From Roseovarius bejariae (GTDB lineage Bacteria; Pseudomonadota; Alphaproteobacteria; Rhodobacterales; Rhodobacteraceae): a stretch of 64,000 bases of DNA. Below the pieces are notes generated by a model, which was not told the origin of the DNA, searched no databases, and saw only the letters and a list, made by a program, of their open reading frames with translations. Shown piece by piece: positions 1-64,000 of this stretch. The stretch is from NCBI RefSeq assembly GCF_009669325.1, contig NZ_SZWE01000002.1, positions 1 through 64,000 on the forward strand, written 5' to 3'. The position numbers and the translations under genes are program-made. The first letter of the stretch is position 1, and every line of letters begins with the position of its first letter.

Positions 1-283
1 ATGCACTCCAGGTTGTTTTTCCAGTGGAGACGATCAGGAGACCATCAGGACGATCGTTCGTGTCACTTCCTTCCTTGAGAACAACCTCTGTGAATGCTTC
101 GATCGTGGTTCTCTTTCCGACCCTCATGCCGACGGTGCTCAAGACCGCCGTTGCCAAGGGCGGAATCTGGGGGAGAAGCGAGAGAAAAATGGATGCCATC
201 CTTTTCTCGCGACTGGTGTCGGCCAGGACCGGGAAGAGGCGCGCAGGTTCCCCTTGCTTCAAAAAATCAGGTAAATCAGTCAT
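1..283 (-). CDS. Partial nuclease-like protein (N-terminal 94 residues), cut by left edge
   Basis: An open frame on the minus strand begins with ATG at 281-283, has AGGAG 5-6 bases upstream (near 289-294), and runs off the left edge without a stop. The visible N-terminus begins MTDLPDFLKQGEPARLFPVL. Near the edge it carries RPDGLLIVSTGKTTWSA, which resembles the strand before the LVEAK strand of PD-(D/E)xK nuclease-like proteins; here D would be the first metal ligand. The second half of that motif lies outside the window. It sits on the cargo side of the Tn7-like module, so it may be transposon cargo. The family assignment is inference from a short stretch. Confidence 0.6.
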   Translation of the reverse strand, partial: MTDLPDFLKQGEPARLFPVLADTSREKRMASIFLSLLPQIPPLATAVLSTVGMRVGKRTTIEAFTEVVLKEGSDTNDRPDGLLIVSTGKTTWSA

Positions 284-426
284 TTTTATCTCCTAAAGGT
301 TGTTTTGACCGTAGATAGGCAAATGGCACTACGTCAATAAATTCACTGGAGGTGTCGACGGAAACAATTGCACGACAGCCACATCAGAGCCCGGAGAAAC
401 TTCAAAATTTCCGTCAAAAGATAGAC

Positions 427-876
<450 letters not shown>

Positions 877-899
877 TTATTATCGGTCTTTGAACAACC

Positions 900-1046
900 T
901 CAGACTAAGAAGAAACACGGTTGCCGCCAGACTCGGCCGCGCACTGCGCTACGCCGAAAGGCTTCGTTCGCGGCCTCTTTCACCAACCGTAGGGGCACTA
1001 CCTTCGCCAGCTCGGCACAATGCCCCCAATGCATTTTCGAATCCAT
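900..1046 (-). CDS. Small 48-residue reading frame of unknown function
   Basis: A minus-strand frame runs from ATG at 1044-1046 to TGA at 900-902. It includes AELAKVVPLRLVKEAANEAF and later GRVWRQPCFFLV. I have an unverified impression of having seen near-identical sequence scattered in Rhodobacteraceae genomes, which would suit a repeated element rather than a functional protein. There is no clear ribosome site. It lies upstream of the higB remnant, as if its insertion or an associated deletion removed the toxin gene. Confidence 0.3.
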   Translation of the reverse strand: MDSKMHWGHCAELAKVVPLRLVKEAANEAFRRSAVRGRVWRQPCFFLV

Positions 1047-1684
1047 TAAAATGCCTTCAACGTAAGCGCAGGGCTCCAAAAAGCTTTTTGAGGGCGCCCC
1101 GGCGCTGGTATTTTTGCAACACCTAAATCAGTGAATATCACGCCGTTTGACCCAAGATTTGGCGCTTGTCTCTGGGTGTGAGACCGCAGATGACGAGCGT
1201 CTGTAGCGCTTATCAAGAATATATACATAAATAACAGTAGGTTACCATTTTTCAGAGAGTCCACGTTGCCCATTTTTTCGCGCGACGAAGCGATTTTCAG
1301 AAATAAATTTCGGGCGAAAATCGCGGTTGTTTGGCAGGGAACAGTGCGTACCTTGAAGGCCACATGAGACAGTCGACAGCGAACTTTAGGAAAAAATTGA
1401 CCCTTGGATTTCGGGCTGTGTGCAAAGGGCTAATGTTCGATCTGTCGAGCCTGAAAGACTGGGAAGTGGGGCGTCCGACACGCGATTGAAGAGGACACGA
1501 AAAGTGGCTGTTTATATCTAAATCCAAATCCGCCCATGCGGATCGATAGATCCAAAAGGGTCGAGCGACCGCTAAGGGAAACCCAAGTGGTCGTTTTCAG
1601 AAACTCCCAAAAATAGACCGCCGCCTTCGGGCAGCGTCGGACTGAAGTCTGGCGGGTGGTCTTCCTACGTGAAAGGAAAACGAA
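1047..1684. other. AT-richer non-coding region upstream of tnsA with inverted repeats
   Basis: No frame here looks coding. A perfect 9-base inverted repeat GCGATTTTC (1290-1298) / GAAAATCGC (1316-1324) is visible, and ATCCGC-CCAT-GCGGAT lies near 1528-1543. TTTTCAGA-type words recur near 1248, 1294 and 1593. One TTTGGCAGG near 1330 resembles the right-end repeats but stands alone. The stretch presumably holds the promoter and control sites of the transposition operon. I could not find a transposon terminus matching the one at 7764. Confidence 0.4.
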
Positions 1685-2356
1685 ATGCCGAATTATTCGG
1701 AGGGTCGCGTATTGCCTGCGCAATCCCGTGGGGACCGCGATATCGCGAATGCGTCAACCGCGCACTGCACCGCTTTTACCGTTCTTGGTGAGCATTCAGG
1801 CACCCGCAGCCAAGCGGAGTCCTACACCGAGCTCTGTCACCAGAAAATCCAAGGCGCTCGGTCCGATGTTACCGACATCCAGGAGCAGGTGCTGTTCACC
1901 TTCGGCCGGCAAGACGAGAAACGGCACTTTTTCGACATGGTTGTCACGAAGGCTTCTGGAGAGCGCATTGCCTACACGGTCAAGCCTGAAGCACGCCTCA
2001 AATCTGGTCGCCATGTCGAAGACATGCGGACCATCGCCTGGTGGGTTCAAGAGAAGGGGTTTGCCAAGTCGGTGCGTCTCTTAACCGAGGCCGATATCGA
2101 TCGGGTCGTCCTTCATAACGCGAACATCAACTCGGCCTTGCGCGATACGGATCCGGAGGCTGAGCAGGCGGCACGCGCCGTGGCAAGTGGCCTGCGCGGT
2201 GCGGTGCCGCTGAACCAACTCACGCAACAGGTCGGCCTCGCGGCACGCGGCTATCGGGCCCTTTTGCGACTTGTTTCAGCAGGAGAGCTCGCACCCCTGC
2301 ATTCCGAAAAAGTCACCCATGAAACCCTTGTTGAATGGAAAGGAGAGCGTCAATGA
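1685..2356 (+). CDS. tnsA: TnsA-like transposon endonuclease
   Basis: This 223-residue protein has the size and position of TnsA, the PD-(D/E)xK nuclease that cuts the 5' ends of Tn7-like elements so that they move by cut-and-paste. Candidate catalytic residues are E67 (DIQEQ), D84 (HFFDMV) and K100 (YTVKPE), in the order and spacing seen in the TnsA core. The C-terminal third (about 130-215) is a helical region resembling the TnsA part that contacts TnsC. The start ATG at 1685 has GAAAGGAAAA just upstream. The gene ends in an ATGA overlap with tnsB, which implies coupled expression. The match is by motif and context; overall similarity to Tn7 TnsA is remote. Confidence 0.75.
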   Translation: MPNYSEGRVLPAQSRGDRDIANASTAHCTAFTVLGEHSGTRSQAESYTELCHQKIQGARSDVTDIQEQVLFTFGRQDEKRHFFDMVVTKASGERIAYTVKPEARLKSGRHVEDMRTIAWWVQEKGFAKSVRLLTEADIDRVVLHNANINSALRDTDPEAEQAARAVASGLRGAVPLNQLTQQVGLAARGYRALLRLVSAGELAPLHSEKVTHETLVEWKGERQ

Positions 2357-4713
2357 CCATTCTCCCCAACACGCAAGACCTTGGCGACGCCACGCCGGTG
2401 AAGAGCGGCTTTCGCTTGGATGTTCATGATCGGCTTCTCATTCATGGTAAGCCCTACCGTTTCCTCGGCATGTCTGGCGACAACGCCGAGCTGATACCCG
2501 CAAGCGGCGCCGGGATGACAGAGGTCTTCCCGATGGGCGCACTGGCCCGCTTGAGCGCGTCCGGCGACATCAAGCACGAGGTTGGCTACTACCTTCCGGA
2601 TGACCTCAAGCCGGCGTCGGCGGTCGCAGCCTTTGATTTCCAGCCATCAAACCTCGTCGGGAAAGCGAGGGTGCGCTTCGATGCAAAACTCGCCCAGATC
2701 AAGGCCATCGAAGATATGGAGGCTGAAGGTATTCTCAGGCCGAATAAGGAGAGCATCGAGGCAGCGCGTTCCGATATCGAAAAACGCGCCGAGGAGTACT
2801 TCAAAGCACAGGCGACTGAACGTGACCTCATTGCAAACGAAATTGCCAATGACGGATTGCCAGATCGCATACGCAAAGGCGTCCGTCAGAATCGCGGTGG
2901 CGGCATAACACGGAGAGTCGGCCTTTTCAGCGCCGATTACCTGCGAAAGCTTTTCGCTCGCTACAAGAACGAAGGCGTGGCGGCACTGGCCGACGATCTT
3001 TCGAAATCCGGGAACAGGACAAGCCCGTTTCGGCCCGAGGAACAGGCGCTGCTGACGGACATCGTCAACGGCAGCTACCTCACGCCAGAGCGGAAGTCGA
3101 TCAAGGCAACGGTTGCCGACGTTAAACGCGGGTTCCAGGCTGAAAACGAGCGTCGTGACCAAGAGGGGCTTTCGCCCCTTAGGGTACCGGGCCGTGATGC
3201 GGTGCGTCGGACGATCAAAAAACTCGACCGCTTGACGGTTCTTATCGCGCGTTTCGGGCGCGAAGAAGCGATGAAAAAGCTCCGGCCCGTAGGCAAGGGG
3301 CTCGAAGTCTCACGACCCGGCGAGCGCGTCGAGATGGATGAGTGGTGCATCGATCTGCTCTCCATCATTCGGTCTGCGAAACTCGAAACGGTCTTCGGCG
3401 AAGAGCATTTGAAGGCTCTTGGCCTTGATGGCGAAAAGGCCCGATGGTGGCTTGTCGCCGCCATAGATTGCCGCACCAGGATCTGCCTCGGAATGAAGCT
3501 GACCCGCAATCCATCGGGCAGCGCGGCGCGCGAATGCCTTCGTATGGTTGTCAGTGACAAGGGCCAATGGTCTGACAGTGTCAGAGCATGCTGTGCGTGG
3601 TCACACGCCGTTGTTCCGGAAGTCCTCGCCACCGATAACGGCCCAGGTTTCAAGTCGCGTATTTTCCAAAACGCCTGCCTTGATCTGCAGATGGTGTTTC
3701 TTCGAACGATCGGTGGAATTCCCGGCATGCGTGGGGCCATCGAGCGTCTGTTCCATACGGCCGCCCTCGGCCTGATGCCGCGCCTTGTCGGTCGCACCTT
3801 TTCGAACCCTCGCGAGCGTGGCGACTATCCGGCCGAGGATCGGGCGTGCCTTGATGCAGAGGATGTGGCCTTCGCCTTGGTACGCTGGATCGTCGACATT
3901 TACCACAATACGCCGCACGAGGGTTTGGGTGGGCGTACACCGCTCGAACAGTGGGACGCGGACATGGAAAGCGGCAACTACCCCCTTCGTGCTCTGCCGG
4001 ATGCCCGCTCGAAACGCCTCGCCTTCGGCAACCAGGTCAAGCGCACCGTGACGCGCGAGGGCATCACGGTGATGGGTATTCGGTACCACAGCGAAGACCT
4101 CGCCCTGTTCTATATGCAGCCAGGGTCCAAACAAGTGGATGTCAGCTGGGACCAGACGGATCTCGGCGCGATCGAGGTGTACCTCGATGGTGCGTGGCGT
4201 GAGGTTCCTGCGGTGCACGACCGGTTCCGGGGTTTGAACCTGCATGTCTGGCTAAGAGCACGCCGTGCCCTGCGCGCGAAATCAGCATCGCGACGGGCGT
4301 GGGAAGAAGAGGTCGTGTTCAAGGCCATCGATGACATCGAGGACCTTGCGACGGATAGATCCATAGCCTTCGGAATCGTGGACACCTCGATTTCAGAGAA
4401 GCGGCTGAAAGAGATTGAGTCAGAACTTTTCGGGACTTTCCGCATCACGGAGACGCAATCACTTCGCGACGATGGTCAAGACGCAGGCCGAGAAATCACC
4501 CCGCGCGAACCCGATCCCGACCGTCCGGTCAGGACCACGACCCCTCGCAAGGCCTCCGATGATGTGCCCGCGACGCCGGATGTCCAGAACCACCAAGATA
4601 CCGATCAGGGACCAGCGGCACCTGGTAGCAGCCAGGAGTTGCCTCCCGTCAAACCAGCCACCCGCCCGCGGACAGCATGGGTTCCGCGTAAACCCAAGGA
4701 GGACGACCAATGA
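2353..4713 (+). CDS. tnsB: TnsB/TniA-like DDE transposase
   Basis: This 786-residue protein is the transposase that binds the transposon ends and joins 3' ends to target DNA. A retroviral-integrase-type catalytic core is clear: D329 in VEMDEW, D428 in ATDNGPGF and E464 in GAIERLF, a DD(35)E arrangement. Residues around 170-310 form the helical DNA-binding region before the core, and a Mu-type beta-barrel follows (about 555-640). The proline- and charge-rich tail (about 690-786) is where TnsB proteins contact TnsC. I chose ATG 2353, which overlaps the tnsA stop as ATGA and has AAGGAGAG upstream, over the ATG at 2335. It overlaps tnsC by four bases. Confidence 0.9.
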   Translation: MTILPNTQDLGDATPVKSGFRLDVHDRLLIHGKPYRFLGMSGDNAELIPASGAGMTEVFPMGALARLSASGDIKHEVGYYLPDDLKPASAVAAFDFQPSNLVGKARVRFDAKLAQIKAIEDMEAEGILRPNKESIEAARSDIEKRAEEYFKAQATERDLIANEIANDGLPDRIRKGVRQNRGGGITRRVGLFSADYLRKLFARYKNEGVAALADDLSKSGNRTSPFRPEEQALLTDIVNGSYLTPERKSIKATVADVKRGFQAENERRDQEGLSPLRVPGRDAVRRTIKKLDRLTVLIARFGREEAMKKLRPVGKGLEVSRPGERVEMDEWCIDLLSIIRSAKLETVFGEEHLKALGLDGEKARWWLVAAIDCRTRICLGMKLTRNPSGSAARECLRMVVSDKGQWSDSVRACCAWSHAVVPEVLATDNGPGFKSRIFQNACLDLQMVFLRTIGGIPGMRGAIERLFHTAALGLMPRLVGRTFSNPRERGDYPAEDRACLDAEDVAFALVRWIVDIYHNTPHEGLGGRTPLEQWDADMESGNYPLRALPDARSKRLAFGNQVKRTVTREGITVMGIRYHSEDLALFYMQPGSKQVDVSWDQTDLGAIEVYLDGAWREVPAVHDRFRGLNLHVWLRARRALRAKSASRRAWEEEVVFKAIDDIEDLATDRSIAFGIVDTSISEKRLKEIESELFGTFRITETQSLRDDGQDAGREITPREPDPDRPVRTTTPRKASDDVPATPDVQNHQDTDQGPAAPGSSQELPPVKPATRPRTAWVPRKPKEDDQ

Positions 4714-5702
4714 ACATTCAAATGCCCAAGGGCAAACTGGTGCAGAGCCTGCGCGACATGCATGTGCCCAACGAGCGGGACGATGCGGTGGAAAAACACC
4801 TCAACCGGCTGCTGCAGGTCGATGATGAGGGTCGCCCGACTGCCGAGCCATGCCGATTTACCGCGGACAGGGAAACGCGCGGCATCGCCGTCATCGAAGC
4901 TGCTGGTGGCGGGAAAACCACGGCGATCCGAACAGTGCTGCAATCGACCGAGGCTTTGCGGATGAACCCGGAAACCGGCCTTCCGCGATATCTGGAGATC
5001 CAGATCCCCAGTCCTGCGACGCACAAGAGCGTTGGTCTTGCGATCCTGGAGGCAACCGGCATGTCCGGGGTCTCCTCGAATGCCAAGGCTTGGGAAATCT
5101 GGGGCGCCGTGCGGAAACGGTTGGGTCAAATGGGTATCAAGGTTCTGTGGTTGGACGAGGCCCAGGACCTCGTGATGGCCCAGTCGGCAAATGATACCGA
5201 GACGACCTTGAGGACGATCAAGACGCTCATGCAGGGCAAGAACGCTGTGATCCCAATTCTCAGCGGGACACGGAGGCTGGGCGAGATTACGAGTTTCGAT
5301 CCGCAGGTGTCGCGGCGCTTCACCAAGATCGCGCCGACAGACCTCGACCACAGCACAGACCAGGAGAACCTTTTCGGGATGATCGACGCCTATTGCGATG
5401 AGGCCGGTATCACAGCGCGGTTGCCTGAAGATTTGGCACTACGCCTGATGACGGGGAGCCGCTATCGGTTCGGACGGGTGATCGAGACCATCGTGAACGC
5501 GATCGAGTGCGCCATTTACGACGATGAAGCTTTCCTCACCGTCGATCACTTCGCCGAGGCCTGGGCTATGCAGGAAGGCTGTGAGCCTGGCTCCAATATC
5601 TTCCTGGCCCCGGATTGGATGTCGATCCCCCTGGATGCAGGGGCCGAGGAATACGAGAAGGCGCGCACCAAACGCCAGCAGAAGAAAATCGAGCGGGGTT
5701 GA
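4710..5702 (+). CDS. tnsC: TnsC/TniB-like AAA+ ATPase, transposition regulator
   Basis: This 330-residue AAA+ protein would assemble on target DNA and link the target selector (TniQ) to TnsA/TnsB. The P-loop reads EAAGGGKTTAI (K69, T70); it departs from the usual GxxxxGKT because the first glycine position is E63. Walker B is VLWLDEAQDL (D149, E150). A sensor-like LSGTRRLGE follows near 180, and an arginine-rich VSRRFTKI near 200. Its length fits TniB rather than the longer Tn7 TnsC. ATG at 4710 overlaps the tnsB stop. Confidence 0.9.
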   Translation: MNIQMPKGKLVQSLRDMHVPNERDDAVEKHLNRLLQVDDEGRPTAEPCRFTADRETRGIAVIEAAGGGKTTAIRTVLQSTEALRMNPETGLPRYLEIQIPSPATHKSVGLAILEATGMSGVSSNAKAWEIWGAVRKRLGQMGIKVLWLDEAQDLVMAQSANDTETTLRTIKTLMQGKNAVIPILSGTRRLGEITSFDPQVSRRFTKIAPTDLDHSTDQENLFGMIDAYCDEAGITARLPEDLALRLMTGSRYRFGRVIETIVNAIECAIYDDEAFLTVDHFAEAWAMQEGCEPGSNIFLAPDWMSIPLDAGAEEYEKARTKRQQKKIERG

Positions 5703-5705
5703 GCC

Positions 5706-7538
5706 ATGGTGATGCTGCCTGTCCTTCCACTGATCGAGGGGGAGAGCACCGTATCGTGGTGCTCTCGGCTCGGTCCGTTTCATGCCGGCTTGTCCGGCCC
5801 AGACTTCCTGAAGCTCATGCAGATCAGTCGCCAAAGCGTCGTCGACACCACTGATGACTGCATCGGACGGCTGGCTGACCTTACCGGGATCGCCGAGCCC
5901 CGCATACGGGCCTCCGGCGTGCAGCGTGTCGGTGAGGCGCGCTTCAAGCATCGTGACGAGGAATTCGGCATGCGGTTCGCGCTGCGCACCCATACGACCT
6001 TCTGCCCGGCTTGCTTGCTCGAGGATGCAGATCCCGCCGGGCCCAGCTCGGGGCAGCGGGTTGGCCGGATTGGCTGGATGTTCAGCCCAGTCAGAACATG
6101 CCCCCGGCACGGGATTGTTCTTCATCGGCGCCGCAACAGCGGGTTTCATGAGCAGTTCCAGGATATGACCCTCGTGGCGCCGGACGATGCCGTCCTGGAG
6201 AAGCTGGCGGCAGATGCGCCGTCAGCAAGCACCTCTGCCTTGCAGTCTTATGTCGAGCGGCGTTTCAATGGCGTGTCCGGTCCCGACTGGCTCGATACCC
6301 AGGACGTGGACCAGACGACTAAAGCCTGTGAGATGCTCGGGGCCTGCATCGTGTTCGGGGCGCATACAAATCTTGATACGCTTTCGCTCCATGATTGGTC
6401 GGAGGCCGGCAGCGCCGGGTACGAGGCGGCCCGTGATGGCGTGGACGGGGTGCGCAACGCACTTGAAGAGATTTCACGCGCGTCCTTTCGCCAGATTTCC
6501 AAGGGTGGCCCGCAAGCGGCCTTGGGTCGAATTTACCAGTGGCTGCAATTCAAGAAATCGAAGACGGACCCTGGATCGATCCGGGATGTCGTGCGGGAAT
6601 TTGTCCTGGACACGATGCCGGTTGACCCTGGCAGTACCTTATTTGGCACCCCTGTCGAGACGCGGCGCCGTCATTCGCTGGCCAGCCTGTCGCGATCGAC
6701 CGGAGTTCACCAGGCGACCTTGCGCCGGGCGCTGAAACTCACCGGTGTTCTTCCCGCTGATGTGGACGCCGACGAACGGTTCACCGTCGACGCGGGCCAA
6801 GGGGAAAGGTTGGCCGAACGCATTCACAATTCAATTCCGATCAGCAAGATCCCGGACTACCTGAACTGCAATCGGACCCAGGCGCAGATGCTGGTAAAGC
6901 GGGGTATCGTATCTCAGTTGGTGCCGAATCTCGGCCGCGGCGGTGGTGTCCTCGCCAAGGTTGCCGTCCAGGACCTCGATGAGTTTATCTCGCGCTTTCG
7001 GGCTGGTGGGACACCGGTTGGCCGGGCCAGCGATGGCATGAAGGATGTCATCACCGCGTCCGAGATCGTGCGGCGACCGGTGATGGACATCGTTCAGCTT
7101 GTTCTGGATCGCAAACTGACATCGATTGAGCTCCTGCCTGAGGACATTGGGTTCCTCTCGGTACTGGTCTCCCCGGACGAGGTCCGTTCCGTGATCTCGG
7201 AACTTGAAGGCGAGATCGGTTTGTCCGCGCATGATGTTGCCGCCCGTCTCGGAATTTTCACATCCGGCGTCACGCATCTTCGGACGAAGGTCGACAGTTC
7301 GGGTCGCCCGTTTCTGCCCTCACTTGAAACCGTGGCGTCGAGCGGCACCGTCCGTCATCGCTTCGCGGAAGAGGAGGTGAAGCGGTTCCAGGCGGACTAT
7401 GTCGCGTTATCGGATCTGGCCAAAGAGAGGGGCAAGTCCCCGAAGACGGTTGCGGTGGAGCTACGGAAACTTGACATAAAGCCGATTATGAGGCGGGAAC
7501 TTCTTAACGCTGCGATCTACAGGCGTGCCGATTTGTAG
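5706..7538 (+). CDS. tniQ: TniQ/TnsD family target-selection protein
   Basis: This 610-residue protein has an N-terminal TniQ domain (LPLIEGESTVSWCSRLG, about 8-160) containing a zinc finger of the form CPAC...CPRH (about 99-138). It is longer than minimal TniQ (about 300-400). The C-terminal 400 residues hold several helix-turn-helix-like segments, for example SLASLSRSTGVHQATLRRAL, SKIPDYLNCNRTQAQMLVKR and LSDLAKERGKSPKTVAVELR. That layout is like TnsD proteins, which read a fixed chromosomal site, and no CRISPR genes or array are present. The chromosomal target is not evident. The start is three bases after tnsC; ATG 5712 is an alternative. Confidence 0.85.
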   Translation: MVMLPVLPLIEGESTVSWCSRLGPFHAGLSGPDFLKLMQISRQSVVDTTDDCIGRLADLTGIAEPRIRASGVQRVGEARFKHRDEEFGMRFALRTHTTFCPACLLEDADPAGPSSGQRVGRIGWMFSPVRTCPRHGIVLHRRRNSGFHEQFQDMTLVAPDDAVLEKLAADAPSASTSALQSYVERRFNGVSGPDWLDTQDVDQTTKACEMLGACIVFGAHTNLDTLSLHDWSEAGSAGYEAARDGVDGVRNALEEISRASFRQISKGGPQAALGRIYQWLQFKKSKTDPGSIRDVVREFVLDTMPVDPGSTLFGTPVETRRRHSLASLSRSTGVHQATLRRALKLTGVLPADVDADERFTVDAGQGERLAERIHNSIPISKIPDYLNCNRTQAQMLVKRGIVSQLVPNLGRGGGVLAKVAVQDLDEFISRFRAGGTPVGRASDGMKDVITASEIVRRPVMDIVQLVLDRKLTSIELLPEDIGFLSVLVSPDEVRSVISELEGEIGLSAHDVAARLGIFTSGVTHLRTKVDSSGRPFLPSLETVASSGTVRHRFAEEEVKRFQADYVALSDLAKERGKSPKTVAVELRKLDIKPIMRRELLNAAIYRRADL

Positions 7539-7566
7539 ACCCAGTCCTCAAAAATTTTGCTGAATG

Positions 7567-7591
7567 AAGCCGCCCACACGGGCGGCTTTTT
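7567..7591 (+). terminator. Rho-independent terminator of the tns operon
   Basis: AAGCCGCCC (7567-7575), loop ACAC, GGGCGGCTT (7580-7588), then a run of T. It lies 29 bases after the tniQ stop. Confidence 0.9.
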
Positions 7592-7604
7592 GTTGCCTAA
7601 TGCC

Positions 7605-7764
7605 TGTTTGGCAAGACTATTTCTGAATTTTCGTGGCAAAACTTCACCGAACTGCTTGGCAAAGAAACCCGCCGATTTCGAGATCACGAAATTTCGGCCA
7701 TTGATTTCATTGGATTTTTCTTGTCTGTGGTTCTGCGTTTGGCATAACTATTGCTGCTCTGACA
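7605..7764 (-). repeat. Probable transposon end with four TnsB-type binding repeats
   Basis: Four direct copies of a TTGGCAWRACTATT-like motif have TGGCA at 7609, 7634, 7657 and 7740. The best two read TTTGGCAAGACTATT and TTTGGCATAACTATT. Read inward from 7764 on the minus strand, the terminus is TGTCAGAGCAGCAATAGTTA, so the element would end ...TGACA. Such arrays, two of them about 23-25 bases apart, are the usual TnsB landing sites. The bases after the terminus (GTGTT) would be one copy of the target duplication; the second copy was not found. Confidence 0.6.
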
Positions 7765-8113
7765 GTGTTGTCGCCACTACCAATTAGTGGCCACTGGCGG
7801 GGTCAAAAACGCCATTTTGCAAGCAAAAGAGGTCTATCGGGCTAAACGGCCCGTTTGACGCTTGTTTCGGTTAGAGTCGATGTTGCTGTGGTTCGACTCC
7901 TTGTAAAGCACATAGGTTCGTTCCACAGGCGCAAGAAACGTCTCAGACATGATTTTTGGGATTTCTCCAAAGCCGTATCCTTCGACGGGAAATGATTATT
8001 GTCTGTTGAAGAAGTTATTGGCGTCTATGTGTGTCGAGGATGCAAAGTGTGCCCTCAATTTCAGGTCTGGCAGACAAGGAACCTCCGCGATTCTGAAGAT
8101 AGTTGGGGCCACG

Positions 8114-8145
8114 ACAAAAAGCCGTGACCGGGGAGGTCGCGGCTT
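8114..8145 (-). terminator. Likely minus-strand terminator
   Basis: An 11-base stem (8119-8129 with 8135-8145, one mismatch) is followed on the minus strand by TTTTTGTCG (complement of 8110-8118). It would end a transcript coming from the right, yet no recognisable minus-strand gene precedes it. Confidence 0.5.
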
Positions 8146-8392
8146 GGACAGGGTAAGGTTTACGCCTTAGCGAAAGGCGGCCAGCAGGTCGCTGACGCGT
8201 GCGCCATACCATCTGACCGATGTGTCGACGCAATAGCCTCGCCTTGCGTTCTGAACCGTTCCGGGTTTGCCGGAGGCTGTTTGGGTTAGATTGTGCGTCA
8301 TATTCCCGCATACCCTCGCTTGTGAATGGGCGAGAGTTTCCCATAACATTCTGATTTATATATGCAATTTTTAAAATATGTGATGTAGTACC

Positions 8393-8454
8393 GACGCTTG
8401 CGGAGACGCGAGGATACGAGACGTTTCTGGTCAAAACAGACGCTTGCGTATACT
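8393..8454 (+). promoter_or_regulatory. Candidate control region of the secreted-protein operon
   Basis: GACGCTTGCG occurs twice (8393-8402 and 8439-8448), 46 bases apart, directly upstream of the operon. A TATACT box (8449-8454) abuts the second copy and would serve as a -10 element for a start about 40 bases before the first ATG. No good -35 match is visible, as expected for an activator-dependent promoter. This is speculative. Confidence 0.3.
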
Positions 8455-8495
8455 ATTCAGCAAGCGATTGATGTCGCGGGACAGGAGGCAGGGCC

Positions 8496-9056
8496 ATGCG
8501 TCCGATATTGATTATGCCACTGCTCGCATCCCTTTTTGCGACGACTTCACAGGCAGAAACCTGTGCGGATTTTCCGGCGACGGAATTGGTGGATCATATG
8601 CGGATCTGCGTCAGTTCGGTCCTGCCGCCGCAGGTGGGAAACAGCTATGGCCCTGCCAATCTGTTCGACGGCTCGGGCAATGCCTGGTGCGAGGGCGCAC
8701 CCGGCTTCGGCATAGGAGAGACCGTGACGCTGAGCCTGCAGGGGGCCGGCGCCTTCCGGCAAGTGATGATCAGCAACGGTTATGCCAAATCGGACAAGGC
8801 GTTCTTTGCCAACGGGCGTGTGCGCCTGGCGGAGATTTCGACAGACCTTGCCGCGCCGGTGCTGGTCGAATTGCCGGATACGGCCGCCCCGATCACCATA
8901 ACCCTGCCAGGCAACCAGCCCGACAACCATCGCGTGATCCGGTTCAGGATTGTCGATGTCTACCCAGGGTCGAAATACCGCGACACCTGTCTCAGTCTTT
9001 TCGCGGCGGATTTGGAGCATGAACGTGACTTGGAGTGGAAATCTCAGGGATATTAG
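8496..9056 (+). CDS. Secreted protein with NADase-type glycan-binding domain
   Basis: This 186-residue exported protein has a signal peptide of about 20 residues (ending TTSQA before ETCADF). The mature part resembles the discoidin-like NADase-type glycan-binding domain: YGPANLFDGSGNAWCEG (about 50-66), GETVTL, a GYAKSDKAFFANGRVRLAEI segment and IVDVYPGSKYRDTCLSLF near the end. Such domains bind carbohydrate ligands; no catalytic part is present. Cysteines 24, 38, 65 and near 167 may form disulfides. It is first in a five-gene operon of exported proteins, and its 3' end overlaps the next gene. Ligand and partner are unknown. Confidence 0.75.
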   Translation: MRPILIMPLLASLFATTSQAETCADFPATELVDHMRICVSSVLPPQVGNSYGPANLFDGSGNAWCEGAPGFGIGETVTLSLQGAGAFRQVMISNGYAKSDKAFFANGRVRLAEISTDLAAPVLVELPDTAAPITITLPGNQPDNHRVIRFRIVDVYPGSKYRDTCLSLFAADLEHERDLEWKSQGY

Positions 9057-9399
9057 CGCGATCACGGCGCTCTGTCTGGCGGGCTCGGTCTGGGCCGGTG
9101 CGGTTTGGGCTGAGGCGGATGGTCCGGATTATCTCCGAGTCGTCGATGTGGCTTCCAACGATGTGCTCAACATCCGCGCGGCCCCGACAGCGCGCGCCGT
9201 GAAAATCGGCACGATCCCGCATGATGGTGATGGCATTCTCAACCACGGCTGCATCAACCAGATGAGCTATGCACAATGGCAGGCGGCGAGCCCCGCTGAG
9301 CGCGAGAAGGCCCGCAAAAGGGTGTGGTGTGACATCAGTTATCGCGGCATACGGGGTTGGGTCGCAGGCTGGTTCCTGGCCGAAGGGAGTGCCCAATGA
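9019..9399 (+). CDS. Secreted SH3-domain protein
   Basis: This 126-residue protein has an N-terminal hydrophobic signal (about 15-35, AEADG after cleavage) and one bacterial SH3_3 domain (VLNIRAAPTARAVKIGTI ... GWVAGWFLAEG). A short insertion inside the SH3 holds a cysteine (GCINQM) and a second near VWCDISY, probably a disulfide. Bacterial SH3 domains of this class often bind peptidoglycan. I chose ATG 9019, which overlaps the upstream gene by 38 bases and has GGAG nearby; an in-frame ATG at 8950 would bury the signal peptide. It ends in an ATGA overlap with the next gene. Confidence 0.75.
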   Translation: MNVTWSGNLRDISAITALCLAGSVWAGAVWAEADGPDYLRVVDVASNDVLNIRAAPTARAVKIGTIPHDGDGILNHGCINQMSYAQWQAASPAEREKARKRVWCDISYRGIRGWVAGWFLAEGSAQ

Positions 9400-12095
9400 T
9401 CGCCCGGATCCTGATGTGGCTGGCCGTGCTTCTGCTGCCAGTCATGGCGGTTGCTGGAAACGGATATACCTTCAACGAGGAATTTCCACACAAAAAGCTG
9501 GAGGCTTTCGAGAAGGGCGTGCGGGACGTGAACCCCATATGCATGCCGAAACCCTACCCAATTGAAGCCGAGTTCTACCCACTGAGGGTCGGCAAGGCCG
9601 CGCTTGCCAATTGTGGCACCGAAGAGCAGGTGCGCAAATACAGCAAATATATCCTCAATCTGAAGGACAATCCGACCGTCACGGCCGCCATGATCTCCGA
9701 TCTGAAGGTCGACGCGGCGCAATGCGTGCTCAACAGCTTCATCGACGCCGACTCCACGATCAACGCCTATCAAAAGGAAGATTACAAGACGCTCGTGAAT
9801 GCGGGCATCAGCGTTGCCAATTGGTATAGCCTTCTCAAGAGCCTGGGCCAGCTGCGCGCGGCCGATGCGGATGTTTTCATGACGACGATGATGTCGGCCG
9901 GTGAGCGCAGTTTCGATCTCGAGGCGCTGTACCACTCGGATGTGGGCGGGCAGATATTGGATACGCTGCTGACCAAGCGATACAAACACTTTCTGGCGCT
10001 GGGCCATTATCGCGAGCGCTGCGACTATGGCGCGGCGTCAGTGGAGCTGAAAAACCTCCGCATGGCGACCGATGATGCCTGTGTTGAAGCTGGCCATGCC
10101 TATCGTCAGGCGGAACGCAACCTGCGGCATCACAGCTATACCTTTCGCGGACGCCTGAAAGAGTTCAACCGCAACCAGTTTCACGATGAATTCGACATTC
10201 TGACCAAGATTATGCGCAGCAAGATGAGGCTGTTGGAGCAGTTTGAAGACGACTATGCCGAGTTGGAACAGATCGAGCGCGACCTGCCCTCCGAGGCGAA
10301 AAGCTTTGCGGCGCGGCGCAGTGATTATCGCGCAGCCTTCGATGCGGCACAGAAAGCACTTCCGACCGCGGCCAGTTGTCGGGATCTCGATCCGATGACC
10401 ACGGCGCAGGCGCTTGCAAACGGGACCAAGCTTTCCTGCCGCCCCGCTTTCTATGGCGTGGGCGGGGATGCCCTGCCGCATGTCGATGCGCTTGTGGCGG
10501 CCTTGTCCCAAGAGGCACGTACGCGCTCCGCCGGCTATTGGACCCGGCTCGATCATATTCGTGGCCTACACAATGCCTGCAAGACCGGGGGGCGCGATCG
10601 TGCCATCGCCGCCCTGCGTGAGGAAATGCGCACCCATCCCGCGCTCGGATATACCAACGGGTCTTGTGGGGAAATCGCTCAGCCGCAGTTGCAGCAAGAG
10701 CTGGACCGAATGGCAAACAATCTCCCCGAACATTGCCAGATGACAGCAGTCCCGCGCGAGATCCTTCGCCTGCCCGCCACCGAGGCGGTACGGGCGCTCG
10801 AAGAGGCGCGGCTTTTCCTACTCGGCCCACCGACACGCATACCGCCGAAACCCGATGAACCGGAAGGCATCGTGGTGGACAGTGCCCCGGCGCCCGGGGA
10901 GCCGGTCCGGGTTTGGACCGGGGTCACCCTGACCGTGACCGGTGCACAGCCGAAGGCCGAGGCCGGGCCGGAACTGGTCACCGTGCCCCCGATCCTTGGC
11001 CTCACCGAAGCCAAGGCGCTCACTGCGTTGTCCGAGGCCGGGCTAAGCGGGGTCGTGGGCAAACGGATTCCCGCCAACCGGTTGGAGCTGAAACCCGGTA
11101 TTGTCCATACCGCCGTGCCGGGGCCGGGACGGCCCGCGGCCATGGGCGCGGCGATCTCATTGACCGTGGTCGGTCCGCGCCCGATGATCGAGGTGCCGAG
11201 CCTCGCCGGTGCCAAGACCGAAGCACAGGCGCAGGGCATCCTTGCCGAGGCGGGCTTTGTTCCCGGACCCGCAGCAGCCGGCAACCCCGCCCCCGAAGGC
11301 GAGAAGCCGGGGAGTTTCTATGATACGGACCCGCCCGGGCCCGGCCCGTATCCGATGTTCACCACGTTGCAGCCACTGGCCTTTGCCGCACCCGCGCCCC
11401 CGGCCGAACCCGAGATGCGTCCGGTGCCAGGGGTGAAGGGCATGGAACCGGGCAAGGCGAAGGAAATAATCCGCAAGGATGGGTTCTTTGAAGTTGGCAC
11501 GGTTTCGGCCGGTAAACCGGCGACAGGTGACGAGAAGCCCGGCACCGTGCAATACACCACCCCCGGGATCGGGCAGCCCGCCCCCAAAGGCACGACGGTC
11601 AATCTGTACGTCGCCGTGCCTGCCGTGGCGGTCGAGCCCGATGCCCCCGCCGCGCCGCCCGATCCGGCACCGCTTGCGGCCGGCGACGGTGATTGGAGGG
11701 GCCTGTGGGAATTGAGCGATTTCAGCACTGACAGCGCCTCGGCCCGGCAAAGCCTGTCGGACGGGGTGTTGCGGTTCCGCGTCGAGGAAGCAGACGGCAG
11801 ACCGATGTTCCGGCTTTACAGCAACCGCAATGGTGAGTGGAAGAAGTTCTTTGATTTCCCGGTCGAGATCGACCGTGTCGGTATATTACGTGCGGATCCG
11901 GGCTTCCTGCGCGAGATGGAGGCCGAACTTCAGGCCGATGCGGCCAAGGGCGAAGTCGGGCAATTGGCGCAGGTGATCTTCGGCGCGTTGAACGAGCTGG
12001 AAATGACCCGTAAGGGAGTCGCCTGCACGATCCGGATCTATGACGTGCGCGGCAGCCAGATGGTCACCCTCACAGCGCGCTGCCGGCGGTTGTGA
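9396..12095 (+). CDS. Large exported protein with four PASTA-like repeats
   Basis: This 899-residue protein starts at ATG 9396 (ATGA overlap) with a signal peptide ending VMAVAG. Residues about 25-440 form a helical, cysteine-containing domain I do not recognise. Four PASTA-like modules follow at about 450-515, 528-592, 598-660 and 675-742, each with a proline-rich GxVxxTxPxxGxP turn. PASTA domains usually bind peptidoglycan or muropeptides and sit on Ser/Thr kinases or penicillin-binding proteins. Here there is no kinase and no transmembrane anchor besides the signal. A C-terminal module (about 765-899; DWRGLWEL ... CTIRIYDVRG) resembles the next gene's product. Confidence 0.7.
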   Translation: MIARILMWLAVLLLPVMAVAGNGYTFNEEFPHKKLEAFEKGVRDVNPICMPKPYPIEAEFYPLRVGKAALANCGTEEQVRKYSKYILNLKDNPTVTAAMISDLKVDAAQCVLNSFIDADSTINAYQKEDYKTLVNAGISVANWYSLLKSLGQLRAADADVFMTTMMSAGERSFDLEALYHSDVGGQILDTLLTKRYKHFLALGHYRERCDYGAASVELKNLRMATDDACVEAGHAYRQAERNLRHHSYTFRGRLKEFNRNQFHDEFDILTKIMRSKMRLLEQFEDDYAELEQIERDLPSEAKSFAARRSDYRAAFDAAQKALPTAASCRDLDPMTTAQALANGTKLSCRPAFYGVGGDALPHVDALVAALSQEARTRSAGYWTRLDHIRGLHNACKTGGRDRAIAALREEMRTHPALGYTNGSCGEIAQPQLQQELDRMANNLPEHCQMTAVPREILRLPATEAVRALEEARLFLLGPPTRIPPKPDEPEGIVVDSAPAPGEPVRVWTGVTLTVTGAQPKAEAGPELVTVPPILGLTEAKALTALSEAGLSGVVGKRIPANRLELKPGIVHTAVPGPGRPAAMGAAISLTVVGPRPMIEVPSLAGAKTEAQAQGILAEAGFVPGPAAAGNPAPEGEKPGSFYDTDPPGPGPYPMFTTLQPLAFAAPAPPAEPEMRPVPGVKGMEPGKAKEIIRKDGFFEVGTVSAGKPATGDEKPGTVQYTTPGIGQPAPKGTTVNLYVAVPAVAVEPDAPAAPPDPAPLAAGDGDWRGLWELSDFSTDSASARQSLSDGVLRFRVEEADGRPMFRLYSNRNGEWKKFFDFPVEIDRVGILRADPGFLREMEAELQADAAKGEVGQLAQVIFGALNELEMTRKGVACTIRIYDVRGSQMVTLTARCRRL

Positions 12096-12652
12096 TGCGC
12101 TGGGCGGGGGTCATAGCCTCAATGATTGCCGCGCCACTTTCGGCCGGGGAACTGGTTTGCCCACCTATCAGCGGTACCCCACAGGGCTTTGGCTTTTTGG
12201 CCCCCGATCTTGAGGCGCGTTTTGCCGCGTCGTCGTCCTCGGAGGAGCCGGCTGCGGAGACACCGACCGACTGGATGGGAGCATGGCGCATTACCCCGCC
12301 GGAGGGCGGCCCGGCGCCGCTGAGCAGTCTCGAGGTTCAATCTGAATTCGGCACGCTCTGGCTACGCTGGGATCCCGATCTGAGCGACCCTTGCAGTGCC
12401 GATACCCAGATTCCGGTGACGGCCACCTCCACTCGGCTGAAGGGCGATCCGCAGGCCCTGACGGAGGCCCGTGTCTTGGGGTTTGTCCCGCCCCCGGATG
12501 ACGCCCCGGGCCTCATGTCTCCCGAGGCGCGCGCAGTGCTCCTGGGAAGCCTGACACTGAAGCGAAGTGGGGCGATGTGTTATCTGCGCTGGACCGGTCC
12601 GGATGGTCCCCGCGCACTTCAATTTCATTGCATTCCGGAAGCAGGAGAATGA
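12095..12652 (+). CDS. Small secreted protein, WxGxW module
   Basis: This 185-residue protein has a signal peptide (about 1-17, before GELVCPP) and no family I can name. After about 50 residues it reads DWMGAWRI, later LWLRWDP, and ends CYLRWTGPDGPRALQFHC. The same landmarks in the same order occur at the C-terminus of the upstream PASTA protein, so the two probably share a beta-rich domain. ATG 12095 overlaps the previous stop (GTGATG; GTG 12092 is also possible). It ends four bases after the ATG at 12649. Confidence 0.65.
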   Translation: MRWAGVIASMIAAPLSAGELVCPPISGTPQGFGFLAPDLEARFAASSSSEEPAAETPTDWMGAWRITPPEGGPAPLSSLEVQSEFGTLWLRWDPDLSDPCSADTQIPVTATSTRLKGDPQALTEARVLGFVPPPDDAPGLMSPEARAVLLGSLTLKRSGAMCYLRWTGPDGPRALQFHCIPEAGE

Positions 12653-12657
12653 TCGAG

Positions 12658-14583
12658 ATGTTGCGTCCCCTTATCCTGATGACCCTGTTGAGCCTGCCGA
12701 TGAGCGCTCAAGCCGAGATGATCGAAGGCAAGGTCGCGTTGGTGGCCGAGCGGGGCCGTGTCGAGATCACCTTGCCTGCCGGCGTTTCGGCCAATCCAGA
12801 CGATCCTGTGACCCTTTTGGCCGATATTCCGGGGCTGGGCCTGACGGCGATCAGCACCCTGTGGCGGGTGGAACGGATCGAGGGGCAGCGTCTCATCGCC
12901 GTGCCCGAAGCACCACCCACGGGAACCCCGCAGCCCGGCTATGTCGCCCGGATTGACAGCTCGGTGACACAGGCCGGACAGGCGGGTGACAGAGGGGAAC
13001 AGTCCGATGCGGCTGCTGCACAAAGCGGGGCAGAGGACTTGGCGATGCATCTGCCGGATATCCCGCTCCGACAGATCGACCCGTCACCTGCGGCCGAAAA
13101 TCTGTATCTCGCGGCGCAGAACCTGATGTCCGAGGGAGAATTCGCACAGGCCGCACCCTTGTTGCGCGACGCTGCGAGGCAGTATCACGGCCATGCGATG
13201 ACGGAACTCGGCGCGCTTTATGCGTTCGGTATGGGGGTGCCGCAGTTGCATGAGGTGGCGCTGGCCTGGCAAGAGCTGGCCGCACAATATGGGGAGCCGG
13301 ATGCCTATCTGCGTCTCGGGCTGATGCATCTGACTGGTCAGGGCGGTGCGGCGGATATTCCGATGGGCACGGAAATGCTGCACAAGGCCGCGGCCTATGG
13401 CAGTGCTCAGGGCATGTATCTTTTGGCCCTGCTTTATGAAGACGGAACCGGTGTGCCGGCCAGCGAGCATGAAATGGTTTCCTGGCTGCGTGAGGCGGCT
13501 GACTATGGGTACGGTCCGGCGCAATCGGTGGTCGGGCAGATTTATCTCGATGGAGATGCCGGTGTGTCGGCGGATCGTGCAAGAGCACGCGATTACCTGA
13601 CACGGGCGGCGGAGAATGGTCAGGTAGCGGCGATGGATACGCTGGCGGGGCTGCTCGAGTCCAGCAATCCGGAGCAGGCCCGGTACTGGCGCGATGCCGC
13701 GCATGCCGCGCCGGCCAATCACGAGAATGAGGCGCTCTGCGTGCGTGACTGGGAATGTTACGATGCGGTGGAGCCGGCAGCGCAGTTGCAACAACCGGCG
13801 CAACCAGTGGCCCCCGCTGCCGAGGCCATCGCCGGGCCTGCGCGACAAACTGACGAAGTGCAGGACTGTGACCGGCTGGCTGCCCATCCGTTTGATGCGG
13901 ATCGCCCGGATCCGGCGCTGGGTGTGGACTATGCTGCAATTGACGCCGCACGGGCGCTGGTGGCCTGCGAAGCCGCGATCGCCCGCTGGCCCGACAGCCG
14001 TCGGTTTCATGCCAATCTCGCAAGCGTGCTGCACAAGCTGGACCGGCCGGCAGAGGCTTTCGATAGCGCCATGATTGCCGCTGAGATGGGCAGCGCGCAG
14101 GGCATGGCCTTTGTCGCGACCATGTATAAGAGCGGGAGCGGCGTGCAGCCCGACCCCGCACGCGCCCTTTATTGGTTTGAACGCAGTGCGGATGCCGGCA
14201 ATGTCGCGGCGATGATGTTCGCCGCCTCGATGACGATCAATCCCGACAGCCAGCTATATGATCCGGTCCGCGCCGCAGGCTTCTATCGTGCCGCCTCAGA
14301 GGCCGGCCATGCGGATGGCACGGCCAACCTTGGCGTTCTTGTCAACAACGGCCAGGGCGTTCGCTATGATCCGGCGCGGGCCGCCACGTTGCTGCTCGAC
14401 GCTTTGGAGCGTGGGTCGCAAAAAGCGTATCAGGAGTTGATGGTCGAATACTCCGGTCTGTCACCCGATACTCGCAAATATGTACAGCGGTTGCTGCAAA
14501 CACGCGGTCTTTATTCGGGTGGGATCGATGGTGTATTCGGACCCGCCACCGTGCGTGCGTTGCGCGCGGTTCATCGGGATTGA
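12658..14583 (+). CDS. Exported SEL1-repeat protein with C-terminal peptidoglycan-binding domain
   Basis: This protein of about 641 residues has a signal peptide (LLSLPMSAQA). SEL1-like helical repeats appear in two blocks (about 179-336, e.g. AMTELGALYAFGMGV; and about 481-589, e.g. GTANLGVLVNNGQGV), separated by a cysteine-bearing linker. The last 38 residues (YVQRLLQTRGLYSGGIDGVF...) are a peptidoglycan-binding type 1 domain. SEL1 arrays act as protein-protein scaffolds. I prefer ATG 12658, with AGGAG ten bases upstream, over ATG 12649, which overlaps the previous stop. It closes the operon; no clear terminator was seen. Confidence 0.75.
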   Translation: MLRPLILMTLLSLPMSAQAEMIEGKVALVAERGRVEITLPAGVSANPDDPVTLLADIPGLGLTAISTLWRVERIEGQRLIAVPEAPPTGTPQPGYVARIDSSVTQAGQAGDRGEQSDAAAAQSGAEDLAMHLPDIPLRQIDPSPAAENLYLAAQNLMSEGEFAQAAPLLRDAARQYHGHAMTELGALYAFGMGVPQLHEVALAWQELAAQYGEPDAYLRLGLMHLTGQGGAADIPMGTEMLHKAAAYGSAQGMYLLALLYEDGTGVPASEHEMVSWLREAADYGYGPAQSVVGQIYLDGDAGVSADRARARDYLTRAAENGQVAAMDTLAGLLESSNPEQARYWRDAAHAAPANHENEALCVRDWECYDAVEPAAQLQQPAQPVAPAAEAIAGPARQTDEVQDCDRLAAHPFDADRPDPALGVDYAAIDAARALVACEAAIARWPDSRRFHANLASVLHKLDRPAEAFDSAMIAAEMGSAQGMAFVATMYKSGSGVQPDPARALYWFERSADAGNVAAMMFAASMTINPDSQLYDPVRAAGFYRAASEAGHADGTANLGVLVNNGQGVRYDPARAATLLLDALERGSQKAYQELMVEYSGLSPDTRKYVQRLLQTRGLYSGGIDGVFGPATVRALRAVHRD

Positions 14584-15116
14584 GCTCATGTTGTTCGTTT
14601 CCGGTTCGATCTGGCCGAGCAGGAGTGGGCAAAGCCCCGAAAATCGGACACGGACGTAAGGTGCGATACGTAATCATTTGGTCTTCGATGAGTAGGAGAT
14701 CAGTGATGTCGAAACCCAAGAGCCATTCACCTGAGTAAAGACAAAAGCGAGCGCGCATGGGGTGATGGATTGGGCGAGCTCAGGCGCCAGGCCAACCATG
14801 CACGGCAGTCAGCTTGTTGCCCTCAAGCAAGAGAATGTCGTCTTTGCCTGAGAGATAGGCAGCAACATCAAAATAGGCGTGTTCGTATCCTTGTTGTTAG
14901 GCTGCGCGTGGTTTGCATAAGTACACATGGATCAACCTCAAGCATAGCCCGCGACGGTTTCAAAATATCAAAATGCCGCTCATGCCCATTTTAAAAAGGC
15001 CGATATTGAAATGATGCACAACCTTGGCGATTAAGGTTTGCACAGGAAAAGTTTGCAATAAAGCCCCTTTAGACGTATCCGAACGGCAAGGGCATACGGT
15101 TGGTCGAGGAACTGGT
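14584..15116. other. Intergenic region with no intact gene
   Basis: No frame here is convincing. A decayed minus-strand reading frame is described separately. The part from about 14930 to 15010 is AT-richer (TTTCAAAATATCAAAATG, TTTTAAAAAGG) and may hold the promoter of the secretion genes. Confidence 0.4.
14780..14893 (-). pseudogene. Possible relic of an RTX-type secreted protein
   Basis: The minus strand between an upstream TAA and the TGA at 14780-14782 reads ...YEHAYFDVAAYLSGKDDI and LLLEGNKLTAVHG. The D-I-L-L-L-E-G-x-x-L pattern is like the closing repeats of RTX/hemolysin-type proteins, substrates of type I secretion. Only about 37 codons are open and there is no start. The link to the neighbouring type I secretion genes is suggestive only. 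Confidence 0.25.
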
Positions 15117-16850
15117 ATGAGTGGTCAACACCTTGAGGCGGGGCGTGCAGAGTTGCGCGCAGCCAGGCGGGAAAGCCGCAGGCTTTATTGGTTCGTGGCC
15201 ATTTTCAGCGTCTTTGTAAATCTGCTGATGCTGACCGGGCCGATCTACATGTTGCAGGTCTATGACCGTGTGCTTGGCAGCCGGTCGGTTGAGACCTTGA
15301 TCGCGCTCTCGGTTCTGGTGGTGTTCCTTTACGGCATGATGGGCCTTCTGGATTATGCGCGCGGGCGGATCATGGGCCGGGTGGCGGCGCGGTTTCAGGC
15401 ACGGTTGGACCGGCGGGTGTTCGATGCGGTGGTGCGAAAATCGGCCTTGAAGCCGGATGAGAGGACGGCCACAGGGCTGGCCGATCTGGAAGCGGTTCAG
15501 CGCCTGATGGCCTCGCCGGTTTTGACCGCGATGTTCGATATTCCGATGACGCCGTTTTTTCTTGCTGCGATCTGGATTTTCCATCCGTGGCTGGGCGTAC
15601 TGGCCTTGGTGGGTGGGGCGATCCTGATCGTGATAACGATCATCAATCAGGTGGTGACGCGAGAGCCGGTGATGAAATCCGGGCGTGCCAGCTATGCTTC
15701 GGGGAAGATATCGGACCAGATACGGACCGAGGCCGAGATGGTACAGGCCATGGGGATGCGCGAGGCCGCTTTCGATCGTTGGCAGATCGCGCGGGGCCAG
15801 TCCCTGCGCGAGCAGATCAAAACGGCGGACATGGGCGGAACCTTCACCACCACGACCAAGACGTTTCGGTTGTTCTTGCAGTCGGCGATGCTGGGCCTTG
15901 GGGCTTATCTGGTGCTGGGCAACGAATTGACGCCCGGGGCGATGATCGCCGGATCGATCCTGTTGGGCCGCGCGCTGGCGCCGATTGAACAGACCGTGGG
16001 GCAATGGCCGCTTGTCCAGCGCGCGATACGCGGATGGAACAGCCTTGCCGAATTGCTGTCGATGGTGCCGCCCGAACAGGAGCGGACACCGCTGCCCAAA
16101 CCGAAGGCCCTGTTGCAGGTGCAACAGGCCACCGTCGTGCCGCCCGGCGATCAGCAACCCGCTTTGAAAGGGGTGACCTTCACGGTGCAGCCCGGGCAAG
16201 CGGTGGGCGTCATCGGGCCGTCGGGCGCGGGTAAGTCCACGCTGGCGCGGGCGCTGACCGGGGTGTGGCGGCTGGCCGCGGGAAAGATACGGTTGGATGG
16301 GGCGGCGCTTGATCTATATGCGCCCAGCGTTCTGGGGGAGCATGTGGGATACTTGCCGCAGCGGGTGCAGTTGTTCGATGGCACCATCGCCGAGAACATC
16401 GCCAAACTGTCGATGCAGCCGGATGCCGAGGCCATCGTTGCCGCGGCCAGGAAGGCCGATGCGCATGATATGATCCTGCAATTGCCCGATGGCTATGACA
16501 CCCGGGTCACGGCGGGTGGCGGGCGCCTGTCGGGCGGGCAAATCCAGCGGGTGGGCCTTGCCCGGGCGATGTATGGCGACCCTGTCCTGTTGGTTCTGGA
16601 TGAGCCCAATTCGAACCTCGATAACGATGGCAGCGTGGCGGTGAATGCCGCCATTCGCGCGATGAAGGCCGAGGGAAAATCCATCCTGATCATGGCCCAC
16701 CGGCCTGCCGCCATTCAGGAATGCGATATGCTGTTGATGCTGGACCATGGCATGGTGCGCAAATTCGGCCCAAAGGATCAGGTCTTGCGCGAGGTGGTGC
16801 AGAACCACCAGCAAATCAACCAGAGTGTTGGCGCAGGGGGTGTGCAATGA
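15117..16850 (+). CDS. Type I secretion ABC transporter (ATPase/permease)
   Basis: This 577-residue inner-membrane protein is of the PrtD/RsaD class. The N-terminal transmembrane domain (about 25-310) has six predicted helices (for example FVAIFSVFVNLLMLTGPIYM, a hallmark of PrtD proteins). The nucleotide-binding domain follows with Walker A GPSGAGKST, signature LSGGQIQRVGLARAM and Walker B LLVLDEPNSNLD. No C39 peptidase domain is present, so its substrate should carry an uncleaved C-terminal signal. ATG 15117 has GAGGA six bases upstream; a more distal in-frame ATG at 15024 lacks this. It overlaps the adaptor gene by ATGA. No substrate gene or TolC homologue is in the window. Confidence 0.9.
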   Translation: MSGQHLEAGRAELRAARRESRRLYWFVAIFSVFVNLLMLTGPIYMLQVYDRVLGSRSVETLIALSVLVVFLYGMMGLLDYARGRIMGRVAARFQARLDRRVFDAVVRKSALKPDERTATGLADLEAVQRLMASPVLTAMFDIPMTPFFLAAIWIFHPWLGVLALVGGAILIVITIINQVVTREPVMKSGRASYASGKISDQIRTEAEMVQAMGMREAAFDRWQIARGQSLREQIKTADMGGTFTTTTKTFRLFLQSAMLGLGAYLVLGNELTPGAMIAGSILLGRALAPIEQTVGQWPLVQRAIRGWNSLAELLSMVPPEQERTPLPKPKALLQVQQATVVPPGDQQPALKGVTFTVQPGQAVGVIGPSGAGKSTLARALTGVWRLAAGKIRLDGAALDLYAPSVLGEHVGYLPQRVQLFDGTIAENIAKLSMQPDAEAIVAAARKADAHDMILQLPDGYDTRVTAGGGRLSGGQIQRVGLARAMYGDPVLLVLDEPNSNLDNDGSVAVNAAIRAMKAEGKSILIMAHRPAAIQECDMLLMLDHGMVRKFGPKDQVLREVVQNHQQINQSVGAGGVQ

Positions 16851-18160
16851 CCGCCCCGCAGCAGCAGGACGACACATGGTCGGCCAAGCGGCCGATGATC
16901 ATCGGCCTGATTGGCCTTGCCCTTCTGGTTGGCGGGTTCGGGACATGGGCTGCCCTGACCGAGATTTCCGGTGCGATAATCGCCTCCGGGCGGATCGAGG
17001 TGGACCAGAACAGGCAGGTGGTACAGCACCCCGATGGCGGGGTCGTGGAGGCGATCCTTGTCGAGGAGGGCGATCACATCAAGGCGGGGGAGGTTCTGTT
17101 GCGGCTGGACGATACGCAATTGACCTCGCAGCTCGCAATCACCGAGAGCCAGCTTTTCGAACTGATGGCGCGGCGCGGGCGGCTGGAGGCCGAGCGCGAC
17201 AGCAGGCAAGAGATTGCCTTTGATCCTTTACTGATCGAGGTGGCACAGGATCGTGCGGATGCCGCCGATTTGATGGCTGGCCAGAAGCGGCTGATGCAGG
17301 CGCGGGCAGAGTCCGTTGCCCGTGAGACCGAGCAACTTGAAAAACGCCGCGCGCAGATCGCGGATCAGATTGTTGGCCTCGACGCGCAGCGAACGGCATT
17401 GGGGCGACAGCTTGAATTGATCGAAATGGAACTGGCCGATCAGCAATCGCTTCTGGATCGGGGTTTGGCCCAGGCAACGCGGGTCTTGTCCCTGCTACGC
17501 GAGCAAGCCCGATTGAGCGGCACGATGGGGGATCTGGCGGCGCAGAAGGCGCAAGCGGGTGGGCGTATCACCGAGATTGATGTCGAAATACTCAAGCTCG
17601 GGTCGCAACGCAGGGAAGACGCGATCACCCAGCTGCGCGATTTGCAGTATCGCGAGCTTGAACTGCGCGAGGAGCGGCGGGCCCTTATCGAACAGATGAG
17701 TCGGCTGGAGATCACCGCGCCAGTCTCGGGCGTGGTTTACGGGATGCAGGTTTTTGCCCTGCGCTCGGTCATCCGGCCGGCCGACCCGGTGCTGTTCATC
17801 GTGCCGCAGGACCGCCCGTTGGTGATCAATGCGCAGGTGCCGCCCATTCACATCGACAAGATTCATGTCGGGCAGGATGTAACCCTGCGTTTCTCGGCCC
17901 TGGACCAGAGGCGCACGCCGGAGTTGACCGGGCAGGTGGGGTTGATCTCGGCGGATGCTTTCCTGGACGAGACAACTCAACAAAGCTATTACCGGGCCGA
18001 GATTATCCTGAGCGAGGGGGAGCAGGCCAAGCTGCCGGAAGGGGTGACCCTGATCCCCGGTATGCCGGTCGAAAGCTTCATCCGAACGGCGGACCGCACA
18101 CCGATTGCCTACTTGGTCAAACCCTTCACGGATTACTTTACAAAGGCCTTCCGCGAATAG
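16847..18160 (+). CDS. HlyD-family type I secretion periplasmic adaptor
   Basis: This 437-residue membrane-fusion protein has a short cytoplasmic N-terminus, one membrane segment (about 17-40, MIIGLIGLALLVGGFGTW), a lipoyl-like half motif (VVQHPDGGVVEAILVEEGD, about 63-81), a long coiled coil (about 95-280), the second lipoyl half (ITAPVSGVVYGM) and a beta-barrel with the C-terminal signature IPGMPVESFI. It bridges the ABC transporter and an outer-membrane TolC-type channel. The ATG overlaps the ABC stop, so the pair is translationally coupled. Confidence 0.9.
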   Translation: MTAPQQQDDTWSAKRPMIIGLIGLALLVGGFGTWAALTEISGAIIASGRIEVDQNRQVVQHPDGGVVEAILVEEGDHIKAGEVLLRLDDTQLTSQLAITESQLFELMARRGRLEAERDSRQEIAFDPLLIEVAQDRADAADLMAGQKRLMQARAESVARETEQLEKRRAQIADQIVGLDAQRTALGRQLELIEMELADQQSLLDRGLAQATRVLSLLREQARLSGTMGDLAAQKAQAGGRITEIDVEILKLGSQRREDAITQLRDLQYRELELREERRALIEQMSRLEITAPVSGVVYGMQVFALRSVIRPADPVLFIVPQDRPLVINAQVPPIHIDKIHVGQDVTLRFSALDQRRTPELTGQVGLISADAFLDETTQQSYYRAEIILSEGEQAKLPEGVTLIPGMPVESFIRTADRTPIAYLVKPFTDYFTKAFRE

Positions 18161-18239
18161 ACGTAAACGCGAAATAGTTGGTACGGAGGGGCCAAGCCAC
18201 AATTTGTTTTTTTGGCACGCAAAGGTTGCTCGACCGTGT

Positions 18240-19151
18240 TCAAGCGTCGGCTGGCCCTCCTAGCGCCTTGCGGCTTTTGATGAGCAGGTCGGCGATTTGA
18301 CGGAACACCTTGGCACGTGCGGAGGTCGGACGCCAGGCAAGGACCACTTGACGCGGGCAGGCGTCGGCGAGGGGAAAAAGATCAACATCATGTTGTGCGG
18401 CGATGCCGGCGTCGACCGCAAGGCGTGGCAGGAGCGTTATTCCGAGGCCCTCGGCGACCATCGAAATCAGTGTCGGCAGACTGGTCGCCGAGAAGCTGTC
18501 ATCCTGTCGGATGTCGTGATCGGGGAAGGCTGACAGGGCGTGACGTTGCAGACAGTGGCCTCTTTCGAGCAGCATCAACCGCGATCCTTCCAGGTCTGCG
18601 CCGTGCATCACTTTGATGGGTGCCGTGGCATAATCCCGCGGAGTGGCCAAAAGATAACCGTCTTCGAAAAGGTCGAGTGTTTCAAGATTGCCAATGTCGA
18701 AGGGCTTGGCGATCAGTGCTGCGTCCAGGCGTCCGGTTGCCAGCCCGTCGAGGAGCAATTCAGTTAGCTCTTCGCGCAGGTAAACGCGCAAATCGGGAAA
18801 TGCTTTGTGGATCAGCGGCAGCGCCTTGGGCATGAGGTAGGGGGCAATGGTGGGAATGGCCCCAAGGCGGATATTGCCGGAGTTCGGAGAGCGTCGCTCG
18901 GTGGCCAGTTGCTCGATGTCGGATGCGGCGATGAGAAGTTGCCGGGCGCGTTGTGCGATTTCCTCGCCAATCGGCGTGATGAGAACGGACCGCTTTGTTC
19001 GCTCGGCAAGTTGGACGCCAAGCATGTCTTCGAGTTCCTTCAAGCCGCTGCTGAGTGTGGGTTGAGTTACGTTGCAGGACTCGGCGGCGCGGGAAAAATG
19101 GCGCTCTTCCGTGAGCGCGACGAGAAACCTCAGTTGGCGCAGTGTGATCAT
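18240..19151 (-). CDS. oxyR: OxyR-like LysR-family regulator
   Basis: This 303-residue LysR protein has an N-terminal winged helix (LRQLRFLVALTEERHFSRAA, about 4-62) and a peroxide-sensing-type effector domain. The peroxidatic position is kept: C200 in LERGHCLQRHAL aligns with E. coli C199. The position of the resolving cysteine (E. coli C208) is F209. Other cysteines are C26 and C265. It is divergent from a peroxiredoxin gene, and an ATAG-N7-CTAT element lies between them. It likely activates that operon on peroxide or a related oxidant; the missing second cysteine suggests a one-cysteine or mixed-disulfide mechanism (inference). Confidence 0.8.
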   Translation of the reverse strand: MITLRQLRFLVALTEERHFSRAAESCNVTQPTLSSGLKELEDMLGVQLAERTKRSVLITPIGEEIAQRARQLLIAASDIEQLATERRSPNSGNIRLGAIPTIAPYLMPKALPLIHKAFPDLRVYLREELTELLLDGLATGRLDAALIAKPFDIGNLETLDLFEDGYLLATPRDYATAPIKVMHGADLEGSRLMLLERGHCLQRHALSAFPDHDIRQDDSFSATSLPTLISMVAEGLGITLLPRLAVDAGIAAQHDVDLFPLADACPRQVVLAWRPTSARAKVFRQIADLLIKSRKALGGPADA

Positions 19152-19163
19152 GATACCTGATAT

Positions 19164-19178
19164 ATAGAAAGTATCTAT
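19164..19178. promoter_or_regulatory. OxyR-type half-site in the divergent promoter
   Basis: ATAG AAAGTAT CTAT has the ATAG-N7-CTAT spacing of OxyR elements and lies 13 bases from the regulator start and 83 bases from the peroxiredoxin start. A full four-element OxyR site was not found. Confidence 0.55.
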
Positions 19179-19261
19179 TACTTCAATTCAAAACATTCAT
19201 TTCAATGATGAAGCGCGAATGCGTACCTTTGGGTCAGATAGATAACCAAGGAGACCACGCT

Positions 19262-19906
19262 ATGACCGACGAGACTGCACAATCCTTTCCGCGCCTGAAT
19301 GAACCTGCACCGGCGTTTGACGCGCCGACGACCGATGGCCGCAAGACGTTGGAGGATTACAAGGGCAAATGGTTGATCCTGTTTTCGCATCCGGCGGACT
19401 TCACCCCGGTTTGCACGACCGAGTTCATCGCATTTGCCAAGCGTCAGGATGATTTCGCGGCACTTGGGGCCGAGTTGCTGGGACTTTCCATCGACAGTCA
19501 TTACAGCCACATCGCATGGATGCTGAACATCAAGGAGAAGTTCGGGGTCGAGATCGGGTTCCCGATCATTGCCGACCTGAACATGAAGGTTGCGCAATCT
19601 TATGGCATGATCCAGCCCGGAGCGTCGGATACCGCCGCGGTGCGCGCGACATTCATCATCGACCCTGAAGGCGTGTTGCGGGCCATGGTTTATTACCCCA
19701 TGAACGCGGGTCGGTCGGTGGATGAAATCCACCGCTTGCTGGTTGCCTTGCAGACCGCAGACGAAAACAAATGCGCCATGCCGGAGAACTGGAAACCCGG
19801 TGATCCGGTTATTGTTCCAACCCCGGCCACGCCGGAAGCGGCCTTGGCGCGTTCCGGTGAAGGTTATGACACCGTGGATTGGTATTTTTCCACGCGTGAG
19901 CTTTGA
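19262..19906 (+). CDS. 1-Cys (Prx6-type) peroxiredoxin
   Basis: This 214-residue cytosolic thiol peroxidase is of the Prx6/AhpC-TSA class. The active-site motif HPADFTPVCTTEF carries the peroxidatic C51, and the arginine partner is in AVRATFIIDPEG. The only other cysteine (NKCAMPENW) lies in the C-terminal Prx6 extension, where a resolving role is not established. ATG 19262 follows AAGGAGACC; an upstream in-frame ATG at 19205 has no ribosome site. It is first of three genes with a persulfide-dioxygenase-like enzyme and an SQR-like fusion, suggesting a defence against peroxide and reactive sulfur species. Confidence 0.9.
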   Translation: MTDETAQSFPRLNEPAPAFDAPTTDGRKTLEDYKGKWLILFSHPADFTPVCTTEFIAFAKRQDDFAALGAELLGLSIDSHYSHIAWMLNIKEKFGVEIGFPIIADLNMKVAQSYGMIQPGASDTAAVRATFIIDPEGVLRAMVYYPMNAGRSVDEIHRLLVALQTADENKCAMPENWKPGDPVIVPTPATPEAALARSGEGYDTVDWYFSTREL

Positions 19907-19920
19907 TCGCTGTGTCGATG

Positions 19921-19943
19921 AGCCCGGCAGGACTTGCCGGGCT
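19921..19943 (+). terminator. Intra-operon hairpin (attenuator or partial terminator)
   Basis: AGCCCGGCA-GGACT-TGCCGGGCT, a perfect 9-base stem followed by TGTTCCCCC. The lack of a long T run suggests partial termination or 3' stabilisation of the peroxiredoxin mRNA. Confidence 0.55.
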
Positions 19944-19984
19944 TGTTCCCCCGTCCACTCATTCGCAAACGAGAGAGAAAAGAC

Positions 19985-20857
19985 ATGACGACACCAATTG
20001 TGAAGCCCTTTTGGAATGAACCAACAGGAAGCTGGCAGTATGTGTTCCACGATCCCGCGACCATGAAGGGCGCGATCGTGGACCCGGTCCTGAATTACGA
20101 CCCGCAGGCGGGGGCCACCCAAACCCATAGTGCCGACGAGATTCTTGCCTATGTGAAGGATGCGGGGATCGAGATTGTCTGGATTCTCGACACGCATCCA
20201 CATGCCGATCACTTCTCGGCTGCGCCGTGGCTCAAAGAGCGTCTGGGTGCGCCAACGGCGATTGGTGAGCACGTGGTCAAGGTGCAGAAACTGTGGAAAG
20301 ACATCTACAACCTGCCCGCCGACTTCCCGACAGACGGGAGCCAGTGGGATCGTCTTTTTGCTGATGGTGACGAATTCTATGTCGGTGACGTTCCGGTGCG
20401 CGTGATGTTTTCGCCCGGTCATACGCTGGCGTCGATCACTTATGTCGCGGGCGATGCGGCCTTTGTGCACGACACATTCATGATGCCGGACAGCGGAACC
20501 AGCCGGGCGGATTTTCCGGGGGGCAGCTCGAAAGAGTTGTATGACAGCATTCAGGCCATTCTGGACCTGCCCGAGGATACGCGCCTTTATGTCGGGCACG
20601 ATTATGCACCCAAGGGCCGCGAGGCTGCCTGCATGGCGACCGTGGCCGAGCATAAGGACAGCAATATCCATCTCAAGGATGCCCCGTCGGAAGCGGAATA
20701 CCGGAGCGTCCGGGACGCCCGCGATGCGACCCTGCCGTTGCCCAAACTGATGCTGGCGGCCTTGCAGATCAATATACGCGGGGGGCGCAAGCCTGTGCCA
20801 GAAGAGAACGGACGATCTTATCTGAAGATCCCGCTGGATTACTTCGATCCGCGTTGA
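19985..20857 (+). CDS. MBL-fold persulfide-dioxygenase-like protein
   Basis: This 290-residue metallo-beta-lactamase-fold protein has the metal motif THPHADHF (H71, H73, D75, H76), a later histidine in SPGHT and an aspartate/histidine pair in LYVGHDY. The arrangement is that of ETHE1/Blh-type iron enzymes, which oxidise glutathione persulfide to sulfite. ATG 19985 is 78 bases after the peroxiredoxin stop with AGAGAGAAAAG upstream. The downstream PTP/SQR fusion supports a role in sulfide oxidation. A glyoxalase II role is less likely because the neighbours concern sulfur. Confidence 0.8.
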   Translation: MTTPIVKPFWNEPTGSWQYVFHDPATMKGAIVDPVLNYDPQAGATQTHSADEILAYVKDAGIEIVWILDTHPHADHFSAAPWLKERLGAPTAIGEHVVKVQKLWKDIYNLPADFPTDGSQWDRLFADGDEFYVGDVPVRVMFSPGHTLASITYVAGDAAFVHDTFMMPDSGTSRADFPGGSSKELYDSIQAILDLPEDTRLYVGHDYAPKGREAACMATVAEHKDSNIHLKDAPSEAEYRSVRDARDATLPLPKLMLAALQINIRGGRKPVPEENGRSYLKIPLDYFDPR

Positions 20858-20873
20858 CAAGTGACCAAAGGAC

Positions 20874-20901
20874 GGGGCCCGCGCCACAAAGGGGCGGGCC
20901 C
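20874..20901 (+). terminator. GC-rich hairpin between MBL and SQR genes
   Basis: GGGCCCGC and GCGGGCCC pair around an 11-base loop. No T run follows, so it may attenuate rather than end the transcript. Confidence 0.4.
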
Positions 20902-21087
20902 TGCAATGGATCGCCCAAACGGCAACTGCGCACGGCAATGTGATTGTCCATGCGGTTTATATATTCTTATCTTGCAATGTGATGATGGGTGGGCAACGAT
21001 CTGTCGGATGTTGGGGGTCGCGTGATCGAAACGCCGACGCCCCTTTTCGGCGGTATGCCGGATACTGAACATGAGGGAGACCTTGAA

Positions 21088-22767
21088 GTGGACGAAAGAA
21101 AGATAACCGAAGCACTGGCCGTCAGCCCGCAGATTCAGCTTGAAGATGTGGCCAGCCTGAAAAGGCGTGGCTATCGCTCGCTTATTTGCAACCGGCCCGA
21201 TGGTGAAGGTGCCGATCAGCCCTCGCATGAGGAAATGGCCGAGGCGGCCCGTGCTGCCGGTCTTGAATTCCGCTATCTGCCGGTGACACCGGGGGTGGTA
21301 ACGGATGAAACGGCGGACGACTTTGGCGATGCTTTGACCGAACTGCCGGGGCCGGTTTTTGCCTATTGCCGGACTGGTACGCGCTCGGCCACTCTGTGGT
21401 CGCTCAATGCGGCCAAGTCGATGCCAGTCTCGGAAATACTCGGGGCGACACGGGCCGCCGGTTACGACATGAACGGCGTGGCCCGCCGGATTTCCAACGG
21501 TGGCAAGACCCCCACAGATACCGGGGACGCCAAGTATGACGTTGTCATTGTCGGGGCCGGGGCTGCGGGCATCGCCGTGGCGGCGAGCCTGAGGTCAAGA
21601 AAACCGGACCTCGATGTCGCGGTGATTGACCCTGCCGATGTTCATTATTACCAACCCGGCTGGACGATGGTTGGCGGTGGTATCTTTCACCCTGAGGACA
21701 CGGCAAAGACCATGGGTAGCCTCATCCCCCGGGGGGTGCATTGGATCAAGGCAGCGGTCGCGGCCTTCGAAGCTGAGAACAACGCCATCATTCTGGATGG
21801 ATGCCGCGTGGTGAAATACGACCGGCTGGTGGTTTGCCCGGGGCTCAAGCTGGACTGGGCCAAGGTTGACGGTTTGGTCGACACATTGGGCCGGAACGGT
21901 GTGACCTCGAATTACCGGTACGATCTTGCGCCATACACATGGCAATTGGTGACCGAGATGAAGGAGGGCCGGGCCCTGTTCACGCAGCCGCCGATGCCGA
22001 TCAAATGCGCGGGGGCGCCACAAAAGGCAATGTACCTGTCAGCGGATGCGTGGAAGCGGGCGGGTGTTCTGGACCACATGGATATCCATTTCTGCAATGC
22101 GGGCGGCGTTCTGTTCGGGGTAAAGGATTATGTTCCGGCTCTGGAAACCTACATCGAAAAATACGGTGTCTCGCTGGATTTCTTCCATAACCTTATCGCG
22201 GTCGATGGGCCGTCGAAAACCGCTGTGTTCGAGGTCAGAAAGCCGGATGAGACGCCCGAGCGGGTCGAGATGGAATTCGATATGCTTCATGCCGTTCCCC
22301 CGCAGGTCGCACCGGATTTCATCCGGGTGTCACCGCTGGCCGATGCGGCGGGCTGGGTGGATGTCGATCAGGAAACCCTGCGGCACAAGAGTTTCGACAA
22401 TATCTGGAGCCTCGGGGATGTCATGAACGCGCCCAATGCCAAGACGGCGGCGGCGGCGCGCAAGCAAGCCCCGGTGGTGGCCGACAATATCGTCGCCGAT
22501 ATCGAAGGGCGGGCGCCGGATGCCTGTTATGACGGGTATGGGTCATGCCCCCTGACGGTGGAGCGGGGCAAAATCGTGCTGGCAGAGTTCGGGTATGGGG
22601 GTGCCTTGAAACCCAGCTTCCCACGTGTGCTTCTGGATGGAACCAAACCGACGCGCCGCGCTTGGTGGTTGAAGGAAAGATTGCTGCCGCCGATCTATTG
22701 GAAGGCGATGCTGAGAGGGAAAGAGTGGATGGCCAAACCTGAAAAACTCAAGGTTCCCTCTACCTGA
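21088..22767 (+). CDS. Fusion of PTP-like (DUF442) domain and SQR-like FAD oxidoreductase
   Basis: This is a 559-residue two-domain protein. Residues about 1-110 are the TIGR01244/DUF442 phosphatase-like domain seen at the N-terminus of Blh proteins, with the Cys loop AYCRTGTRS (C94). Residues about 148-559 are an FAD/NAD(P)-type oxidoreductase (VVIVGAGAAGIAVAASL) of the sulfide:quinone reductase type, with cysteines in VVCPGLKLDW, IKCAGAPQKAMYL and GYGSCPL as in SQRDL-like enzymes. I chose GTG 21088: GGGAG sits eight bases upstream and the DUF442 fold begins there. The product would pass electrons from sulfide to quinone and make persulfide for the preceding enzyme. Confidence 0.85.
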   Translation: MDERKITEALAVSPQIQLEDVASLKRRGYRSLICNRPDGEGADQPSHEEMAEAARAAGLEFRYLPVTPGVVTDETADDFGDALTELPGPVFAYCRTGTRSATLWSLNAAKSMPVSEILGATRAAGYDMNGVARRISNGGKTPTDTGDAKYDVVIVGAGAAGIAVAASLRSRKPDLDVAVIDPADVHYYQPGWTMVGGGIFHPEDTAKTMGSLIPRGVHWIKAAVAAFEAENNAIILDGCRVVKYDRLVVCPGLKLDWAKVDGLVDTLGRNGVTSNYRYDLAPYTWQLVTEMKEGRALFTQPPMPIKCAGAPQKAMYLSADAWKRAGVLDHMDIHFCNAGGVLFGVKDYVPALETYIEKYGVSLDFFHNLIAVDGPSKTAVFEVRKPDETPERVEMEFDMLHAVPPQVAPDFIRVSPLADAAGWVDVDQETLRHKSFDNIWSLGDVMNAPNAKTAAAARKQAPVVADNIVADIEGRAPDACYDGYGSCPLTVERGKIVLAEFGYGGALKPSFPRVLLDGTKPTRRAWWLKERLLPPIYWKAMLRGKEWMAKPEKLKVPST

Positions 22768-22793
22768 TTGTGCTTTTCATAATCTGTATGCTT

Positions 22794-22830
22794 GGGGCCG
22801 CCCTATTTCATAAGGGCGGCCCCGTGGTGT
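22794..22830 (+). terminator. Terminator after the sulfur operon
   Basis: GGGGCCGCCC (22794-22803), a 10-base loop and GGGCGGCCCC (22814-22823), then GTGGTGTTTT. It ends the plus-strand operon before the convergent cyd genes. Confidence 0.8.
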
Positions 22831-22869
22831 TTTGGCGAGAGTGACTTTGGCTGGTGTGACAGTCAGTTA

Positions 22870-22983
22870 TCAGTCAGTCTCTTCAGTCAGGTTCGCATCC
22901 TCGCGCACCTCGAACCAGATCGCGTTGAGAATGGCGAAGAGTGCGGCAAGCGGAAGGCCGAGAATCCAGGCGAAATACCACAT
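22870..22983 (-). CDS. cydX: Cytochrome bd accessory subunit CydX
   Basis: This 37-residue single-span membrane protein starts MWYFAWILGLPLAALFAILN, the standard CydX/YbgT signature, followed by AIWFEVRED. CydX stabilises the haem b595/d region of CydAB. The ATG (22981-22983) has AAGGAGC upstream and lies 18 bases after cydB. It is easily missed because of its length. Confidence 0.95.
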   Translation of the reverse strand: MWYFAWILGLPLAALFAILNAIWFEVREDANLTEETD

Positions 22984-23000
22984 GGTGAGGGCTCCTTTCC

Positions 23001-24149
23001 TTAATAAGCGTTCTTGTTGCTGGTGATCTCGTCGATGGTGACCTTGCCCCACAGCACCTTGTAGACCCAAGCGGTGTAGAGAAGGATCAGGGGCATGAAG
23101 ATCACCGTGACGCCAAGCATCACGAAGAGCGTCAGGTGTGACGATGAACTGTCCCACACCGTCAGCGACGAGCGCGGATCAATCGACGAGGGCAGGATGA
23201 ACGGGAACATCGTGAGCCCCACCGAGGCGATCACGCCGGTGATGCCCAGTTTCGAGAACAGCAGCGCCGAAACCTCGCCCCCGCGCCAGAGCGACAGGTA
23301 GGCCAGCGCCATACCGACAAATCCCATCGCTGGGGCGATCACGATCCAGGGGCGGGTGGCATAGGCTGCAAGCCACGAGCCTTCGCGCGCGACCTCGGTC
23401 AGCAATGGGTTCGAGGGGCCGTTGACGGCGGCTTGCGTGGTCATGGTGTAGCCGTCGATGCCCATGGCCAGCCACAGACCGGCCAGTGCATAGCCCGCCA
23501 TCGCGGCCAGCCCGGCGAATGTGCCGAAGCGGCGGGCGCGGTTCACGACCGGGCCTTCGGCCTTGACCGCCACCCAGGCCGCGCCGTGGGCGATCAGCAT
23601 CGTCAGCGAGACCACACCGGCCAGCAGGGCAAACGGGTTGAGCAGGGCAAAGAACGATCCTTCGTAGAGCGAAAACAGATCGTCGGTCAGGCGGAAGGGC
23701 ACGCCTTGCAGCACGTTGCCGACCGCGACGCCAAAGATCAGCGCGGGCACCGCGCCACCGATGAAAAGCGCCCAGTCCCAGCCGCTGCGCCAGCGGCGGT
23801 CGTCGCGTTTGGAGCGATACTTGAAGGCCACGGGCCGCAGGATCAGCGCCGCAAGAACCACGAACATCGCAAGGTAGAAGCCCGAGAAGCTGACCGCGTA
23901 GAGGGGCGGCCACGCGGCAAAAATCGCGCCGCCCCCAAGGATGAACCACACCTGGTTGCCTTCCCAGACGGGGCCGACGGTGTTGATGACAAGGCGCCTC
24001 TCGTCATCGGTTCTGGCGATGAAGGGCAGCAGCGCACCGACGCCCATATCGAACCCGTCGGTCAGGGCAAAGCCGATCAGCAGCACCCCCAGAAGCCCCC
24101 ACCAGATGACGCGCAGGATGTCGAAATCTATCAGTTCATGCAGGATCAT
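23001..24149 (-). CDS. cydB: Cytochrome bd ubiquinol oxidase subunit II
   Basis: This 382-residue multi-span inner-membrane protein is subunit II of the bd quinol oxidase, which reduces oxygen to water with high affinity. It starts MILHELIDFDILRVIWWGLL, typical of CydB, and has the conserved GFDMGVG and GPVWEGNQVWFI stretches. It follows cydA after five bases and precedes cydX. Confidence 0.97.
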   Translation of the reverse strand: MILHELIDFDILRVIWWGLLGVLLIGFALTDGFDMGVGALLPFIARTDDERRLVINTVGPVWEGNQVWFILGGGAIFAAWPPLYAVSFSGFYLAMFVVLAALILRPVAFKYRSKRDDRRWRSGWDWALFIGGAVPALIFGVAVGNVLQGVPFRLTDDLFSLYEGSFFALLNPFALLAGVVSLTMLIAHGAAWVAVKAEGPVVNRARRFGTFAGLAAMAGYALAGLWLAMGIDGYTMTTQAAVNGPSNPLLTEVAREGSWLAAYATRPWIVIAPAMGFVGMALAYLSLWRGGEVSALLFSKLGITGVIASVGLTMFPFILPSSIDPRSSLTVWDSSSSHLTLFVMLGVTVIFMPLILLYTAWVYKVLWGKVTIDEITSNKNAY

Positions 24150-24154
24150 GGTGA

Positions 24155-25765
24155 TTACTCCGCAGGGTTTGCAAATGGGTCGCGCCCGTCATGGGTGCGC
24201 AGGCGGTGTTCATGGCGGATGCGCCATTCCTCGGTTTCCTCGACATCCTGAACCGGGCCCTTGCGGATGTATTTCAGCATCAGGCCCATCTCGATGACGA
24301 AGAGAACCGTGTAGAAGGTGATGAAGCCTGCCAAGGTCAGCAGCAGCGATGTGACCGACAAGTGGCTGACCGACAAGGCCGTGGGCAGAACCCCGTCCAC
24401 CGTCCAGGGCTGGCGGCCATATTCGGCCACGAACCAGCCCATTTCGGCGGCGATCCACGGGGTCGGAATGATCACTACTGCCGCCCAGAGCGCCCAGCGG
24501 GGATAGCTGCGGCTGCCGAAGTTCGAGCGGACAAAGAAATAGGTCATCACACCGATGAATCCGAACCCAAGCCCCACCATTATCCGGAACGCCCAGAACA
24601 GGGGCCAGACGGTGGGGACGGTATCGTCCGCGGCTTGCGCGATCTGTGCCTCGGTGGCCTCGCGCGGGTCTTCGACATAGCGTTTCAGAAGCAGGGCGTA
24701 ACCAAGGTTGCCGCCATGGGCTTCGAAAGTGTCGAGGACCTCTTGCGCGGTTTCTTCGCGGGTCTCGCGGATGGTCATCAGCGCGTCATAGGCGATGAGG
24801 CCCGAGCGGATACGGTCTTCGGACTCGGCCACCAGATCGTTGATGCCGGGTATTTCGCGGGTCAGGGAGCGGGTGGCGATCAGGCCCATGGCATAGGGAA
24901 TCTTGATCGCGTAGTGGTTTTCGCGGGCCTCCTGATCGGGCAGGGCGACAAGGGTGAAGGGGGCCGGGGCCTCCTCGGTGTGCCACATGCCTTCCATCGC
25001 GGCGAGCTTCATGCGTTGGGTATGCGTGGCGCTATAGCCCGATTCATCGCCCAACAGGACAACCGAAAGCGCGGCGGCCAGACCGAAGCTTGAGGCGACG
25101 GTCATCGACCGGCGGGCCAGTTCGATATGCCGCCCCTTGAGCAGGTACCACGCGGAAACCCCCAGCACGAAGACCGAGGCGGTGACGTAGCCCGCCGAGA
25201 CGGTATGCACGAACTTGGCCTGTGCCACCTCGTTGAACATCACGTCGAAGAAGCTGGTCATTTCCATGCGCATGGTCATGGGGTTGAATTCGGACCCGAC
25301 CGGGTTTTGCATCCAGCCGTTGGCGATCAGGATCCAGAGCGCCGAGAAGTTCGACCCGATGGCAACCAGCCAGCCGATGACCATATGTGCCACCTTCGAC
25401 AGCTTGTCCCAGCCAAAGAACCAAAGGCCGACAAATGTCGCCTCAAGGAAGAAGGCCATCAGCCCTTCGATGGCCAGCGGAGCGCCGAACACGTCGCCGA
25501 CGTAGTGGCTGTAATAGCTCCAGTTCATGCCGAACTGGAACTCCATGGTGATGCCCGTGGCGACCCCAAGCACGAAGTTGATCCCGAAGAGGGACCCCCA
25601 GAACTTGGTCATCTGCCGCCAGATGGGGCGGTTCGTCATGACATAGACAGTCTCCATGATTGCGATCAGGAGGGACAGGCCCAGTGTCAGTGGTACGAAA
25701 AGGAAGTGATACATGGCCGTCATCGCGAATTGCAGGCGAGACAGCTCAACAACGTCGAGTTCCAT
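24155..25765 (-). CDS. cydA: Cytochrome bd ubiquinol oxidase subunit I
   Basis: This 536-residue haem-bearing subunit I starts MELDVVELSRLQFAMTAMYH; H19 in AMYHFLF is the usual haem b595 ligand. A periplasmic quinol-binding loop (about 245-330) precedes the region with GRQPWTVDGVLPT. ATG 25765 follows GGAGAG; an upstream in-frame ATG at 25816 has no ribosome site. An Fnr-type box about 80 bases upstream indicates induction under low oxygen, separate from the upstream cydDC. Confidence 0.97.
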   Translation of the reverse strand: MELDVVELSRLQFAMTAMYHFLFVPLTLGLSLLIAIMETVYVMTNRPIWRQMTKFWGSLFGINFVLGVATGITMEFQFGMNWSYYSHYVGDVFGAPLAIEGLMAFFLEATFVGLWFFGWDKLSKVAHMVIGWLVAIGSNFSALWILIANGWMQNPVGSEFNPMTMRMEMTSFFDVMFNEVAQAKFVHTVSAGYVTASVFVLGVSAWYLLKGRHIELARRSMTVASSFGLAAALSVVLLGDESGYSATHTQRMKLAAMEGMWHTEEAPAPFTLVALPDQEARENHYAIKIPYAMGLIATRSLTREIPGINDLVAESEDRIRSGLIAYDALMTIRETREETAQEVLDTFEAHGGNLGYALLLKRYVEDPREATEAQIAQAADDTVPTVWPLFWAFRIMVGLGFGFIGVMTYFFVRSNFGSRSYPRWALWAAVVIIPTPWIAAEMGWFVAEYGRQPWTVDGVLPTALSVSHLSVTSLLLTLAGFITFYTVLFVIEMGLMLKYIRKGPVQDVEETEEWRIRHEHRLRTHDGRDPFANPAE

Positions 25766-25844
25766 AATGTCTACTCTCCAGCCCCTAGGGGCCCCTTTGG
25801 CGTGGATACCATTCAAACCAATAAGGTGTATTAAAGATAAATCT

Positions 25845-25858
25845 TTGATTCAGGTCAA
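25845..25858. promoter_or_regulatory. Fnr/FixK-type box upstream of cydA
   Basis: TTGATTCAGGTCAA matches TTGAT-N4-ATCAA at all but one position. It sits in the cydC-cydA gap, about 80-93 bases before the cydA start, and marks an own promoter for cydABX. Confidence 0.7.
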
Positions 25859-25860
25859 AG

Positions 25861-27546
25861 TTACATTCTGGAATCACGATTTGTTGTGACGGGGAAGCGT
25901 GATCCGCCGGAGGCCTGCGCCCATTCGGTTTCGGCCGGGCTGTGCGAGGCAATCAGGATGGTACTTTGAGGGCATAACTTGCGTATGCCGGCAAGGACTG
26001 CGCGGGCTGTGTCGTGGTCGAGGCCGGTTGTCGGTTCGTCCAGCAAGAGGAGTGCGGGGCGGCGAAGGAGGACACGGGCCAGTGCGAGGCGGCGTGTCTC
26101 GCCGCCTGACAGGCCGGTGCCGGTTTCGCTCAATTCCGCCTGCAATCCGCCGCGTGGGGCGAGGACCGGCCACAGCGCCACGGCCTCAAGCACCGCGCGC
26201 ATCCGCGCTTCGCTGGCGTCGGGCAGGGCCACGCGCAGGATATCGGCCACGGTGCCGCGGGTCAGGGCGCTGCGTTGTGGCAGGAGGCCGACACGGGCGC
26301 GCAAATCTGCCTCGCTCCAGTCTGCCATGACGCGCCCATCAAGCGCCACATGCCCTTCATTGGCCTCCAAAAGCCCGGCGGCAAGATGCAGGATTGTGCT
26401 TTTGCCACAGCCGCTTGGGCCGGTCAGCGCGACAATGTCGCCGGGCGCGAGCGTGAGTGAAACACCCGACACAACGGGCGCCATGGCGCGGTCCTCCCGC
26501 AAGGTGACATTTTGCAAGGCCAACCGGCCCGGTGAGGGGGCGTGCTCTGGCGGGGCGGGGCGATGTGCGGCGTTTGCCTGCTCAAGCTGCCGTCCGACAC
26601 GGCGGGCGGCGTCCATCATGCGCCCCAGATCGGCCACGCCCCGCCGCAGGGGGCCGAACACCTCGGCCAGTGCCAGTGCCGCGAAAAACTCTAAGGCGGC
26701 CTGCGCCGGGGTCAGGGTCCCGTCCTGCACGAGGGCAGCGCCAAGACCCAAAGCGCCGGTGGCGGCGAGCAGGGCCGCGCCGCCAAGGGCCAATCCGGCG
26801 CGATGTTCGGCCCGGTCCACCGTGGCGCGGGCCGCTTCCATCCGCTCAGCCGCGCCGTGAAAATCCGCCCTTGCGCGATCCAGCACGCCATGCATGACCA
26901 GATCGGTCTTGGCGCGCATCATGTCCATGCTTCGCGTGCGCAGGGCCTGCATGGCGGCCTCGGCCCGGCGGGCCGCCCGGCGGGCCCGCATCGCCGCCAC
27001 CGTCAGGCTTGCCGCGCCGCCGAGACCCAGTATGCCGACCACCCACAGGGCAATGATCGGCGTCGTCAGCCATGTGAGCACGGCAAGGCCAAGCGCAAGG
27101 GTGGCGGCCCCTGCCAGCAATGGCAGTGCTAGGCGCAACATCACACCGTCCAGCGCGTCGACATCGGCGACAATTCGGTTCAATGCCTGCGACCCGCGCA
27201 TTCGCGACAGTTGTCGCCATGGTCGCGCGGCGATTCCGGCCAGAAGCCGCACCCGCAGGTTGGCCAAGGCGCGTAGCGTGGCGTCATGTGTCAGGATGCG
27301 CTCGCCATAGCGTGCGGCGGTCCGGCCCAGCGCAAGAAACCGCACCCCGGCGCTGGGTCGGAAGACATCGAAAACGGCGCCCGCACCGGCGAGGCCCGCC
27401 GCGGCGGCGGCGGTAATGAACCAACCGGACAGGCCCAACAGGGCCGCCCCGGCGACAAGGACCGCGACCGACAGGGCAAACCCGCGTCGCATCGCGCGTT
27501 TGTCGGCGCGCCAGAGCAATCGGTAGATTTGCCAGAGCCAGCGCAT
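25861..27546 (-). CDS. cydC: CydC subunit of the CydDC thiol-exporting ABC transporter
   Basis: This 561-residue ABC half-transporter exports glutathione/cysteine to the periplasm, which bd oxidase assembly requires. It has an N-terminal membrane domain (about 15-310), then an ATPase domain with Walker A GPSGCGKST, signature LSGGETRRLALARVL and Walker B LLLDEPTTGLD. The start overlaps the cydD stop (TGATG). Confidence 0.92.
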   Translation of the reverse strand: MRWLWQIYRLLWRADKRAMRRGFALSVAVLVAGAALLGLSGWFITAAAAAGLAGAGAVFDVFRPSAGVRFLALGRTAARYGERILTHDATLRALANLRVRLLAGIAARPWRQLSRMRGSQALNRIVADVDALDGVMLRLALPLLAGAATLALGLAVLTWLTTPIIALWVVGILGLGGAASLTVAAMRARRAARRAEAAMQALRTRSMDMMRAKTDLVMHGVLDRARADFHGAAERMEAARATVDRAEHRAGLALGGAALLAATGALGLGAALVQDGTLTPAQAALEFFAALALAEVFGPLRRGVADLGRMMDAARRVGRQLEQANAAHRPAPPEHAPSPGRLALQNVTLREDRAMAPVVSGVSLTLAPGDIVALTGPSGCGKSTILHLAAGLLEANEGHVALDGRVMADWSEADLRARVGLLPQRSALTRGTVADILRVALPDASEARMRAVLEAVALWPVLAPRGGLQAELSETGTGLSGGETRRLALARVLLRRPALLLLDEPTTGLDHDTARAVLAGIRKLCPQSTILIASHSPAETEWAQASGGSRFPVTTNRDSRM

Positions 27547-29183
27547 CAGCCCGCCTTTCCGGTAAGCGAGATGACCTGATCCATCCGGTCCGCAAGGACG
27601 TTGTCATGGGTCGCTATGATCAGGGTCCGCCCCGAGGCGGAGAGTTCCAGTAGCCCGTCGATGACCGCATCGGCGGTTGTGCGATCCAGATCGGCGGTCG
27701 GCTCATCTGCGAGGATGACATCGGCTTGCGACAGCCACAGGCGCGCAATGAGCAATCGTCGCGCCTCACCGCCAGAAACCCCGACGCCGGTTTCGCCAAG
27801 GCGGGTGTTCAGGCCACGTGGCAGGCGGTCCACGACGTGTTCAGCCTGCGCCTTGCTCAGAGCGGTTTGGACCGTTGCGACATCTGCCTCGCGCCCGTTC
27901 AATAGCAGGTTGCCCAGAAGGCTGCGGTTCAGGAAATGGACGTCTTGTGGCAACCATCCAAGGCGCGCGCGCCATGCGGCGGCGGTATCGGGGTCCAGGA
28001 TTTTGCCCGCCACCTCGATTCGGCCCTGATCGGGCATTCGGAGGGCGGCGAGAGAAGCCAACAGACTGCTTTTGCCCGATCCGCTGGCGCCAGTCAGGGC
28101 CACACGTGCGCCGGGGGGGATGTCGAGGTCGGGAAACTCGATCCAGTGGTCTGCGGCCTTCATTCCGCATGACCGGGTGCGGATGTGCGCAGCGCCTTGA
28201 AGGGCAGGGGTGCCAGCGCCGCCACCGGGCAAGGGTAGCAGGCCGCGGGCCTCCAGCGCGTCAAGTTCATCGTTGACGGCCTCGGCGGCAGCCTTGTCAT
28301 GCCATGCCGCGGCCAGTTCGCGCAGGGGCTCGAAAAAGGCGGGGGCCAGCATCAGAAGCCAGATGCCCTCGGTTGGGGTCAGGGGCGTGGCCCAGTAGCC
28401 GAAGTCGATTTGTCCCAACAAAAGGAAACCGACGTAAACCGCAACCATGGCCACCCCGATGGCCGAGAAAAGTTCGAGCACCGTCGAGGACAGGAACGCA
28501 AGGCGCAGTACCGACATTGTCTGTTCACGCAGCGCATCGGCCCTTTGGTGGAACTCGTCGGTCATGCGGCTGACTGCCCCGAGAAGCCGCAGGTCGGGCA
28601 GGGCGCGCAAACGGTCGAGAAGCAGGCTGTTCAGCGAGGATACCTCGTCCAACTGGCGTGCGCTGGCCTGTTTGGCGGCCATGCCGACGAGGGCCTGAAA
28701 CACCGGAATGAGAGGCCCGGCCACCAGCAGGACCAGCCCCACGGCCCATGAGTGCCACAGTGCCAGCCCCAGGATGACCGGCGGAACGACCCGGACCCGC
28801 ATCATGGCGGGTTGGTATCGTGTCAGCGCGGGGATCAGAATATCCAGTTTCTCGGTCAGCAAGGCCCCGAGAGCCCCGGAATCGGGGCGGGTGGTATCGA
28901 TGGGGCTTCGCCCGGCCTCGCGGTTCAGCAGGTGTTGACGCAGCCCTGCAACAGAGTGCCGCGCATCGCGGGTGAGATGCGTTTGAGCGAAATACTCCAG
29001 CCCGAGACGCAGACCGCCCAAAATTGCGAAAACGGCAAGCTTTGCGGTGATCTCATGCGTTGAAGTCTGTTCTAGCAAACCAGCAATCAATGAGGCCGCA
29101 AACCACGCTTGAGGAATCCACAATAGGGCCGAGATGGCCCAGGTCGCTTGAGCGACGGGGTTAGCGTTCAATCGATCTGACAT
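27546..29183 (-). CDS. cydD: CydD subunit of the CydDC thiol-exporting ABC transporter
   Basis: This 545-residue partner of CydC has a membrane domain (about 15-320) and an ATPase domain with Walker A GASGSGKSS, signature VSGGEARRLLIARLW and Walker B ILADEPTADLD. I chose ATG 29183 (MSDRLNANPVAQAT); longer in-frame starts add charged sequence before the first membrane helix. It is first of the cydD-cydC-cydA-cydB-cydX set. Confidence 0.92.
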   Translation of the reverse strand: MSDRLNANPVAQATWAISALLWIPQAWFAASLIAGLLEQTSTHEITAKLAVFAILGGLRLGLEYFAQTHLTRDARHSVAGLRQHLLNREAGRSPIDTTRPDSGALGALLTEKLDILIPALTRYQPAMMRVRVVPPVILGLALWHSWAVGLVLLVAGPLIPVFQALVGMAAKQASARQLDEVSSLNSLLLDRLRALPDLRLLGAVSRMTDEFHQRADALREQTMSVLRLAFLSSTVLELFSAIGVAMVAVYVGFLLLGQIDFGYWATPLTPTEGIWLLMLAPAFFEPLRELAAAWHDKAAAEAVNDELDALEARGLLPLPGGGAGTPALQGAAHIRTRSCGMKAADHWIEFPDLDIPPGARVALTGASGSGKSSLLASLAALRMPDQGRIEVAGKILDPDTAAAWRARLGWLPQDVHFLNRSLLGNLLLNGREADVATVQTALSKAQAEHVVDRLPRGLNTRLGETGVGVSGGEARRLLIARLWLSQADVILADEPTADLDRTTADAVIDGLLELSASGRTLIIATHDNVLADRMDQVISLTGKAG

Positions 29184-29267
29184 GCTAAAATGTGGTGGCT
29201 TTCGTTTTGGGCTGAAGGTGGTGCGCATCCTTAATGCCTGTGTGGCATGGTGCTAAAGCCCCAAGAT

Positions 29268-29281
29268 TGTCACAGGTGACA
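29268..29281. promoter_or_regulatory. Perfect palindrome upstream of cydDC
   Basis: TGTCAC-AG-GTGACA lies about 85 bases before the cydD start. It could be an operator for cydDC; no regulator can be named. Confidence 0.35.
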
Positions 29282-29369
29282 TCGCCGCCAAGATGGGTTT
29301 CGTGGCGGGTATCGAAGATTTTCCAGCTATCCTAGCGTTGGCAGCGAAAATTTTTTGCGACTGTGCGGA

Positions 29370-29720
29370 TCAGCCGCCGCAGTCCTTGATCGCTGTGCGG
29401 TGGATATTGCCGATTCCATTGGTGCGCTCCATGAGAGCGGTGCGATCGATCCCGCGCTTTTCTGCTTCTGTCCGGCTGGCTTCCGTCCAGGCGTCGGCGC
29501 GAGATTCTCCTGCATCCATGCGTTCGAGATAATCTTTTCCAATGGCCTCGTAGATCGCATAATCTTCATCGCTGATCTTTTCGGTCAGAGCATCGGAGGC
29601 GCAGGCGCAGATATCATCGCTGTCGCGCTCGTTGCACATGCGGAACACGGCGTCTTGGGCCAATGTTGTTGATGGGAGCAATCCAATCATCAAGGACCAG
29701 ATGGCCAGCTTCTTTGTCAT
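29370..29720 (-). CDS. Small secreted protein of unknown function
   Basis: This protein of about 116 residues has a signal peptide ending TTLAQ and an acidic helical mature part with cysteines in MCNERDSDDICACASDAL and at the very end (IKDCGG), probably two disulfides. I do not recognise a family. ATG 29720 is given; TTG 29729 lies closer to the AAGGA site and may be the true start. It is monocistronic between cydD and an RpiR regulator. Confidence 0.6.
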   Translation of the reverse strand: MTKKLAIWSLMIGLLPSTTLAQDAVFRMCNERDSDDICACASDALTEKISDEDYAIYEAIGKDYLERMDAGESRADAWTEASRTEAEKRGIDRTALMERTNGIGNIHRTAIKDCGG

Positions 29721-29883
29721 GTGGTGCAACTTTCTGTCCTTTCAAAAAAGATGGCATTCAAATTGGAAGCAGCGTTGCACAGGGCGTTTTGAAAAGAAAG
29801 TCCGGTGCATTTCTGGCGAGGGATGATCATCATCAATGGGGCATGGGCACTCTTTAGTGGTCTTTGCAAACTGCCAAAGTGCG

Positions 29884-30837
29884 CTAGGAAATTTCGATGT
29901 CGAGTTTCTTGATCATGTCGTCCCGGGCCGTGAGAGCCTGTTTCGCCTCTTCCGGCAAGGCCGCAGCGCAGCCGTTTATCAGGCATTCGGCTGCCAGGGT
30001 GAAGGTCGTCATGGAATTCGATAGGAAACTGGTTTCATGCGGCACGAGGATGGCCGCCTGCGATACTGCGGCGAGGGGGGAACTGGCCCTGTCGGTGACG
30101 GCGACGATGTTGATGTCATGGTCGGCGGCGGCGCGGGCCGTTGCGGCAACCTGTGTCGAATAGGGCGCGCAGGAGGCCGAGATCAGAACGTCTCGCGGCC
30201 CCATTGAGGCGAGACCCTCGGCAATGCCGAGGTTGCTGGAATCCAGCATATGCACGTCCGAGCGGATCATGCGTAGGCCATAAACCAGAAAGCTGGCGAA
30301 GGCATGGAATTGCCGGATGCCGTGAACCATGACACGCGGGGCCGAGGTGATCAGGGCGGTTGCCTGTTGGAATTGCCCAACGTCGCACCCTTCGATGAAA
30401 CGTTCGATATTGGCCTGATTTTCCCGGCACAACCGCGCGATGCCGCCCATGCCGGTGGCATCTTCACCGGCCAATGCGGTTTGCGCCTGCCGCGTGTAGA
30501 AATCCCCGGGGGCCGACATCGAGGCATCCAGAAGGACCTGTTGAAAGGCCCCGAAGCCGGAGTATCCGAGCGTGCGGGCCAGACGGGTGAGAGTCGAAGG
30601 ATTGACCGACAGTTTCTCGGCAAGGGCCGTGATGGACAAAAGCGCGGGATCGCCCCGAAGGTCGAGGATATCGGCCAGCGCCGTCTGTGCCTTTGGCCCC
30701 AGCGACAGGTGAGACTCGCCGCGCGAGATGCGCAACATCAGGTCGCGCATTTCCTGCACGTTGCGGGGGGCGGTGGCCTGCCCCCCGCGCGAGGTTTCAG
30801 GTGCTTGCAAAAACCGGGTGTTCCGAAGTTTGGTCAT
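29884..30837 (-). CDS. MurR/RpiR-family regulator
   Basis: This 317-residue regulator has an N-terminal RpiR helix-turn-helix (ITALAEKLSVNPSTLTRLAR, about 85-105) and a SIS domain (about 155-285) that normally senses a phosphosugar or similar ligand. It is the last gene of a minus-strand run with a C45 hydrolase and a polar amino-acid ABC transporter, whose coding region it overlaps by 41 bases. It probably controls this locus through the TGCAAA palindromes at 34022-34089 (inference). Confidence 0.85.
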   Translation of the reverse strand: MTKLRNTRFLQAPETSRGGQATAPRNVQEMRDLMLRISRGESHLSLGPKAQTALADILDLRGDPALLSITALAEKLSVNPSTLTRLARTLGYSGFGAFQQVLLDASMSAPGDFYTRQAQTALAGEDATGMGGIARLCRENQANIERFIEGCDVGQFQQATALITSAPRVMVHGIRQFHAFASFLVYGLRMIRSDVHMLDSSNLGIAEGLASMGPRDVLISASCAPYSTQVAATARAAADHDINIVAVTDRASSPLAAVSQAAILVPHETSFLSNSMTTFTLAAECLINGCAAALPEEAKQALTARDDMIKKLDIEIS

Positions 30838-31816
30838 AAACGCTCCAATCCACGGTGGATGATCCTACGCGGAATACAGCGGACGCAAGGGTATTCTCGT
30901 GATCGGGGTCCTCGGCGTGGCATCTGTGAACCGGAAGGCCGGCGCCGCCGGTATCGCGCAGGATACGCAGCGGGTTCCTCACACCCTCGGCTAACATCTC
31001 GGTGCCGCGCGCCTGCCGGTCGCGGGACGAGGCAGTAATCGCTTGCCCTTTGGCGCCATTGCCCATGTGCAGGGCATGGTTGGCGTGAACCGATGGCGTT
31101 AGAATCTCTTTGGTCGAACAGTCGCCGCCGCCGAATTCGACACTCATCAGGCGGGGGTCACCTGCCTGTGCAAGGGTCATGTGAAACCCGCCGCAGGTGT
31201 TGTGGCGCGCCAGCAAGCGCAGGGCATCATCCAATGTCTCGCAGGTCAGAAGCGCCCGGCCCACCCCCATGCGTGGCAGGTCGGCGGCAACATCGCGCAG
31301 GCGCAGGTTGTTGACTGCCTGAACCAGCCCGGTGGCATTGGTGGCGAAGGTGTGGCCGGGGACCGAACCGGGATAGCAGAACGACATGAACGCCGGGCCG
31401 TCATCGGGCGTGATCTCGGCCAGCATGGCGTGCCCTCGGAAACCGGGTAAACCATCCTCGTTGTGACCGATGATCGGGGCGTCGCCAGGGATTTGCACTG
31501 TGGTGCAGCCATCGGGCACGTTCGACATCAAGTCGCCCCGGCAGTTCCACGCAACCACCTGTTCCAGCGGCAGGTGCAGCCCTTCGGCCAATCCCTGCAA
31601 CTCTTCCCAGATGGCGGGAAACAGGGTTCGAAGGTTTTCCGCCATGACCTGCACCTTGTCGGCATGGGTCGGGTCGGTCACTGCCCGCCAATAATCGACT
31701 TTGAGCAGTATATCATGCACCGCGTCGCGGCCTGCTTCGCCCAAGGTCCGGCCTATTTGGTGCGGGGTGCCCCGTGCCGCAACCCGTGACAATTCGGATG
31801 CAGTGGTGTCAGACAT
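30797..31816 (-). CDS. C45-family (acyl-CoA:6-APA acyltransferase-like) amidohydrolase
   Basis: This 339-residue Ntn-hydrolase is related to isopenicillin-N acyltransferase and carcinine hydrolase. The probable autocatalytic nucleophile is C104 in [11 protein letters not shown], followed by IIGHNEDG, the usual motif after the cleavage site. Such enzymes cut or transfer amide-linked acyl groups. It overlaps the upstream ABC ATPase gene by eight bases and lacks a signal peptide, so it should act on an imported compound. Neighbouring aminotransferase and BKACE genes suggest the released amine is further degraded. Confidence 0.8.
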
Positions 31817-32534
31817 GTTGCAAAAAGTCCTTCATCCGGTCGTTGGGCGGCGTGTCGATCACCTCGCGCGGGTCGCCATCCACGGCGATATGCCCATGCT
31901 CCATGAAGATCAGCCGTGTGCCCACCTGTTTGGCGAAGGCCATCTCGTGGGTGACGACGACCATGGTCATGCCTTCCTCGGCAAGCGCGCGCATGACGTT
32001 CAGGACTTCCTGCTTCAACTCAGGATCCAGCGCCGAGGTGGGTTCGTCGAACAGCATCACCTTGGGTTTGACCGCCAGCGCGCGGGCAATCGCCACGCGT
32101 TGTTGCTGACCGCCCGACAATTCCGACGGGTAATGCCCCGCCTTGTCGCGCAGCCCGACCTTTTCCAGCAGGTCCAGCGCGGTTTCCTCGGCCTTTGCCT
32201 TGCTCAGCCCGCGCACCTTCGAGGGGCCAAAGGCCACGTTTTCCAGTGCCGTCAGTTGCGGGAACAGGTTGAACTGCTGGAACACCATGCCGGCCTCCTG
32301 CCGGATTTCGCGCAGCTGCTTGGCGCTGCCGGTCACGCTCAGCCCGTCAACGATCAGGTCACCGCCGGTGATGGTCTCCAACCCGTTGATGCAGCGCAGC
32401 AGCGTGGATTTGCCCGACCCGGACGGGCCGACCAGAACCACGACCTCGCCCGCGTTGATCGACAGGTCGACCCCGTCGAGAACCTTGAGCGGGCCGAAAT
32501 GCTTCGATGTATTCTTGAATTCGATGATGCTCAT
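31809..32534 (-). CDS. Polar amino-acid ABC transporter, ATP-binding protein
   Basis: This 241-residue ATPase is of the GlnQ/HisP class, with Walker [10 protein letters not shown], signature [15 protein letters not shown] and Walker [16 protein letters not shown]. It energises the permease encoded just upstream (four-base overlap). With the solute-binding protein it forms a three-gene importer. Confidence 0.93.
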
Positions 32535-33187
32535 AGGATCCTCATGCGTTTTTCGATGGTGCGCAGGATCAGGCTCAAGGTGCCCGTCATGACCAAGTAG
32601 ATGATTGCCACGGCGGTCCAGATTTCGACCGCGCGGAAGTTCGAGGCCATGATTTCCTGCCCCGTGCGGGTCAACTCACCCACGCCGATCACGATGAACA
32701 GCGAGGTATCTTTCAGGCTGACGATGAACTGATTGCCCAGCGGCGGGATCAGGCGGCGAAAGGCCAGCGGGCCGACGATATAGGTCAGGACCTTCCAATG
32801 CGGCAGGCCGATGGCCAATCCCGCCTCGGTCAGGCCCTTACCGATCGACAGGAAGGCACCGCGCACGATTTCGGCGATATAGGCCCCGGCATTGACGACG
32901 ATGGCCAGAACCGCCGCGCTCATCGGGTCGATGCGCAGATCGGCCAGAACGGGCAGGGCGAAATACAGGAACATCACCTGCACCACGATGGGCGTGCCGC
33001 GGATCACCTCGATATAGGCGAATGCGATGGCGTTCAGGATACGCCCGCCGTAGGCGCGCATCAGCCCCGCCAGCGTGCCCAGAACAAGGCCGCCGATCAG
33101 GCCGACCACAGTGATATAGATCGTTGTTTTCGCGCCCTCCAGAAGCTGGGGCAGGAAATCGACGATGACGGACCAGTCCGTATCCAT
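32531..33187 (-). CDS. Polar amino-acid ABC transporter, permease
   Basis: This 218-residue HisM/GlnP-type permease has about five membrane helices and the EAA-type loop [20 protein letters not shown]. It is the only permease of the set, so it probably works as a homodimer. Confidence 0.93.
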
Positions 33188-33227
33188 GGAAGGCCTCCGT
33201 TATTGCATGTCAGAAATGTCGAATTGA

Positions 33228-33261
33228 GGCCGGGTCGCCGGTAGGACGGGGCGACCCGGCC
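33228..33261 (-). terminator. Strong hairpin between binding-protein and permease genes
   Basis: GGCCGGGTCGCC and GGCGACCCGGCC form a perfect 12-base stem with a 10-base loop. Such hairpins commonly raise binding-protein mRNA over the membrane components by partial termination or 3' protection. Confidence 0.6.
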
Positions 33262-33268
33262 GGGTGGC

Positions 33269-34000
33269 TCAGCTATCGTCGCCGAACCACTTGGAGTAAA
33301 TCGCGTCATAGCGACCGTCTTCGCGCATCTTGGCCAGCGCCTCGTTTACCGGGGCGACCAACTCGCTGCCCTTGGGGAATCCGATACCGTATTGATGCGC
33401 CATCTGCTGATCGCCCACGGCTTTCACGTCGCCGTTGCCAGCGGTGGCGATGTAATACAGCACATTGGGCGTATCGTGCATGGCCGCATCAACGCGGCCC
33501 GTGCGCAGCTCAAGATAGGCGTTGTCGATGTTGGGGAACTTGCGCAACTCGGTGTCGGGCAGGTTTTCCTCGGCCCAGTCCGAGGCGGAGGTGCCGGTTT
33601 TCACTGCCAATGTCTTGCCGGCCAGATCGTCCCAGCTTGCGACATCGCTGTCGGCGGGGACCATCAGGCGGAAACCGCTGTCATAATAGCCGTCCGAGAA
33701 ATCGATGACTTCCTCGCGCTCGGGCTTGATCGTGATCCCGGCCAGCGCGACATCCACCTGTCCGGTCTGAAGCGCGGGGATGATCCCCGAGAAGTCCATC
33801 GGGCGCAATTCGTATTCAACGCCCAGTTCCTCGGAGATGGCTTGCCACATCTCGATGTCAAAGCCGGTGTATTCGCCGTCTTGCTTGAATTCAAAGGGGA
33901 CGAAGGCGGTGTCGGTTGCCACGACGATGTCTTCGGCGTGGGCGGTTGTGGCACCGAAGGCCAGCGCCGCGGTGGCGGCCAGTTTTAGTAGCGTGTTCAT
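33269..34000 (-). CDS. Polar amino-acid ABC transporter, periplasmic binding protein
   Basis: This 243-residue SBP_bac_3 protein has a signal peptide ending AHAEDI. Conserved ligand-loop features are [19 protein letters not shown] and the aspartate after [10 protein letters not shown]. The exact ligand cannot be read from sequence. It is the first gene of the minus-strand run and divergent from the aminotransferase gene. Confidence 0.92.
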
Positions 34001-34021
34001 GTCAGCTCCCAGTCGGTTGAT

Positions 34022-34089
34022 TGCAAATTAATCGCGCTTTTCTTTGTAGCGATGCAAAATAATTTGCACATCGGGCGATGAAATGCAAA
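34022..34089. promoter_or_regulatory. TGCAAA operator cluster in the divergent promoter
   Basis: A perfect 16-base palindrome TGCAAA-ATAA-TTTGCA (34053-34068) is flanked by further TGCAAA words at 34022 and 34084. All three are centred about 31 bases apart, three helical turns. They sit between the binding-protein and aminotransferase genes, and the RpiR regulator is the natural candidate to bind. Confidence 0.5.
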
Positions 34090-34135
34090 TCTCGTTTTGC
34101 GCCAAGCAGATTTCATTCAGCCGGAGGAACGCGTC

Positions 34136-35458
34136 ATGTCGGCCCTTTTTCATCGTTCGTGCAATGCCACCCTGCCTTGGGCGGATCAGGGCGAGGGGTG
34201 CTATATCATTGATCGCAATGGAAAACGTTATCTGGACGCCTGCGGCGGGGCGGCTGTGTCGTGCCTTGGGCATTCCGACGAGACGGTAAAGGCCGCGATC
34301 CGTGAGCAGCTTGAAAAACTGCCCTTCGCGCACACCGGGTTTTTCACCACCGAGGCCGCCGAATCATTCGCAGATGCGCTGGCCGCCCATGCGCCCAAGG
34401 GATTGGACCGGGTCTATCCGGTGTCTGGCGGGTCCGAGGCGGTCGAGGCCGCGCTCAAGCTCGCGCGGCAGTATTTTCTTGAGCGGGGTGAGCCGAAGCG
34501 CCACCGTTTCATTGCGCGGCGGCAGAGCTATCATGGCAATACGCTTGGCGCGCTGTCGACCGGGGGCAATGCATGGCGACGCGAGCCTTTCGCGCCCTTG
34601 ATGATCGAGACCAGCCATATTTCGCCGTGTTACGAATACCGCGGGCGGGAGGAGGGCGAAACGCCCGAGGTTTATGGCCTGCGGGTGGCTGATGAGCTTG
34701 AGGCCGAGTTGCAGCGCCTTGGCCCCGAGACGGTGATTGCCTTCGTGGCCGAGCCGGTGGTCGGGGCCACGCTGGGGGCTGTGCCGTCCGTCCCCGGATA
34801 CTTCAAGCGGGTGCGCGAGATCTGCGACCGGCATGGAATCCTGTTGATCCTTGATGAGGTAATGTGTGGGATGGGGCGCACCGGCACGCTGTTTGCCTGC
34901 GAGCAAGAGGGTGTCGTCCCTGATATCGCCACCATCGCCAAGGGGCTCGGGGCCGGGTATCAGCCTGTTGGCGCGATGCTGTGTTCGGCGCAAATCCATG
35001 ACACGATTGCTGGCGGGTCGGGCTTTTTCCAGCATGGACACACCTATATCGGCCACCCGATGGCCATGGCGGCCGCCGGGGCGGTTCTGGGCCGCTTGAC
35101 CGATGGGGATGTTTTGCCGGGTGTTCTGTCCGCTGGTGCCACACTCAAGGGCCGCCTGACCGATGAGTTCGGCCAGCACCCCAACGTGGGCGACATTCGC
35201 GGGCGCGGCTTGTTTCAAGGGGTGGAGCTGGTGCAGGATCGCGAAACGAAAGCGCCTTTCGATCCGTCGCTCAAGCTTCACAAGCGGGTCAAGTCGGCGG
35301 CGATGGAGGCGGGCCTGATGTGCTATCCCATGGGGGGAACGATTGATGGGCGGCAAGGGGATCATATCCTGCTGGCGCCGCCCTTCATCGTGACCGAAGA
35401 TCAGGTTGATGAGCTTGTCGGCAAACTTTCAACAGCCCTGGAGGTGGCGTTGTCGTGA
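34136..35458 (+). CDS. Class III PLP aminotransferase
   Basis: This 440-residue fold-type I aminotransferase has the PLP lysine in IAKGLGAGYQPVGAM, the pyridine-binding aspartate in LILDEVMCGMGRTG, and the cofactor loop SGGSEAVEAALKLA. The class includes omega-amino-acid transaminases. ATG 34136 has CGGAGGA upstream. The GTG of the following BKACE gene overlaps its stop, so transamination may yield the keto acid that BKACE cleaves. Confidence 0.92.
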   Translation: MSALFHRSCNATLPWADQGEGCYIIDRNGKRYLDACGGAAVSCLGHSDETVKAAIREQLEKLPFAHTGFFTTEAAESFADALAAHAPKGLDRVYPVSGGSEAVEAALKLARQYFLERGEPKRHRFIARRQSYHGNTLGALSTGGNAWRREPFAPLMIETSHISPCYEYRGREEGETPEVYGLRVADELEAELQRLGPETVIAFVAEPVVGATLGAVPSVPGYFKRVREICDRHGILLILDEVMCGMGRTGTLFACEQEGVVPDIATIAKGLGAGYQPVGAMLCSAQIHDTIAGGSGFFQHGHTYIGHPMAMAAAGAVLGRLTDGDVLPGVLSAGATLKGRLTDEFGQHPNVGDIRGRGLFQGVELVQDRETKAPFDPSLKLHKRVKSAAMEAGLMCYPMGGTIDGRQGDHILLAPPFIVTEDQVDELVGKLSTALEVALS

Positions 35459-36222
35459 CTGGTTTACCGTATCTTATGGTCGCACCGAATGGTGCGCGTC
35501 GCACCAAGGCCGATCACCCGGCGCTGCCAATGACCTTGCCCGAAATCGTCGAGACGGCAAAGGCCTGCTCGGTGGCGGGGGCGGATGGGCTGCACCTGCA
35601 TCTGCGGGATTCCGAGGGGTGTCACCTGCTGGATTCAGGCGCCTACCGCGAGGCGCTTTGCGAGTTGAACACGGTCGTGCCGGAGATGGCGCTTCAGATC
35701 ACCACTGAGGCCGCTGGCCGTTATGCAGCGCCGCATCAACGCGCAGTCGCATTGGAGGCGGGGGCGGGGTTGGTGTCCATCGCGCTGCGCGAGATGGTGC
35801 AGGATACCGAGGATTCGGTGGTCATGGGGTTTTATCAGGAGTGCCACGCGCGGGGTGTCGCCGTGCAGCATATACTTTACGATGCTGCGGATTTCGATTT
35901 GCTGGCGCGCTTGTTGCCCGATGAGTTGCTCCGTTCTCCGGGCCTCCAGATGATTTTCGTTCTGGGTCGCTACAGCAAGGATCAGGACAGTAACCCCGAC
36001 GATTTGTTGCCGTTCCTTATGCGCATGGACAACATGGGCCTGATGCCCGACTGGGCGGTCTGTGCTTTCGGGCAGGGGGAAACCGCTTGCCTTTGCGAAG
36101 CGAACCGCCGGGGCGGAAAACTGCGGGTCGGTTTCGAGAATTCACTGTGGAACGCCGACGGGAGCCTTGCGCGGGACAACGCGGAACGCGTGGCCCAGGT
36201 GCGCGCGGCCTGTGCCTTGTGA
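35455..36222 (+). CDS. BKACE-family beta-keto acid cleavage enzyme (DUF849)
   Basis: This 255-residue zinc-dependent enzyme of the 3-keto-5-aminohexanoate cleavage family condenses a beta-keto acid with acetyl-CoA, giving acetoacetate and an acyl-CoA. The metal site is HLHLRD (H46, H48), and the conserved GVEN-like loop is RVGFENSLW. It is somewhat shorter than the usual 270-300 residues. The start is GTG 35455, overlapping the aminotransferase stop. The keto substrate is unknown. Confidence 0.85.
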   Translation: MTGLPYLMVAPNGARRTKADHPALPMTLPEIVETAKACSVAGADGLHLHLRDSEGCHLLDSGAYREALCELNTVVPEMALQITTEAAGRYAAPHQRAVALEAGAGLVSIALREMVQDTEDSVVMGFYQECHARGVAVQHILYDAADFDLLARLLPDELLRSPGLQMIFVLGRYSKDQDSNPDDLLPFLMRMDNMGLMPDWAVCAFGQGETACLCEANRRGGKLRVGFENSLWNADGSLARDNAERVAQVRAACAL

Positions 36223-36269
36223 CCTGTCATTTCCCGAGAGGGCGGGCCGTCAACGAGACATGAAAAATC

Positions 36270-36291
36270 GGGCGCGAGACAGTTCGCGCCC
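36270..36291. terminator. Bidirectional terminator between convergent genes
   Basis: GGGCGCGA-GACAGT-TCGCGCCC with an A run on the left and GTTTG on the right. It serves the BKACE transcript and the convergent iron-binding-protein gene. Confidence 0.75.
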
Positions 36292-36316
36292 GTTTGTCGT
36301 GAGGTGACGGAAGGGA

Positions 36317-37345
36317 TTACTTCCAGCCCACTTCGTTAAAGATTTTCTGGGCGGTGGGCACGTTTTTGGCCACCTTGCTCAGGTCCACGTCGTCGGGCTT
36401 GAAGATGCCCAGTTGCGCAACCGAGTCGCTGAGGCCCACGCCGGGCACGGCAGGGTATTCGTCGTTCCCGGCCGAGAAGTACTTCTGCGCCTGATCCGAC
36501 GCGAGGTATTCGAGGAATTTCACTGCGTTGTCACGGTTCGGAGCATGGGCCGCTACGCCGCCCCCCGACAGGTTCATATGCGCGCCTTCGGCATCCTGCG
36601 CCGGGAAGACCCAGCCGATGTTTTCCATGGCATCTGCTGGCAGGCCGCTGACATCGGTGCGCAGGGCGCGGGCGAAGTAATAGGTATTGCCAACCGACAC
36701 GTCGCATTCGCCTGATACGAGTCCTCGTAGTTGGTCGGTGTCGCCACCTTGCGGCTCGCGTGCAAAGTTGTCGACCACGCCAGCAGCCCATTCTTTCGCG
36801 GCTTCTTCACCGTGGTTTTCGATGACTGACGACAGGAGCGTGAGCGAATAGACGTTGGTCGAGGATCGGTGGCATACCATGCCTTCGTACGCAGGATCGG
36901 CCAGTTCGATATAAGATGTCGGCGGGTTGGGAACATCGGTTTTGTCGTAGAAGATGATGCGCGCGCGTTGCGAAAACCCGAACCATTGGTTGTCGGCATC
37001 CTGAAGGTAGCCGGGAATGCGGGCTTCGAGCGTGTCACTGTCCACCGATTGCAGGACACCTTCGTTCTTGGCGCGTTCCAGGCGGGAGGTATCTACCGTC
37101 AGCAACACGTCTGCGGGGGAATTATCCCCTTCGGCCTTCATTCGCGCAATCAGCTCGTCGGCCTTGCCTTCGATACGGTTGATGGTGATCCCGGTCATCT
37201 CTTCGAAGTCGCTATAGAGCCGCTCATCGGTGTCATAGTGGCGCGAGGAGTAGAGGTTGAGTTCGTCCGCCTTGGCCTGAACTGCGGCGCCAACTGCGAT
37301 GCTGGCGGTCAGGGCAAGGAGCGAGGCATTACGAAGGGATGACAT
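36317..37345 (-). CDS. Fe(3+) ABC transporter periplasmic binding protein, FbpA/FutA class
   Basis: This 342-residue ferric-iron binding protein has a signal peptide ending VQAKA. Iron-ligand tyrosines are visible in LYSSRHYDTDERLY and GNTYYFARAL. ATG 37345 follows TTGGAGGATC; a distal ATG at 37408 would hide the signal. No permease or ATPase gene is adjacent, so partners are elsewhere. Two AT-rich palindromes upstream suggest iron control. Confidence 0.9.
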   Translation of the reverse strand: MSSLRNASLLALTASIAVGAAVQAKADELNLYSSRHYDTDERLYSDFEEMTGITINRIEGKADELIARMKAEGDNSPADVLLTVDTSRLERAKNEGVLQSVDSDTLEARIPGYLQDADNQWFGFSQRARIIFYDKTDVPNPPTSYIELADPAYEGMVCHRSSTNVYSLTLLSSVIENHGEEAAKEWAAGVVDNFAREPQGGDTDQLRGLVSGECDVSVGNTYYFARALRTDVSGLPADAMENIGWVFPAQDAEGAHMNLSGGGVAAHAPNRDNAVKFLEYLASDQAQKYFSAGNDEYPAVPGVGLSDSVAQLGIFKPDDVDLSKVAKNVPTAQKIFNEVGWK

Positions 37346-37368
37346 GCGATCCTCCAAGTTTGAATGTT

Positions 37369-37430
37369 TACTAATTTTGTCAGATACCAGTTGTGGAATG
37401 TGGGTCAAGGGGTATTTGACTAATTTAGTC
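37369..37430 (-). promoter_or_regulatory. Two ACTAATTTWGTC palindromes upstream of the iron-binding protein
   Basis: GACTAA-T-TTAGTC (37418-37430) is perfect and TACTAATTTTGTC (37369-37381) is a variant, 49 bases apart. They resemble in form the iron-responsive boxes (Iron-Rhodo-box/IscR type) described for Rhodobacterales. That match is from memory and uncertain. Confidence 0.5.
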
Positions 37431-37537
37431 GGAAAATGCCGTGGCCAAAAATCCGTTGACTTGCGCGAGGTGATCTTGCTTGTGAAAGGATAGGGATCTC
37501 AGGAAGATATCCGGCAAAATCATGGGGGCAGGGCGGC

Positions 37538-38551
37538 ATGACACGGGTTTTCATCACCGGCACGGCGGGGTTCATCGGCTATCATCTGGCCGATCTGTTG
37601 CTGCATGAGGGGCATGCTGTTCTGGGTCTTGACGGTATGACCGACTATTACGACGTGCGCCTCAAGCAACGTCGCCACCAGATGCTGTCGCAGAATCCCG
37701 GGTTTGTCGGGGTCGAGGCCATGTTGGAGGACGAGGAGACCATTGACCGCATCACCGATGAGTTCCGCCCCGAGGTGATCGTGCATCTGGCCGCGCAAGC
37801 GGGGGTACGTTACAGCCTCGAAAATCCACGTGCCTATATTGACTCCAATGTCGTGGGCACCTTCAACGTGATGGAGGTGGCCCGCCGCCACGAGGTCAAG
37901 CATCTGCTCATGGCCTCGACCAGTTCGGTCTATGGCGCGGAAACCGATATGCCGTACCGCGAGACGCAAAAAGCCGACACACAAATGACCATCTATGCCG
38001 CCACCAAGAAGGCGGGCGAGGCGATGGGCCATTCCTATGCGCATCTGTGGAACATTCCCACCACCATGTTCCGCTTTTTCACGGTCTATGGCCCGTGGGG
38101 GCGGCCCGACATGGCGCTTTACAAATTCGTTGATGCGATCCTCGATGGGCGGCCCATCGACGTTTATAACCACGGTGAGATGTACCGCGATTTCACCTAT
38201 ATCAGCGATCTGGTGCGCGGTATTCGCCTGCTGATTGATGCAGTCCCCGAGCGCCCCGAAAGCCCCGATGCGATTTCCGAACACGACAGCCTGTCTCCGG
38301 TGGCGCCCTACCGGGTGGTGAATATCGGCAACTCGCAAACCGTGCGTCTTCTGGATTTCGTTGAGGCGATCGAAGAGGCGCTCGGCATGACGGCCACCCG
38401 CAACATGATGGAGATGCAAAAGGGCGATGTGCCGGCCACTTGGGCCGATGCCACGCTTTTGCAGGAGTTGACGGGCTATCGCCCCCAAACCGACGTGCGC
38501 GAGGGGATCAAGCACTTTGTCGCTTGGTTCCGCGACTATTACGGGACGTGA
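37538..38551 (+). CDS. UDP-glucuronate 4-epimerase-like NAD-dependent sugar epimerase
   Basis: This 337-residue extended SDR protein has the cofactor loop GTAGFIGYH (about 8-16), serine/threonine in MASTSSVYG and catalytic YAATKKAGE. LDGMTDYYDVRLKQRRH is typical of enzymes that convert UDP-glucuronate to UDP-galacturonate. It is monocistronic, divergent from the iron gene. It should feed surface polysaccharide synthesis. Confidence 0.88.
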   Translation: MTRVFITGTAGFIGYHLADLLLHEGHAVLGLDGMTDYYDVRLKQRRHQMLSQNPGFVGVEAMLEDEETIDRITDEFRPEVIVHLAAQAGVRYSLENPRAYIDSNVVGTFNVMEVARRHEVKHLLMASTSSVYGAETDMPYRETQKADTQMTIYAATKKAGEAMGHSYAHLWNIPTTMFRFFTVYGPWGRPDMALYKFVDAILDGRPIDVYNHGEMYRDFTYISDLVRGIRLLIDAVPERPESPDAISEHDSLSPVAPYRVVNIGNSQTVRLLDFVEAIEEALGMTATRNMMEMQKGDVPATWADATLLQELTGYRPQTDVREGIKHFVAWFRDYYGT

Positions 38552-38595
38552 GCGATCTGCGGCCTGCGCCGATTTCTTAAAAAGATTTCGGCTTC

Positions 38596-39912
38596 TTAGG
38601 TGACGTACTGCAGGGCCGTGAATTCGGCGCGAAATTCTGCCACTTCCTGGGCCAAGGCTTCGGGCGCGTTCGAGGTCAGTGCCATGGCAATCAGGTTGGC
38701 CAGCCGCTCGGCATGCTCCACGCCCATGCCCCACCGCACCAGTTCCGGCGTGCCGATGCGCAGGCCGTTCATGTCGCCTTCGACCGGATCAACCGGTAGT
38801 CCAATACCACAGGCCAGAAAGCCCGCCTTGCGCAGGGTTTTCGACGCGGCTTGCCCGCCGCCAAAGCGCGCGGCCTCCAATGCGAATTGATGTGACTGGG
38901 TATAGCCCTGTTCCTTGGCAAAGACCGGCAGGCCCTGAGCATCCAGCGCCTGTGCCAATGCCTGTGCCAAGTCGATCATTGCCCGCGCATAGGCAGCGCC
39001 TTGATCGCGCCAATCCAGCATGGTCACCGCCAGCGCCGCCGACTTCGCGGCGTCGAAATTCGCGGTCATGCCGGGAAAAGCGATGGCGTCCAATGCCTGC
39101 GCCAGATCGGCCTCATTGGTTACGATCAAACCACCCGCAGGGCCGCCAAGGCTTTTGTAGGTGGACATGGTCAACAGATGTGCCCCCTCGTCCAGCGGGT
39201 TGCGCCAAGCACCCCCTGCGATGATCCCGCATTGGTGGGCGGCATCGAACAGCAGTTTCGCGCCGACTTCATCTGCCACCTGGCGCGCCTCGGCCACGGG
39301 GTGCTCGAACAGGTTCAGGCTACCGCCGATGGTGATCAGCGCCGGGTTCACCTTATGCGCCAGATCGCGCAGGCCTTTTATGTCCACGGTATAGCCATCG
39401 GTCAGGACCGGGGCCGGGACAATGCGCAGCCCGTACAGCCCCGCGCACCCGGCCTCGTGGTGTGTCACATGCCCGCCGATCGTGGCGGGCGGGGCAATGA
39501 TGGTGTCGCCCGGCTTGCAGGTGGCCATGAAGCCGTAAAGATTGGCAATCGCGCCCGAGGGCACGCGGATTTCGGCATATCTGGCGTTGAACACCTCGGC
39601 GCACAGCTCCGCCGCGATCACCTCGATTTCCTCGATGGCCTCAAGGCCCATCTCGTATTTATCGCCCGGGTAGCCAAGCGAGGGGCGGGAGCCCAGACCG
39701 GCCGACAAAAGCGCCTCGGCACGCGGGTTCATCACGTTGGTCGCGGGGTTGAGGTTGAAACACTCCCGTTCATGAATATGCAGGTTTTGCTTGGTCAAAT
39801 CCTCGATCCGGTCGCGCAGGGCGTCCGACCCGGATTTGGCGGTTTGGCTGGCGATGTCTTGTACCCGGTTTTCACAGGTTTCAGGCACCCAATCCCGTTT
39901 TACCAATGTCAT
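38596..39912 (-). CDS. Divergent serine hydroxymethyltransferase-like PLP enzyme
   Basis: This 438-residue fold-type I PLP protein has the SHMT framework: [11 protein letters not shown] (the usual EGYPGxRYYGG), [14 protein letters not shown], and DAAHQCG. The Schiff-base lysine is K253 in [12 protein letters not shown]; classical GlyA has THKTLxGPRGG, so the histidine before lysine is Y252 and the arginine of GPRGG is alanine. It may use another substrate, such as an alpha-methyl or beta-hydroxy amino acid. Its neighbours dtd and a proline-racemase homologue also handle unusual amino acids. A housekeeping glyA is expected elsewhere. Confidence 0.75.
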
Positions 39913-40367
39913 GCTGAAGCCTTTCCTGCATCGGTGTCCATCCAGATGGTCACCGGCCCATCATTGCGTAAGTCCACCTTCATGTCAGCGCCGAATTCAC
40001 CTGTTTCGACCGGCACCCCCTGAGCGGTGAGTTGTGCCGCGAAATACTCGTACAACCGCTTACCCTCCTCGGGCGGCGCGGCGGTGGAAAAACCGGGCCT
40101 GTTGCCGCGCGATGTATCGGCGGCCAGCGTGAATTGACTGACCACAAGCGCCGAGCCTTCGATATCACGGACCGAGCGGTTCATCTTGCCCGCGTCATCG
40201 GTGAAAACCCGTAGCTTGGCGATCTTGGCGGCCAGATGGTCGGTCTGTGCCTCCGTGTCGCCCTGCATGGCGCACACCAGCACCAGAAGGCCGGGGCCGG
40301 TCTGCCCGATGACCTGATCCTCCACGGTAACGGAGGCATGAGAGACACGTTGCAAAAGCGCGCGCAT
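39909..40367 (-). CDS. dtd: D-aminoacyl-tRNA deacylase
   Basis: This 152-residue homodimeric DTD starts [15 protein letters not shown]. It has the catalytic [18 protein letters not shown] segment and the GlyPro cis motif as NDGPVTIW. It removes D-amino acids (and glycine from tRNA-Ala) from charged tRNA. The stop overlaps the ATG of the SHMT-like gene. Confidence 0.95.
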
Positions 40368-40388
40368 GGGCGGGCTCCTTTTCTTGGC

Positions 40389-41060
40389 TCAACCGCGTAG
40401 GTCGAGGATATCGTCAAGTGCCGCGCGCTCGGTGCGGAATTGGTTGGCGGGGTGGTCTGGGTCGGGGTAGCCAAAGCTGATGGCGCAGAGGATGTTGCGC
40501 GTGTCCGGCAGGTCGAAATGCGCGCGGATCATATCGGGGTAGGCGGCGACCGAGGCCTGCGCGATGGTGCCGATCCCGCGCGCGGTGGCGGCCAGCAGAA
40601 AAGCGGTGACAAAGCCGCCGGCATCCATCGCGCCATAAGGGCCAAGTGCGGCCTCGGCATGGACAATCGCCACATGCGGCGCGCCGAAGAGGCGATAGTT
40701 CTGCATGGATTGCTCGGCGCGCGCGGCGCGATCATCGCGGGCGATGCCGACGGCCTCGTAAAGCTGATACCCACAGGTGCGCCGCCGCTCGCCGTAGACG
40801 CCCGGATAGCCTTCGGGCCATGGCATATCAGCCCCGGGTTTGGCGCGTTCCACTTCGGCCAGAAGGGCCGTGCGGAAGGCGTCGGTTTCATCGCCTTGGG
40901 TGACGACCACCTGCCAGGGCTGCGCATTGCACCACGAGGGCGCGCGCCCCGCATCGCGGACAACTTCGGCAATCACCTCTGCAGGCACCGGATCGGGTGT
41001 GTAGGCGCGGCAGGAATAGCGCGCGGTCAGGATATCGCGCAGGGTGTCGGCTTGGCTCAT
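40389..41060 (-). CDS. Nitroreductase-family FMN protein
   Basis: This 223-residue nitroreductase has [17 protein letters not shown] at the FMN phosphate site, [14 protein letters not shown] and a C-terminal [17 protein letters not shown]. It reduces nitro compounds, quinones or flavins with NAD(P)H; the substrate is not predictable. It overlaps the proline-racemase homologue by ATGA. Confidence 0.9.
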
Positions 41061-42103
41061 GCCTCATCGTCCTTGTCGTTGGGCCATGTATCGGACAGGC
41101 GATACCCGTGAGGCCATGGATCGTCGGGGTCGAGCATATGGGTCTGCATGCCGGTGATCCATCCCCGGCCCGAGATTTCGGGGATTACGGCGGGGGTGCC
41201 TTGCAAGTCGGTCAGCGCCTTGATCCGCCCCTCGAAGCGCGAGTCGATCAGCGAGGTGGCGGCGTACTGGTCCCCTTCGCTCATCTGCCCGCGCGCTTGC
41301 AAAAGCGCCATGCGCGCCGAAAGGGCCGTGCCGGTGGGTGAGCGGTCGATCTTGCCGGGGCGGATGGCCACGGCGTGGCGGGCCTGAAGCCCTTGGTCAG
41401 TCTCGCGTGGGGCATGGGTGAAAAGGCAGAATGAGATATGCCGCCAATCTGGGTTGGTGGGGTGATGAAAGCCAAGCTGTTCGGTCGCTGCTTGGGTTAT
41501 GCACGTGCCAAGTTGCGCGAGTTTCCGGGCATTTTCCGGCACCAGATCAAGGCCCAAGCCTTTGGCATCCACCACCACGAAGCTATCACCGCCAAAGGCG
41601 GTGTCGACGGTAAGTTGTCCCAGACCCGGCACCTCGATTTTGGCATCCATCTGAGCGGCGAACGACGGGATATTGGTCACATGAATGCGCTGTGCTTTTC
41701 CGTCGGCGCAATCGGCCCGCACCTCGACCAACCCGCCGGGGGCCTCCAGCGTCAGATGCGTGACCGGCTCCTGCATCGGGATGATCCCGGAGTCCAGCAG
41801 CACCGTGGACACACAGATCGAATTGGAGCCCGACATCGGCGGGGTGTCGCAGGGCTCCATGATGATGAACCCCATATCGGCGCGGGGGTCCTTGGGCGGG
41901 ACCAGCAGGTTGACATGCCGAAAGACGCCGCCGCGCGGTTCATTCAAAACGAACCGCCGCAGGCTGTCATCTTGCGCGATGAACCGCGATTGCGCCCACA
42001 GGGTATCTCCGGGGGGCGGAGCCACGCCGCCGGTAATAACGTCGCCCACTTCGCCCTCGGCATGGGCCGAGATCACTTGAATATTCTTCAGGCTGCGCAC
42101 CAT
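41057..42103 (-). CDS. Proline racemase superfamily protein with Ser/Thr active-site pair
   Basis: This 348-residue protein is of the proline racemase/hydroxyproline epimerase/trans-3-hydroxyproline dehydratase superfamily. The first catalytic position (C in MCGH) is S91 in [11 protein letters not shown], and the second (C in SPCGT) is T257 in DRSPTGTAL. The classical racemase has Cys/Cys, the trans-3-hydroxy-L-proline dehydratase Cys/Thr, and some epimerases Ser/Cys. Ser/Thr argues against racemisation and leaves the reaction open; a dehydratase-like or lost activity is possible. Its start overlaps the zinc-ribbon gene stop (TGATG). Confidence 0.8.
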
Positions 42104-43230
42104 CAGAATTGCCCTTCATTCATGGCAATGGCATAGCCCACGGCCCCGGCGATCAGAAGGCCGATGATGACGGCAAAACCGATCTTCCAAGCAGACCATG
42201 GCCGCTCTCCCTGCACGCGTCCGGTGCGACCATTGACGACGAAACGATAGGTTTCCCCGCGATACTTGTAGGCCGCCAGCCAGACGGGAAGCAGAACATG
42301 CTTGAAAGTCACATCGCTGACGCGGGTCTGGATGTCATGGATGCGCTGCCGGTCGCCACCGATGTCGAACCGCACATCCCGGGCGATCACCCGGTCCATA
42401 TGGGCGCGCGCCTCGGTGAAGCCGTCTTCCAACTCAACCGTATACCCCTCGGCGCGGAACCCGGCGAGGTACTCGGGGTTATAAGGCTCAAGCGCGGCCA
42501 AATCCCATGGCTGCAAAGCATCGGTGAAGCGTTTGGGCAAGCTGCGCGAGGCAAGCACCAGCACATCGTCGAAAAACCGTGCCACGCGCCCCGACACCCG
42601 TCGCCAGCGGACCTTGGGCACGCGAACCTGTTCGCGTTTGCCATCACGCATCACGGTGCGGGTTTCGTAGTAGACCGTTCCCCGCTCGCCGCTGTATTGC
42701 GAGGCGGTATCGGCATCGAATGTCCAGTAGGGGACATATATCCCCTGCATTTTCCGCCCTTTGCGGGCATAGGCCTGCAATCCATTGGGCGCGAACCAAA
42801 GCCCGCCCAGCCAGTGGTTCATCGCGTCGCGGGCGGTTTCCTCGTCCAGCGCGAAGGGCAGCAAACCGCGCGGTTTGATATGGCGATGCGTACCCGTGTC
42901 GGTGACGACGGGTGTTGCACAAAACGGGCATTCGGCGGCGTGAACACTGGAGTCGAACTCCACTTGCGCGGCACAGTTTGGACAGGTCAGAACCCGGGTT
43001 TCCTCGATCTCCTGCTCGGGCAGGTCCTGCGCCAGAGCACGGTGAAAATCCAGCTCCCGAATGGAGCTGTCCCAAGGCCCGGATTGCGCGATGGGTTCGG
43101 CGTGGCCGCAATGGTCGCAAACCAACTCGCCCCGGTCCGGGGCAAAGCGGTAATCCGCCCCGCATTGATCACAGGGAAACCGATGTTCTTCCAAGGGGGC
43201 GGGCGCGGTGCCGGTCGTCATGGCGATCAC
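42103..43230 (-). CDS. Zinc-ribbon membrane-anchored protein (YdjG-like)
   Basis: This 375-residue protein has two zinc ribbons (CDQCG...CDHCG, about 19-42; CPNCA...CPFCA, about 83-104), a long soluble beta/alpha region with [20 protein letters not shown], and one C-terminal membrane helix (about 348-368). The layout is like the TFIIB-type zinc-ribbon proteins encoded with SPFH/YdjI-like proteins, and an SPFH gene is indeed next. A terminator-like hairpin lies between the two genes. Function is unknown; a membrane-stress assembly is plausible. Confidence 0.7.
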
Positions 43231-43240
43231 CTGTCAGAAC

Positions 43241-43274
43241 AAAGAAAGCCGCGCCGGCCAAGGGCCCGCGCGGC
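43241..43274 (-). terminator. Terminator/attenuator after the SPFH gene
   Basis: GCCGCGC (43248-43254) pairs with GCGCGGC (43268-43274). On the minus strand the stem is followed by TTTCTTTGTT, so it can end the SPFH transcript before the zinc-ribbon gene. Confidence 0.65.
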
Positions 43275-43291
43275 GGCCATCAAATCGGCGC

Positions 43292-44404
43292 TCAGGCCCC
43301 CGGCGGGGGCGGCGGCAGGATGGTGAAAAGCTGTGCCAGTTCCTGCACATCCTCGGCCTTCATCCAGCCGTCCTGACCGGCGGTCCAGACATAGGTGTCG
43401 CGGGTGATCTTGCCCTCGGTGGCCATCCGGCCAAGCGCAGCCTTGGAGAACGGCCCCTTGGTCTCGCCACCCTCGGCGATATGCCAGACATGTTCCATCG
43501 GCGGGGGGGGCGGGGCGGCGGGCGATTGCGCGGGTTGCGCCCCCCACGGCCCTTGGTTTGCCATGTTTTGTGCCATGGCCATACCCATGCCCATGCCAAG
43601 GCCCGCGCCCATGCCGCCGCCACCGGACGGCGTACCTGCGGCCGATGTCATGGCCTCGGCGGCGGAATACTGCGTGAACTTGCCCAAGTCCCCGGCCAAG
43701 CCCATCGAGGTGCGCTTGTCCAAAGCCTCTTCCACGGCGGGGGGCAGCGAGATGTTCTCGATATAGAACTCGGGGATGGTCAGGCCATACTCGGCCACCA
43801 CCTTGGAAATTTCGCTTGCCACCAGCTTGCCCAGGTCGCGGGTATTGGCGGCCATGTCCAGCACGGGGATGCCGCTTCCGGCGATGATCCGCGAAAACGA
43901 CTGCACGATGATGTTCCGGATCTGGTAGCTGATCTCGTCCATGGTGAATTCGCCATCGGTGCCGACGATCTCGGTCAGGAATCTGGCCGGGTCGGAGACC
44001 TTCACCGCATAGGTGCCGAAGGCGCGAATGCGGGTCGGCCCGAACTCGGGGTCGCGTAGCATGATGGGGTTTTTCGTGCCCCACTTCAGATCGCTGAAGC
44101 GGGTGGTGTTGACGAAATAAACCTCGGATTTGAACGGCGATTTGAAACTATGATCCCAGTGGTTGAGCGTCGTCAGGATCGGCATGTTGTTGGTCTCAAG
44201 AAAATAGAGACCGGGGGTAAAGACATCGGCCAGTTGCCCCTCGTGAACGAAAACCGCCGATTGCCCCTCGCGCACGGTCAGCTTGGCACCGTACTTGATT
44301 TCATGGCCTTCGCGCTGAAACCGCCAGACCATGGTGTCGCGCGTGTCGTCGACCCAATGGATGACGTCGATGAATTCACCGGTCAGAAAATCGAAAATAC
44401 CCAT
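43292..44404 (-). CDS. SPFH/virion-core-like protein with C-terminal GYF_2 domain
   Basis: This 370-residue protein is of the YdjI type. The SPFH core spans about 20-235 (for example VREGQSAVFVHEGQLADVFT), followed by a Gly/Met/Pro-rich low-complexity linker (about 260-305) and a GYF_2 domain (VWHIAEGGETKGPFSKAALG, about 307-360) that should bind proline-rich partners. The protein has no signal peptide, and the N-terminus MGIFDFLTGEFIDVI likely lies on the inner membrane surface. It is last of the telA/xpaC run. Confidence 0.85.
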   Translation of the reverse strand: MGIFDFLTGEFIDVIHWVDDTRDTMVWRFQREGHEIKYGAKLTVREGQSAVFVHEGQLADVFTPGLYFLETNNMPILTTLNHWDHSFKSPFKSEVYFVNTTRFSDLKWGTKNPIMLRDPEFGPTRIRAFGTYAVKVSDPARFLTEIVGTDGEFTMDEISYQIRNIIVQSFSRIIAGSGIPVLDMAANTRDLGKLVASEISKVVAEYGLTIPEFYIENISLPPAVEEALDKRTSMGLAGDLGKFTQYSAAEAMTSAAGTPSGGGGMGAGLGMGMGMAMAQNMANQGPWGAQPAQSPAAPPPPPMEHVWHIAEGGETKGPFSKAALGRMATEGKITRDTYVWTAGQDGWMKAEDVQELAQLFTILPPPPPGA

Positions 44405-44426
44405 AATTCAGGTCTCCTTGATGTCG

Positions 44427-45395
44427 TCAGATCGGCCCGCCACCCAAAAGGATGCGGCGGATGATCGGGCGGGCCTGATCCGGGGTCATGCCGGGTTTCA
44501 GGGCCGGGTTATATAATAGGCGCAGCAATTCCTCGTCATGGGTGGTCAGCAGCGCGAATTCGTCGTCGTCGTTGAAAATCGAGGGGCGCGCCTGTGGGCT
44601 GTCATTGGCCAGGCCAAGCCCCTGGGCCAGTTCCTCATGCACGCAGGAACGGCGCATCAAATCGGGGTGTTCCGAGCGGATCAGCGCAATCGCCCGGCTA
44701 TAGCGGTAGTCGTTGTTGCTGTCCGAAAAGGCGACAACAAGGCAATGTATCGAGCGTGGCAGGTTGCGAAAGAGCGCCAAAGAGTTGGTGCCGATGTTGG
44801 GCACGATTTGCCGAATACGGTTCACCGCCTGCTGACGGTCGTCCTCGCTCATGAATAGCACATGGAAATTGGGGTTTGAACTGCCCGCGCTGATAGGGTG
44901 GCCTGTGATCCGGGCAAGGCGCGCGGCATAATCGTTGACCATTGTCTTGTCGTCGGCGCGCTGATCTTGTGGCACATTGGCCCCGAATTCCACGGTCATG
45001 CGCACCGGTCCGGTCCATTTTCGCAGGCCCCCGGGCGTGTCGCCGGCGCGTTGGAAACCCGCATTGCGGGCGTATTCATCGTAAAAGGCGATCCGCTCGA
45101 AATTGCGCATTACATCCGTGTCGGTATAGGGGGTGTCCACCCCGCCACCGCCCGTGCGCAATAGCCCTTGGGCGAGTAGATCTGCCTGTACTGCGGAATA
45201 ATATCGTGAGAGGGCCTGACTGCGCCGAGACGGCCCCTCTGGATTGGGCGACGGCATCGGGGCAGGGGCCAATCCCGCAGGCCGGGCCTGCGGATTTGTC
45301 GAAGGCGTGGTCGGCGGCAGCGCCATACAGGCCGACAGGGCCAGCGCAGCCAGCCCCGATAAACCCGAATTCAGAATGCGGCGCGCCTTGGGCAT
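44427..45395 (-). CDS. DUF2927 lipoprotein
   Basis: This 322-residue protein has a lipobox (ALALSAC, Cys at about 23) and a proline-rich linker, then the DUF2927 domain (about 95-290). A histidine-glutamate motif SCVHEELAQGLGLANDS looks like a metallopeptidase HExxxQ variant, and FNDDDEFALLTTHDEELL follows. Whether it hydrolyses anything is unknown. It starts six bases after the telA stop, indicating co-transcription. Confidence 0.8.
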   Translation of the reverse strand: MPKARRILNSGLSGLAALALSACMALPPTTPSTNPQARPAGLAPAPMPSPNPEGPSRRSQALSRYYSAVQADLLAQGLLRTGGGGVDTPYTDTDVMRNFERIAFYDEYARNAGFQRAGDTPGGLRKWTGPVRMTVEFGANVPQDQRADDKTMVNDYAARLARITGHPISAGSSNPNFHVLFMSEDDRQQAVNRIRQIVPNIGTNSLALFRNLPRSIHCLVVAFSDSNNDYRYSRAIALIRSEHPDLMRRSCVHEELAQGLGLANDSPQARPSIFNDDDEFALLTTHDEELLRLLYNPALKPGMTPDQARPIIRRILLGGGPI

Positions 45396-45400
45396 CGCGC

Positions 45401-46600
45401 TCAGGCCTTTGGCACGGCGGTGCCAGCGTTGTCGCCTACGCCATCCTTGCGCGCCTTGGCTGCGGCCAATGTATCGCGCAACTCGGTTTCCATTTTCTTG
45501 AGCTCTTCCTCGGCTGCGGCGCGCTTGGCCTTGCCTTCGTCGGCGATTTGCAGGCTTTCCTCGATGGTGCCGATCAGGTCCGCATTGGCCTTCTTGACCG
45601 CCTCGATGTCGAAGACACCGCGTTCCATTTCCTCGCGGATCATCTTGTTGCTTTCGCGGAGGTTCTCGGCATTCGACGTCAGCAATTCATTGGTCAGGTC
45701 ATTGGCGTCACGCACGGCAGCGGCGGCCTCGGCGCTGCGTTGAATGGTGACGGCCTGGGCCAGTTGGGTTTCCCAAAGCGGCACGGTGTTGACCAGCGTG
45801 GAGTTGATCTTGGTCACCAGCGATTTGTCGTTTTCCTGCACCAGGCGGATCGAGGGCAGGGATTGCATGGTCACCTGGCGGGTCAACTTCAGGTCATGTA
45901 CCCGGCGTTCCAGGTCATCGCGTGCGGCGCGCAGGTCGCGCAATTCCTGCGCCTTGAGCACCTGATCGTTTTCCGGCGCTGCCTGAACCTCGTCTTCCTT
46001 GGCCGGGATGACCTTTTCATCCAGTTCCTTCAGCTTCTCTTCACCTGCCGAGATGTAAAGCGCCAGTTCGTCGTAGAACTGCAGCGTCTTTTCATACAGC
46101 AGGTCGAGCGATTTTATGTCCTTGAGCAGGGTATGCTCATGATGCAGCAGATCGTCGGTGATCTTGTCGATCTGCCCCTGAACGCTTTCGTAGCGGGCGG
46201 TGAACTTGGCAAAGGGCGCGGCCTTGCCCAACAGTTTTTCCCACCACGACCGCTCGCGGCGTACGTCCAGTTCCGAGACCGAAAACCCCCGGATCGTCGT
46301 CACGATCCCGCGCAAGCTGTCGCCTGCCGGGCCCACATCCTTGTTGCGCACACCTTGCAGCATGCTTTGCGAGATTTCCTGCAACTCGGCCTGCGCGGCA
46401 GACCCGAAGGAGACGATCGAATTGGTGTCGGCCATGTCGATCTCGTCCATCCGTTTGCGGATTTCCGACCCGACCGGGGCATCGGCCTTTTCCAGCGGAA
46501 CAATTGCATTGGCATCCGCCGGTTCAGGCAGGATTGCGCGGCTGACTTCCTCCACCTCGGCCAGTGCGGCCTCGGCTTTCTGACGGGTATTCTCTGACAT
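45401..46600 (-). CDS. TelA-family toxic-anion resistance protein
   Basis: This 399-residue, mostly helical cytoplasmic protein has long coiled coils (about 95-210 and 300-385) typical of TelA/KlaA. The conserved LPSIRLVQENDKSLVTKI and LWETQLAQAVTIQ are visible near 240-275. The family is linked to tellurite and envelope-stress tolerance and usually sits beside xpaC, as here. ATG 46600 (MSENTRQKAEAALAE) is preferred to a distal ATG at 46678 that lies inside xpaC. Confidence 0.9.
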   Translation of the reverse strand: MSENTRQKAEAALAEVEEVSRAILPEPADANAIVPLEKADAPVGSEIRKRMDEIDMADTNSIVSFGSAAQAELQEISQSMLQGVRNKDVGPAGDSLRGIVTTIRGFSVSELDVRRERSWWEKLLGKAAPFAKFTARYESVQGQIDKITDDLLHHEHTLLKDIKSLDLLYEKTLQFYDELALYISAGEEKLKELDEKVIPAKEDEVQAAPENDQVLKAQELRDLRAARDDLERRVHDLKLTRQVTMQSLPSIRLVQENDKSLVTKINSTLVNTVPLWETQLAQAVTIQRSAEAAAAVRDANDLTNELLTSNAENLRESNKMIREEMERGVFDIEAVKKANADLIGTIEESLQIADEGKAKRAAAEEELKKMETELRDTLAAAKARKDGVGDNAGTAVPKA

Positions 46601-46610
46601 GGCTGTCCCC

Positions 46611-47507
46611 TTACTCGTTGTTACCGTTCGGGCGGATGCCCTCGCGCTGCAAACGGTCGCGCAGCACGTCAATTTCAATGGTCAAATCGCTGCGGTCGTC
46701 CAGCAAAAGTTTCTCGGTCCGGGCAGCGAAGTTGCCTTCCAGATCATCCAGAAGCGTCACGTAATCCTGCCGCGCCGCGCTATCGCGGTTGCGGCTATAG
46801 ATATCGGCGAATTTCACCGTCGCGTCCTTGGCCCCCAGCAAATAGACCGAAAGATACTTTCGCGCTGCCGTCAGGTCTCGGGGGTCTTCCTCGACCGTGC
46901 GGAACAGATCGCGCGCGGTGCTCTTGAAACGCTCGATCCGGCCCTCAAGCTGCCGGTCGCCCGCGCGCTTGATGGCATCGGACATCGCCGAAAGATGTTT
47001 TTCCGCCTCGTCCACGGCGCGCGCCACGCGGTCGGTCTGGAACAGGTCCACGCCCTCGGCTCCCTTGTCCTGCAAGGGGTCCAACCCAAAGGCAAAGGAA
47101 TGAATGACAGCGCCCAGCACGGCAAAAATCACCGCCTCCAACAGGCCAAACCCGGCAAACCCTGCGATCCCCAAGCCAAGGCCAGTGGCCAAAGATCCCA
47201 CGATCTTACGCGGCAGGGCAGGTCGGCGCGCCACCTTGCGCGCCTCGTAGGCCTCCTGCGCCAAGATTCCCTCACGCGTCAGCCACGCGGCCAAAATGAG
47301 AAGGCCAAGCGCGGCAAGATACATCGCCATGTCCACGGGCTCAGACGTGAACGCTTTTACGATCAAGGGCAAGGGCGCCAGAAACAGCAGGTTCACCCGC
47401 CCTCCGGCCTTGGTGCGCTGCGCACCCTGATAACTGCCCCGGTCCACAGGCGGCGTTCCGCCTTGCGCGCCATCGGGGCTGTATTTTCCGCCGTATCTTT
47501 GGGCCAT
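46611..47507 (-). CDS. XpaC-like (5-bromo-4-chloroindolyl phosphate hydrolysis family) membrane protein
   Basis: This 298-residue protein has membrane helices at about 45-80 and 105-140 (LATGLGLGIAGFAGFGLLEA) and a helical cytoplasmic C-terminus. The family, named after B. subtilis XpaC, pairs with TelA. It is preceded by a 27-codon membrane peptide whose stop is one base before its ATG, and telA follows after ten bases. Confidence 0.85.
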   Translation of the reverse strand: MAQRYGGKYSPDGAQGGTPPVDRGSYQGAQRTKAGGRVNLLFLAPLPLIVKAFTSEPVDMAMYLAALGLLILAAWLTREGILAQEAYEARKVARRPALPRKIVGSLATGLGLGIAGFAGFGLLEAVIFAVLGAVIHSFAFGLDPLQDKGAEGVDLFQTDRVARAVDEAEKHLSAMSDAIKRAGDRQLEGRIERFKSTARDLFRTVEEDPRDLTAARKYLSVYLLGAKDATVKFADIYSRNRDSAARQDYVTLLDDLEGNFAARTEKLLLDDRSDLTIEIDVLRDRLQREGIRPNGNNE

Positions 47508-47508
47508 A

Positions 47509-47592
47509 TCACGCGCCTCCTGCGATCGACACGTAAAGCATCAATGCAACAAGCAGGAAAAACGCCAGTTTTTGCAACCCGGTATCGGACAT
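47509..47592 (-). CDS. 27-residue membrane peptide before xpaC
   Basis: ATG at 47590-47592 (GGGGGGTGT upstream) opens a 27-codon frame: a short polar start (MSDTGLQK), then one hydrophobic span LAFFLLVALMLYVSIAGG. It ends TGA, one base before the xpaC ATG. Close coupling and a clean membrane segment argue that it is translated; it could be a small partner of XpaC/TelA or only a leader. Confidence 0.5.
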   Translation of the reverse strand: MSDTGLQKLAFFLLVALMLYVSIAGGA

Positions 47593-47716
47593 ACACCCCC
47601 CGCGGCCCAGTGGTTCACGAAGAACTTAGGCCATGCTGCGCTTGCATGCTAGGGGGAAGATTCGCGTGGGTGGCGCACCGCCCGAAAGCTCTCAGGCGAT
47701 GCGCGATAGGCGTGGA

Positions 47717-48535
47717 TCAGTGCCGCGCGGCGGTTCGCCGCTCGGCGTTCAGCTTGCGGGTATAGCCCGACTGTATCACCTCCACGGCCACCAGGACGAC
47801 AACAGAGAAATAGAAGGTGGTCTTGGACATCGGCACCACTTCGTAACCAAAGAATTTCAGCGCCAGCGCGTCGTCATGCATGGCATGCGCCGCCGCTTGC
47901 CCGGCCTCGCCCAACAGAACGACCCCCACGATCAACAGGATGAACAGGCCGAGAACCTCGTACATCCGGTTTTTCTCCAGAAAGGCTGTTACCCCATCGG
48001 CCAGAACCAGCATGGCCAGCCCCGACAGGATGATCGCAAAGGCAAGGATCGGGAAAACATCGGTGATCGCTAAGGCTGAAAGGACCGAATCGAACGAAAA
48101 GATCAGGTTCATCGTCACGATCAGCATGATCACCTGCGCGGCGGATTTGCCCGATTTACCGCTGACATCTGTATTCAGATGTTCGATCGACAACATATGG
48201 CTGATTTCCTTGACCGCCGTATAGATGATGAAAATCCCGCCGATGATGAAGACACAGGTGGCAAAGTTCACCCCGCCTTCCAGAACACCGGGCCAGTTGA
48301 AAATATAGAATGGCTCGGCCATGGCATCGATCAGCTGGATCATGACAAACAGCAGCACGACACGAAGGGCCACCGCGATGATGATGCCCCAAAAGCGCAC
48401 CGCCTTTTGCTGTGCAACAGGTGCGCGCTGTGATTCGATAGAGATATAAAGCAGGTTGTCGAAGCCCAGCACAGCTTGCAAAAAGCACAGCATCAGCAAG
48501 TTGCCCAGGTTTTCGATCGTCAACAGGTCGGCCAT
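47717..48535 (-). CDS. TerC-family integral membrane protein
   Basis: This 272-residue protein has about seven membrane helices and the acidic intramembrane motifs AVLGFDNLLYI (about 21-31) and FSFDSVLSALAI (about 147-158) of TerC, which exports manganese and supports metalation of exported enzymes. It is 124 bases upstream of the xpaC run on the same strand, forming part of a Ter/TelA-type stress locus. Confidence 0.93.
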   Translation of the reverse strand: MADLLTIENLGNLLMLCFLQAVLGFDNLLYISIESQRAPVAQQKAVRFWGIIIAVALRVVLLFVMIQLIDAMAEPFYIFNWPGVLEGGVNFATCVFIIGGIFIIYTAVKEISHMLSIEHLNTDVSGKSGKSAAQVIMLIVTMNLIFSFDSVLSALAITDVFPILAFAIILSGLAMLVLADGVTAFLEKNRMYEVLGLFILLIVGVVLLGEAGQAAAHAMHDDALALKFFGYEVVPMSKTTFYFSVVVLVAVEVIQSGYTRKLNAERRTAARH

Positions 48536-48656
48536 TTTTGAATGCCCCTCGTTCGTTACATGTCAGCTGCCGCTTTAGCCCAGCCTTGTCGCAAAAACAA
48601 AATGAAACGCGTGTCTTTGCTCTATCGCTTGCGAAGGGCCGTGGTATCGAGGGCAC

Positions 48657-49670
48657 ATGACAACACGTAGCTTCGTACCCCGCGGCGCGGCCAGTTTCCG
48701 GGTGGATTACGACGGTCCGCCACGCGACGTTCACTTTCTTTTGCTGCCCAAGCTGACGCTCTTGGCCTTCACCTCGGCGCTTGAGCCGCTGCGCGTGGCC
48801 AATCAGGTGGCAGGGCGCGAACTTTACCGCTGGTTCCTGATGAGCGAGGACGGCGGGCCGGTCTCCTGTTCCTGCGGGGTAACGATCACGCCTGACAGTG
48901 GTTTGCACGATGTCCCGCGCGAGGCGCTGGCGTTTGTCTGTGCCGGGATCGAGCCCACCGAAACCGTGACCCTGCGCGCCACCCGCTGGATCAGCCGTCA
49001 ACGTGCCTTTGGCTGTACTGTCGGGGGCATCTGCACCGGGGCTTTCGCGCTTGCCCGCGCGGGGCTTCTGGAGGGGCGGCGCTTTACCCTGCATTGGGAA
49101 AACCAACCCGCCTTCACCGAACGTTTCATGGGGCTTGAGCCGACGGGCGCGCTCTATGAGATCGACCGTGGCCTGATTACCTGCGGCGGCGGCAGCGCCG
49201 CCACCGATATGATGCTGCATTTGATAGAGCGCGACCACGGGGCAGACTTGGCCAGCGTGGTGGCCGACATGTGCCTGCATTTCCGCGCCTCGACCCATGA
49301 GGCCCCGCAGCGCTCGGGCTTTTCCCATGCCCTCAGTAGTCGCAATCCGCACCTTATCGCGGCTATGCGGGCGATGAACGAGACCATCGAGACACCGTTG
49401 GAAATTTCCGAACTGGCGGAGCAGGTGGGGATTTCCCGTCGACAGTTGGAGCGCCTCTTTACCGGCCACGTCGGCACCACGCCCGCGCAGTTCTATATCG
49501 ACCTGCGGATTGCCCGGGCACATGCGCTTTTGAACGAAACCGATCTCAGCGTGGCCGAGATCGCGGCGGCCACCGGCTTTAACAGCGCCTCGCAGATGGG
49601 CGCGCGCTTTCGCAAGCGGTACGGCATGTCGCCGCGCGCCTATCGCAAAAGCTGGCAGGTGGCCGGGTAG
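48657..49670 (+). CDS. GlxA-type AraC-family regulator with DJ-1/PfpI domain
   Basis: This 337-residue regulator has an N-terminal DJ-1-like domain (about 25-190; the nucleophile-elbow motif VGGICTGAFALA keeps a cysteine) and two C-terminal AraC helix-turn-helices (about 235-325; ISELAEQVGISRRQLERLF and VAEIAAATGFNSASQMGARF). Members control catabolism of choline/carnitine-type compounds. It is monocistronic and divergent from terC. Confidence 0.9.
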   Translation: MTTRSFVPRGAASFRVDYDGPPRDVHFLLLPKLTLLAFTSALEPLRVANQVAGRELYRWFLMSEDGGPVSCSCGVTITPDSGLHDVPREALAFVCAGIEPTETVTLRATRWISRQRAFGCTVGGICTGAFALARAGLLEGRRFTLHWENQPAFTERFMGLEPTGALYEIDRGLITCGGGSAATDMMLHLIERDHGADLASVVADMCLHFRASTHEAPQRSGFSHALSSRNPHLIAAMRAMNETIETPLEISELAEQVGISRRQLERLFTGHVGTTPAQFYIDLRIARAHALLNETDLSVAEIAAATGFNSASQMGARFRKRYGMSPRAYRKSWQVAG

Positions 49671-49693
49671 GCGTCGGTGTTTTTCACCGACGC
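49671..49693. terminator. Hairpin between convergent glxA-like and rluB genes
   Basis: GCGTCGGTG-TTTTT-CACCGACGC, a perfect 9-base stem right after the regulator stop, without a clear T tail. Confidence 0.5.
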
Positions 49694-49726
49694 GATACCG
49701 ACAAAATACCGACGCGGCACAGCCCG

Positions 49727-50533
49727 CTATTTCTGGCGCGGTTTGCCGGGGGCGCGCCGGGTGCGTTTTGGGGTGGGTTTGCCGGGTTTCTTCTCTTCGT
49801 CCCCCTGCATTCCCAACTGGTCTTTCAGGACCCGGGGCCGGATTTCCTGCACCTCACCGGGCTTCAACTGACCCAGTTGAAAGGGTCCGTAAGAAATACG
49901 GATCAACCTGTTCACCGACAGGCCCACGGCCTCCATCGCGCGGCGGATTTCGCGGTTTTTGCCTTCGCGCAGCCCCACCGTGACCCAAGCATTCGCGCCT
50001 TGCTGCCGGTCAAGTGAAACCGTCATGGATTGGAATTTTTCGCCTTCAATTTCAATGCCTTGGCGCAGCGGGTCCAGCGTCTTGTCCGTTGGCCGCCCTT
50101 TCACGCGCACCCGGTATTTGCGCAGCCATCCGGTCGAGGGGAGCTCCAGCTTGCGCTTTATGCCCCCGTCATTGGTCAGCAATAGCAATCCTTCGGAATT
50201 CAGGTCGAGCCGCCCCACGCTCATCACCCTCGGCAGGTCGTCTGGCAACTCGTCATAAATCGTTGGCCGCCCCTGTTCGTCGCGGGTGGTGGTCACAAGG
50301 CCCGTGGGCTTGTGGTACAGCCAAAGCCGCGGCGGCTCGGGGGCCGACAGGTCCCGCCCATCCACCGTTACCTTGTCCTTTGGCGTTATATTCAAGGCCG
50401 CCCGGTCGATTAACTTGCCGTTAACCTTGACCCGGCCAGACTCGATCATGCGTTCGGCCTCGCGTCGGCTGGCAAGACCGGCCCGCGCGATGACCTTGGC
50501 GATCCGCTCGCCCTTATGTTGGCTTTCCGTCAT
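49727..50533 (-). CDS. rluB: 23S rRNA pseudouridine synthase RluB-like
   Basis: This 268-residue protein of the RsuA/RluB/E/F family has an N-terminal S4 domain (AKVIARAGLASRREAERMI, about 13-60) and a catalytic domain with the aspartate in SVGRLDLNSEGLLLLTNDG. REGKNREIRR is also conserved. A basic, proline-rich tail (KPTPKRTRRAPGKPRQK) is typical of alphaproteobacterial RluB. RluB modifies U2605 in E. coli 23S rRNA. It is divergent from tadA. Confidence 0.9.
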   Translation of the reverse strand: MTESQHKGERIAKVIARAGLASRREAERMIESGRVKVNGKLIDRAALNITPKDKVTVDGRDLSAPEPPRLWLYHKPTGLVTTTRDEQGRPTIYDELPDDLPRVMSVGRLDLNSEGLLLLTNDGGIKRKLELPSTGWLRKYRVRVKGRPTDKTLDPLRQGIEIEGEKFQSMTVSLDRQQGANAWVTVGLREGKNREIRRAMEAVGLSVNRLIRISYGPFQLGQLKPGEVQEIRPRVLKDQLGMQGDEEKKPGKPTPKRTRRAPGKPRQK

Positions 50534-50594
50534 GCGCCCCGATTACCGCAAAGCCCGGGCTTGCGAAAGCACGGATCGCGCGGCAAGAGAGGGT

Positions 50595-51047
50595 ATGCGT
50601 TTCACGAGCCACATGCAAACGGCCCTGTTCGAGGCCCGCGCCGCCGCAGATCGCGGCGAGGTTCCTGTTGGTGCCGTGCTTGTAGACCCGCGCGGCCAAG
50701 TGGTGGCACAGGCGGGCAACCGCACACGCGAATTGCACGACCCCACCGCGCATGCGGAAATTCTCGTGATCCGCGAGGGATGCGCCAAAGCGGGCAGTGA
50801 ACGCCTTCCGGGCCATGCGCTTTACGTCACGCTGGAGCCCTGCGCGATGTGCGCCACGGCGATCTCTGCCGCCCGCATTTCCCGGGTATACTATGGCGCG
50901 GCTGATCCGAAATCCGGTGGCGTGGCCCATGGCGCGCGGGTCTTCTCACACCCGCAATGCCATCACGTGCCCGAGGTCTACGATGGCATCAGTGCCGCCG
51001 AGGCCGAGGCCCTGTTGACGGATTTTTTCAAGGCAAAACGCCCCTAA
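50595..51047 (+). CDS. tadA: tRNA-specific adenosine deaminase
   Basis: This 150-residue zinc deaminase makes inosine at position 34 of tRNA-Arg(ACG). The zinc/catalytic motifs are HAEIL (H and E) and PCAMCATAI. ATG 50595 follows GAGAGGG; the open frame continues upstream but inside rluB. It is an essential gene in most bacteria. Confidence 0.95.
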   Translation: MRFTSHMQTALFEARAAADRGEVPVGAVLVDPRGQVVAQAGNRTRELHDPTAHAEILVIREGCAKAGSERLPGHALYVTLEPCAMCATAISAARISRVYYGAADPKSGGVAHGARVFSHPQCHHVPEVYDGISAAEAEALLTDFFKAKRP

Positions 51048-51076
51048 CCCTTTCTTCTTTTTGCAAATATCCTGGG

Positions 51077-51108
51077 GGAGGGGCCAAAGGCCCCGGGGGC
51101 AAAGCCCC
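51077..51108. repeat. GC-hairpin intergenic element between convergent genes
   Basis: TTTGCAAATATCCTGGGGG is followed by GGGGCC-AAA-GGCCCC and GGGGGC-AAA-GCCCC. I associate this TTTGCAAATATCCT plus G-run and C-run hairpin format with a common intergenic element of Rhodobacteraceae (from memory). It probably serves as terminator for tadA and the convergent hydrolase gene. Confidence 0.5.
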
Positions 51109-51110
51109 AA

Positions 51111-51803
51111 TCACAGCTCGATCGGTTGCAATACCTCCGGCTCGATCACATCCACTGTCGGCAGGGCCCTGACCAGTTCCTCGGCTGATTGCTCCAAGAT
51201 CGGGAAGGTCTTGTAATGGCAGGGAATGACCGTGTTGAAATTAAAGAACTCCTTGGCCGCATAGGCCGCGCGACGCATATCCATGGTGAAATGCCCGCCC
51301 GCGCAGAGAATGCCGATGTCGGGTTGGTGCAGGTCGTTGAAGATTTTCATGTCGGCCATCACGTCGGTATCGCCCGAGACATAGATCGTATGGCCGTCAC
51401 CCTCGATCATGTAGCCGCATTCTGTCCCCGGAACGCTGGGCCCGGTCTCGGTGCCGAAGCTTGAGGAGTGCACGGCATGCACCATGGTCACCTTGACGCC
51501 GCCAAGGTCCACCGTGCCACCTTTGTTGAAGCCCACAACCTTGATTTTCTCGTGTTCTTCCCAATACGACATCAGGTCAAACTGCCCGACCACCGGGATG
51601 CCTTGTGCCTTCGCCACGCCAAGAACATCGCTCACATGATCGAAATGTGCATGGGTCAGAAGAATGTGCGTGGCCCCTTTCGTGGCCTCGTCATGCCTGT
51701 CCTCTGGCATCATCGGGTTGCCGGTCAGCCACGGATCGATGAGCAGGCACAGCCCGCCGATTTCGATCCTGAACGAAGAATGGCCCAACCATGTTATTTT
51801 CAT
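51111..51803 (-). CDS. UPF0173 metal-dependent hydrolase
   Basis: This 230-residue MBL-fold protein starts MKITWLGHSSFRIEI, with the metal motif LTHAHFDHVSD, later VSGDTDVM and CHYKTFPIL. The UPF0173 family has no settled substrate. It is monocistronic, divergent from gatCA. Confidence 0.92.
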   Translation of the reverse strand: MKITWLGHSSFRIEIGGLCLLIDPWLTGNPMMPEDRHDEATKGATHILLTHAHFDHVSDVLGVAKAQGIPVVGQFDLMSYWEEHEKIKVVGFNKGGTVDLGGVKVTMVHAVHSSSFGTETGPSVPGTECGYMIEGDGHTIYVSGDTDVMADMKIFNDLHQPDIGILCAGGHFTMDMRRAAYAAKEFFNFNTVIPCHYKTFPILEQSAEELVRALPTVDVIEPEVLQPIEL

Positions 51804-51951
51804 CTCATCCTCCTGTCTGTTGTTGATGCAAGCCTAACATGCCTTTGTCGCACGAAAAGGGGGCATGCGGCGGATTTGGAGTGCCGCAATGCTTGCGGGT
51901 CATGGCCTGCGGCGCTAAACGCAGGACAACCGACAAACGGGAGATCAGGCA

Positions 51952-52239
51952 ATGTCGATCGACAAGGAAACCGCCGCCAAGGTGGCCAAGCTGGCCCGCA
52001 TCCGCGTGGAAGACGATGCGCTGCCAGCGCTGGCGCAGGAATTCAACAATATCCTCGGCTTCATCGAACAGTTGGGCGAGGTGGACGTGGAGGGCGTCGA
52101 GCCGATGACCAGTGTCACGCCCATGCGCCTCAAGCGGCGCGAGGATCAGGTGACCGAAGGCGGCATGCCCGAGAAGGTCCTGTCGAACGCGCCCGATGCA
52201 CGTGAAGGGTTCTTTGCCGTACCGAAAGTGGTGGAATAA
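51952..52239 (+). CDS. gatC: Asp/Glu-tRNA amidotransferase subunit C
   Basis: This 95-residue GatC starts [17 protein letters not shown] and ends FFAVPKVVE, both typical. It stabilises GatAB, which amidates mis-charged Glu-tRNA-Gln and Asp-tRNA-Asn. The stop shares a base with the gatA ATG (TAATG). Confidence 0.97.
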
Positions 52240-53720
52240 TGACCGATCTGAACAAACTGACCATCGCCACCGCCCGCGATGCCCTGCGCAAGGGCGAGGT
52301 GACAAGTGCGGAATTGACCGAGGCCTGCCTGACTCAGGTGGAGGGAGCCGGCGCGCTCAATGCCTTTGTGCATGACACTTCCGATCTGGCGCGCGAACAG
52401 GCCAAGGCGGCGGATGAGCGGATCAAGGTCGGCGATGCGCCCGCGATGTGCGGTATTCCCTTGGGGATCAAGGATCTGTTTTGCACCAAGGGTGTGGCCA
52501 GCCAAGCGGCCAGCGGTATCCTCGAAGGCTTCAAGCCTGAGTATGAATCGACCGTGACCCAGAACCTTTTCGATGCGGGTGCGGTCATGCTGGGCAAGCT
52601 CAACATGGATGAATTTGCCATGGGGTCTTCCAACGAAACCAGCGTGTACGGCAATGCCGTGAATCCATGGAAAGTGGATGGTCGGGAATTGACGCCCGGC
52701 GGCTCTTCGGGCGGGTCGGCCAGTGCCGTGGCCGCCGACCTTTGTCTTGCCGCCACTGGCACCGACACCGGCGGGTCGATCCGGCAACCGGCGGCCTTTA
52801 CCGGCATCACGGGGATCAAGCCGACCTACGGGCGTTGCTCGCGGTGGGGGATCGTGGCCTTCGCCTCGTCGCTGGATCAGGCGGGGCCGATGACCAAGGA
52901 TGTCCGCGACGCGGCCATCATGCTTGAGGCCATGTGCGGGCACGACCCCAAGGACAGCACAAGCGCCGACATTCCCGTCCCTGATTTCGAGGCGATGCTG
53001 ACCGGCGACATCAAGGGCAAGGTTATTGGTATTCCTCGGGAATATCACATGGAGGGCATGCCGGAAGAGATCGAAAAGCTTTGGGCCGATGGCACCGCGA
53101 TGCTGAAAGATGCCGGCGCCGAGATCCGTGAGATTTCCCTGCCGCATACCAAGTACGCCTTGCCGGCCTATTACGTGATTGCACCGGCCGAGGCATCGTC
53201 GAACCTCGCACGCTATGACGGGGTGCGTTACGGTCACCGGGCCAAGCTGGAGCAGGGCGACGGTATCACCGAGATGTACGAGAAAACCCGCGCCGAAGGC
53301 TTTGGCGACGAGGTCAAGCGCCGCGTGATGGTGGGTACCTATGTGCTGTCTGCCGGATTTTACGACGCGTATTACAACCGCGCGCGCAAGGTCCGCACCC
53401 TGATCAAGCGCGACTTCGAACAGGTTTTCGATCAAGGGGTCGACGCGATCCTGACCCCGGCCACGCCCTCGTCGGCCTTTGCTCTGGGGGAGATGACCGA
53501 GGCCGACCCGGTGCAAATGTACCTCAACGACGTGTTCACGGTGACGGTGAACCTTGCCGGACTGCCTGGTGTGTCGGTGCCTGCGGGGCTGGATAAACAG
53601 GGGCTGCCGCTTGGCTTGCAATTGATCGGCCGGCCTTGGGAAGAGGGTGATCTGCTGAACACCGCCTATGCATTGGAGCAGGCCGCCGGATTTGTGGCAA
53701 AACCGGAGAAATGGTGGTAA
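52239..53720 (+). CDS. gatA: Asp/Glu-tRNA amidotransferase subunit A
   Basis: This 493-residue amidase-signature protein has K in [10 protein letters not shown], cis-serine in [13 protein letters not shown] and the nucleophile serine in [11 protein letters not shown]. It frees ammonia from glutamine for the GatB reaction; gatB is not in the window. Confidence 0.98.
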
Positions 53721-53755
53721 ACCCGCCCGAAAGAGCAATGGCAGGACATAAGCAG

Positions 53756-54484
53756 ATGCGTTTTTTCCTTTGTGCAGTGGGCCTTGTGGCCCTTGGTGCC
53801 TGTACCACGAGCGTTCCCGACAGCGGCGCAGGCGTGGGGTTTGACGATTACGACGCCTATCGTGCGGAGAAGCGCGCCCGCGATGCGCAGCTTTCCGGCG
53901 GTGCATTGCCTGCCCCCGATGCGGTTTCTTCCGAAAGCCTCGATGCGACTGGCCGGACCGTGACCGACGATGACGCCGAGTCGATTGCCGCCGAAGCCGA
54001 AGCTGCACTGGCAGAAGCTGATGCCAATTCAGGGGAAAGCGTGGTTCACGCGAGTCCCGACAACCCGGCACCCACGACTGTGAATACCTCGACCGGTATT
54101 TCCGGCGAGAATGATTTCGAGGCTGTGGGTGAGCGGCGGTCTATTGAAAGTGACGCGGCCCTGATTGCCCGAAACCGGGCGCGCTACAAGGTGATCGAAC
54201 CCGAGGCGCTTCCCTCGCGCAGCGGTGCGCAGGGGCCCAACATCGTGGCCTATGCCTTGTCCAGCAAACACCCGGTTGGGGCACAGGTTTACAGCCGTGT
54301 GGGCTTCAACAAGGAGTCGAAATTCCGCCGGAATTGCGCGAAGTACGCCTCACCGGACCGGGCACAGGAAGATTTCCTGTCGCGCGGCGGCCCCCAGAAA
54401 GATCGGCTTGGTCTTGACCCGGATGGCGATGGATACGCCTGTAGTTGGAACCCGGCGCCGTTCCAAAAGGCGGTTGGCGGGTAA
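53756..54484 (+). CDS. Lipoprotein with C-terminal excalibur-like domain
   Basis: This protein of about 242 residues has a lipobox (LVALGAC, Cys about 16), an acidic low-complexity middle (about 20-150, rich in Ala/Asp/Glu) and a C-terminal domain (about 160-240) whose RLGLDPDGDGYACSWNP matches the excalibur calcium-binding motif DxDxDGxxC. ATG 53756 has AGGA nine bases upstream; in-frame starts at 53711 and 53738 are possible. It is probably co-transcribed with gatCA and the amidase. Role is unknown. Confidence 0.75.
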   Translation: MRFFLCAVGLVALGACTTSVPDSGAGVGFDDYDAYRAEKRARDAQLSGGALPAPDAVSSESLDATGRTVTDDDAESIAAEAEAALAEADANSGESVVHASPDNPAPTTVNTSTGISGENDFEAVGERRSIESDAALIARNRARYKVIEPEALPSRSGAQGPNIVAYALSSKHPVGAQVYSRVGFNKESKFRRNCAKYASPDRAQEDFLSRGGPQKDRLGLDPDGDGYACSWNPAPFQKAVGG

Positions 54485-54490
54485 CGGGCG

Positions 54491-55186
54491 ATGCCCGGAG
54501 CCTTGCCGGTTGTTGAACGGGTTTCCCCCAACTTCGGGGCACGGCGAGATGATGCCACCCCCGATATGGTCGTTCTGCACTATACGGCGATGGAGACAGC
54601 CGGGGCCGCCTTGGACAGGCTGTGCGATCCGGCGGCAGAAGTCTCTGCGCATTACCTGATTTGTGAAAAGGGGCAGGTGTTTGCACTGGTTCCCGAAGAC
54701 CGGCGCGCATGGCACGCTGGGGCAGGGGGCTGGGGCGCGGTGCGCGATGTCAATTCCCGCTCCATCGGGATCGAATTGGCCAACACCGGCACGCATCCCT
54801 TCCCCGAGCCGCAGATCACCACCTTGGTCGCGCTGATGCGCGGAGTCATGCAGCGGTGGGACATCCCGCCTGAGCGGATTATCGGACATTCCGATATGGC
54901 CCCCCTGCGCAAGGCCGACCCGGGGCGGCGTTTCGATTGGGGGCGTCTGGCGCGGGAAGGGCTTGGCGTCTGGCCGAAATTGGGGCGCACACCGGGTGAT
55001 TTCCTGCAAGATGCACAGGTCTTTGGCTATGTCGCCTCGGGTGATGTGGGGCAGAAGGCCATCCTTGATGCCTTCCGGCAGCGTTTTCGCCCATGGGCCG
55101 AAGGGCCGCTTTGCGATACGGATCGCGCCCTTATGGCCGATCTTGCCGCGCGCTTCCCCGTTGACCGCGTCGGCCCCAATGCCTAA
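54491..55186 (+). CDS. N-acetylmuramoyl-L-alanine amidase (AmpD-like)
   Basis: This 231-residue Amidase_2 protein has zinc ligands in VVLHYTAM and IIGHSDMAP plus the aspartate in KADPGRRFDW. It also has the family phrases SAHYLICEKG and WHAGAGGWG. No signal peptide is visible, so it should be a cytosolic AmpD-type enzyme recycling anhydro-muropeptides. It starts six bases after the lipoprotein gene. Confidence 0.9.
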   Translation: MPGALPVVERVSPNFGARRDDATPDMVVLHYTAMETAGAALDRLCDPAAEVSAHYLICEKGQVFALVPEDRRAWHAGAGGWGAVRDVNSRSIGIELANTGTHPFPEPQITTLVALMRGVMQRWDIPPERIIGHSDMAPLRKADPGRRFDWGRLAREGLGVWPKLGRTPGDFLQDAQVFGYVASGDVGQKAILDAFRQRFRPWAEGPLCDTDRALMADLAARFPVDRVGPNA

Positions 55187-55194
55187 GTGCATCT

Positions 55195-55600
55195 TGCGCG
55201 GAGGGCCGGATGGCCGCGGGGCCTTCGGGCCGCGAGGAAAGTCCGGACTCCACAAGGCAACGGTGCCGGGTAACGCCCGGCGGGGGAAACCCCAGGGAAA
55301 GCGCCACAGAGAATAATCTGCTCCGGCTTGCCGGAGTGAGGGTGAAACGGTGGGGTAAGAGCCCACCGCGGGACTGGCAACAGGACCGGCAAGGCAAGCC
55401 CCACCGGGAGCAATGCCGAATAGGGATCGCGCGCGGGGACCGGTCCGGGAGGGAACTCCGGGATACCGCCTGCAGGGCCGCCTTGGCCTGGCGATCCGGG
55501 TTGGCAGCTAGACGCGTGTCGGTAACGGTACGCCTAGAGGAATGGTCATCCAGCCCCGCAAGGGGTGGACAGAATCCGGCTTACAGGCCCTCCGCGCATA
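55195..55600 (+). ncRNA. rnpB: RNase P RNA (type A)
   Basis: The RNA contains the conserved GAGGAAAGTCCGGACTCC (about 55230), GGGTGAAACGGTGGGGTAAG, and the 3' signature ACAGAATCCGGCTTACAGG. Its ends GCGGAGGGCC and GGCCCTCCGC pair as helix P1. The length of about 400 bases fits alphaproteobacterial rnpB. It forms the catalytic part of RNase P, which trims tRNA 5' ends. Confidence 0.97.
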
Positions 55601-55694
55601 CTTTGGCATGATTGCAAACTGCCCGTATCGTTTTTTTGCCCCGTGGCGGTGTGACGCCTCTTTTCTGCCTTTCAGACCACGCTAAAATAGGTAC

Positions 55695-56201
55695 ATGCCA
55701 TACGCTTGGAGAGAAGATACCACAGGGGGCCGGACCCGCCTGAAGATCTGGCCCCACAGGTCCTTGCCGCGGCGTGGATTCGTGGGATTTATCCTGGGTA
55801 CTTTCGCCTTGATCACCATCCCGCTCTATCCGCTTCTGGGGACCTTCGTCCTGTGGGGGCTCTTGCCATTTCTGTTGGTGGCCGTCGGGGGAATATGGTG
55901 GGCACTAGAGCGGTCCTACCGTGATGCCGAGATGCTCGAAGAATTGGTGATCGGACCTGACGAAGTGCACCTGACCCGCGTCAATCCGGACGGCAGGACA
56001 CAGGAATGGGAGTGCAACAGTTATTGGGCCAAGGTGGATATCTATCCAACTGGCGGCCCTGTGGCGCATTACCTCACTATGAAGGGTAAGGGCCGCGAGG
56101 TCGAAATCGGGGCCTTCCTATCCGAGGACGAGCGCAAGGCGCTTCATGGTGAGCTTGCGGATGCATTGCGCCGCGCACTTACCACGGATGCCGCACAATA
56201 A
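55695..56201 (+). CDS. DUF2244 membrane protein
   Basis: This 168-residue protein has two adjacent membrane helices (about 29-75, FVGFILGTFALITIPLYPLL and the following LWGLLPFLLVAVGGIWWAL) and a soluble C-terminal part with EWECNSYWAKVDIYP and EVEIGAFLSEDERK. DUF2244 proteins are common in alphaproteobacteria, often near respiratory genes, with no known function. Confidence 0.85.
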   Translation: MPYAWREDTTGGRTRLKIWPHRSLPRRGFVGFILGTFALITIPLYPLLGTFVLWGLLPFLLVAVGGIWWALERSYRDAEMLEELVIGPDEVHLTRVNPDGRTQEWECNSYWAKVDIYPTGGPVAHYLTMKGKGREVEIGAFLSEDERKALHGELADALRRALTTDAAQ

Positions 56202-56210
56202 GTTGAGCGA

Positions 56211-56669
56211 TTACCCCAGCTTGGCCTTCACCTTTGGTCCTACCGTGCCGAAATCCATCTGGCCGGTGTACTTCTGCTTGAGTTGCCCCATGATCTTGCC
56301 CATGTCCCGGATCGAGGTCGCTTCGACATCTGCAATCGCTGCGTCGATAGCTGCTTCGACCTCGTCGTCGGACAGTTGTTTTGGCAGGAACTCTTCGATG
56401 ATCGCGACTTCCTGTCGTTCACGCTCGGCCAGGTCAAGACGCCCACCTTCTTCGTAGGCGCGGACGCTTTCCTGACGCTGTTTGGTCATCTTGCCAAGAA
56501 TACTGAGGATATCCGCATCGCTGACGCCTGTATCATCTTCCCCCCCGCGCCGCGCGATATCCTGATCCTTGATCGCCGCGTTGATGAGGCGCAGTGTGCC
56601 CAAACGCGCGCTGTCTTTTTCTTTCATGGCCGTTTTAAGGGCTGTATTGATCCGCTCTCGCAAACCCAT
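56211..56669 (-). CDS. GatB/YqeY domain protein
   Basis: This 152-residue protein starts MGLRERINTALKTAMKEKD and ends DFGTVGPKVKAKLG, as in YqeY. It resembles the tRNA-binding tail of GatB; the cellular role is unclear. The annotated ATG at 56669 is preferred; the frame stays open upstream to 56840 without a ribosome site. It is divergent from carA. Confidence 0.92.
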   Translation of the reverse strand: MGLRERINTALKTAMKEKDSARLGTLRLINAAIKDQDIARRGGEDDTGVSDADILSILGKMTKQRQESVRAYEEGGRLDLAERERQEVAIIEEFLPKQLSDDEVEAAIDAAIADVEATSIRDMGKIMGQLKQKYTGQMDFGTVGPKVKAKLG

Positions 56670-56865
56670 GGCGATGCATCCCCTACTATGCGTCAAGTGT
56701 GTGACACTATCCAAATCAGACCCTCGAGGCAACAGGGGCAAGCCGGCCTGCGACACATACGTTTGAGCCCTGAAATACATGGGGTAAAGTGGTATCTTGT
56801 GGCTTGACCCTGATAGTCCCGCCACATAGGTATACGCCAATTTGCCCAGACCGGAGACTCACGTC

Positions 56866-58014
56866 ATGGCCCAAGTGACCCAGGACCACCCAACCGCATG
56901 TCTAGCCCTTGCTGACGGGACAGTGTTTTACGGTCAGGGCTTCGGCGCGACGGGCGATACCGTTGCCGAGTTGTGCTTCAATACCGCGATGACGGGCTAT
57001 CAGGAAATCATGACCGACCCCAGCTATGCCGGGCAGGTCGTGACCTTCACCTTCCCCCATATCGGCAATGTGGGCGTGAACCCCGAAGATGATGAAACCG
57101 TCGATCCGGTGGCCGAGGGCATGGTCGTCAAGTGGGATCCGACCGAGCCGAGCAACTGGCGCGCGACCGAAACGCTCACTGATTGGCTGGCCAAGAGGGG
57201 GCGCATCGCGATCGGGGGGGTCGATACCCGCCGGTTGACGCGGGCGATCCGGCAGCAGGGGGCGCCACATGTTGCCCTGGCGCACGATCCGGAGGGCAAT
57301 TTCGATACTACGGCGCTGGTTGAAAAGGCGCGTGGTTTTGCGGGCCTGGAAGGGATGGACCTGGCCAAACAGGTGACCTGTGCACAGTCGTACCGTTGGA
57401 ACGAAATGCGCTGGGCATGGCCAGATGGATATAAGCCGCAGACTGAGGCCAAGCACCGCGTGGTTGCCGTGGATTACGGGGCCAAGCGGAATATCCTGCG
57501 CTGTCTTGCCAGTGCTGGGTGCGAGGTAACCGTACTGCCCGCCACCGCCACGGCCGAAGAGGTTCTGGCGCATGAGCCCGATGGTGTTTTCCTGTCGAAT
57601 GGTCCAGGCGATCCGGCGGCGACGGGGGAATACGCCGTTCCGATGATCAAGGGGGTTCTGGACAAGGGCCTGCCGATTTTCGGGATTTGCCTTGGCCACC
57701 AGATGCTGGCGCTCGCGCTTGGCGCGAAGACCGTCAAGATGAACCACGGCCACCACGGGGCCAACCACCCGGTCAAGGATATGGAAACCGGGAAGGTCGA
57801 AATCACCTCGATGAACCATGGGTTCGCGGTAGATAGTCAAACCTTGCCCGAGGGCGTCATGGAATCGCATGTGTCGCTCTTCGATGGGTCCAATTGCGGG
57901 ATCCGCATGACGGATGCACCGGTCTTTTCGGTGCAGCATCACCCGGAAGCCAGCCCTGGCCCGCAAGACAGTTTCTATCTTTTCGAACGCTTTGCCGCTT
58001 CAATGGCGGGGTGA
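56866..58014 (+). CDS. carA: Carbamoyl-phosphate synthase small subunit
   Basis: This 382-residue glutaminase subunit has catalytic cysteine in GICLGHQMLALAL and His/Glu in VQHHPEASPGPQD. It supplies ammonia to CarB for arginine and pyrimidine synthesis. ATG 56866 follows CCGGAGACTC. carB is not adjacent, as is usual in this group. Confidence 0.97.
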   Translation: MAQVTQDHPTACLALADGTVFYGQGFGATGDTVAELCFNTAMTGYQEIMTDPSYAGQVVTFTFPHIGNVGVNPEDDETVDPVAEGMVVKWDPTEPSNWRATETLTDWLAKRGRIAIGGVDTRRLTRAIRQQGAPHVALAHDPEGNFDTTALVEKARGFAGLEGMDLAKQVTCAQSYRWNEMRWAWPDGYKPQTEAKHRVVAVDYGAKRNILRCLASAGCEVTVLPATATAEEVLAHEPDGVFLSNGPGDPAATGEYAVPMIKGVLDKGLPIFGICLGHQMLALALGAKTVKMNHGHHGANHPVKDMETGKVEITSMNHGFAVDSQTLPEGVMESHVSLFDGSNCGIRMTDAPVFSVQHHPEASPGPQDSFYLFERFAASMAG

Positions 58015-58027
58015 GACCGCTTTAGCG

Positions 58028-58042
58028 TTAACTGTCTGTTAA
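58028..58042. promoter_or_regulatory. CtrA-type box upstream of the glycosyltransferase gene
   Basis: TTAA CTGTCTG TTAA is a full TTAA-N7-TTAA CtrA site, followed by C. It lies 68 bases before the ATG at 58110. Confidence 0.65.
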
Positions 58043-58109
58043 CTTCTTGTTTACGTTGGATTAACCAAACTTGTCCAAGCTGCCCGACGGGGGAAGCAGG
58101 GGATAAGAT

Positions 58110-60050
58110 ATGGGAATCTCGGAATTGCGTCAGGCCGCGCCCTTGTACGAAGAGGGGGATGATGCCTTTGACGCACTTGGCGGCGAACTGGTTCGCCAAG
58201 GTGTGATCGACAGAAGCGATATGGCCTTGGCCGGTATTGTCCGGCGCCACTGCGATGCGACGCTTGATCGTGTGTTGATGGCAGAAGGGCTCGCCCGACA
58301 GGACGACTTGCTTGACGTTCATGCCCGCAGGCTTAACAGCCGCCGATTGACGCGTGAGGAAATTAACGCGCTTGATGGGCGTGAAGTGGGGGAAGACCCA
58401 AGAGCCCTGATAAAGCGAAGCATGTTACCCGTTTATGACCGGGATGGCACCAAGGCGGTCGTGACTGGGCAGCCCGCCAATGTCGCGACCCACGAGGCGA
58501 ATGACACACAGGGCAGGGTGGACCCACAGCGCATCCTGATCGCGGAACCTCGCATCGTTCAGAACGAGGCGGCCAACCGAAATCGCGCCGAACTCACGGT
58601 TCTTGCGCAATCCCGTGTTCCCAGTGTCGAAAGCTGTCGAACATGGGGCCAGCGCAGGGCGCACCGCTTGGCCGCCAGTCTTGGGCTTCTATCGCTCTTG
58701 GCCGCTGTTGCATGGAGTTTTCCCGCGATCGTTCTGGGGTGTTTCGTGGCGTGGGCGGCCTTTACCTTGATTGTCTCGGCCATCATGAAAACAGCGTCTT
58801 TCGTTGCGCGCATGGTGACCGCAGGAGAGACCATGACAAATGCGCCACAAATTCCCAAGACGCCCCTGCCAAAGGTCTCGATCCTTGTCCCATTGTTCAA
58901 GGAAACCGAGATCGCGCATCACCTGATCGCCCGGCTTTCACGTTTGACCTACCCCAAATGTCTTCTGGATGTCGTTCTTATCCTCGAAGAGGAGGACGAC
59001 ACGACGCGCGAAACCCTGGCTTCCATCGACCTTCCCCCGTGGATGCGCGCCGTGGTCGTTCCCGATGGCCAACCCCGAACCAAGCCGCGGGCGATGAACT
59101 ATGCGCTTGATTTTTGCGAGGGGGATATCGTGGGCATCTTCGATGCCGAGGATGCACCTGACCCGGACCAGATCACCACTGTTGCGCGCCGGTTTCAGGA
59201 GGTACCTGATGACGTCGTTTGCCTGCAAGGTGTTCTGGATTACTATAACGCGCGACAGAACTGGTTGGCGCGCTGTTTTACGATCGAATATGCGACGTGG
59301 TTTCGCATGATCTTACCGGGCATGGAAAAACTGGGCTTTGCAATCCCCTTGGGGGGAACGACGCTCTATTTTCGCCGAAAGGTCCTGGAAGAGCTTGGCG
59401 GCTGGGATGCGCACAATGTTACGGAAGATGCCGACTTGGGGTTTCGCCTTGCGCGGCACGGCTATCGAACTGAGATGGTCCGCACGGTCACGGGGGAAGA
59501 GGCGAATTGCCACCTCTGGCCATGGGTCAAGCAACGCTCAAGATGGCTCAAAGGGTATATGACCACCTATCTCGTACACATGCGACGGCCCCGGCTTCTG
59601 TACCGGCAACTGGGGGCTTGGAAATTCTGGGGTTTTCAGGCGCATTTCATCACGGCCTTGTCGCAGTTCTTGCTGGCCCCGTTCTTGTGGACCTTCTGGC
59701 TTGTGCTGTTCGGGTTGCCTCATCCGCTTGACACGATCTTGCACCGCGATGTTTTGGTGGCTTTCGGCACGTTGTTCCTGATGATCGAGGCGATCAATAT
59801 AGCCATACACCTTGTCGCTGTTTCGGGGTCACGCCACAGGCACTTGATCGCCTGGGTTCCGACGATGCATTTCTATATCCCGTTGGGGTCCATAGCGGCC
59901 TACAAAGCGCTCTACGAATTGATCGCCAAACCCTTCTTCTGGGAAAAAACCACCCACGGGCTGTCCTTGCAGGAGGTGAGGGAGAAGGGTTCAGACGATG
60001 CTATCGACCTCGCCGGAGTCAAGCTTGAGGCGGGTTACAAAGGCCTTTGA
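58110..60050 (+). CDS. Membrane glycosyltransferase family 2 with N-terminal MshEN/GSPII_E-like domain
   Basis: This 646-residue protein has, at about 20-125, a small domain like the N-terminus of GspE/MshE proteins (often c-di-GMP-binding). Membrane helices lie at about 190-230. The GT2 domain spans about 250-490 with VSILVPLFKE, the DxD-type FDAEDAP, TEDADLGFRL and KQRSRWLKG (QxxRW), followed by three or four C-terminal helices. The layout fits a processive or semi-processive polysaccharide synthase. The CtrA box suggests cell-cycle or biofilm control. Its last 60 bases overlap a convergent GntR gene. Confidence 0.85.
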   Translation: MGISELRQAAPLYEEGDDAFDALGGELVRQGVIDRSDMALAGIVRRHCDATLDRVLMAEGLARQDDLLDVHARRLNSRRLTREEINALDGREVGEDPRALIKRSMLPVYDRDGTKAVVTGQPANVATHEANDTQGRVDPQRILIAEPRIVQNEAANRNRAELTVLAQSRVPSVESCRTWGQRRAHRLAASLGLLSLLAAVAWSFPAIVLGCFVAWAAFTLIVSAIMKTASFVARMVTAGETMTNAPQIPKTPLPKVSILVPLFKETEIAHHLIARLSRLTYPKCLLDVVLILEEEDDTTRETLASIDLPPWMRAVVVPDGQPRTKPRAMNYALDFCEGDIVGIFDAEDAPDPDQITTVARRFQEVPDDVVCLQGVLDYYNARQNWLARCFTIEYATWFRMILPGMEKLGFAIPLGGTTLYFRRKVLEELGGWDAHNVTEDADLGFRLARHGYRTEMVRTVTGEEANCHLWPWVKQRSRWLKGYMTTYLVHMRRPRLLYRQLGAWKFWGFQAHFITALSQFLLAPFLWTFWLVLFGLPHPLDTILHRDVLVAFGTLFLMIEAINIAIHLVAVSGSRHRHLIAWVPTMHFYIPLGSIAAYKALYELIAKPFFWEKTTHGLSLQEVREKGSDDAIDLAGVKLEAGYKGL

Positions 60051-60635
60051 AATATGCGCCTTGAGCGCTTCACCGGCGGTTTCGGAATCGCGGGCCTCGA
60101 TGGCTTTGACGATGGCGTCATGCTCTTTGATCGCATCCTCGGGGCGACCGGCGGCAGCCAGTGATGTTGTCGCCATCAGGGCCATGGACCGATGCACGAG
60201 ATCAAGTTGTTGCACGAGGAACCGATTGTGTGAGGCAAGGTGGATCTGCTTGTGAAACCGACGGTTGGCGCGGGCCATGGCCTGCGGATTGTTCATCAGG
60301 TGACGGTCGTCTTCGACCATGTCGCGCAAGACGCGCACTTCCTCATCGGTGGCATGGCGTGCGGCAAGGTTGGCGGCGAGGGCCTCCAGTTGAGCGCGGA
60401 CAACGTAAAGCTCGGCCAATTGGTTGTGATCCAGTGACGCGACAATAAGGCTGCGCCCATCCCGTGTCAGAAGGGATTGTGTCTCAAGGCGTTGCAGCGC
60501 TTCACGGATCGGCGTGCGTGACATGCCGAACTGCTCGGCCAGGTCGCTTTCCACCAGACGGTCCCCGGGCTTGTAAACGCCCATGTCAATCGCTTCGAGG
60601 ATGAGCGTATAGGCGTCTTTCTGCGGCGCTTTCAT
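59991..60635 (-). CDS. GntR/FCD-family regulator
   Basis: This 214-residue regulator has an N-terminal winged helix (LAEQFGMSRTPIREALQRLE, about 28-48) and an FCD ligand domain (about 75-200) with metal-type histidines in RFHKQIHLASHN. Such regulators respond to small carboxylic acids. The 3' end overlaps the glycosyltransferase gene by 60 bases. The target is not evident; it is divergent from the nucleotidase gene. Confidence 0.9.
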   Translation of the reverse strand: MKAPQKDAYTLILEAIDMGVYKPGDRLVESDLAEQFGMSRTPIREALQRLETQSLLTRDGRSLIVASLDHNQLAELYVVRAQLEALAANLAARHATDEEVRVLRDMVEDDRHLMNNPQAMARANRRFHKQIHLASHNRFLVQQLDLVHRSMALMATTSLAAAGRPEDAIKEHDAIVKAIEARDSETAGEALKAHISKAFVTRLKLDSGEVDSIV

Positions 60636-60745
60636 GATTGGTTCCGTCCCTGCGTGTTTATTATCGGCAAACCGTACGCCCCGGGGCGCATACGATCAAG
60701 CCTTGGTACATTGCGCCCATTGTCGCGGCGGGCTACCTTCGGCCC

Positions 60746-61390
60746 ATGCCGAAACAGGACTTTTCACATGTCGAAACCTGGGTTTTCGACCTCGATAACA
60801 CGCTCTATTGCCCAAGTGTGCGCCTCTTCGACCAGATCGAGGTGAAAATGACCGATTACGTCATGCGGCGGCTGAACGTGGGACGCGCAGAGGCCGACCG
60901 CCTGAGGGATCACTATTGGCGCCACCATGGCACCACGCTTGCCGGGTTGATGCGCGAACATGACATGGAGCCGCAGGATTATCTTGAGGCGGTGCATGAC
61001 ATATCTTTCGACGCGCTCACGCCCGACCCCGAGTTGCGTGCACGTGTTACCGCATTACCGGGGCGCCGGATCGTCTACACCAATGGAAGCGCCCCCTATG
61101 CTGAGAGAGTGATCGACCGGCGCGGGTTGTCCGGGGTGTTCGATGCGGTCTATGGGGTCGAGCATGCCGATTACCGCCCCAAACCCGAGCGCGCGGCCTT
61201 CGATGCCATATTCACACGCGACGGCGTGGTGCCAACCCGCGCCGCGATGTTCGAGGATGACCCCCGCAATCTTGCCGCCCCGCATGATATGGGGATGCGC
61301 ACCGTCCACGTCGCCCCAAAGGCACATGACGCGGCTTATATTCACCATCATACCGCTGACTTGAGTGATTTCCTGGCCAAACTCGTCTGA
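60746..61390 (+). CDS. Pyrimidine 5'-nucleotidase (HAD family)
   Basis: This 214-residue HAD hydrolase has motif I VFDLDNTLYCP (nucleophile aspartate), motif II YTNGSA, and the later KPERAAF and FEDDPRNL. It matches the Phm8/SDT1-like group that dephosphorylates pyrimidine nucleotides. ATG 60746 is chosen because the domain begins there; the upstream open frame overlaps the GntR promoter. Confidence 0.88.
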   Translation: MPKQDFSHVETWVFDLDNTLYCPSVRLFDQIEVKMTDYVMRRLNVGRAEADRLRDHYWRHHGTTLAGLMREHDMEPQDYLEAVHDISFDALTPDPELRARVTALPGRRIVYTNGSAPYAERVIDRRGLSGVFDAVYGVEHADYRPKPERAAFDAIFTRDGVVPTRAAMFEDDPRNLAAPHDMGMRTVHVAPKAHDAAYIHHHTADLSDFLAKLV

Positions 61391-61473
61391 CCGCCTGCCT
61401 GCGTCGAAACGCGCCTTTCGCCCGGGGGCGTGGCGCCTATGTAAGGGGCAGTTCAACCCGATAAGAGGCGATA

Positions 61474-61695
61474 ATGACCGCGACCGATACCCAGACCAAT
61501 AACGACACCATGTCCCATGCCGCATCCACAACGGGGGAGGGGCGTCTTGCCGCGAAAATATTGGTGACGGTTCTGTTAGCCATGATCGGCTGGGGCCTGA
61601 GTATTGCCACATGGGGCATCCCGGGGCTTTACATTCCGGCGTTGGCCATGGTGCCCGTGATGATGGGGATCTTGTTGCTGATCTCGCGCGGATAG
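61474..61695 (+). CDS. Small two-span membrane protein
   Basis: This 73-residue protein has a polar N-terminus and two hydrophobic stretches (KILVTVLLAMIGWGLSIATW, about 28-47; LYIPALAMVPVMMGILLLIS, about 52-71). AGAGGCG precedes the ATG. No family is recognised. It lies between the nucleotidase and ubiH-like genes on the same strand. Confidence 0.6.
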   Translation: MTATDTQTNNDTMSHAASTTGEGRLAAKILVTVLLAMIGWGLSIATWGIPGLYIPALAMVPVMMGILLLISRG

Positions 61696-61726
61696 GGCAT
61701 TCGTTCGAAAAAAGGAGGGCCGCACC

Positions 61727-62929
61727 ATGACCACGAGACACGTCGACATCGTCGTATCCGGAGGGGGTGTTGCCGGCCTGACCGCGGCGGCAGTGTTCGG
61801 TGCAGCAGGGTTTTCCGTTGTCTGCGTTGATCCCGCCCCGCCGGTGACCGAACGGGATGCACAGGGATCGGACCTGCGCACAACCGCCTTCCTGCAACCG
61901 TCGCAGGCCTTTCTGGAGCAAGCGGGGGTGTGGGAGCGGTTTGCGCCCCATGCGGCCGATTTGCAGGTCATGCGCATCGTGGACGCGGGGGGCGACGTGT
62001 CCGAGCCGCGCATCGTCAAGGAATTCGATGCCTCGGACATCTCTGAAAAACCTTTTGGCTGGAACCTGCCCAACTGGTTGTTGCGGCGCGAACTCGTCGC
62101 GCAGCTTGAAAACCTTGAGACCGTGGAGTTTCGTCCGGGCACCGGGTTCAAGTCGCTCTTTACCCGCGAAAGCGAAGCGCGGGTCGAGCTGTCGGATGGT
62201 TCGCGCTTGCGGGCCAAGCTGGTGATCGCCGCCGACGGCCGTAACTCGCCGGTACGCGAGGCGGCGGGGATCGAGGTGACCACCACCCGCTACGGCCAAA
62301 AGGCCCTTGCCTTTGCCGTGACACATCCGATCCCGCACGAGAATGTCTCGACCGAGATACACCGCTGGGGCGGGCCGTTTACCCTTGTGCCTCTGCCGGA
62401 TTACCAGGGGCGTCCTTCGTCCGCCATCGTCTGGATGGAGGAAGGGCCCGAGGTCAAGCGATTGGCGGCCTTGCCACAAGACGAGTTCGAGCAAGAAATG
62501 AACGAACGGTCATGCTTGCTTTTCGGGCCGCTGACATTGGCGTCGAACCGAACCGTCTGGCCGATCATCAGTCAGTTGGCCGAGACGATGTATTCCGAGC
62601 GTGTGGCGCTTGTGGCCGAGGCCGCGCATGTGGTGCCCCCCATCGGGGCGCAGGGGCTGAACATGAGCCTTGCGGATATGCGCGTGCTTTTGGAACTGGC
62701 GCAGGCGAACCCCGACAGGTTGGGCGATGCCGAAATGCTGGCTACCTATCACCGTCGCCGTCACCTTGAGGTGAAGGCGCGAGTGACAGGGATCGACGTG
62801 CTGAACCGTGCCTCGATGATGCGGGCCAAGCCTCTGCGCGATGCGCGCGCCATGGGGCTTAACGCGATTTACTCGCTGGCCCCGGTGCGCAAGACCCTCA
62901 TGCAACTGGGCCTTGGCGCACGCGGCTGA
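61727..62929 (+). CDS. UbiH/UbiF/COQ6-family FAD hydroxylase
   Basis: This 400-residue flavin monooxygenase has the FAD loop VSGGGVAGLTAAAVFG, the NAD/FAD contact VIAADGRNSPVR and the second FAD motif VALVAEAAHVVPPIGAQGLN. It hydroxylates the ring during ubiquinone synthesis; which position cannot be told from this copy alone. AAAGGAGGG precedes the ATG. Confidence 0.92.
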   Translation: MTTRHVDIVVSGGGVAGLTAAAVFGAAGFSVVCVDPAPPVTERDAQGSDLRTTAFLQPSQAFLEQAGVWERFAPHAADLQVMRIVDAGGDVSEPRIVKEFDASDISEKPFGWNLPNWLLRRELVAQLENLETVEFRPGTGFKSLFTRESEARVELSDGSRLRAKLVIAADGRNSPVREAAGIEVTTTRYGQKALAFAVTHPIPHENVSTEIHRWGGPFTLVPLPDYQGRPSSAIVWMEEGPEVKRLAALPQDEFEQEMNERSCLLFGPLTLASNRTVWPIISQLAETMYSERVALVAEAAHVVPPIGAQGLNMSLADMRVLLELAQANPDRLGDAEMLATYHRRRHLEVKARVTGIDVLNRASMMRAKPLRDARAMGLNAIYSLAPVRKTLMQLGLGARG

Positions 62930-62933
62930 GCGT

Positions 62934-64000
62934 TTAAATCACCTTGTCGAGCACCGCTTTCAGGCGGTTCAGGCTGCCGTCGACATCATAGAGTTTATCC
63001 AGCCCGAACAGACCAAGCCGGAAGGTGCGAAAGCCCTCGGGCTCATTGCATTGCAAGGGTACACCGGCGGCAATCTGCATGCCTTCGGCGGCGAATTTGC
63101 TGCCGTTCTGAATGTCGGGATCATCGGTGTAGCTTACGACCACCCCAGGCGCTCCGAAGCCTTCAGCGGCGACCGAGGTGACGCCTTTCTCGGCCAGCAT
63201 GGCGCGTACACCATTGCCCAAGGCCCATTGTGCCTCGCGCAGCTTTTCAAAACCGTAATCGCGGGTTTCCAGCATGGTGTCACGGAAGGCGCGCAGGGCA
63301 TCGGTGGGCATGGTGGCATGATACGCATGGCCCCCGTTTTCATAGGCCTGCATGATCTGGTGCCACTTCTTGAGGTCGATTGCAAAGCTGTTCGAGGTGG
63401 TGTTCTCCAATCGCTGAAGCGCGCGTTCCGACATCATCACAAGCCCGGCCGAGGGCGAGGCCGACCAGCCCTTTTGCGGGGCCGAAATCAGGACATCCAC
63501 ACCCGTTTTCTGCATGTCGATCCATGCACAACCCGAGGCGATACAATCCAGCACCATGAGCGCGCCAACCTCATGCGCGGCCTTGGCCAGTTCGGTCACG
63601 TAATCCTCGGGCAGGATCAGCCCGGCGGAGGTTTCTACATGCGGGGCAAAAACGACATCGGGTTTGGCTTCGCGGATCTGGGTGCAGACCTCGTCGATCG
63701 GGGCGGGGGCGAAAGGGGCTTTGGGCCCATTGCCGGTTTGACGGGCCATGCAAACGGTCGTGTCGGAGGTGAATTTTCCAGCCTCGAAAATCTGGGTCCA
63801 GCGGTAGGAAAACCAGCCGTTGCGCACGATCAGGGCATGGGCATCATGGCCGAACTGTCGGGCCACGGCCTCCATGGCGTAGGTGCCGCCGCCGGGGATG
63901 AGGGCCACCGCATCGGCCTTGTAGACCTCTTTCAGCATCCCGGAGATGTCGGTCATCACCTTTTGGAAGGCTTTGCTCATGTGATTGAGCGAGCGGTCGG
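62934..64000 (-). CDS. Class V aminotransferase (alanine-glyoxylate type), N-terminus cut by right edge
   Basis: This PLP enzyme of fold type I has the lysine in ISAPQKGWSASPS and the aspartate in LDCIASGCAW. The first visible ATG is at 63980, but the frame stays open to the edge and reads DRSLNHMSKAF, where related proteins still have 15-30 residues upstream, so the true start is probably outside the window. Family members transaminate alanine, serine or glyoxylate. The stop lies five bases from the convergent ubiH-like gene. Confidence 0.88.
   Translation of the reverse strand, partial: DRSLNHMSKAFQKVMTDISGMLKEVYKADAVALIPGGGTYAMEAVARQFGHDAHALIVRNGWFSYRWTQIFEAGKFTSDTTVCMARQTGNGPKAPFAPAPIDEVCTQIREAKPDVVFAPHVETSAGLILPEDYVTELAKAAHEVGALMVLDCIASGCAWIDMQKTGVDVLISAPQKGWSASPSAGLVMMSERALQRLENTTSNSFAIDLKKWHQIMQAYENGGHAYHATMPTDALRAFRDTMLETRDYGFEKLREAQWALGNGVRAMLAEKGVTSVAAEGFGAPGVVVSYTDDPDIQNGSKFAAEGMQIAAGVPLQCNEPEGFRTFRLGLFGLDKLYDVDGSLNRLKAVLDKVI

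What the first reader, a model, noticed from the sequence alone, without database searches (positions are those of the whole stretch)
1685..7764. Tn7-like element without CRISPR, carrying a four-gene TnsA-TnsB-TnsC-TniQ module
The sequence shows a DD(35)E transposase, AAA+ ATPase, TnsA-like nuclease and a 610-residue TniQ/TnsD protein in one coupled operon. TnsA implies cut-and-paste movement, unlike the related Tn5053 family. No Cas gene or array is seen, so targeting should be protein-guided.
Basis: partly seen in the sequence, partly recalled or inferred. Interest (0 to 1): 0.7.

Follow-up and report, generated by a model that had tools for sequence, protein, structure and literature searches.

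The report
Tn7-like transposon homing to nrdJ
A roughly 50 kb jumping element in a marine bacterium carries its own four-protein transposition machine and sits just behind a conserved DNA-building gene (nrdJ), a landing site I did not find described for this transposon family, and its machinery genes are preceded by a conserved folded RNA leader.

Summary
The element does not begin at 1685. Its other end lies on another contig of the same genome, 22 bp after the stop codon of nrdJ (class II, B12-dependent ribonucleotide reductase), with the same 5 bp (GTGTT) outside both ends: about 50.2 kb, with nitrate-assimilation and restriction genes as cargo. Comparison of 50 nrdJ flanks shows this spot to be a homing site for several Tn7-like lineages in Rhodobacteraceae, often stacked in tandem; here the next element's end begins at 7769. 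TnsA has the Tn7 TnsA fold and an invariant E-D-K triad; TniQ has a TniQ core plus tandem helix-turn-helix domains, fitting protein-guided targeting. Beyond the finding: a 63-nt leader before tnsA folds into a three-way junction plus a hairpin over the ribosome site, with covariation and no Rfam match; all 14 distinct strong model matches in two overlapping genome samples (394 and 244) precede a tnsA. A known kind of transposon; the homing site and the leader RNA appear new.

The parts
1616..1678 (+). Leader RNA of the tns operon: three-way junction (P1-P3) plus hairpin P4 over the ribosome-binding AGGA; the tnsA start codon follows at 1685
   Evidence: Alignments and pair counts; model R1 match 83.3 bits at 1615-1687 (this leader is in the model's alignment); no Rfam match up to E 1 in 1-20000
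1685..2356 (+). tnsA, endonuclease, 223 aa; E49, D84, T98 and K100 invariant in 43 sequences
2335..4713 (+). tnsB, DDE transposase, 792 aa; D335, D434, E470
4710..5702 (+). tnsC, AAA+ ATPase of TniB family, 330 aa
5706..7538 (+). tniQ/tnsD target selector, 610 aa: TniQ core (about 1-315) plus tandem helix-turn-helix domains (about 319-610)
7569..7592 (+). Hairpin followed by a T run: likely terminator of the tns operon
   Evidence: read from the sequence
7606..7669 (+). Three TnsB-site-like repeats (7606-7625, 7633-7649, 7655-7669; core TTGGCAA/GTGGCAA)
   Evidence: the second and third set out by eye
7737..7764 (+). Terminal TnsB-site-like repeat and element end (...TGACA); the inverted partner begins TGTC at C1:2846154 of the same genome
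7765..7769 (.). 5-bp target duplication GTGTT (same 5 bp before the other end, C1:2846149-2846153)
7769..7860 (+). nrdJ-side end of an older, different Tn7-like element (type B) abutting this one; shares the last T of GTGTT
427..801 (-). Cargo: helix-turn-helix protein, 124 aa (HTH_3; best PADLOC match PD-Lambda-2_B, 83 bits)
1..282 (-). Cargo: N-terminal piece of a gene whose other part is at the end of contig C1; a duplicate at C1:3-917 indicates that about 106 bp lie between the contigs

Best explanation
This is a cut-and-paste Tn7-like transposon of about 50.2 kb that homes to the 3' flank of nrdJ. TnsB binds arrays of sites at both ends (terminal TGTC/GACA) and joins the 3' ends; TnsA cuts the 5' ends; TnsC links them to TniQ, whose chain of helix-turn-helix domains recognises the conserved 3' end of nrdJ and places the element about 15-30 bp after the stop codon, making a 5-bp duplication and leaving the gene intact. 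Different lineages use the same spot, so newer elements land between nrdJ and older ones and build tandem stacks. The tns operon sits at the far (tniQ) end, with the cargo between the nrdJ-side end and tnsA. A structured leader that can cover the ribosome site probably controls tnsA translation. Shown: genes, TnsA and TniQ folds as models, both ends, the equal 5 bp, linkage to nrdJ, tandem ends, RNA covariation. Inferred: binding of TniQ to nrdJ, binding of TnsB, cut-and-paste, activity, and the leader's regulatory role.
For: nrdJ of the same genome ends at C1:2846131; 22 bp later, after GTGTT, comes TGTCGTTACGGGCGTAGTTATGCCAAA; the other end is ...TTTGGCATAACTATTGCTGCTCTGACA followed by GTGTT. 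The two 35-nt tips agree at 19 positions, reached by 1 of 10,000 shuffles. A scan of the C1 part and of window 1-7900 finds the exact core AGTTATGCCAAA only at these two tips, each with TGT 15 nt before it; the five other places with up to 2 changes lack a TGT at that distance. The contig break lies inside one gene with a duplicate elsewhere. Of the pairs of ends I could read, 4 of 7 have equal 5-mers: window GTGTT, L029 GTTAT, L037 TGTTG and L031 AGTAT, the last with both ends on one contig. In the genus sample of 60 genomes, 15 tnsB hits (whole or partial) outside this genome reach E<1e-50, in 13 genomes; 8 are on the contig of nrdJ, all 8 within 51 kb downstream of it, 7 on its strand. Of 50 nrdJ flanks, partly chosen for carrying elements, 26 fall into four groups, and in 22 of those 26 the likeness starts 14-25 bp after the stop codon; of the 30 flanks fetched in the genus (the best matches of 58), 27 could be read and 10, this genome included, are in the groups. 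In 8 of 21 elements the DNA past the tniQ end matches nrdJ flanks, against 3 of 420 shuffled queries. nrdJ is named by NCBIfam TIGR02504, 593 bits, cut-off 400. Folds.
Against: The duplication is set by the homing site, so equal 5-mers do not prove that both ends belong to one element, and stacks are common here. The element is split over two contigs with about 106 unread bp. Three of 7 pairs of ends have unequal 5-mers: L028 (equal only if its tip is moved by 2 nt), L038 and L078; stacking could explain these. Of the 15 tnsB hits, 7 are on contigs without nrdJ. Of 17 loci of named genomes looked up (of 29 found), 6 share the contig of nrdJ, 9 do not and 2 were not checked. 24 of 50 flanks join no group. 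A more distant tniQ relative, L048, is followed by a gene that looks like zwf (by eye). L030 has tnsAB facing nrdJ; G050's copy is on the other strand. No transposition was observed.
Confidence: 0.86

Rival explanations
1. The roughly 50 kb segment is a composite: the nrdJ-side end belongs to a newer element and the tniQ-side end to an older one, joined by deletion or recombination between stacked elements.
For: Stacking is frequent: 8 of 21 elements abut another element's end; the 5-mer is set by the site; the contig break lies in a duplicated gene.
Against: Both ends are of one type and share AGTTATGCCAAA at the same distance from the tip; no further tip of this type lies in the C1 part or window 1-7900 (about 106 bp unread). 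All eight other genomes of the type A group carry a tnsB 55-83% identical to this one; but G356, whose tnsB is 57% identical, has an ungrouped end.
Confidence: 0.1
2. The element is no longer mobile: a relic in which the tns operon persists.
For: The neighbouring type B element left an end but no TniQ of its own: the genome has only two TniQ genes, here and on C1; several relatives show tnsAB without tnsC behind it (L026, L030, L033).
Against: All four frames are intact, catalytic residues are kept, both ends and the duplication are preserved, and seven clusters of TniQ at 89-91% identity occur elsewhere.
Confidence: 0.25
3. The conserved leader is not an RNA but shared DNA, such as a transposase or regulator binding region, spread by recombination between elements.
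For: The second element on C1 shares 687 bp with other elements, some 580 bp of it upstream of the leader, so recombination has occurred; single leaders of L037 and L029 fold no better than shuffles (z -0.2); the number of further pair types does not exceed shuffles (190 of 500 and 73 of 500 reach it); the structure was drawn from these same sequences.
Against: Changes on both sides of 12 of 20 pairs keep pairing across 23 distinct leaders; 0 of 500 shuffles reach the covariation score, and slid structures give two fifths of it or less (alignment fitted to the model); the alignment not fitted to the structure gives the same picture with 8 of 20 pairs.
Confidence: 0.12

Closest known systems
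Tn7 (TnsABC+TnsD, glmS site)
   Same: TnsA fold, DDE TnsB, AAA+ TnsC, TniQ-domain selector with DNA-binding tail, insertion just after the stop codon of a conserved gene, 5-bp duplication, TGT/ACA ends (Tn7 traits partly recalled)
   Different: Site is nrdJ, not glmS; cargo lies between the gene-side end and tnsA, and tniQ abuts the far end (Tn7 arrangement recalled); no TnsE match, though that control was silent; single TniQ
Tn7-like elements with a tRNA-targeting TnsD (with or without CRISPR)
   Same: Protein-guided homing by a TniQ with a multi-HTH tail, as described in PMC10293859 and PMC11406308 (passages)
   Different: A protein-coding gene as site; no CRISPR-like array found by script
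Tn5053/Tn402 family
   Same: DDE transposase, TniB-type ATPase and TniQ
   Different: TnsA present here; homing to a chromosomal gene end instead of plasmid resolution sites (site from the table in PMC11406308; lack of TnsA recalled)
Second Tn7-like element of the same genome (C1, after tRNA-Arg)
   Same: TnsA, TnsB, TnsC and TniQ parts, and the same leader RNA before tnsA
   Different: Other site (tRNA-Arg TCT), other TnsA, TnsB only 27% identical, tniQ at the opposite end, DISARM-like cargo; its far end was not mapped

Membership tests
Tn7-like transposon | TnsA-type endonuclease | tested here: met
   Fold match to 1f1z/1t0f, E 1.2e-7; profile match E 3e-4 starting at D84 opposite residue 114 (1f1z); invariant E49, D84, K100
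Tn7-like transposon | TnsB DDE transposase with Mu-type C-terminal domain | tested here: met
   Mu-transpos_C over cut-off, rve under it; TnsB of Tn6677 matched, E 1e-20; DD(35)E
Tn7-like transposon | TnsC AAA+ regulator | tested here: met
   TniB and AAA_22 over their cut-offs; Walker B VLWLDE, strict Walker A pattern not found; no solved TnsC matched by sequence
Tn7-like transposon | TniQ-domain target selector | tested here: met
Tn7-like transposon | TGT/ACA-type ends with TnsB-site arrays and 5-bp duplication | tested here: met
   TnsB binding itself not tested
Tn7-like transposon | Homing to one site beside a conserved gene | tested here: met
   nrdJ linkage and flank comparison; recognition by TniQ not tested
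Tn7 proper | Insertion after glmS | tested here: not met
   Insertion after nrdJ
Tn7 proper | TnsE second selector | tested here: inconclusive
   No PF18623 match in the genome, but no control genome rang either
CRISPR-associated transposon | CRISPR array in the element | tested here: not met
   Script for exact 20-nt repeats, three or more copies spaced 45-90 bp: none in window or C1 part; degenerate or two-copy arrays not excluded
CRISPR-associated transposon | Cas genes in the element | not tested
   No systematic Cas search of all cargo ORFs; of seven ORFs scanned with PADLOC, one helicase-like ORF has a weak Cas3 match, 18.7 bits
Tn5053/Tn402 family | No TnsA | tested here: not met
   TnsA present

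The most novel reading that the evidence does not exclude
The 5' leader of tnsA is a new class of regulatory RNA, a three-way junction coupled to a hairpin that hides the ribosome site, which gates translation of the transposase in at least two Tn7-like lineages with very different TnsA, responding to a signal such as a ligand, the element's own protein, or entry into a new cell; it would be a riboregulator of Tn7-like transposition, in elements that home to a nucleotide-synthesis gene.
Probability: 0.4. Interest if true: 0.72.

Novelty: new variant of a known kind. Interest (0 to 1): 0.6.

Why it matters
The chromosomal homing sites listed for Tn7-like elements are few (glmS, parE, yhiN, comM, tRNA genes; PMC11406308 passages). 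nrdJ would be a new safe site next to a conserved gene, used by several lineages in Rhodobacteraceae, and offers natural, protein-guided integration systems with large cargo. The stacks show how islands can grow behind nrdJ. The leader RNA gives a directly testable handle on how transposase production may be restrained in these elements.

Tried and rejected
Rejected: (1) That window 7776-7856 is host attachment DNA; I first took it so, but it is the end of another element type that lies directly after nrdJ in 13 of 50 genomes. (2) That the element is 6 kb and begins near 1685: a scan of window 1-7900 finds no second tip of this type there. (3) A sigma-54-like promoter reading of the 7737 repeat, considered by eye and dropped because relatives do not keep the spacing. 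(4) The ARAGORN tRNA-Arg at 14522-14613 as homing site: no Rfam match up to E 1 in 1-20000, and it overlaps the end of an ORF. (5) The 81 bp shared by 14635-14715 and L038 as a site: it is away from the element and looks, by eye, like an insertion-sequence end. (6) Far end of the type B neighbour by a typed consensus pattern: 0 matches. (7) A short L038 element next to nrdJ: wrong, the two contigs differ in length (27,527 and 60,948). (8) L032 with nrdJ: not verified to be on one contig, so not counted.

Other results. The type B end and the leader gave no blastn match in plasmid records. In the plasmid tblastn with TnsB, 8 of 4104 matching records have one place covering at least 80% of the query; not pursued. 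Weak R1 matches: 35.6 bits in G066 lies before a tnsA fragment near a contig end; 33.8 and 31.7 bits in G306 have no tnsA and were taken as chance. The G066 match is one of the 24 in the alignment.
Full report

The genome. The window is the first 64 kb of contig C2 (573 kb) of a three-contig genome.

The two ends. The tniQ side ends ...TTTGGCATAACTATTGCTGCTCTGACA at 7764, after three further TnsB-site-like repeats. The other end is on contig C1: nrdJ ends at 2846131, then 22 bp ending in GTGTT, then TGTCGTTACGGGCGTAGTTATGCCAAA from 2846154. GTGTT also follows 7764. The tips agree at 19 of 35 positions, reached by 1 of 10,000 shuffles. In the C1 part and window 1-7900 the exact core AGTTATGCCAAA occurs only at these two tips, each with TGT 15 nt before it; five other places with up to 2 changes have no TGT at that distance. 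C1 stops 42,336 bp after the tip, inside a gene whose start is in the first 282 bp of the window; a duplicate of that gene at the start of C1 places about 106 bp between the contigs. The element is thus about 42,336 + 106 + 7,764 = 50.2 kb, if it is one element. The gene before it is class II ribonucleotide reductase, TIGR02504 at 593 bits. Among seven elements with both ends readable, the flanking 5-mers are equal in four (window GTGTT, L029 GTTAT, L031 AGTAT, L037 TGTTG; in L031 both ends are on one contig) and unequal in three (L028, L038, L078; L028 would agree if its tip were moved by 2 nt).

The homing site. In the genus sample of 60 genomes, tnsB hits at E<1e-50 outside this genome number 15, whole or partial, in 13 genomes. 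Eight are on the contig that carries nrdJ, and all eight are within 51 kb downstream of it: G028, G045, G052, G033, G012, G057 and G055 on the same strand, G050 on the other. The other seven are on contigs without nrdJ. Of 17 loci of named genomes that I looked up (of the 29 found), contig lengths place six on the contig of nrdJ: L028, L031, L033, L035 and L049 lie 13 to 30 kb downstream on its strand, and L030 (tnsAB only) faces it; nine are on other contigs; L032 and L041 were not checked. Flanks of nrdJ from 50 genomes fall into groups of 13, 9, 2 and 2 plus 24 singletons; in 22 of the 26 grouped flanks the likeness starts 14-25 bp after the stop codon, in the other four earlier. About half of the 50 were chosen because they carry elements. 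The group of 9 has this element's end type. Of the 30 flanks fetched in the genus, which are the best NrdJ matches among 58, 27 could be read and 10, this genome included, are in the groups; the nearest relative by the C-terminal 210 residues of NrdJ (G046, 95%) shows no grouped end.

Stacks. I first took window 7776-7856 for host DNA, since it lies directly after nrdJ in other genera. It is the end of another element type: behind it lies a divergent tns operon in G281, G290 and G291, and in G001 at least a tnsA with the leader (only 1.5 kb seen). In 8 of 21 elements the DNA past the tniQ end matches nrdJ flanks of the set of 50; for seven of them in other genomes, for L038 only in its own; L028's match is weak (39 bp, E 1e-4). 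Shuffled queries match in 3 of 420. So elements of different types pile up behind nrdJ, the newest next to the gene. Here the type B neighbour seems to be a relic, because only two TniQ genes exist in the genome, one in this element and one on C1.

Layout and cargo. Unlike Tn7 as I recall it, the cargo lies between the gene-side end and tnsA, and tniQ abuts the far end. The C1 part holds NirB (895 bits), a nitrate-type ABC transporter ATPase (TIGR01184, 584 bits) and siroheme synthase CysG (505 bits), all over their cut-offs, and a molybdopterin oxidoreductase like formate dehydrogenase and assimilatory nitrate reductase but under all cut-offs; nitrate assimilation is the likely role. Near the contig end are a type IIG restriction enzyme-methyltransferase and a helicase-like gene. 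No CRISPR-like array was found by script; Cas genes were not searched for systematically; TnsE was not found, but the control was silent.

The leader RNA. In this genome the DNA before tnsA is 82% identical over 179 bp to that before the tnsA of the C1 element, whose TnsB is only 27% identical. Sixteen leaders (15 distinct) aligned without regard to structure support a three-way junction plus a hairpin over the ribosome site: 94.7% of cells paired, 27 cells changed on both sides, 0 of 500 shuffles reaching the covariation score; the count of further pair types is not above shuffles. The structure came from RNAalifold on these sequences, with the hairpin P4 added by me. With 23 distinct leaders, 12 of 20 pairs have changes on both sides (alignment fitted to the model, one weak match included). 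P4 is the weakest, 79% paired. Single leaders fold better than shuffles in the window (z -2.4) but not in L037 or L029 (z -0.2). The model matched 9 of 394 family genomes: eight matches of 73.8 bits or more, all before a tnsA; three weaker ones are told under Tried and rejected. In the order sample it matched 6 of 244 genomes with nine matches of 69 bits or more, all before a tnsA, the one in G028 contig 4 before a truncated TnsA-like frame recognised by eye. Together these are 14 distinct places; six (G000 twice, G028 C2, G281, G290, G291) were in the model's alignment, and G541's leader reads like that of L037, which was. No Rfam family matched. A second tnsA of the C1 type with the leader is in G056. 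A role in restraining tnsA translation is the simplest reading; it is inferred.

Literature. Searches of the held library: Tn7-like + TnsD + attachment site + ribonucleotide reductase, 0 papers; nrdJ + transposon + Tn7, 1, on Pseudomonas mucA, listing only; Tn7 + ribonucleotide reductase + genomic island + insertion, 1, on the Pseudomonas Cpx system, listing only; Tn7-like + Rhodobacter + TnsD, 1, on Salmonella mobile elements, listing only; nrdJ + integration site + genomic island, 0; Tn7-like + leader + riboswitch + transposase, 2, by their titles not about this, listing only. In PMC10293859 the main text has no word starting with nrd, reductase or ribonucleo; it, PMC8649781 and PMC11406308 were seen in passages only. 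Subscription papers and supplements were not seen, so nrdJ may be listed in a table I could not read.

Verdict. A real, well-delimited Tn7-like element of a known kind, with a homing site and a leader RNA that appear new.

Noticed in passing
G000 contig C1 about 1206949-1238944 (L020:10950-13089, L021, L022:1-2945): A second Tn7-like element in the same genome starts right after tRNA-Arg(TCT), with tniQ beside the tRNA, DISARM-like genes (DrmA, DrmB, a DrmMII-like methylase and a DrmD/DpdE-like helicase) as cargo, and tnsABC further on with the same leader RNA. Its far end was not mapped.
   Followed up: partly
L026, L030, L033: tnsA-tnsB without a recognisable tnsC or tniQ behind them, relics or another arrangement; in L030 they face nrdJ.
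   Followed up: no
L037 9920-13797: About 4 kb of other genes sit between tnsB and tnsC of a relative in Phaeobacter.
   Followed up: no
window 14522-14613: ARAGORN reports a tRNA-Arg spanning 92 nt at the end of an ORF; Rfam shows nothing there up to E 1, so it is likely spurious.
   Followed up: yes
C1 start (L087:1-920): The duplicated gene at the contig breaks carries an internal repeat and an ambiguous residue, which looks like an assembly fault.
   Followed up: partly
C1:2863000-2882999 (L085): A likely nitrate-assimilation gene cluster (nirB, molybdopterin reductase, ABC transporter, cysG) appears to ride on the transposon.
   Followed up: partly
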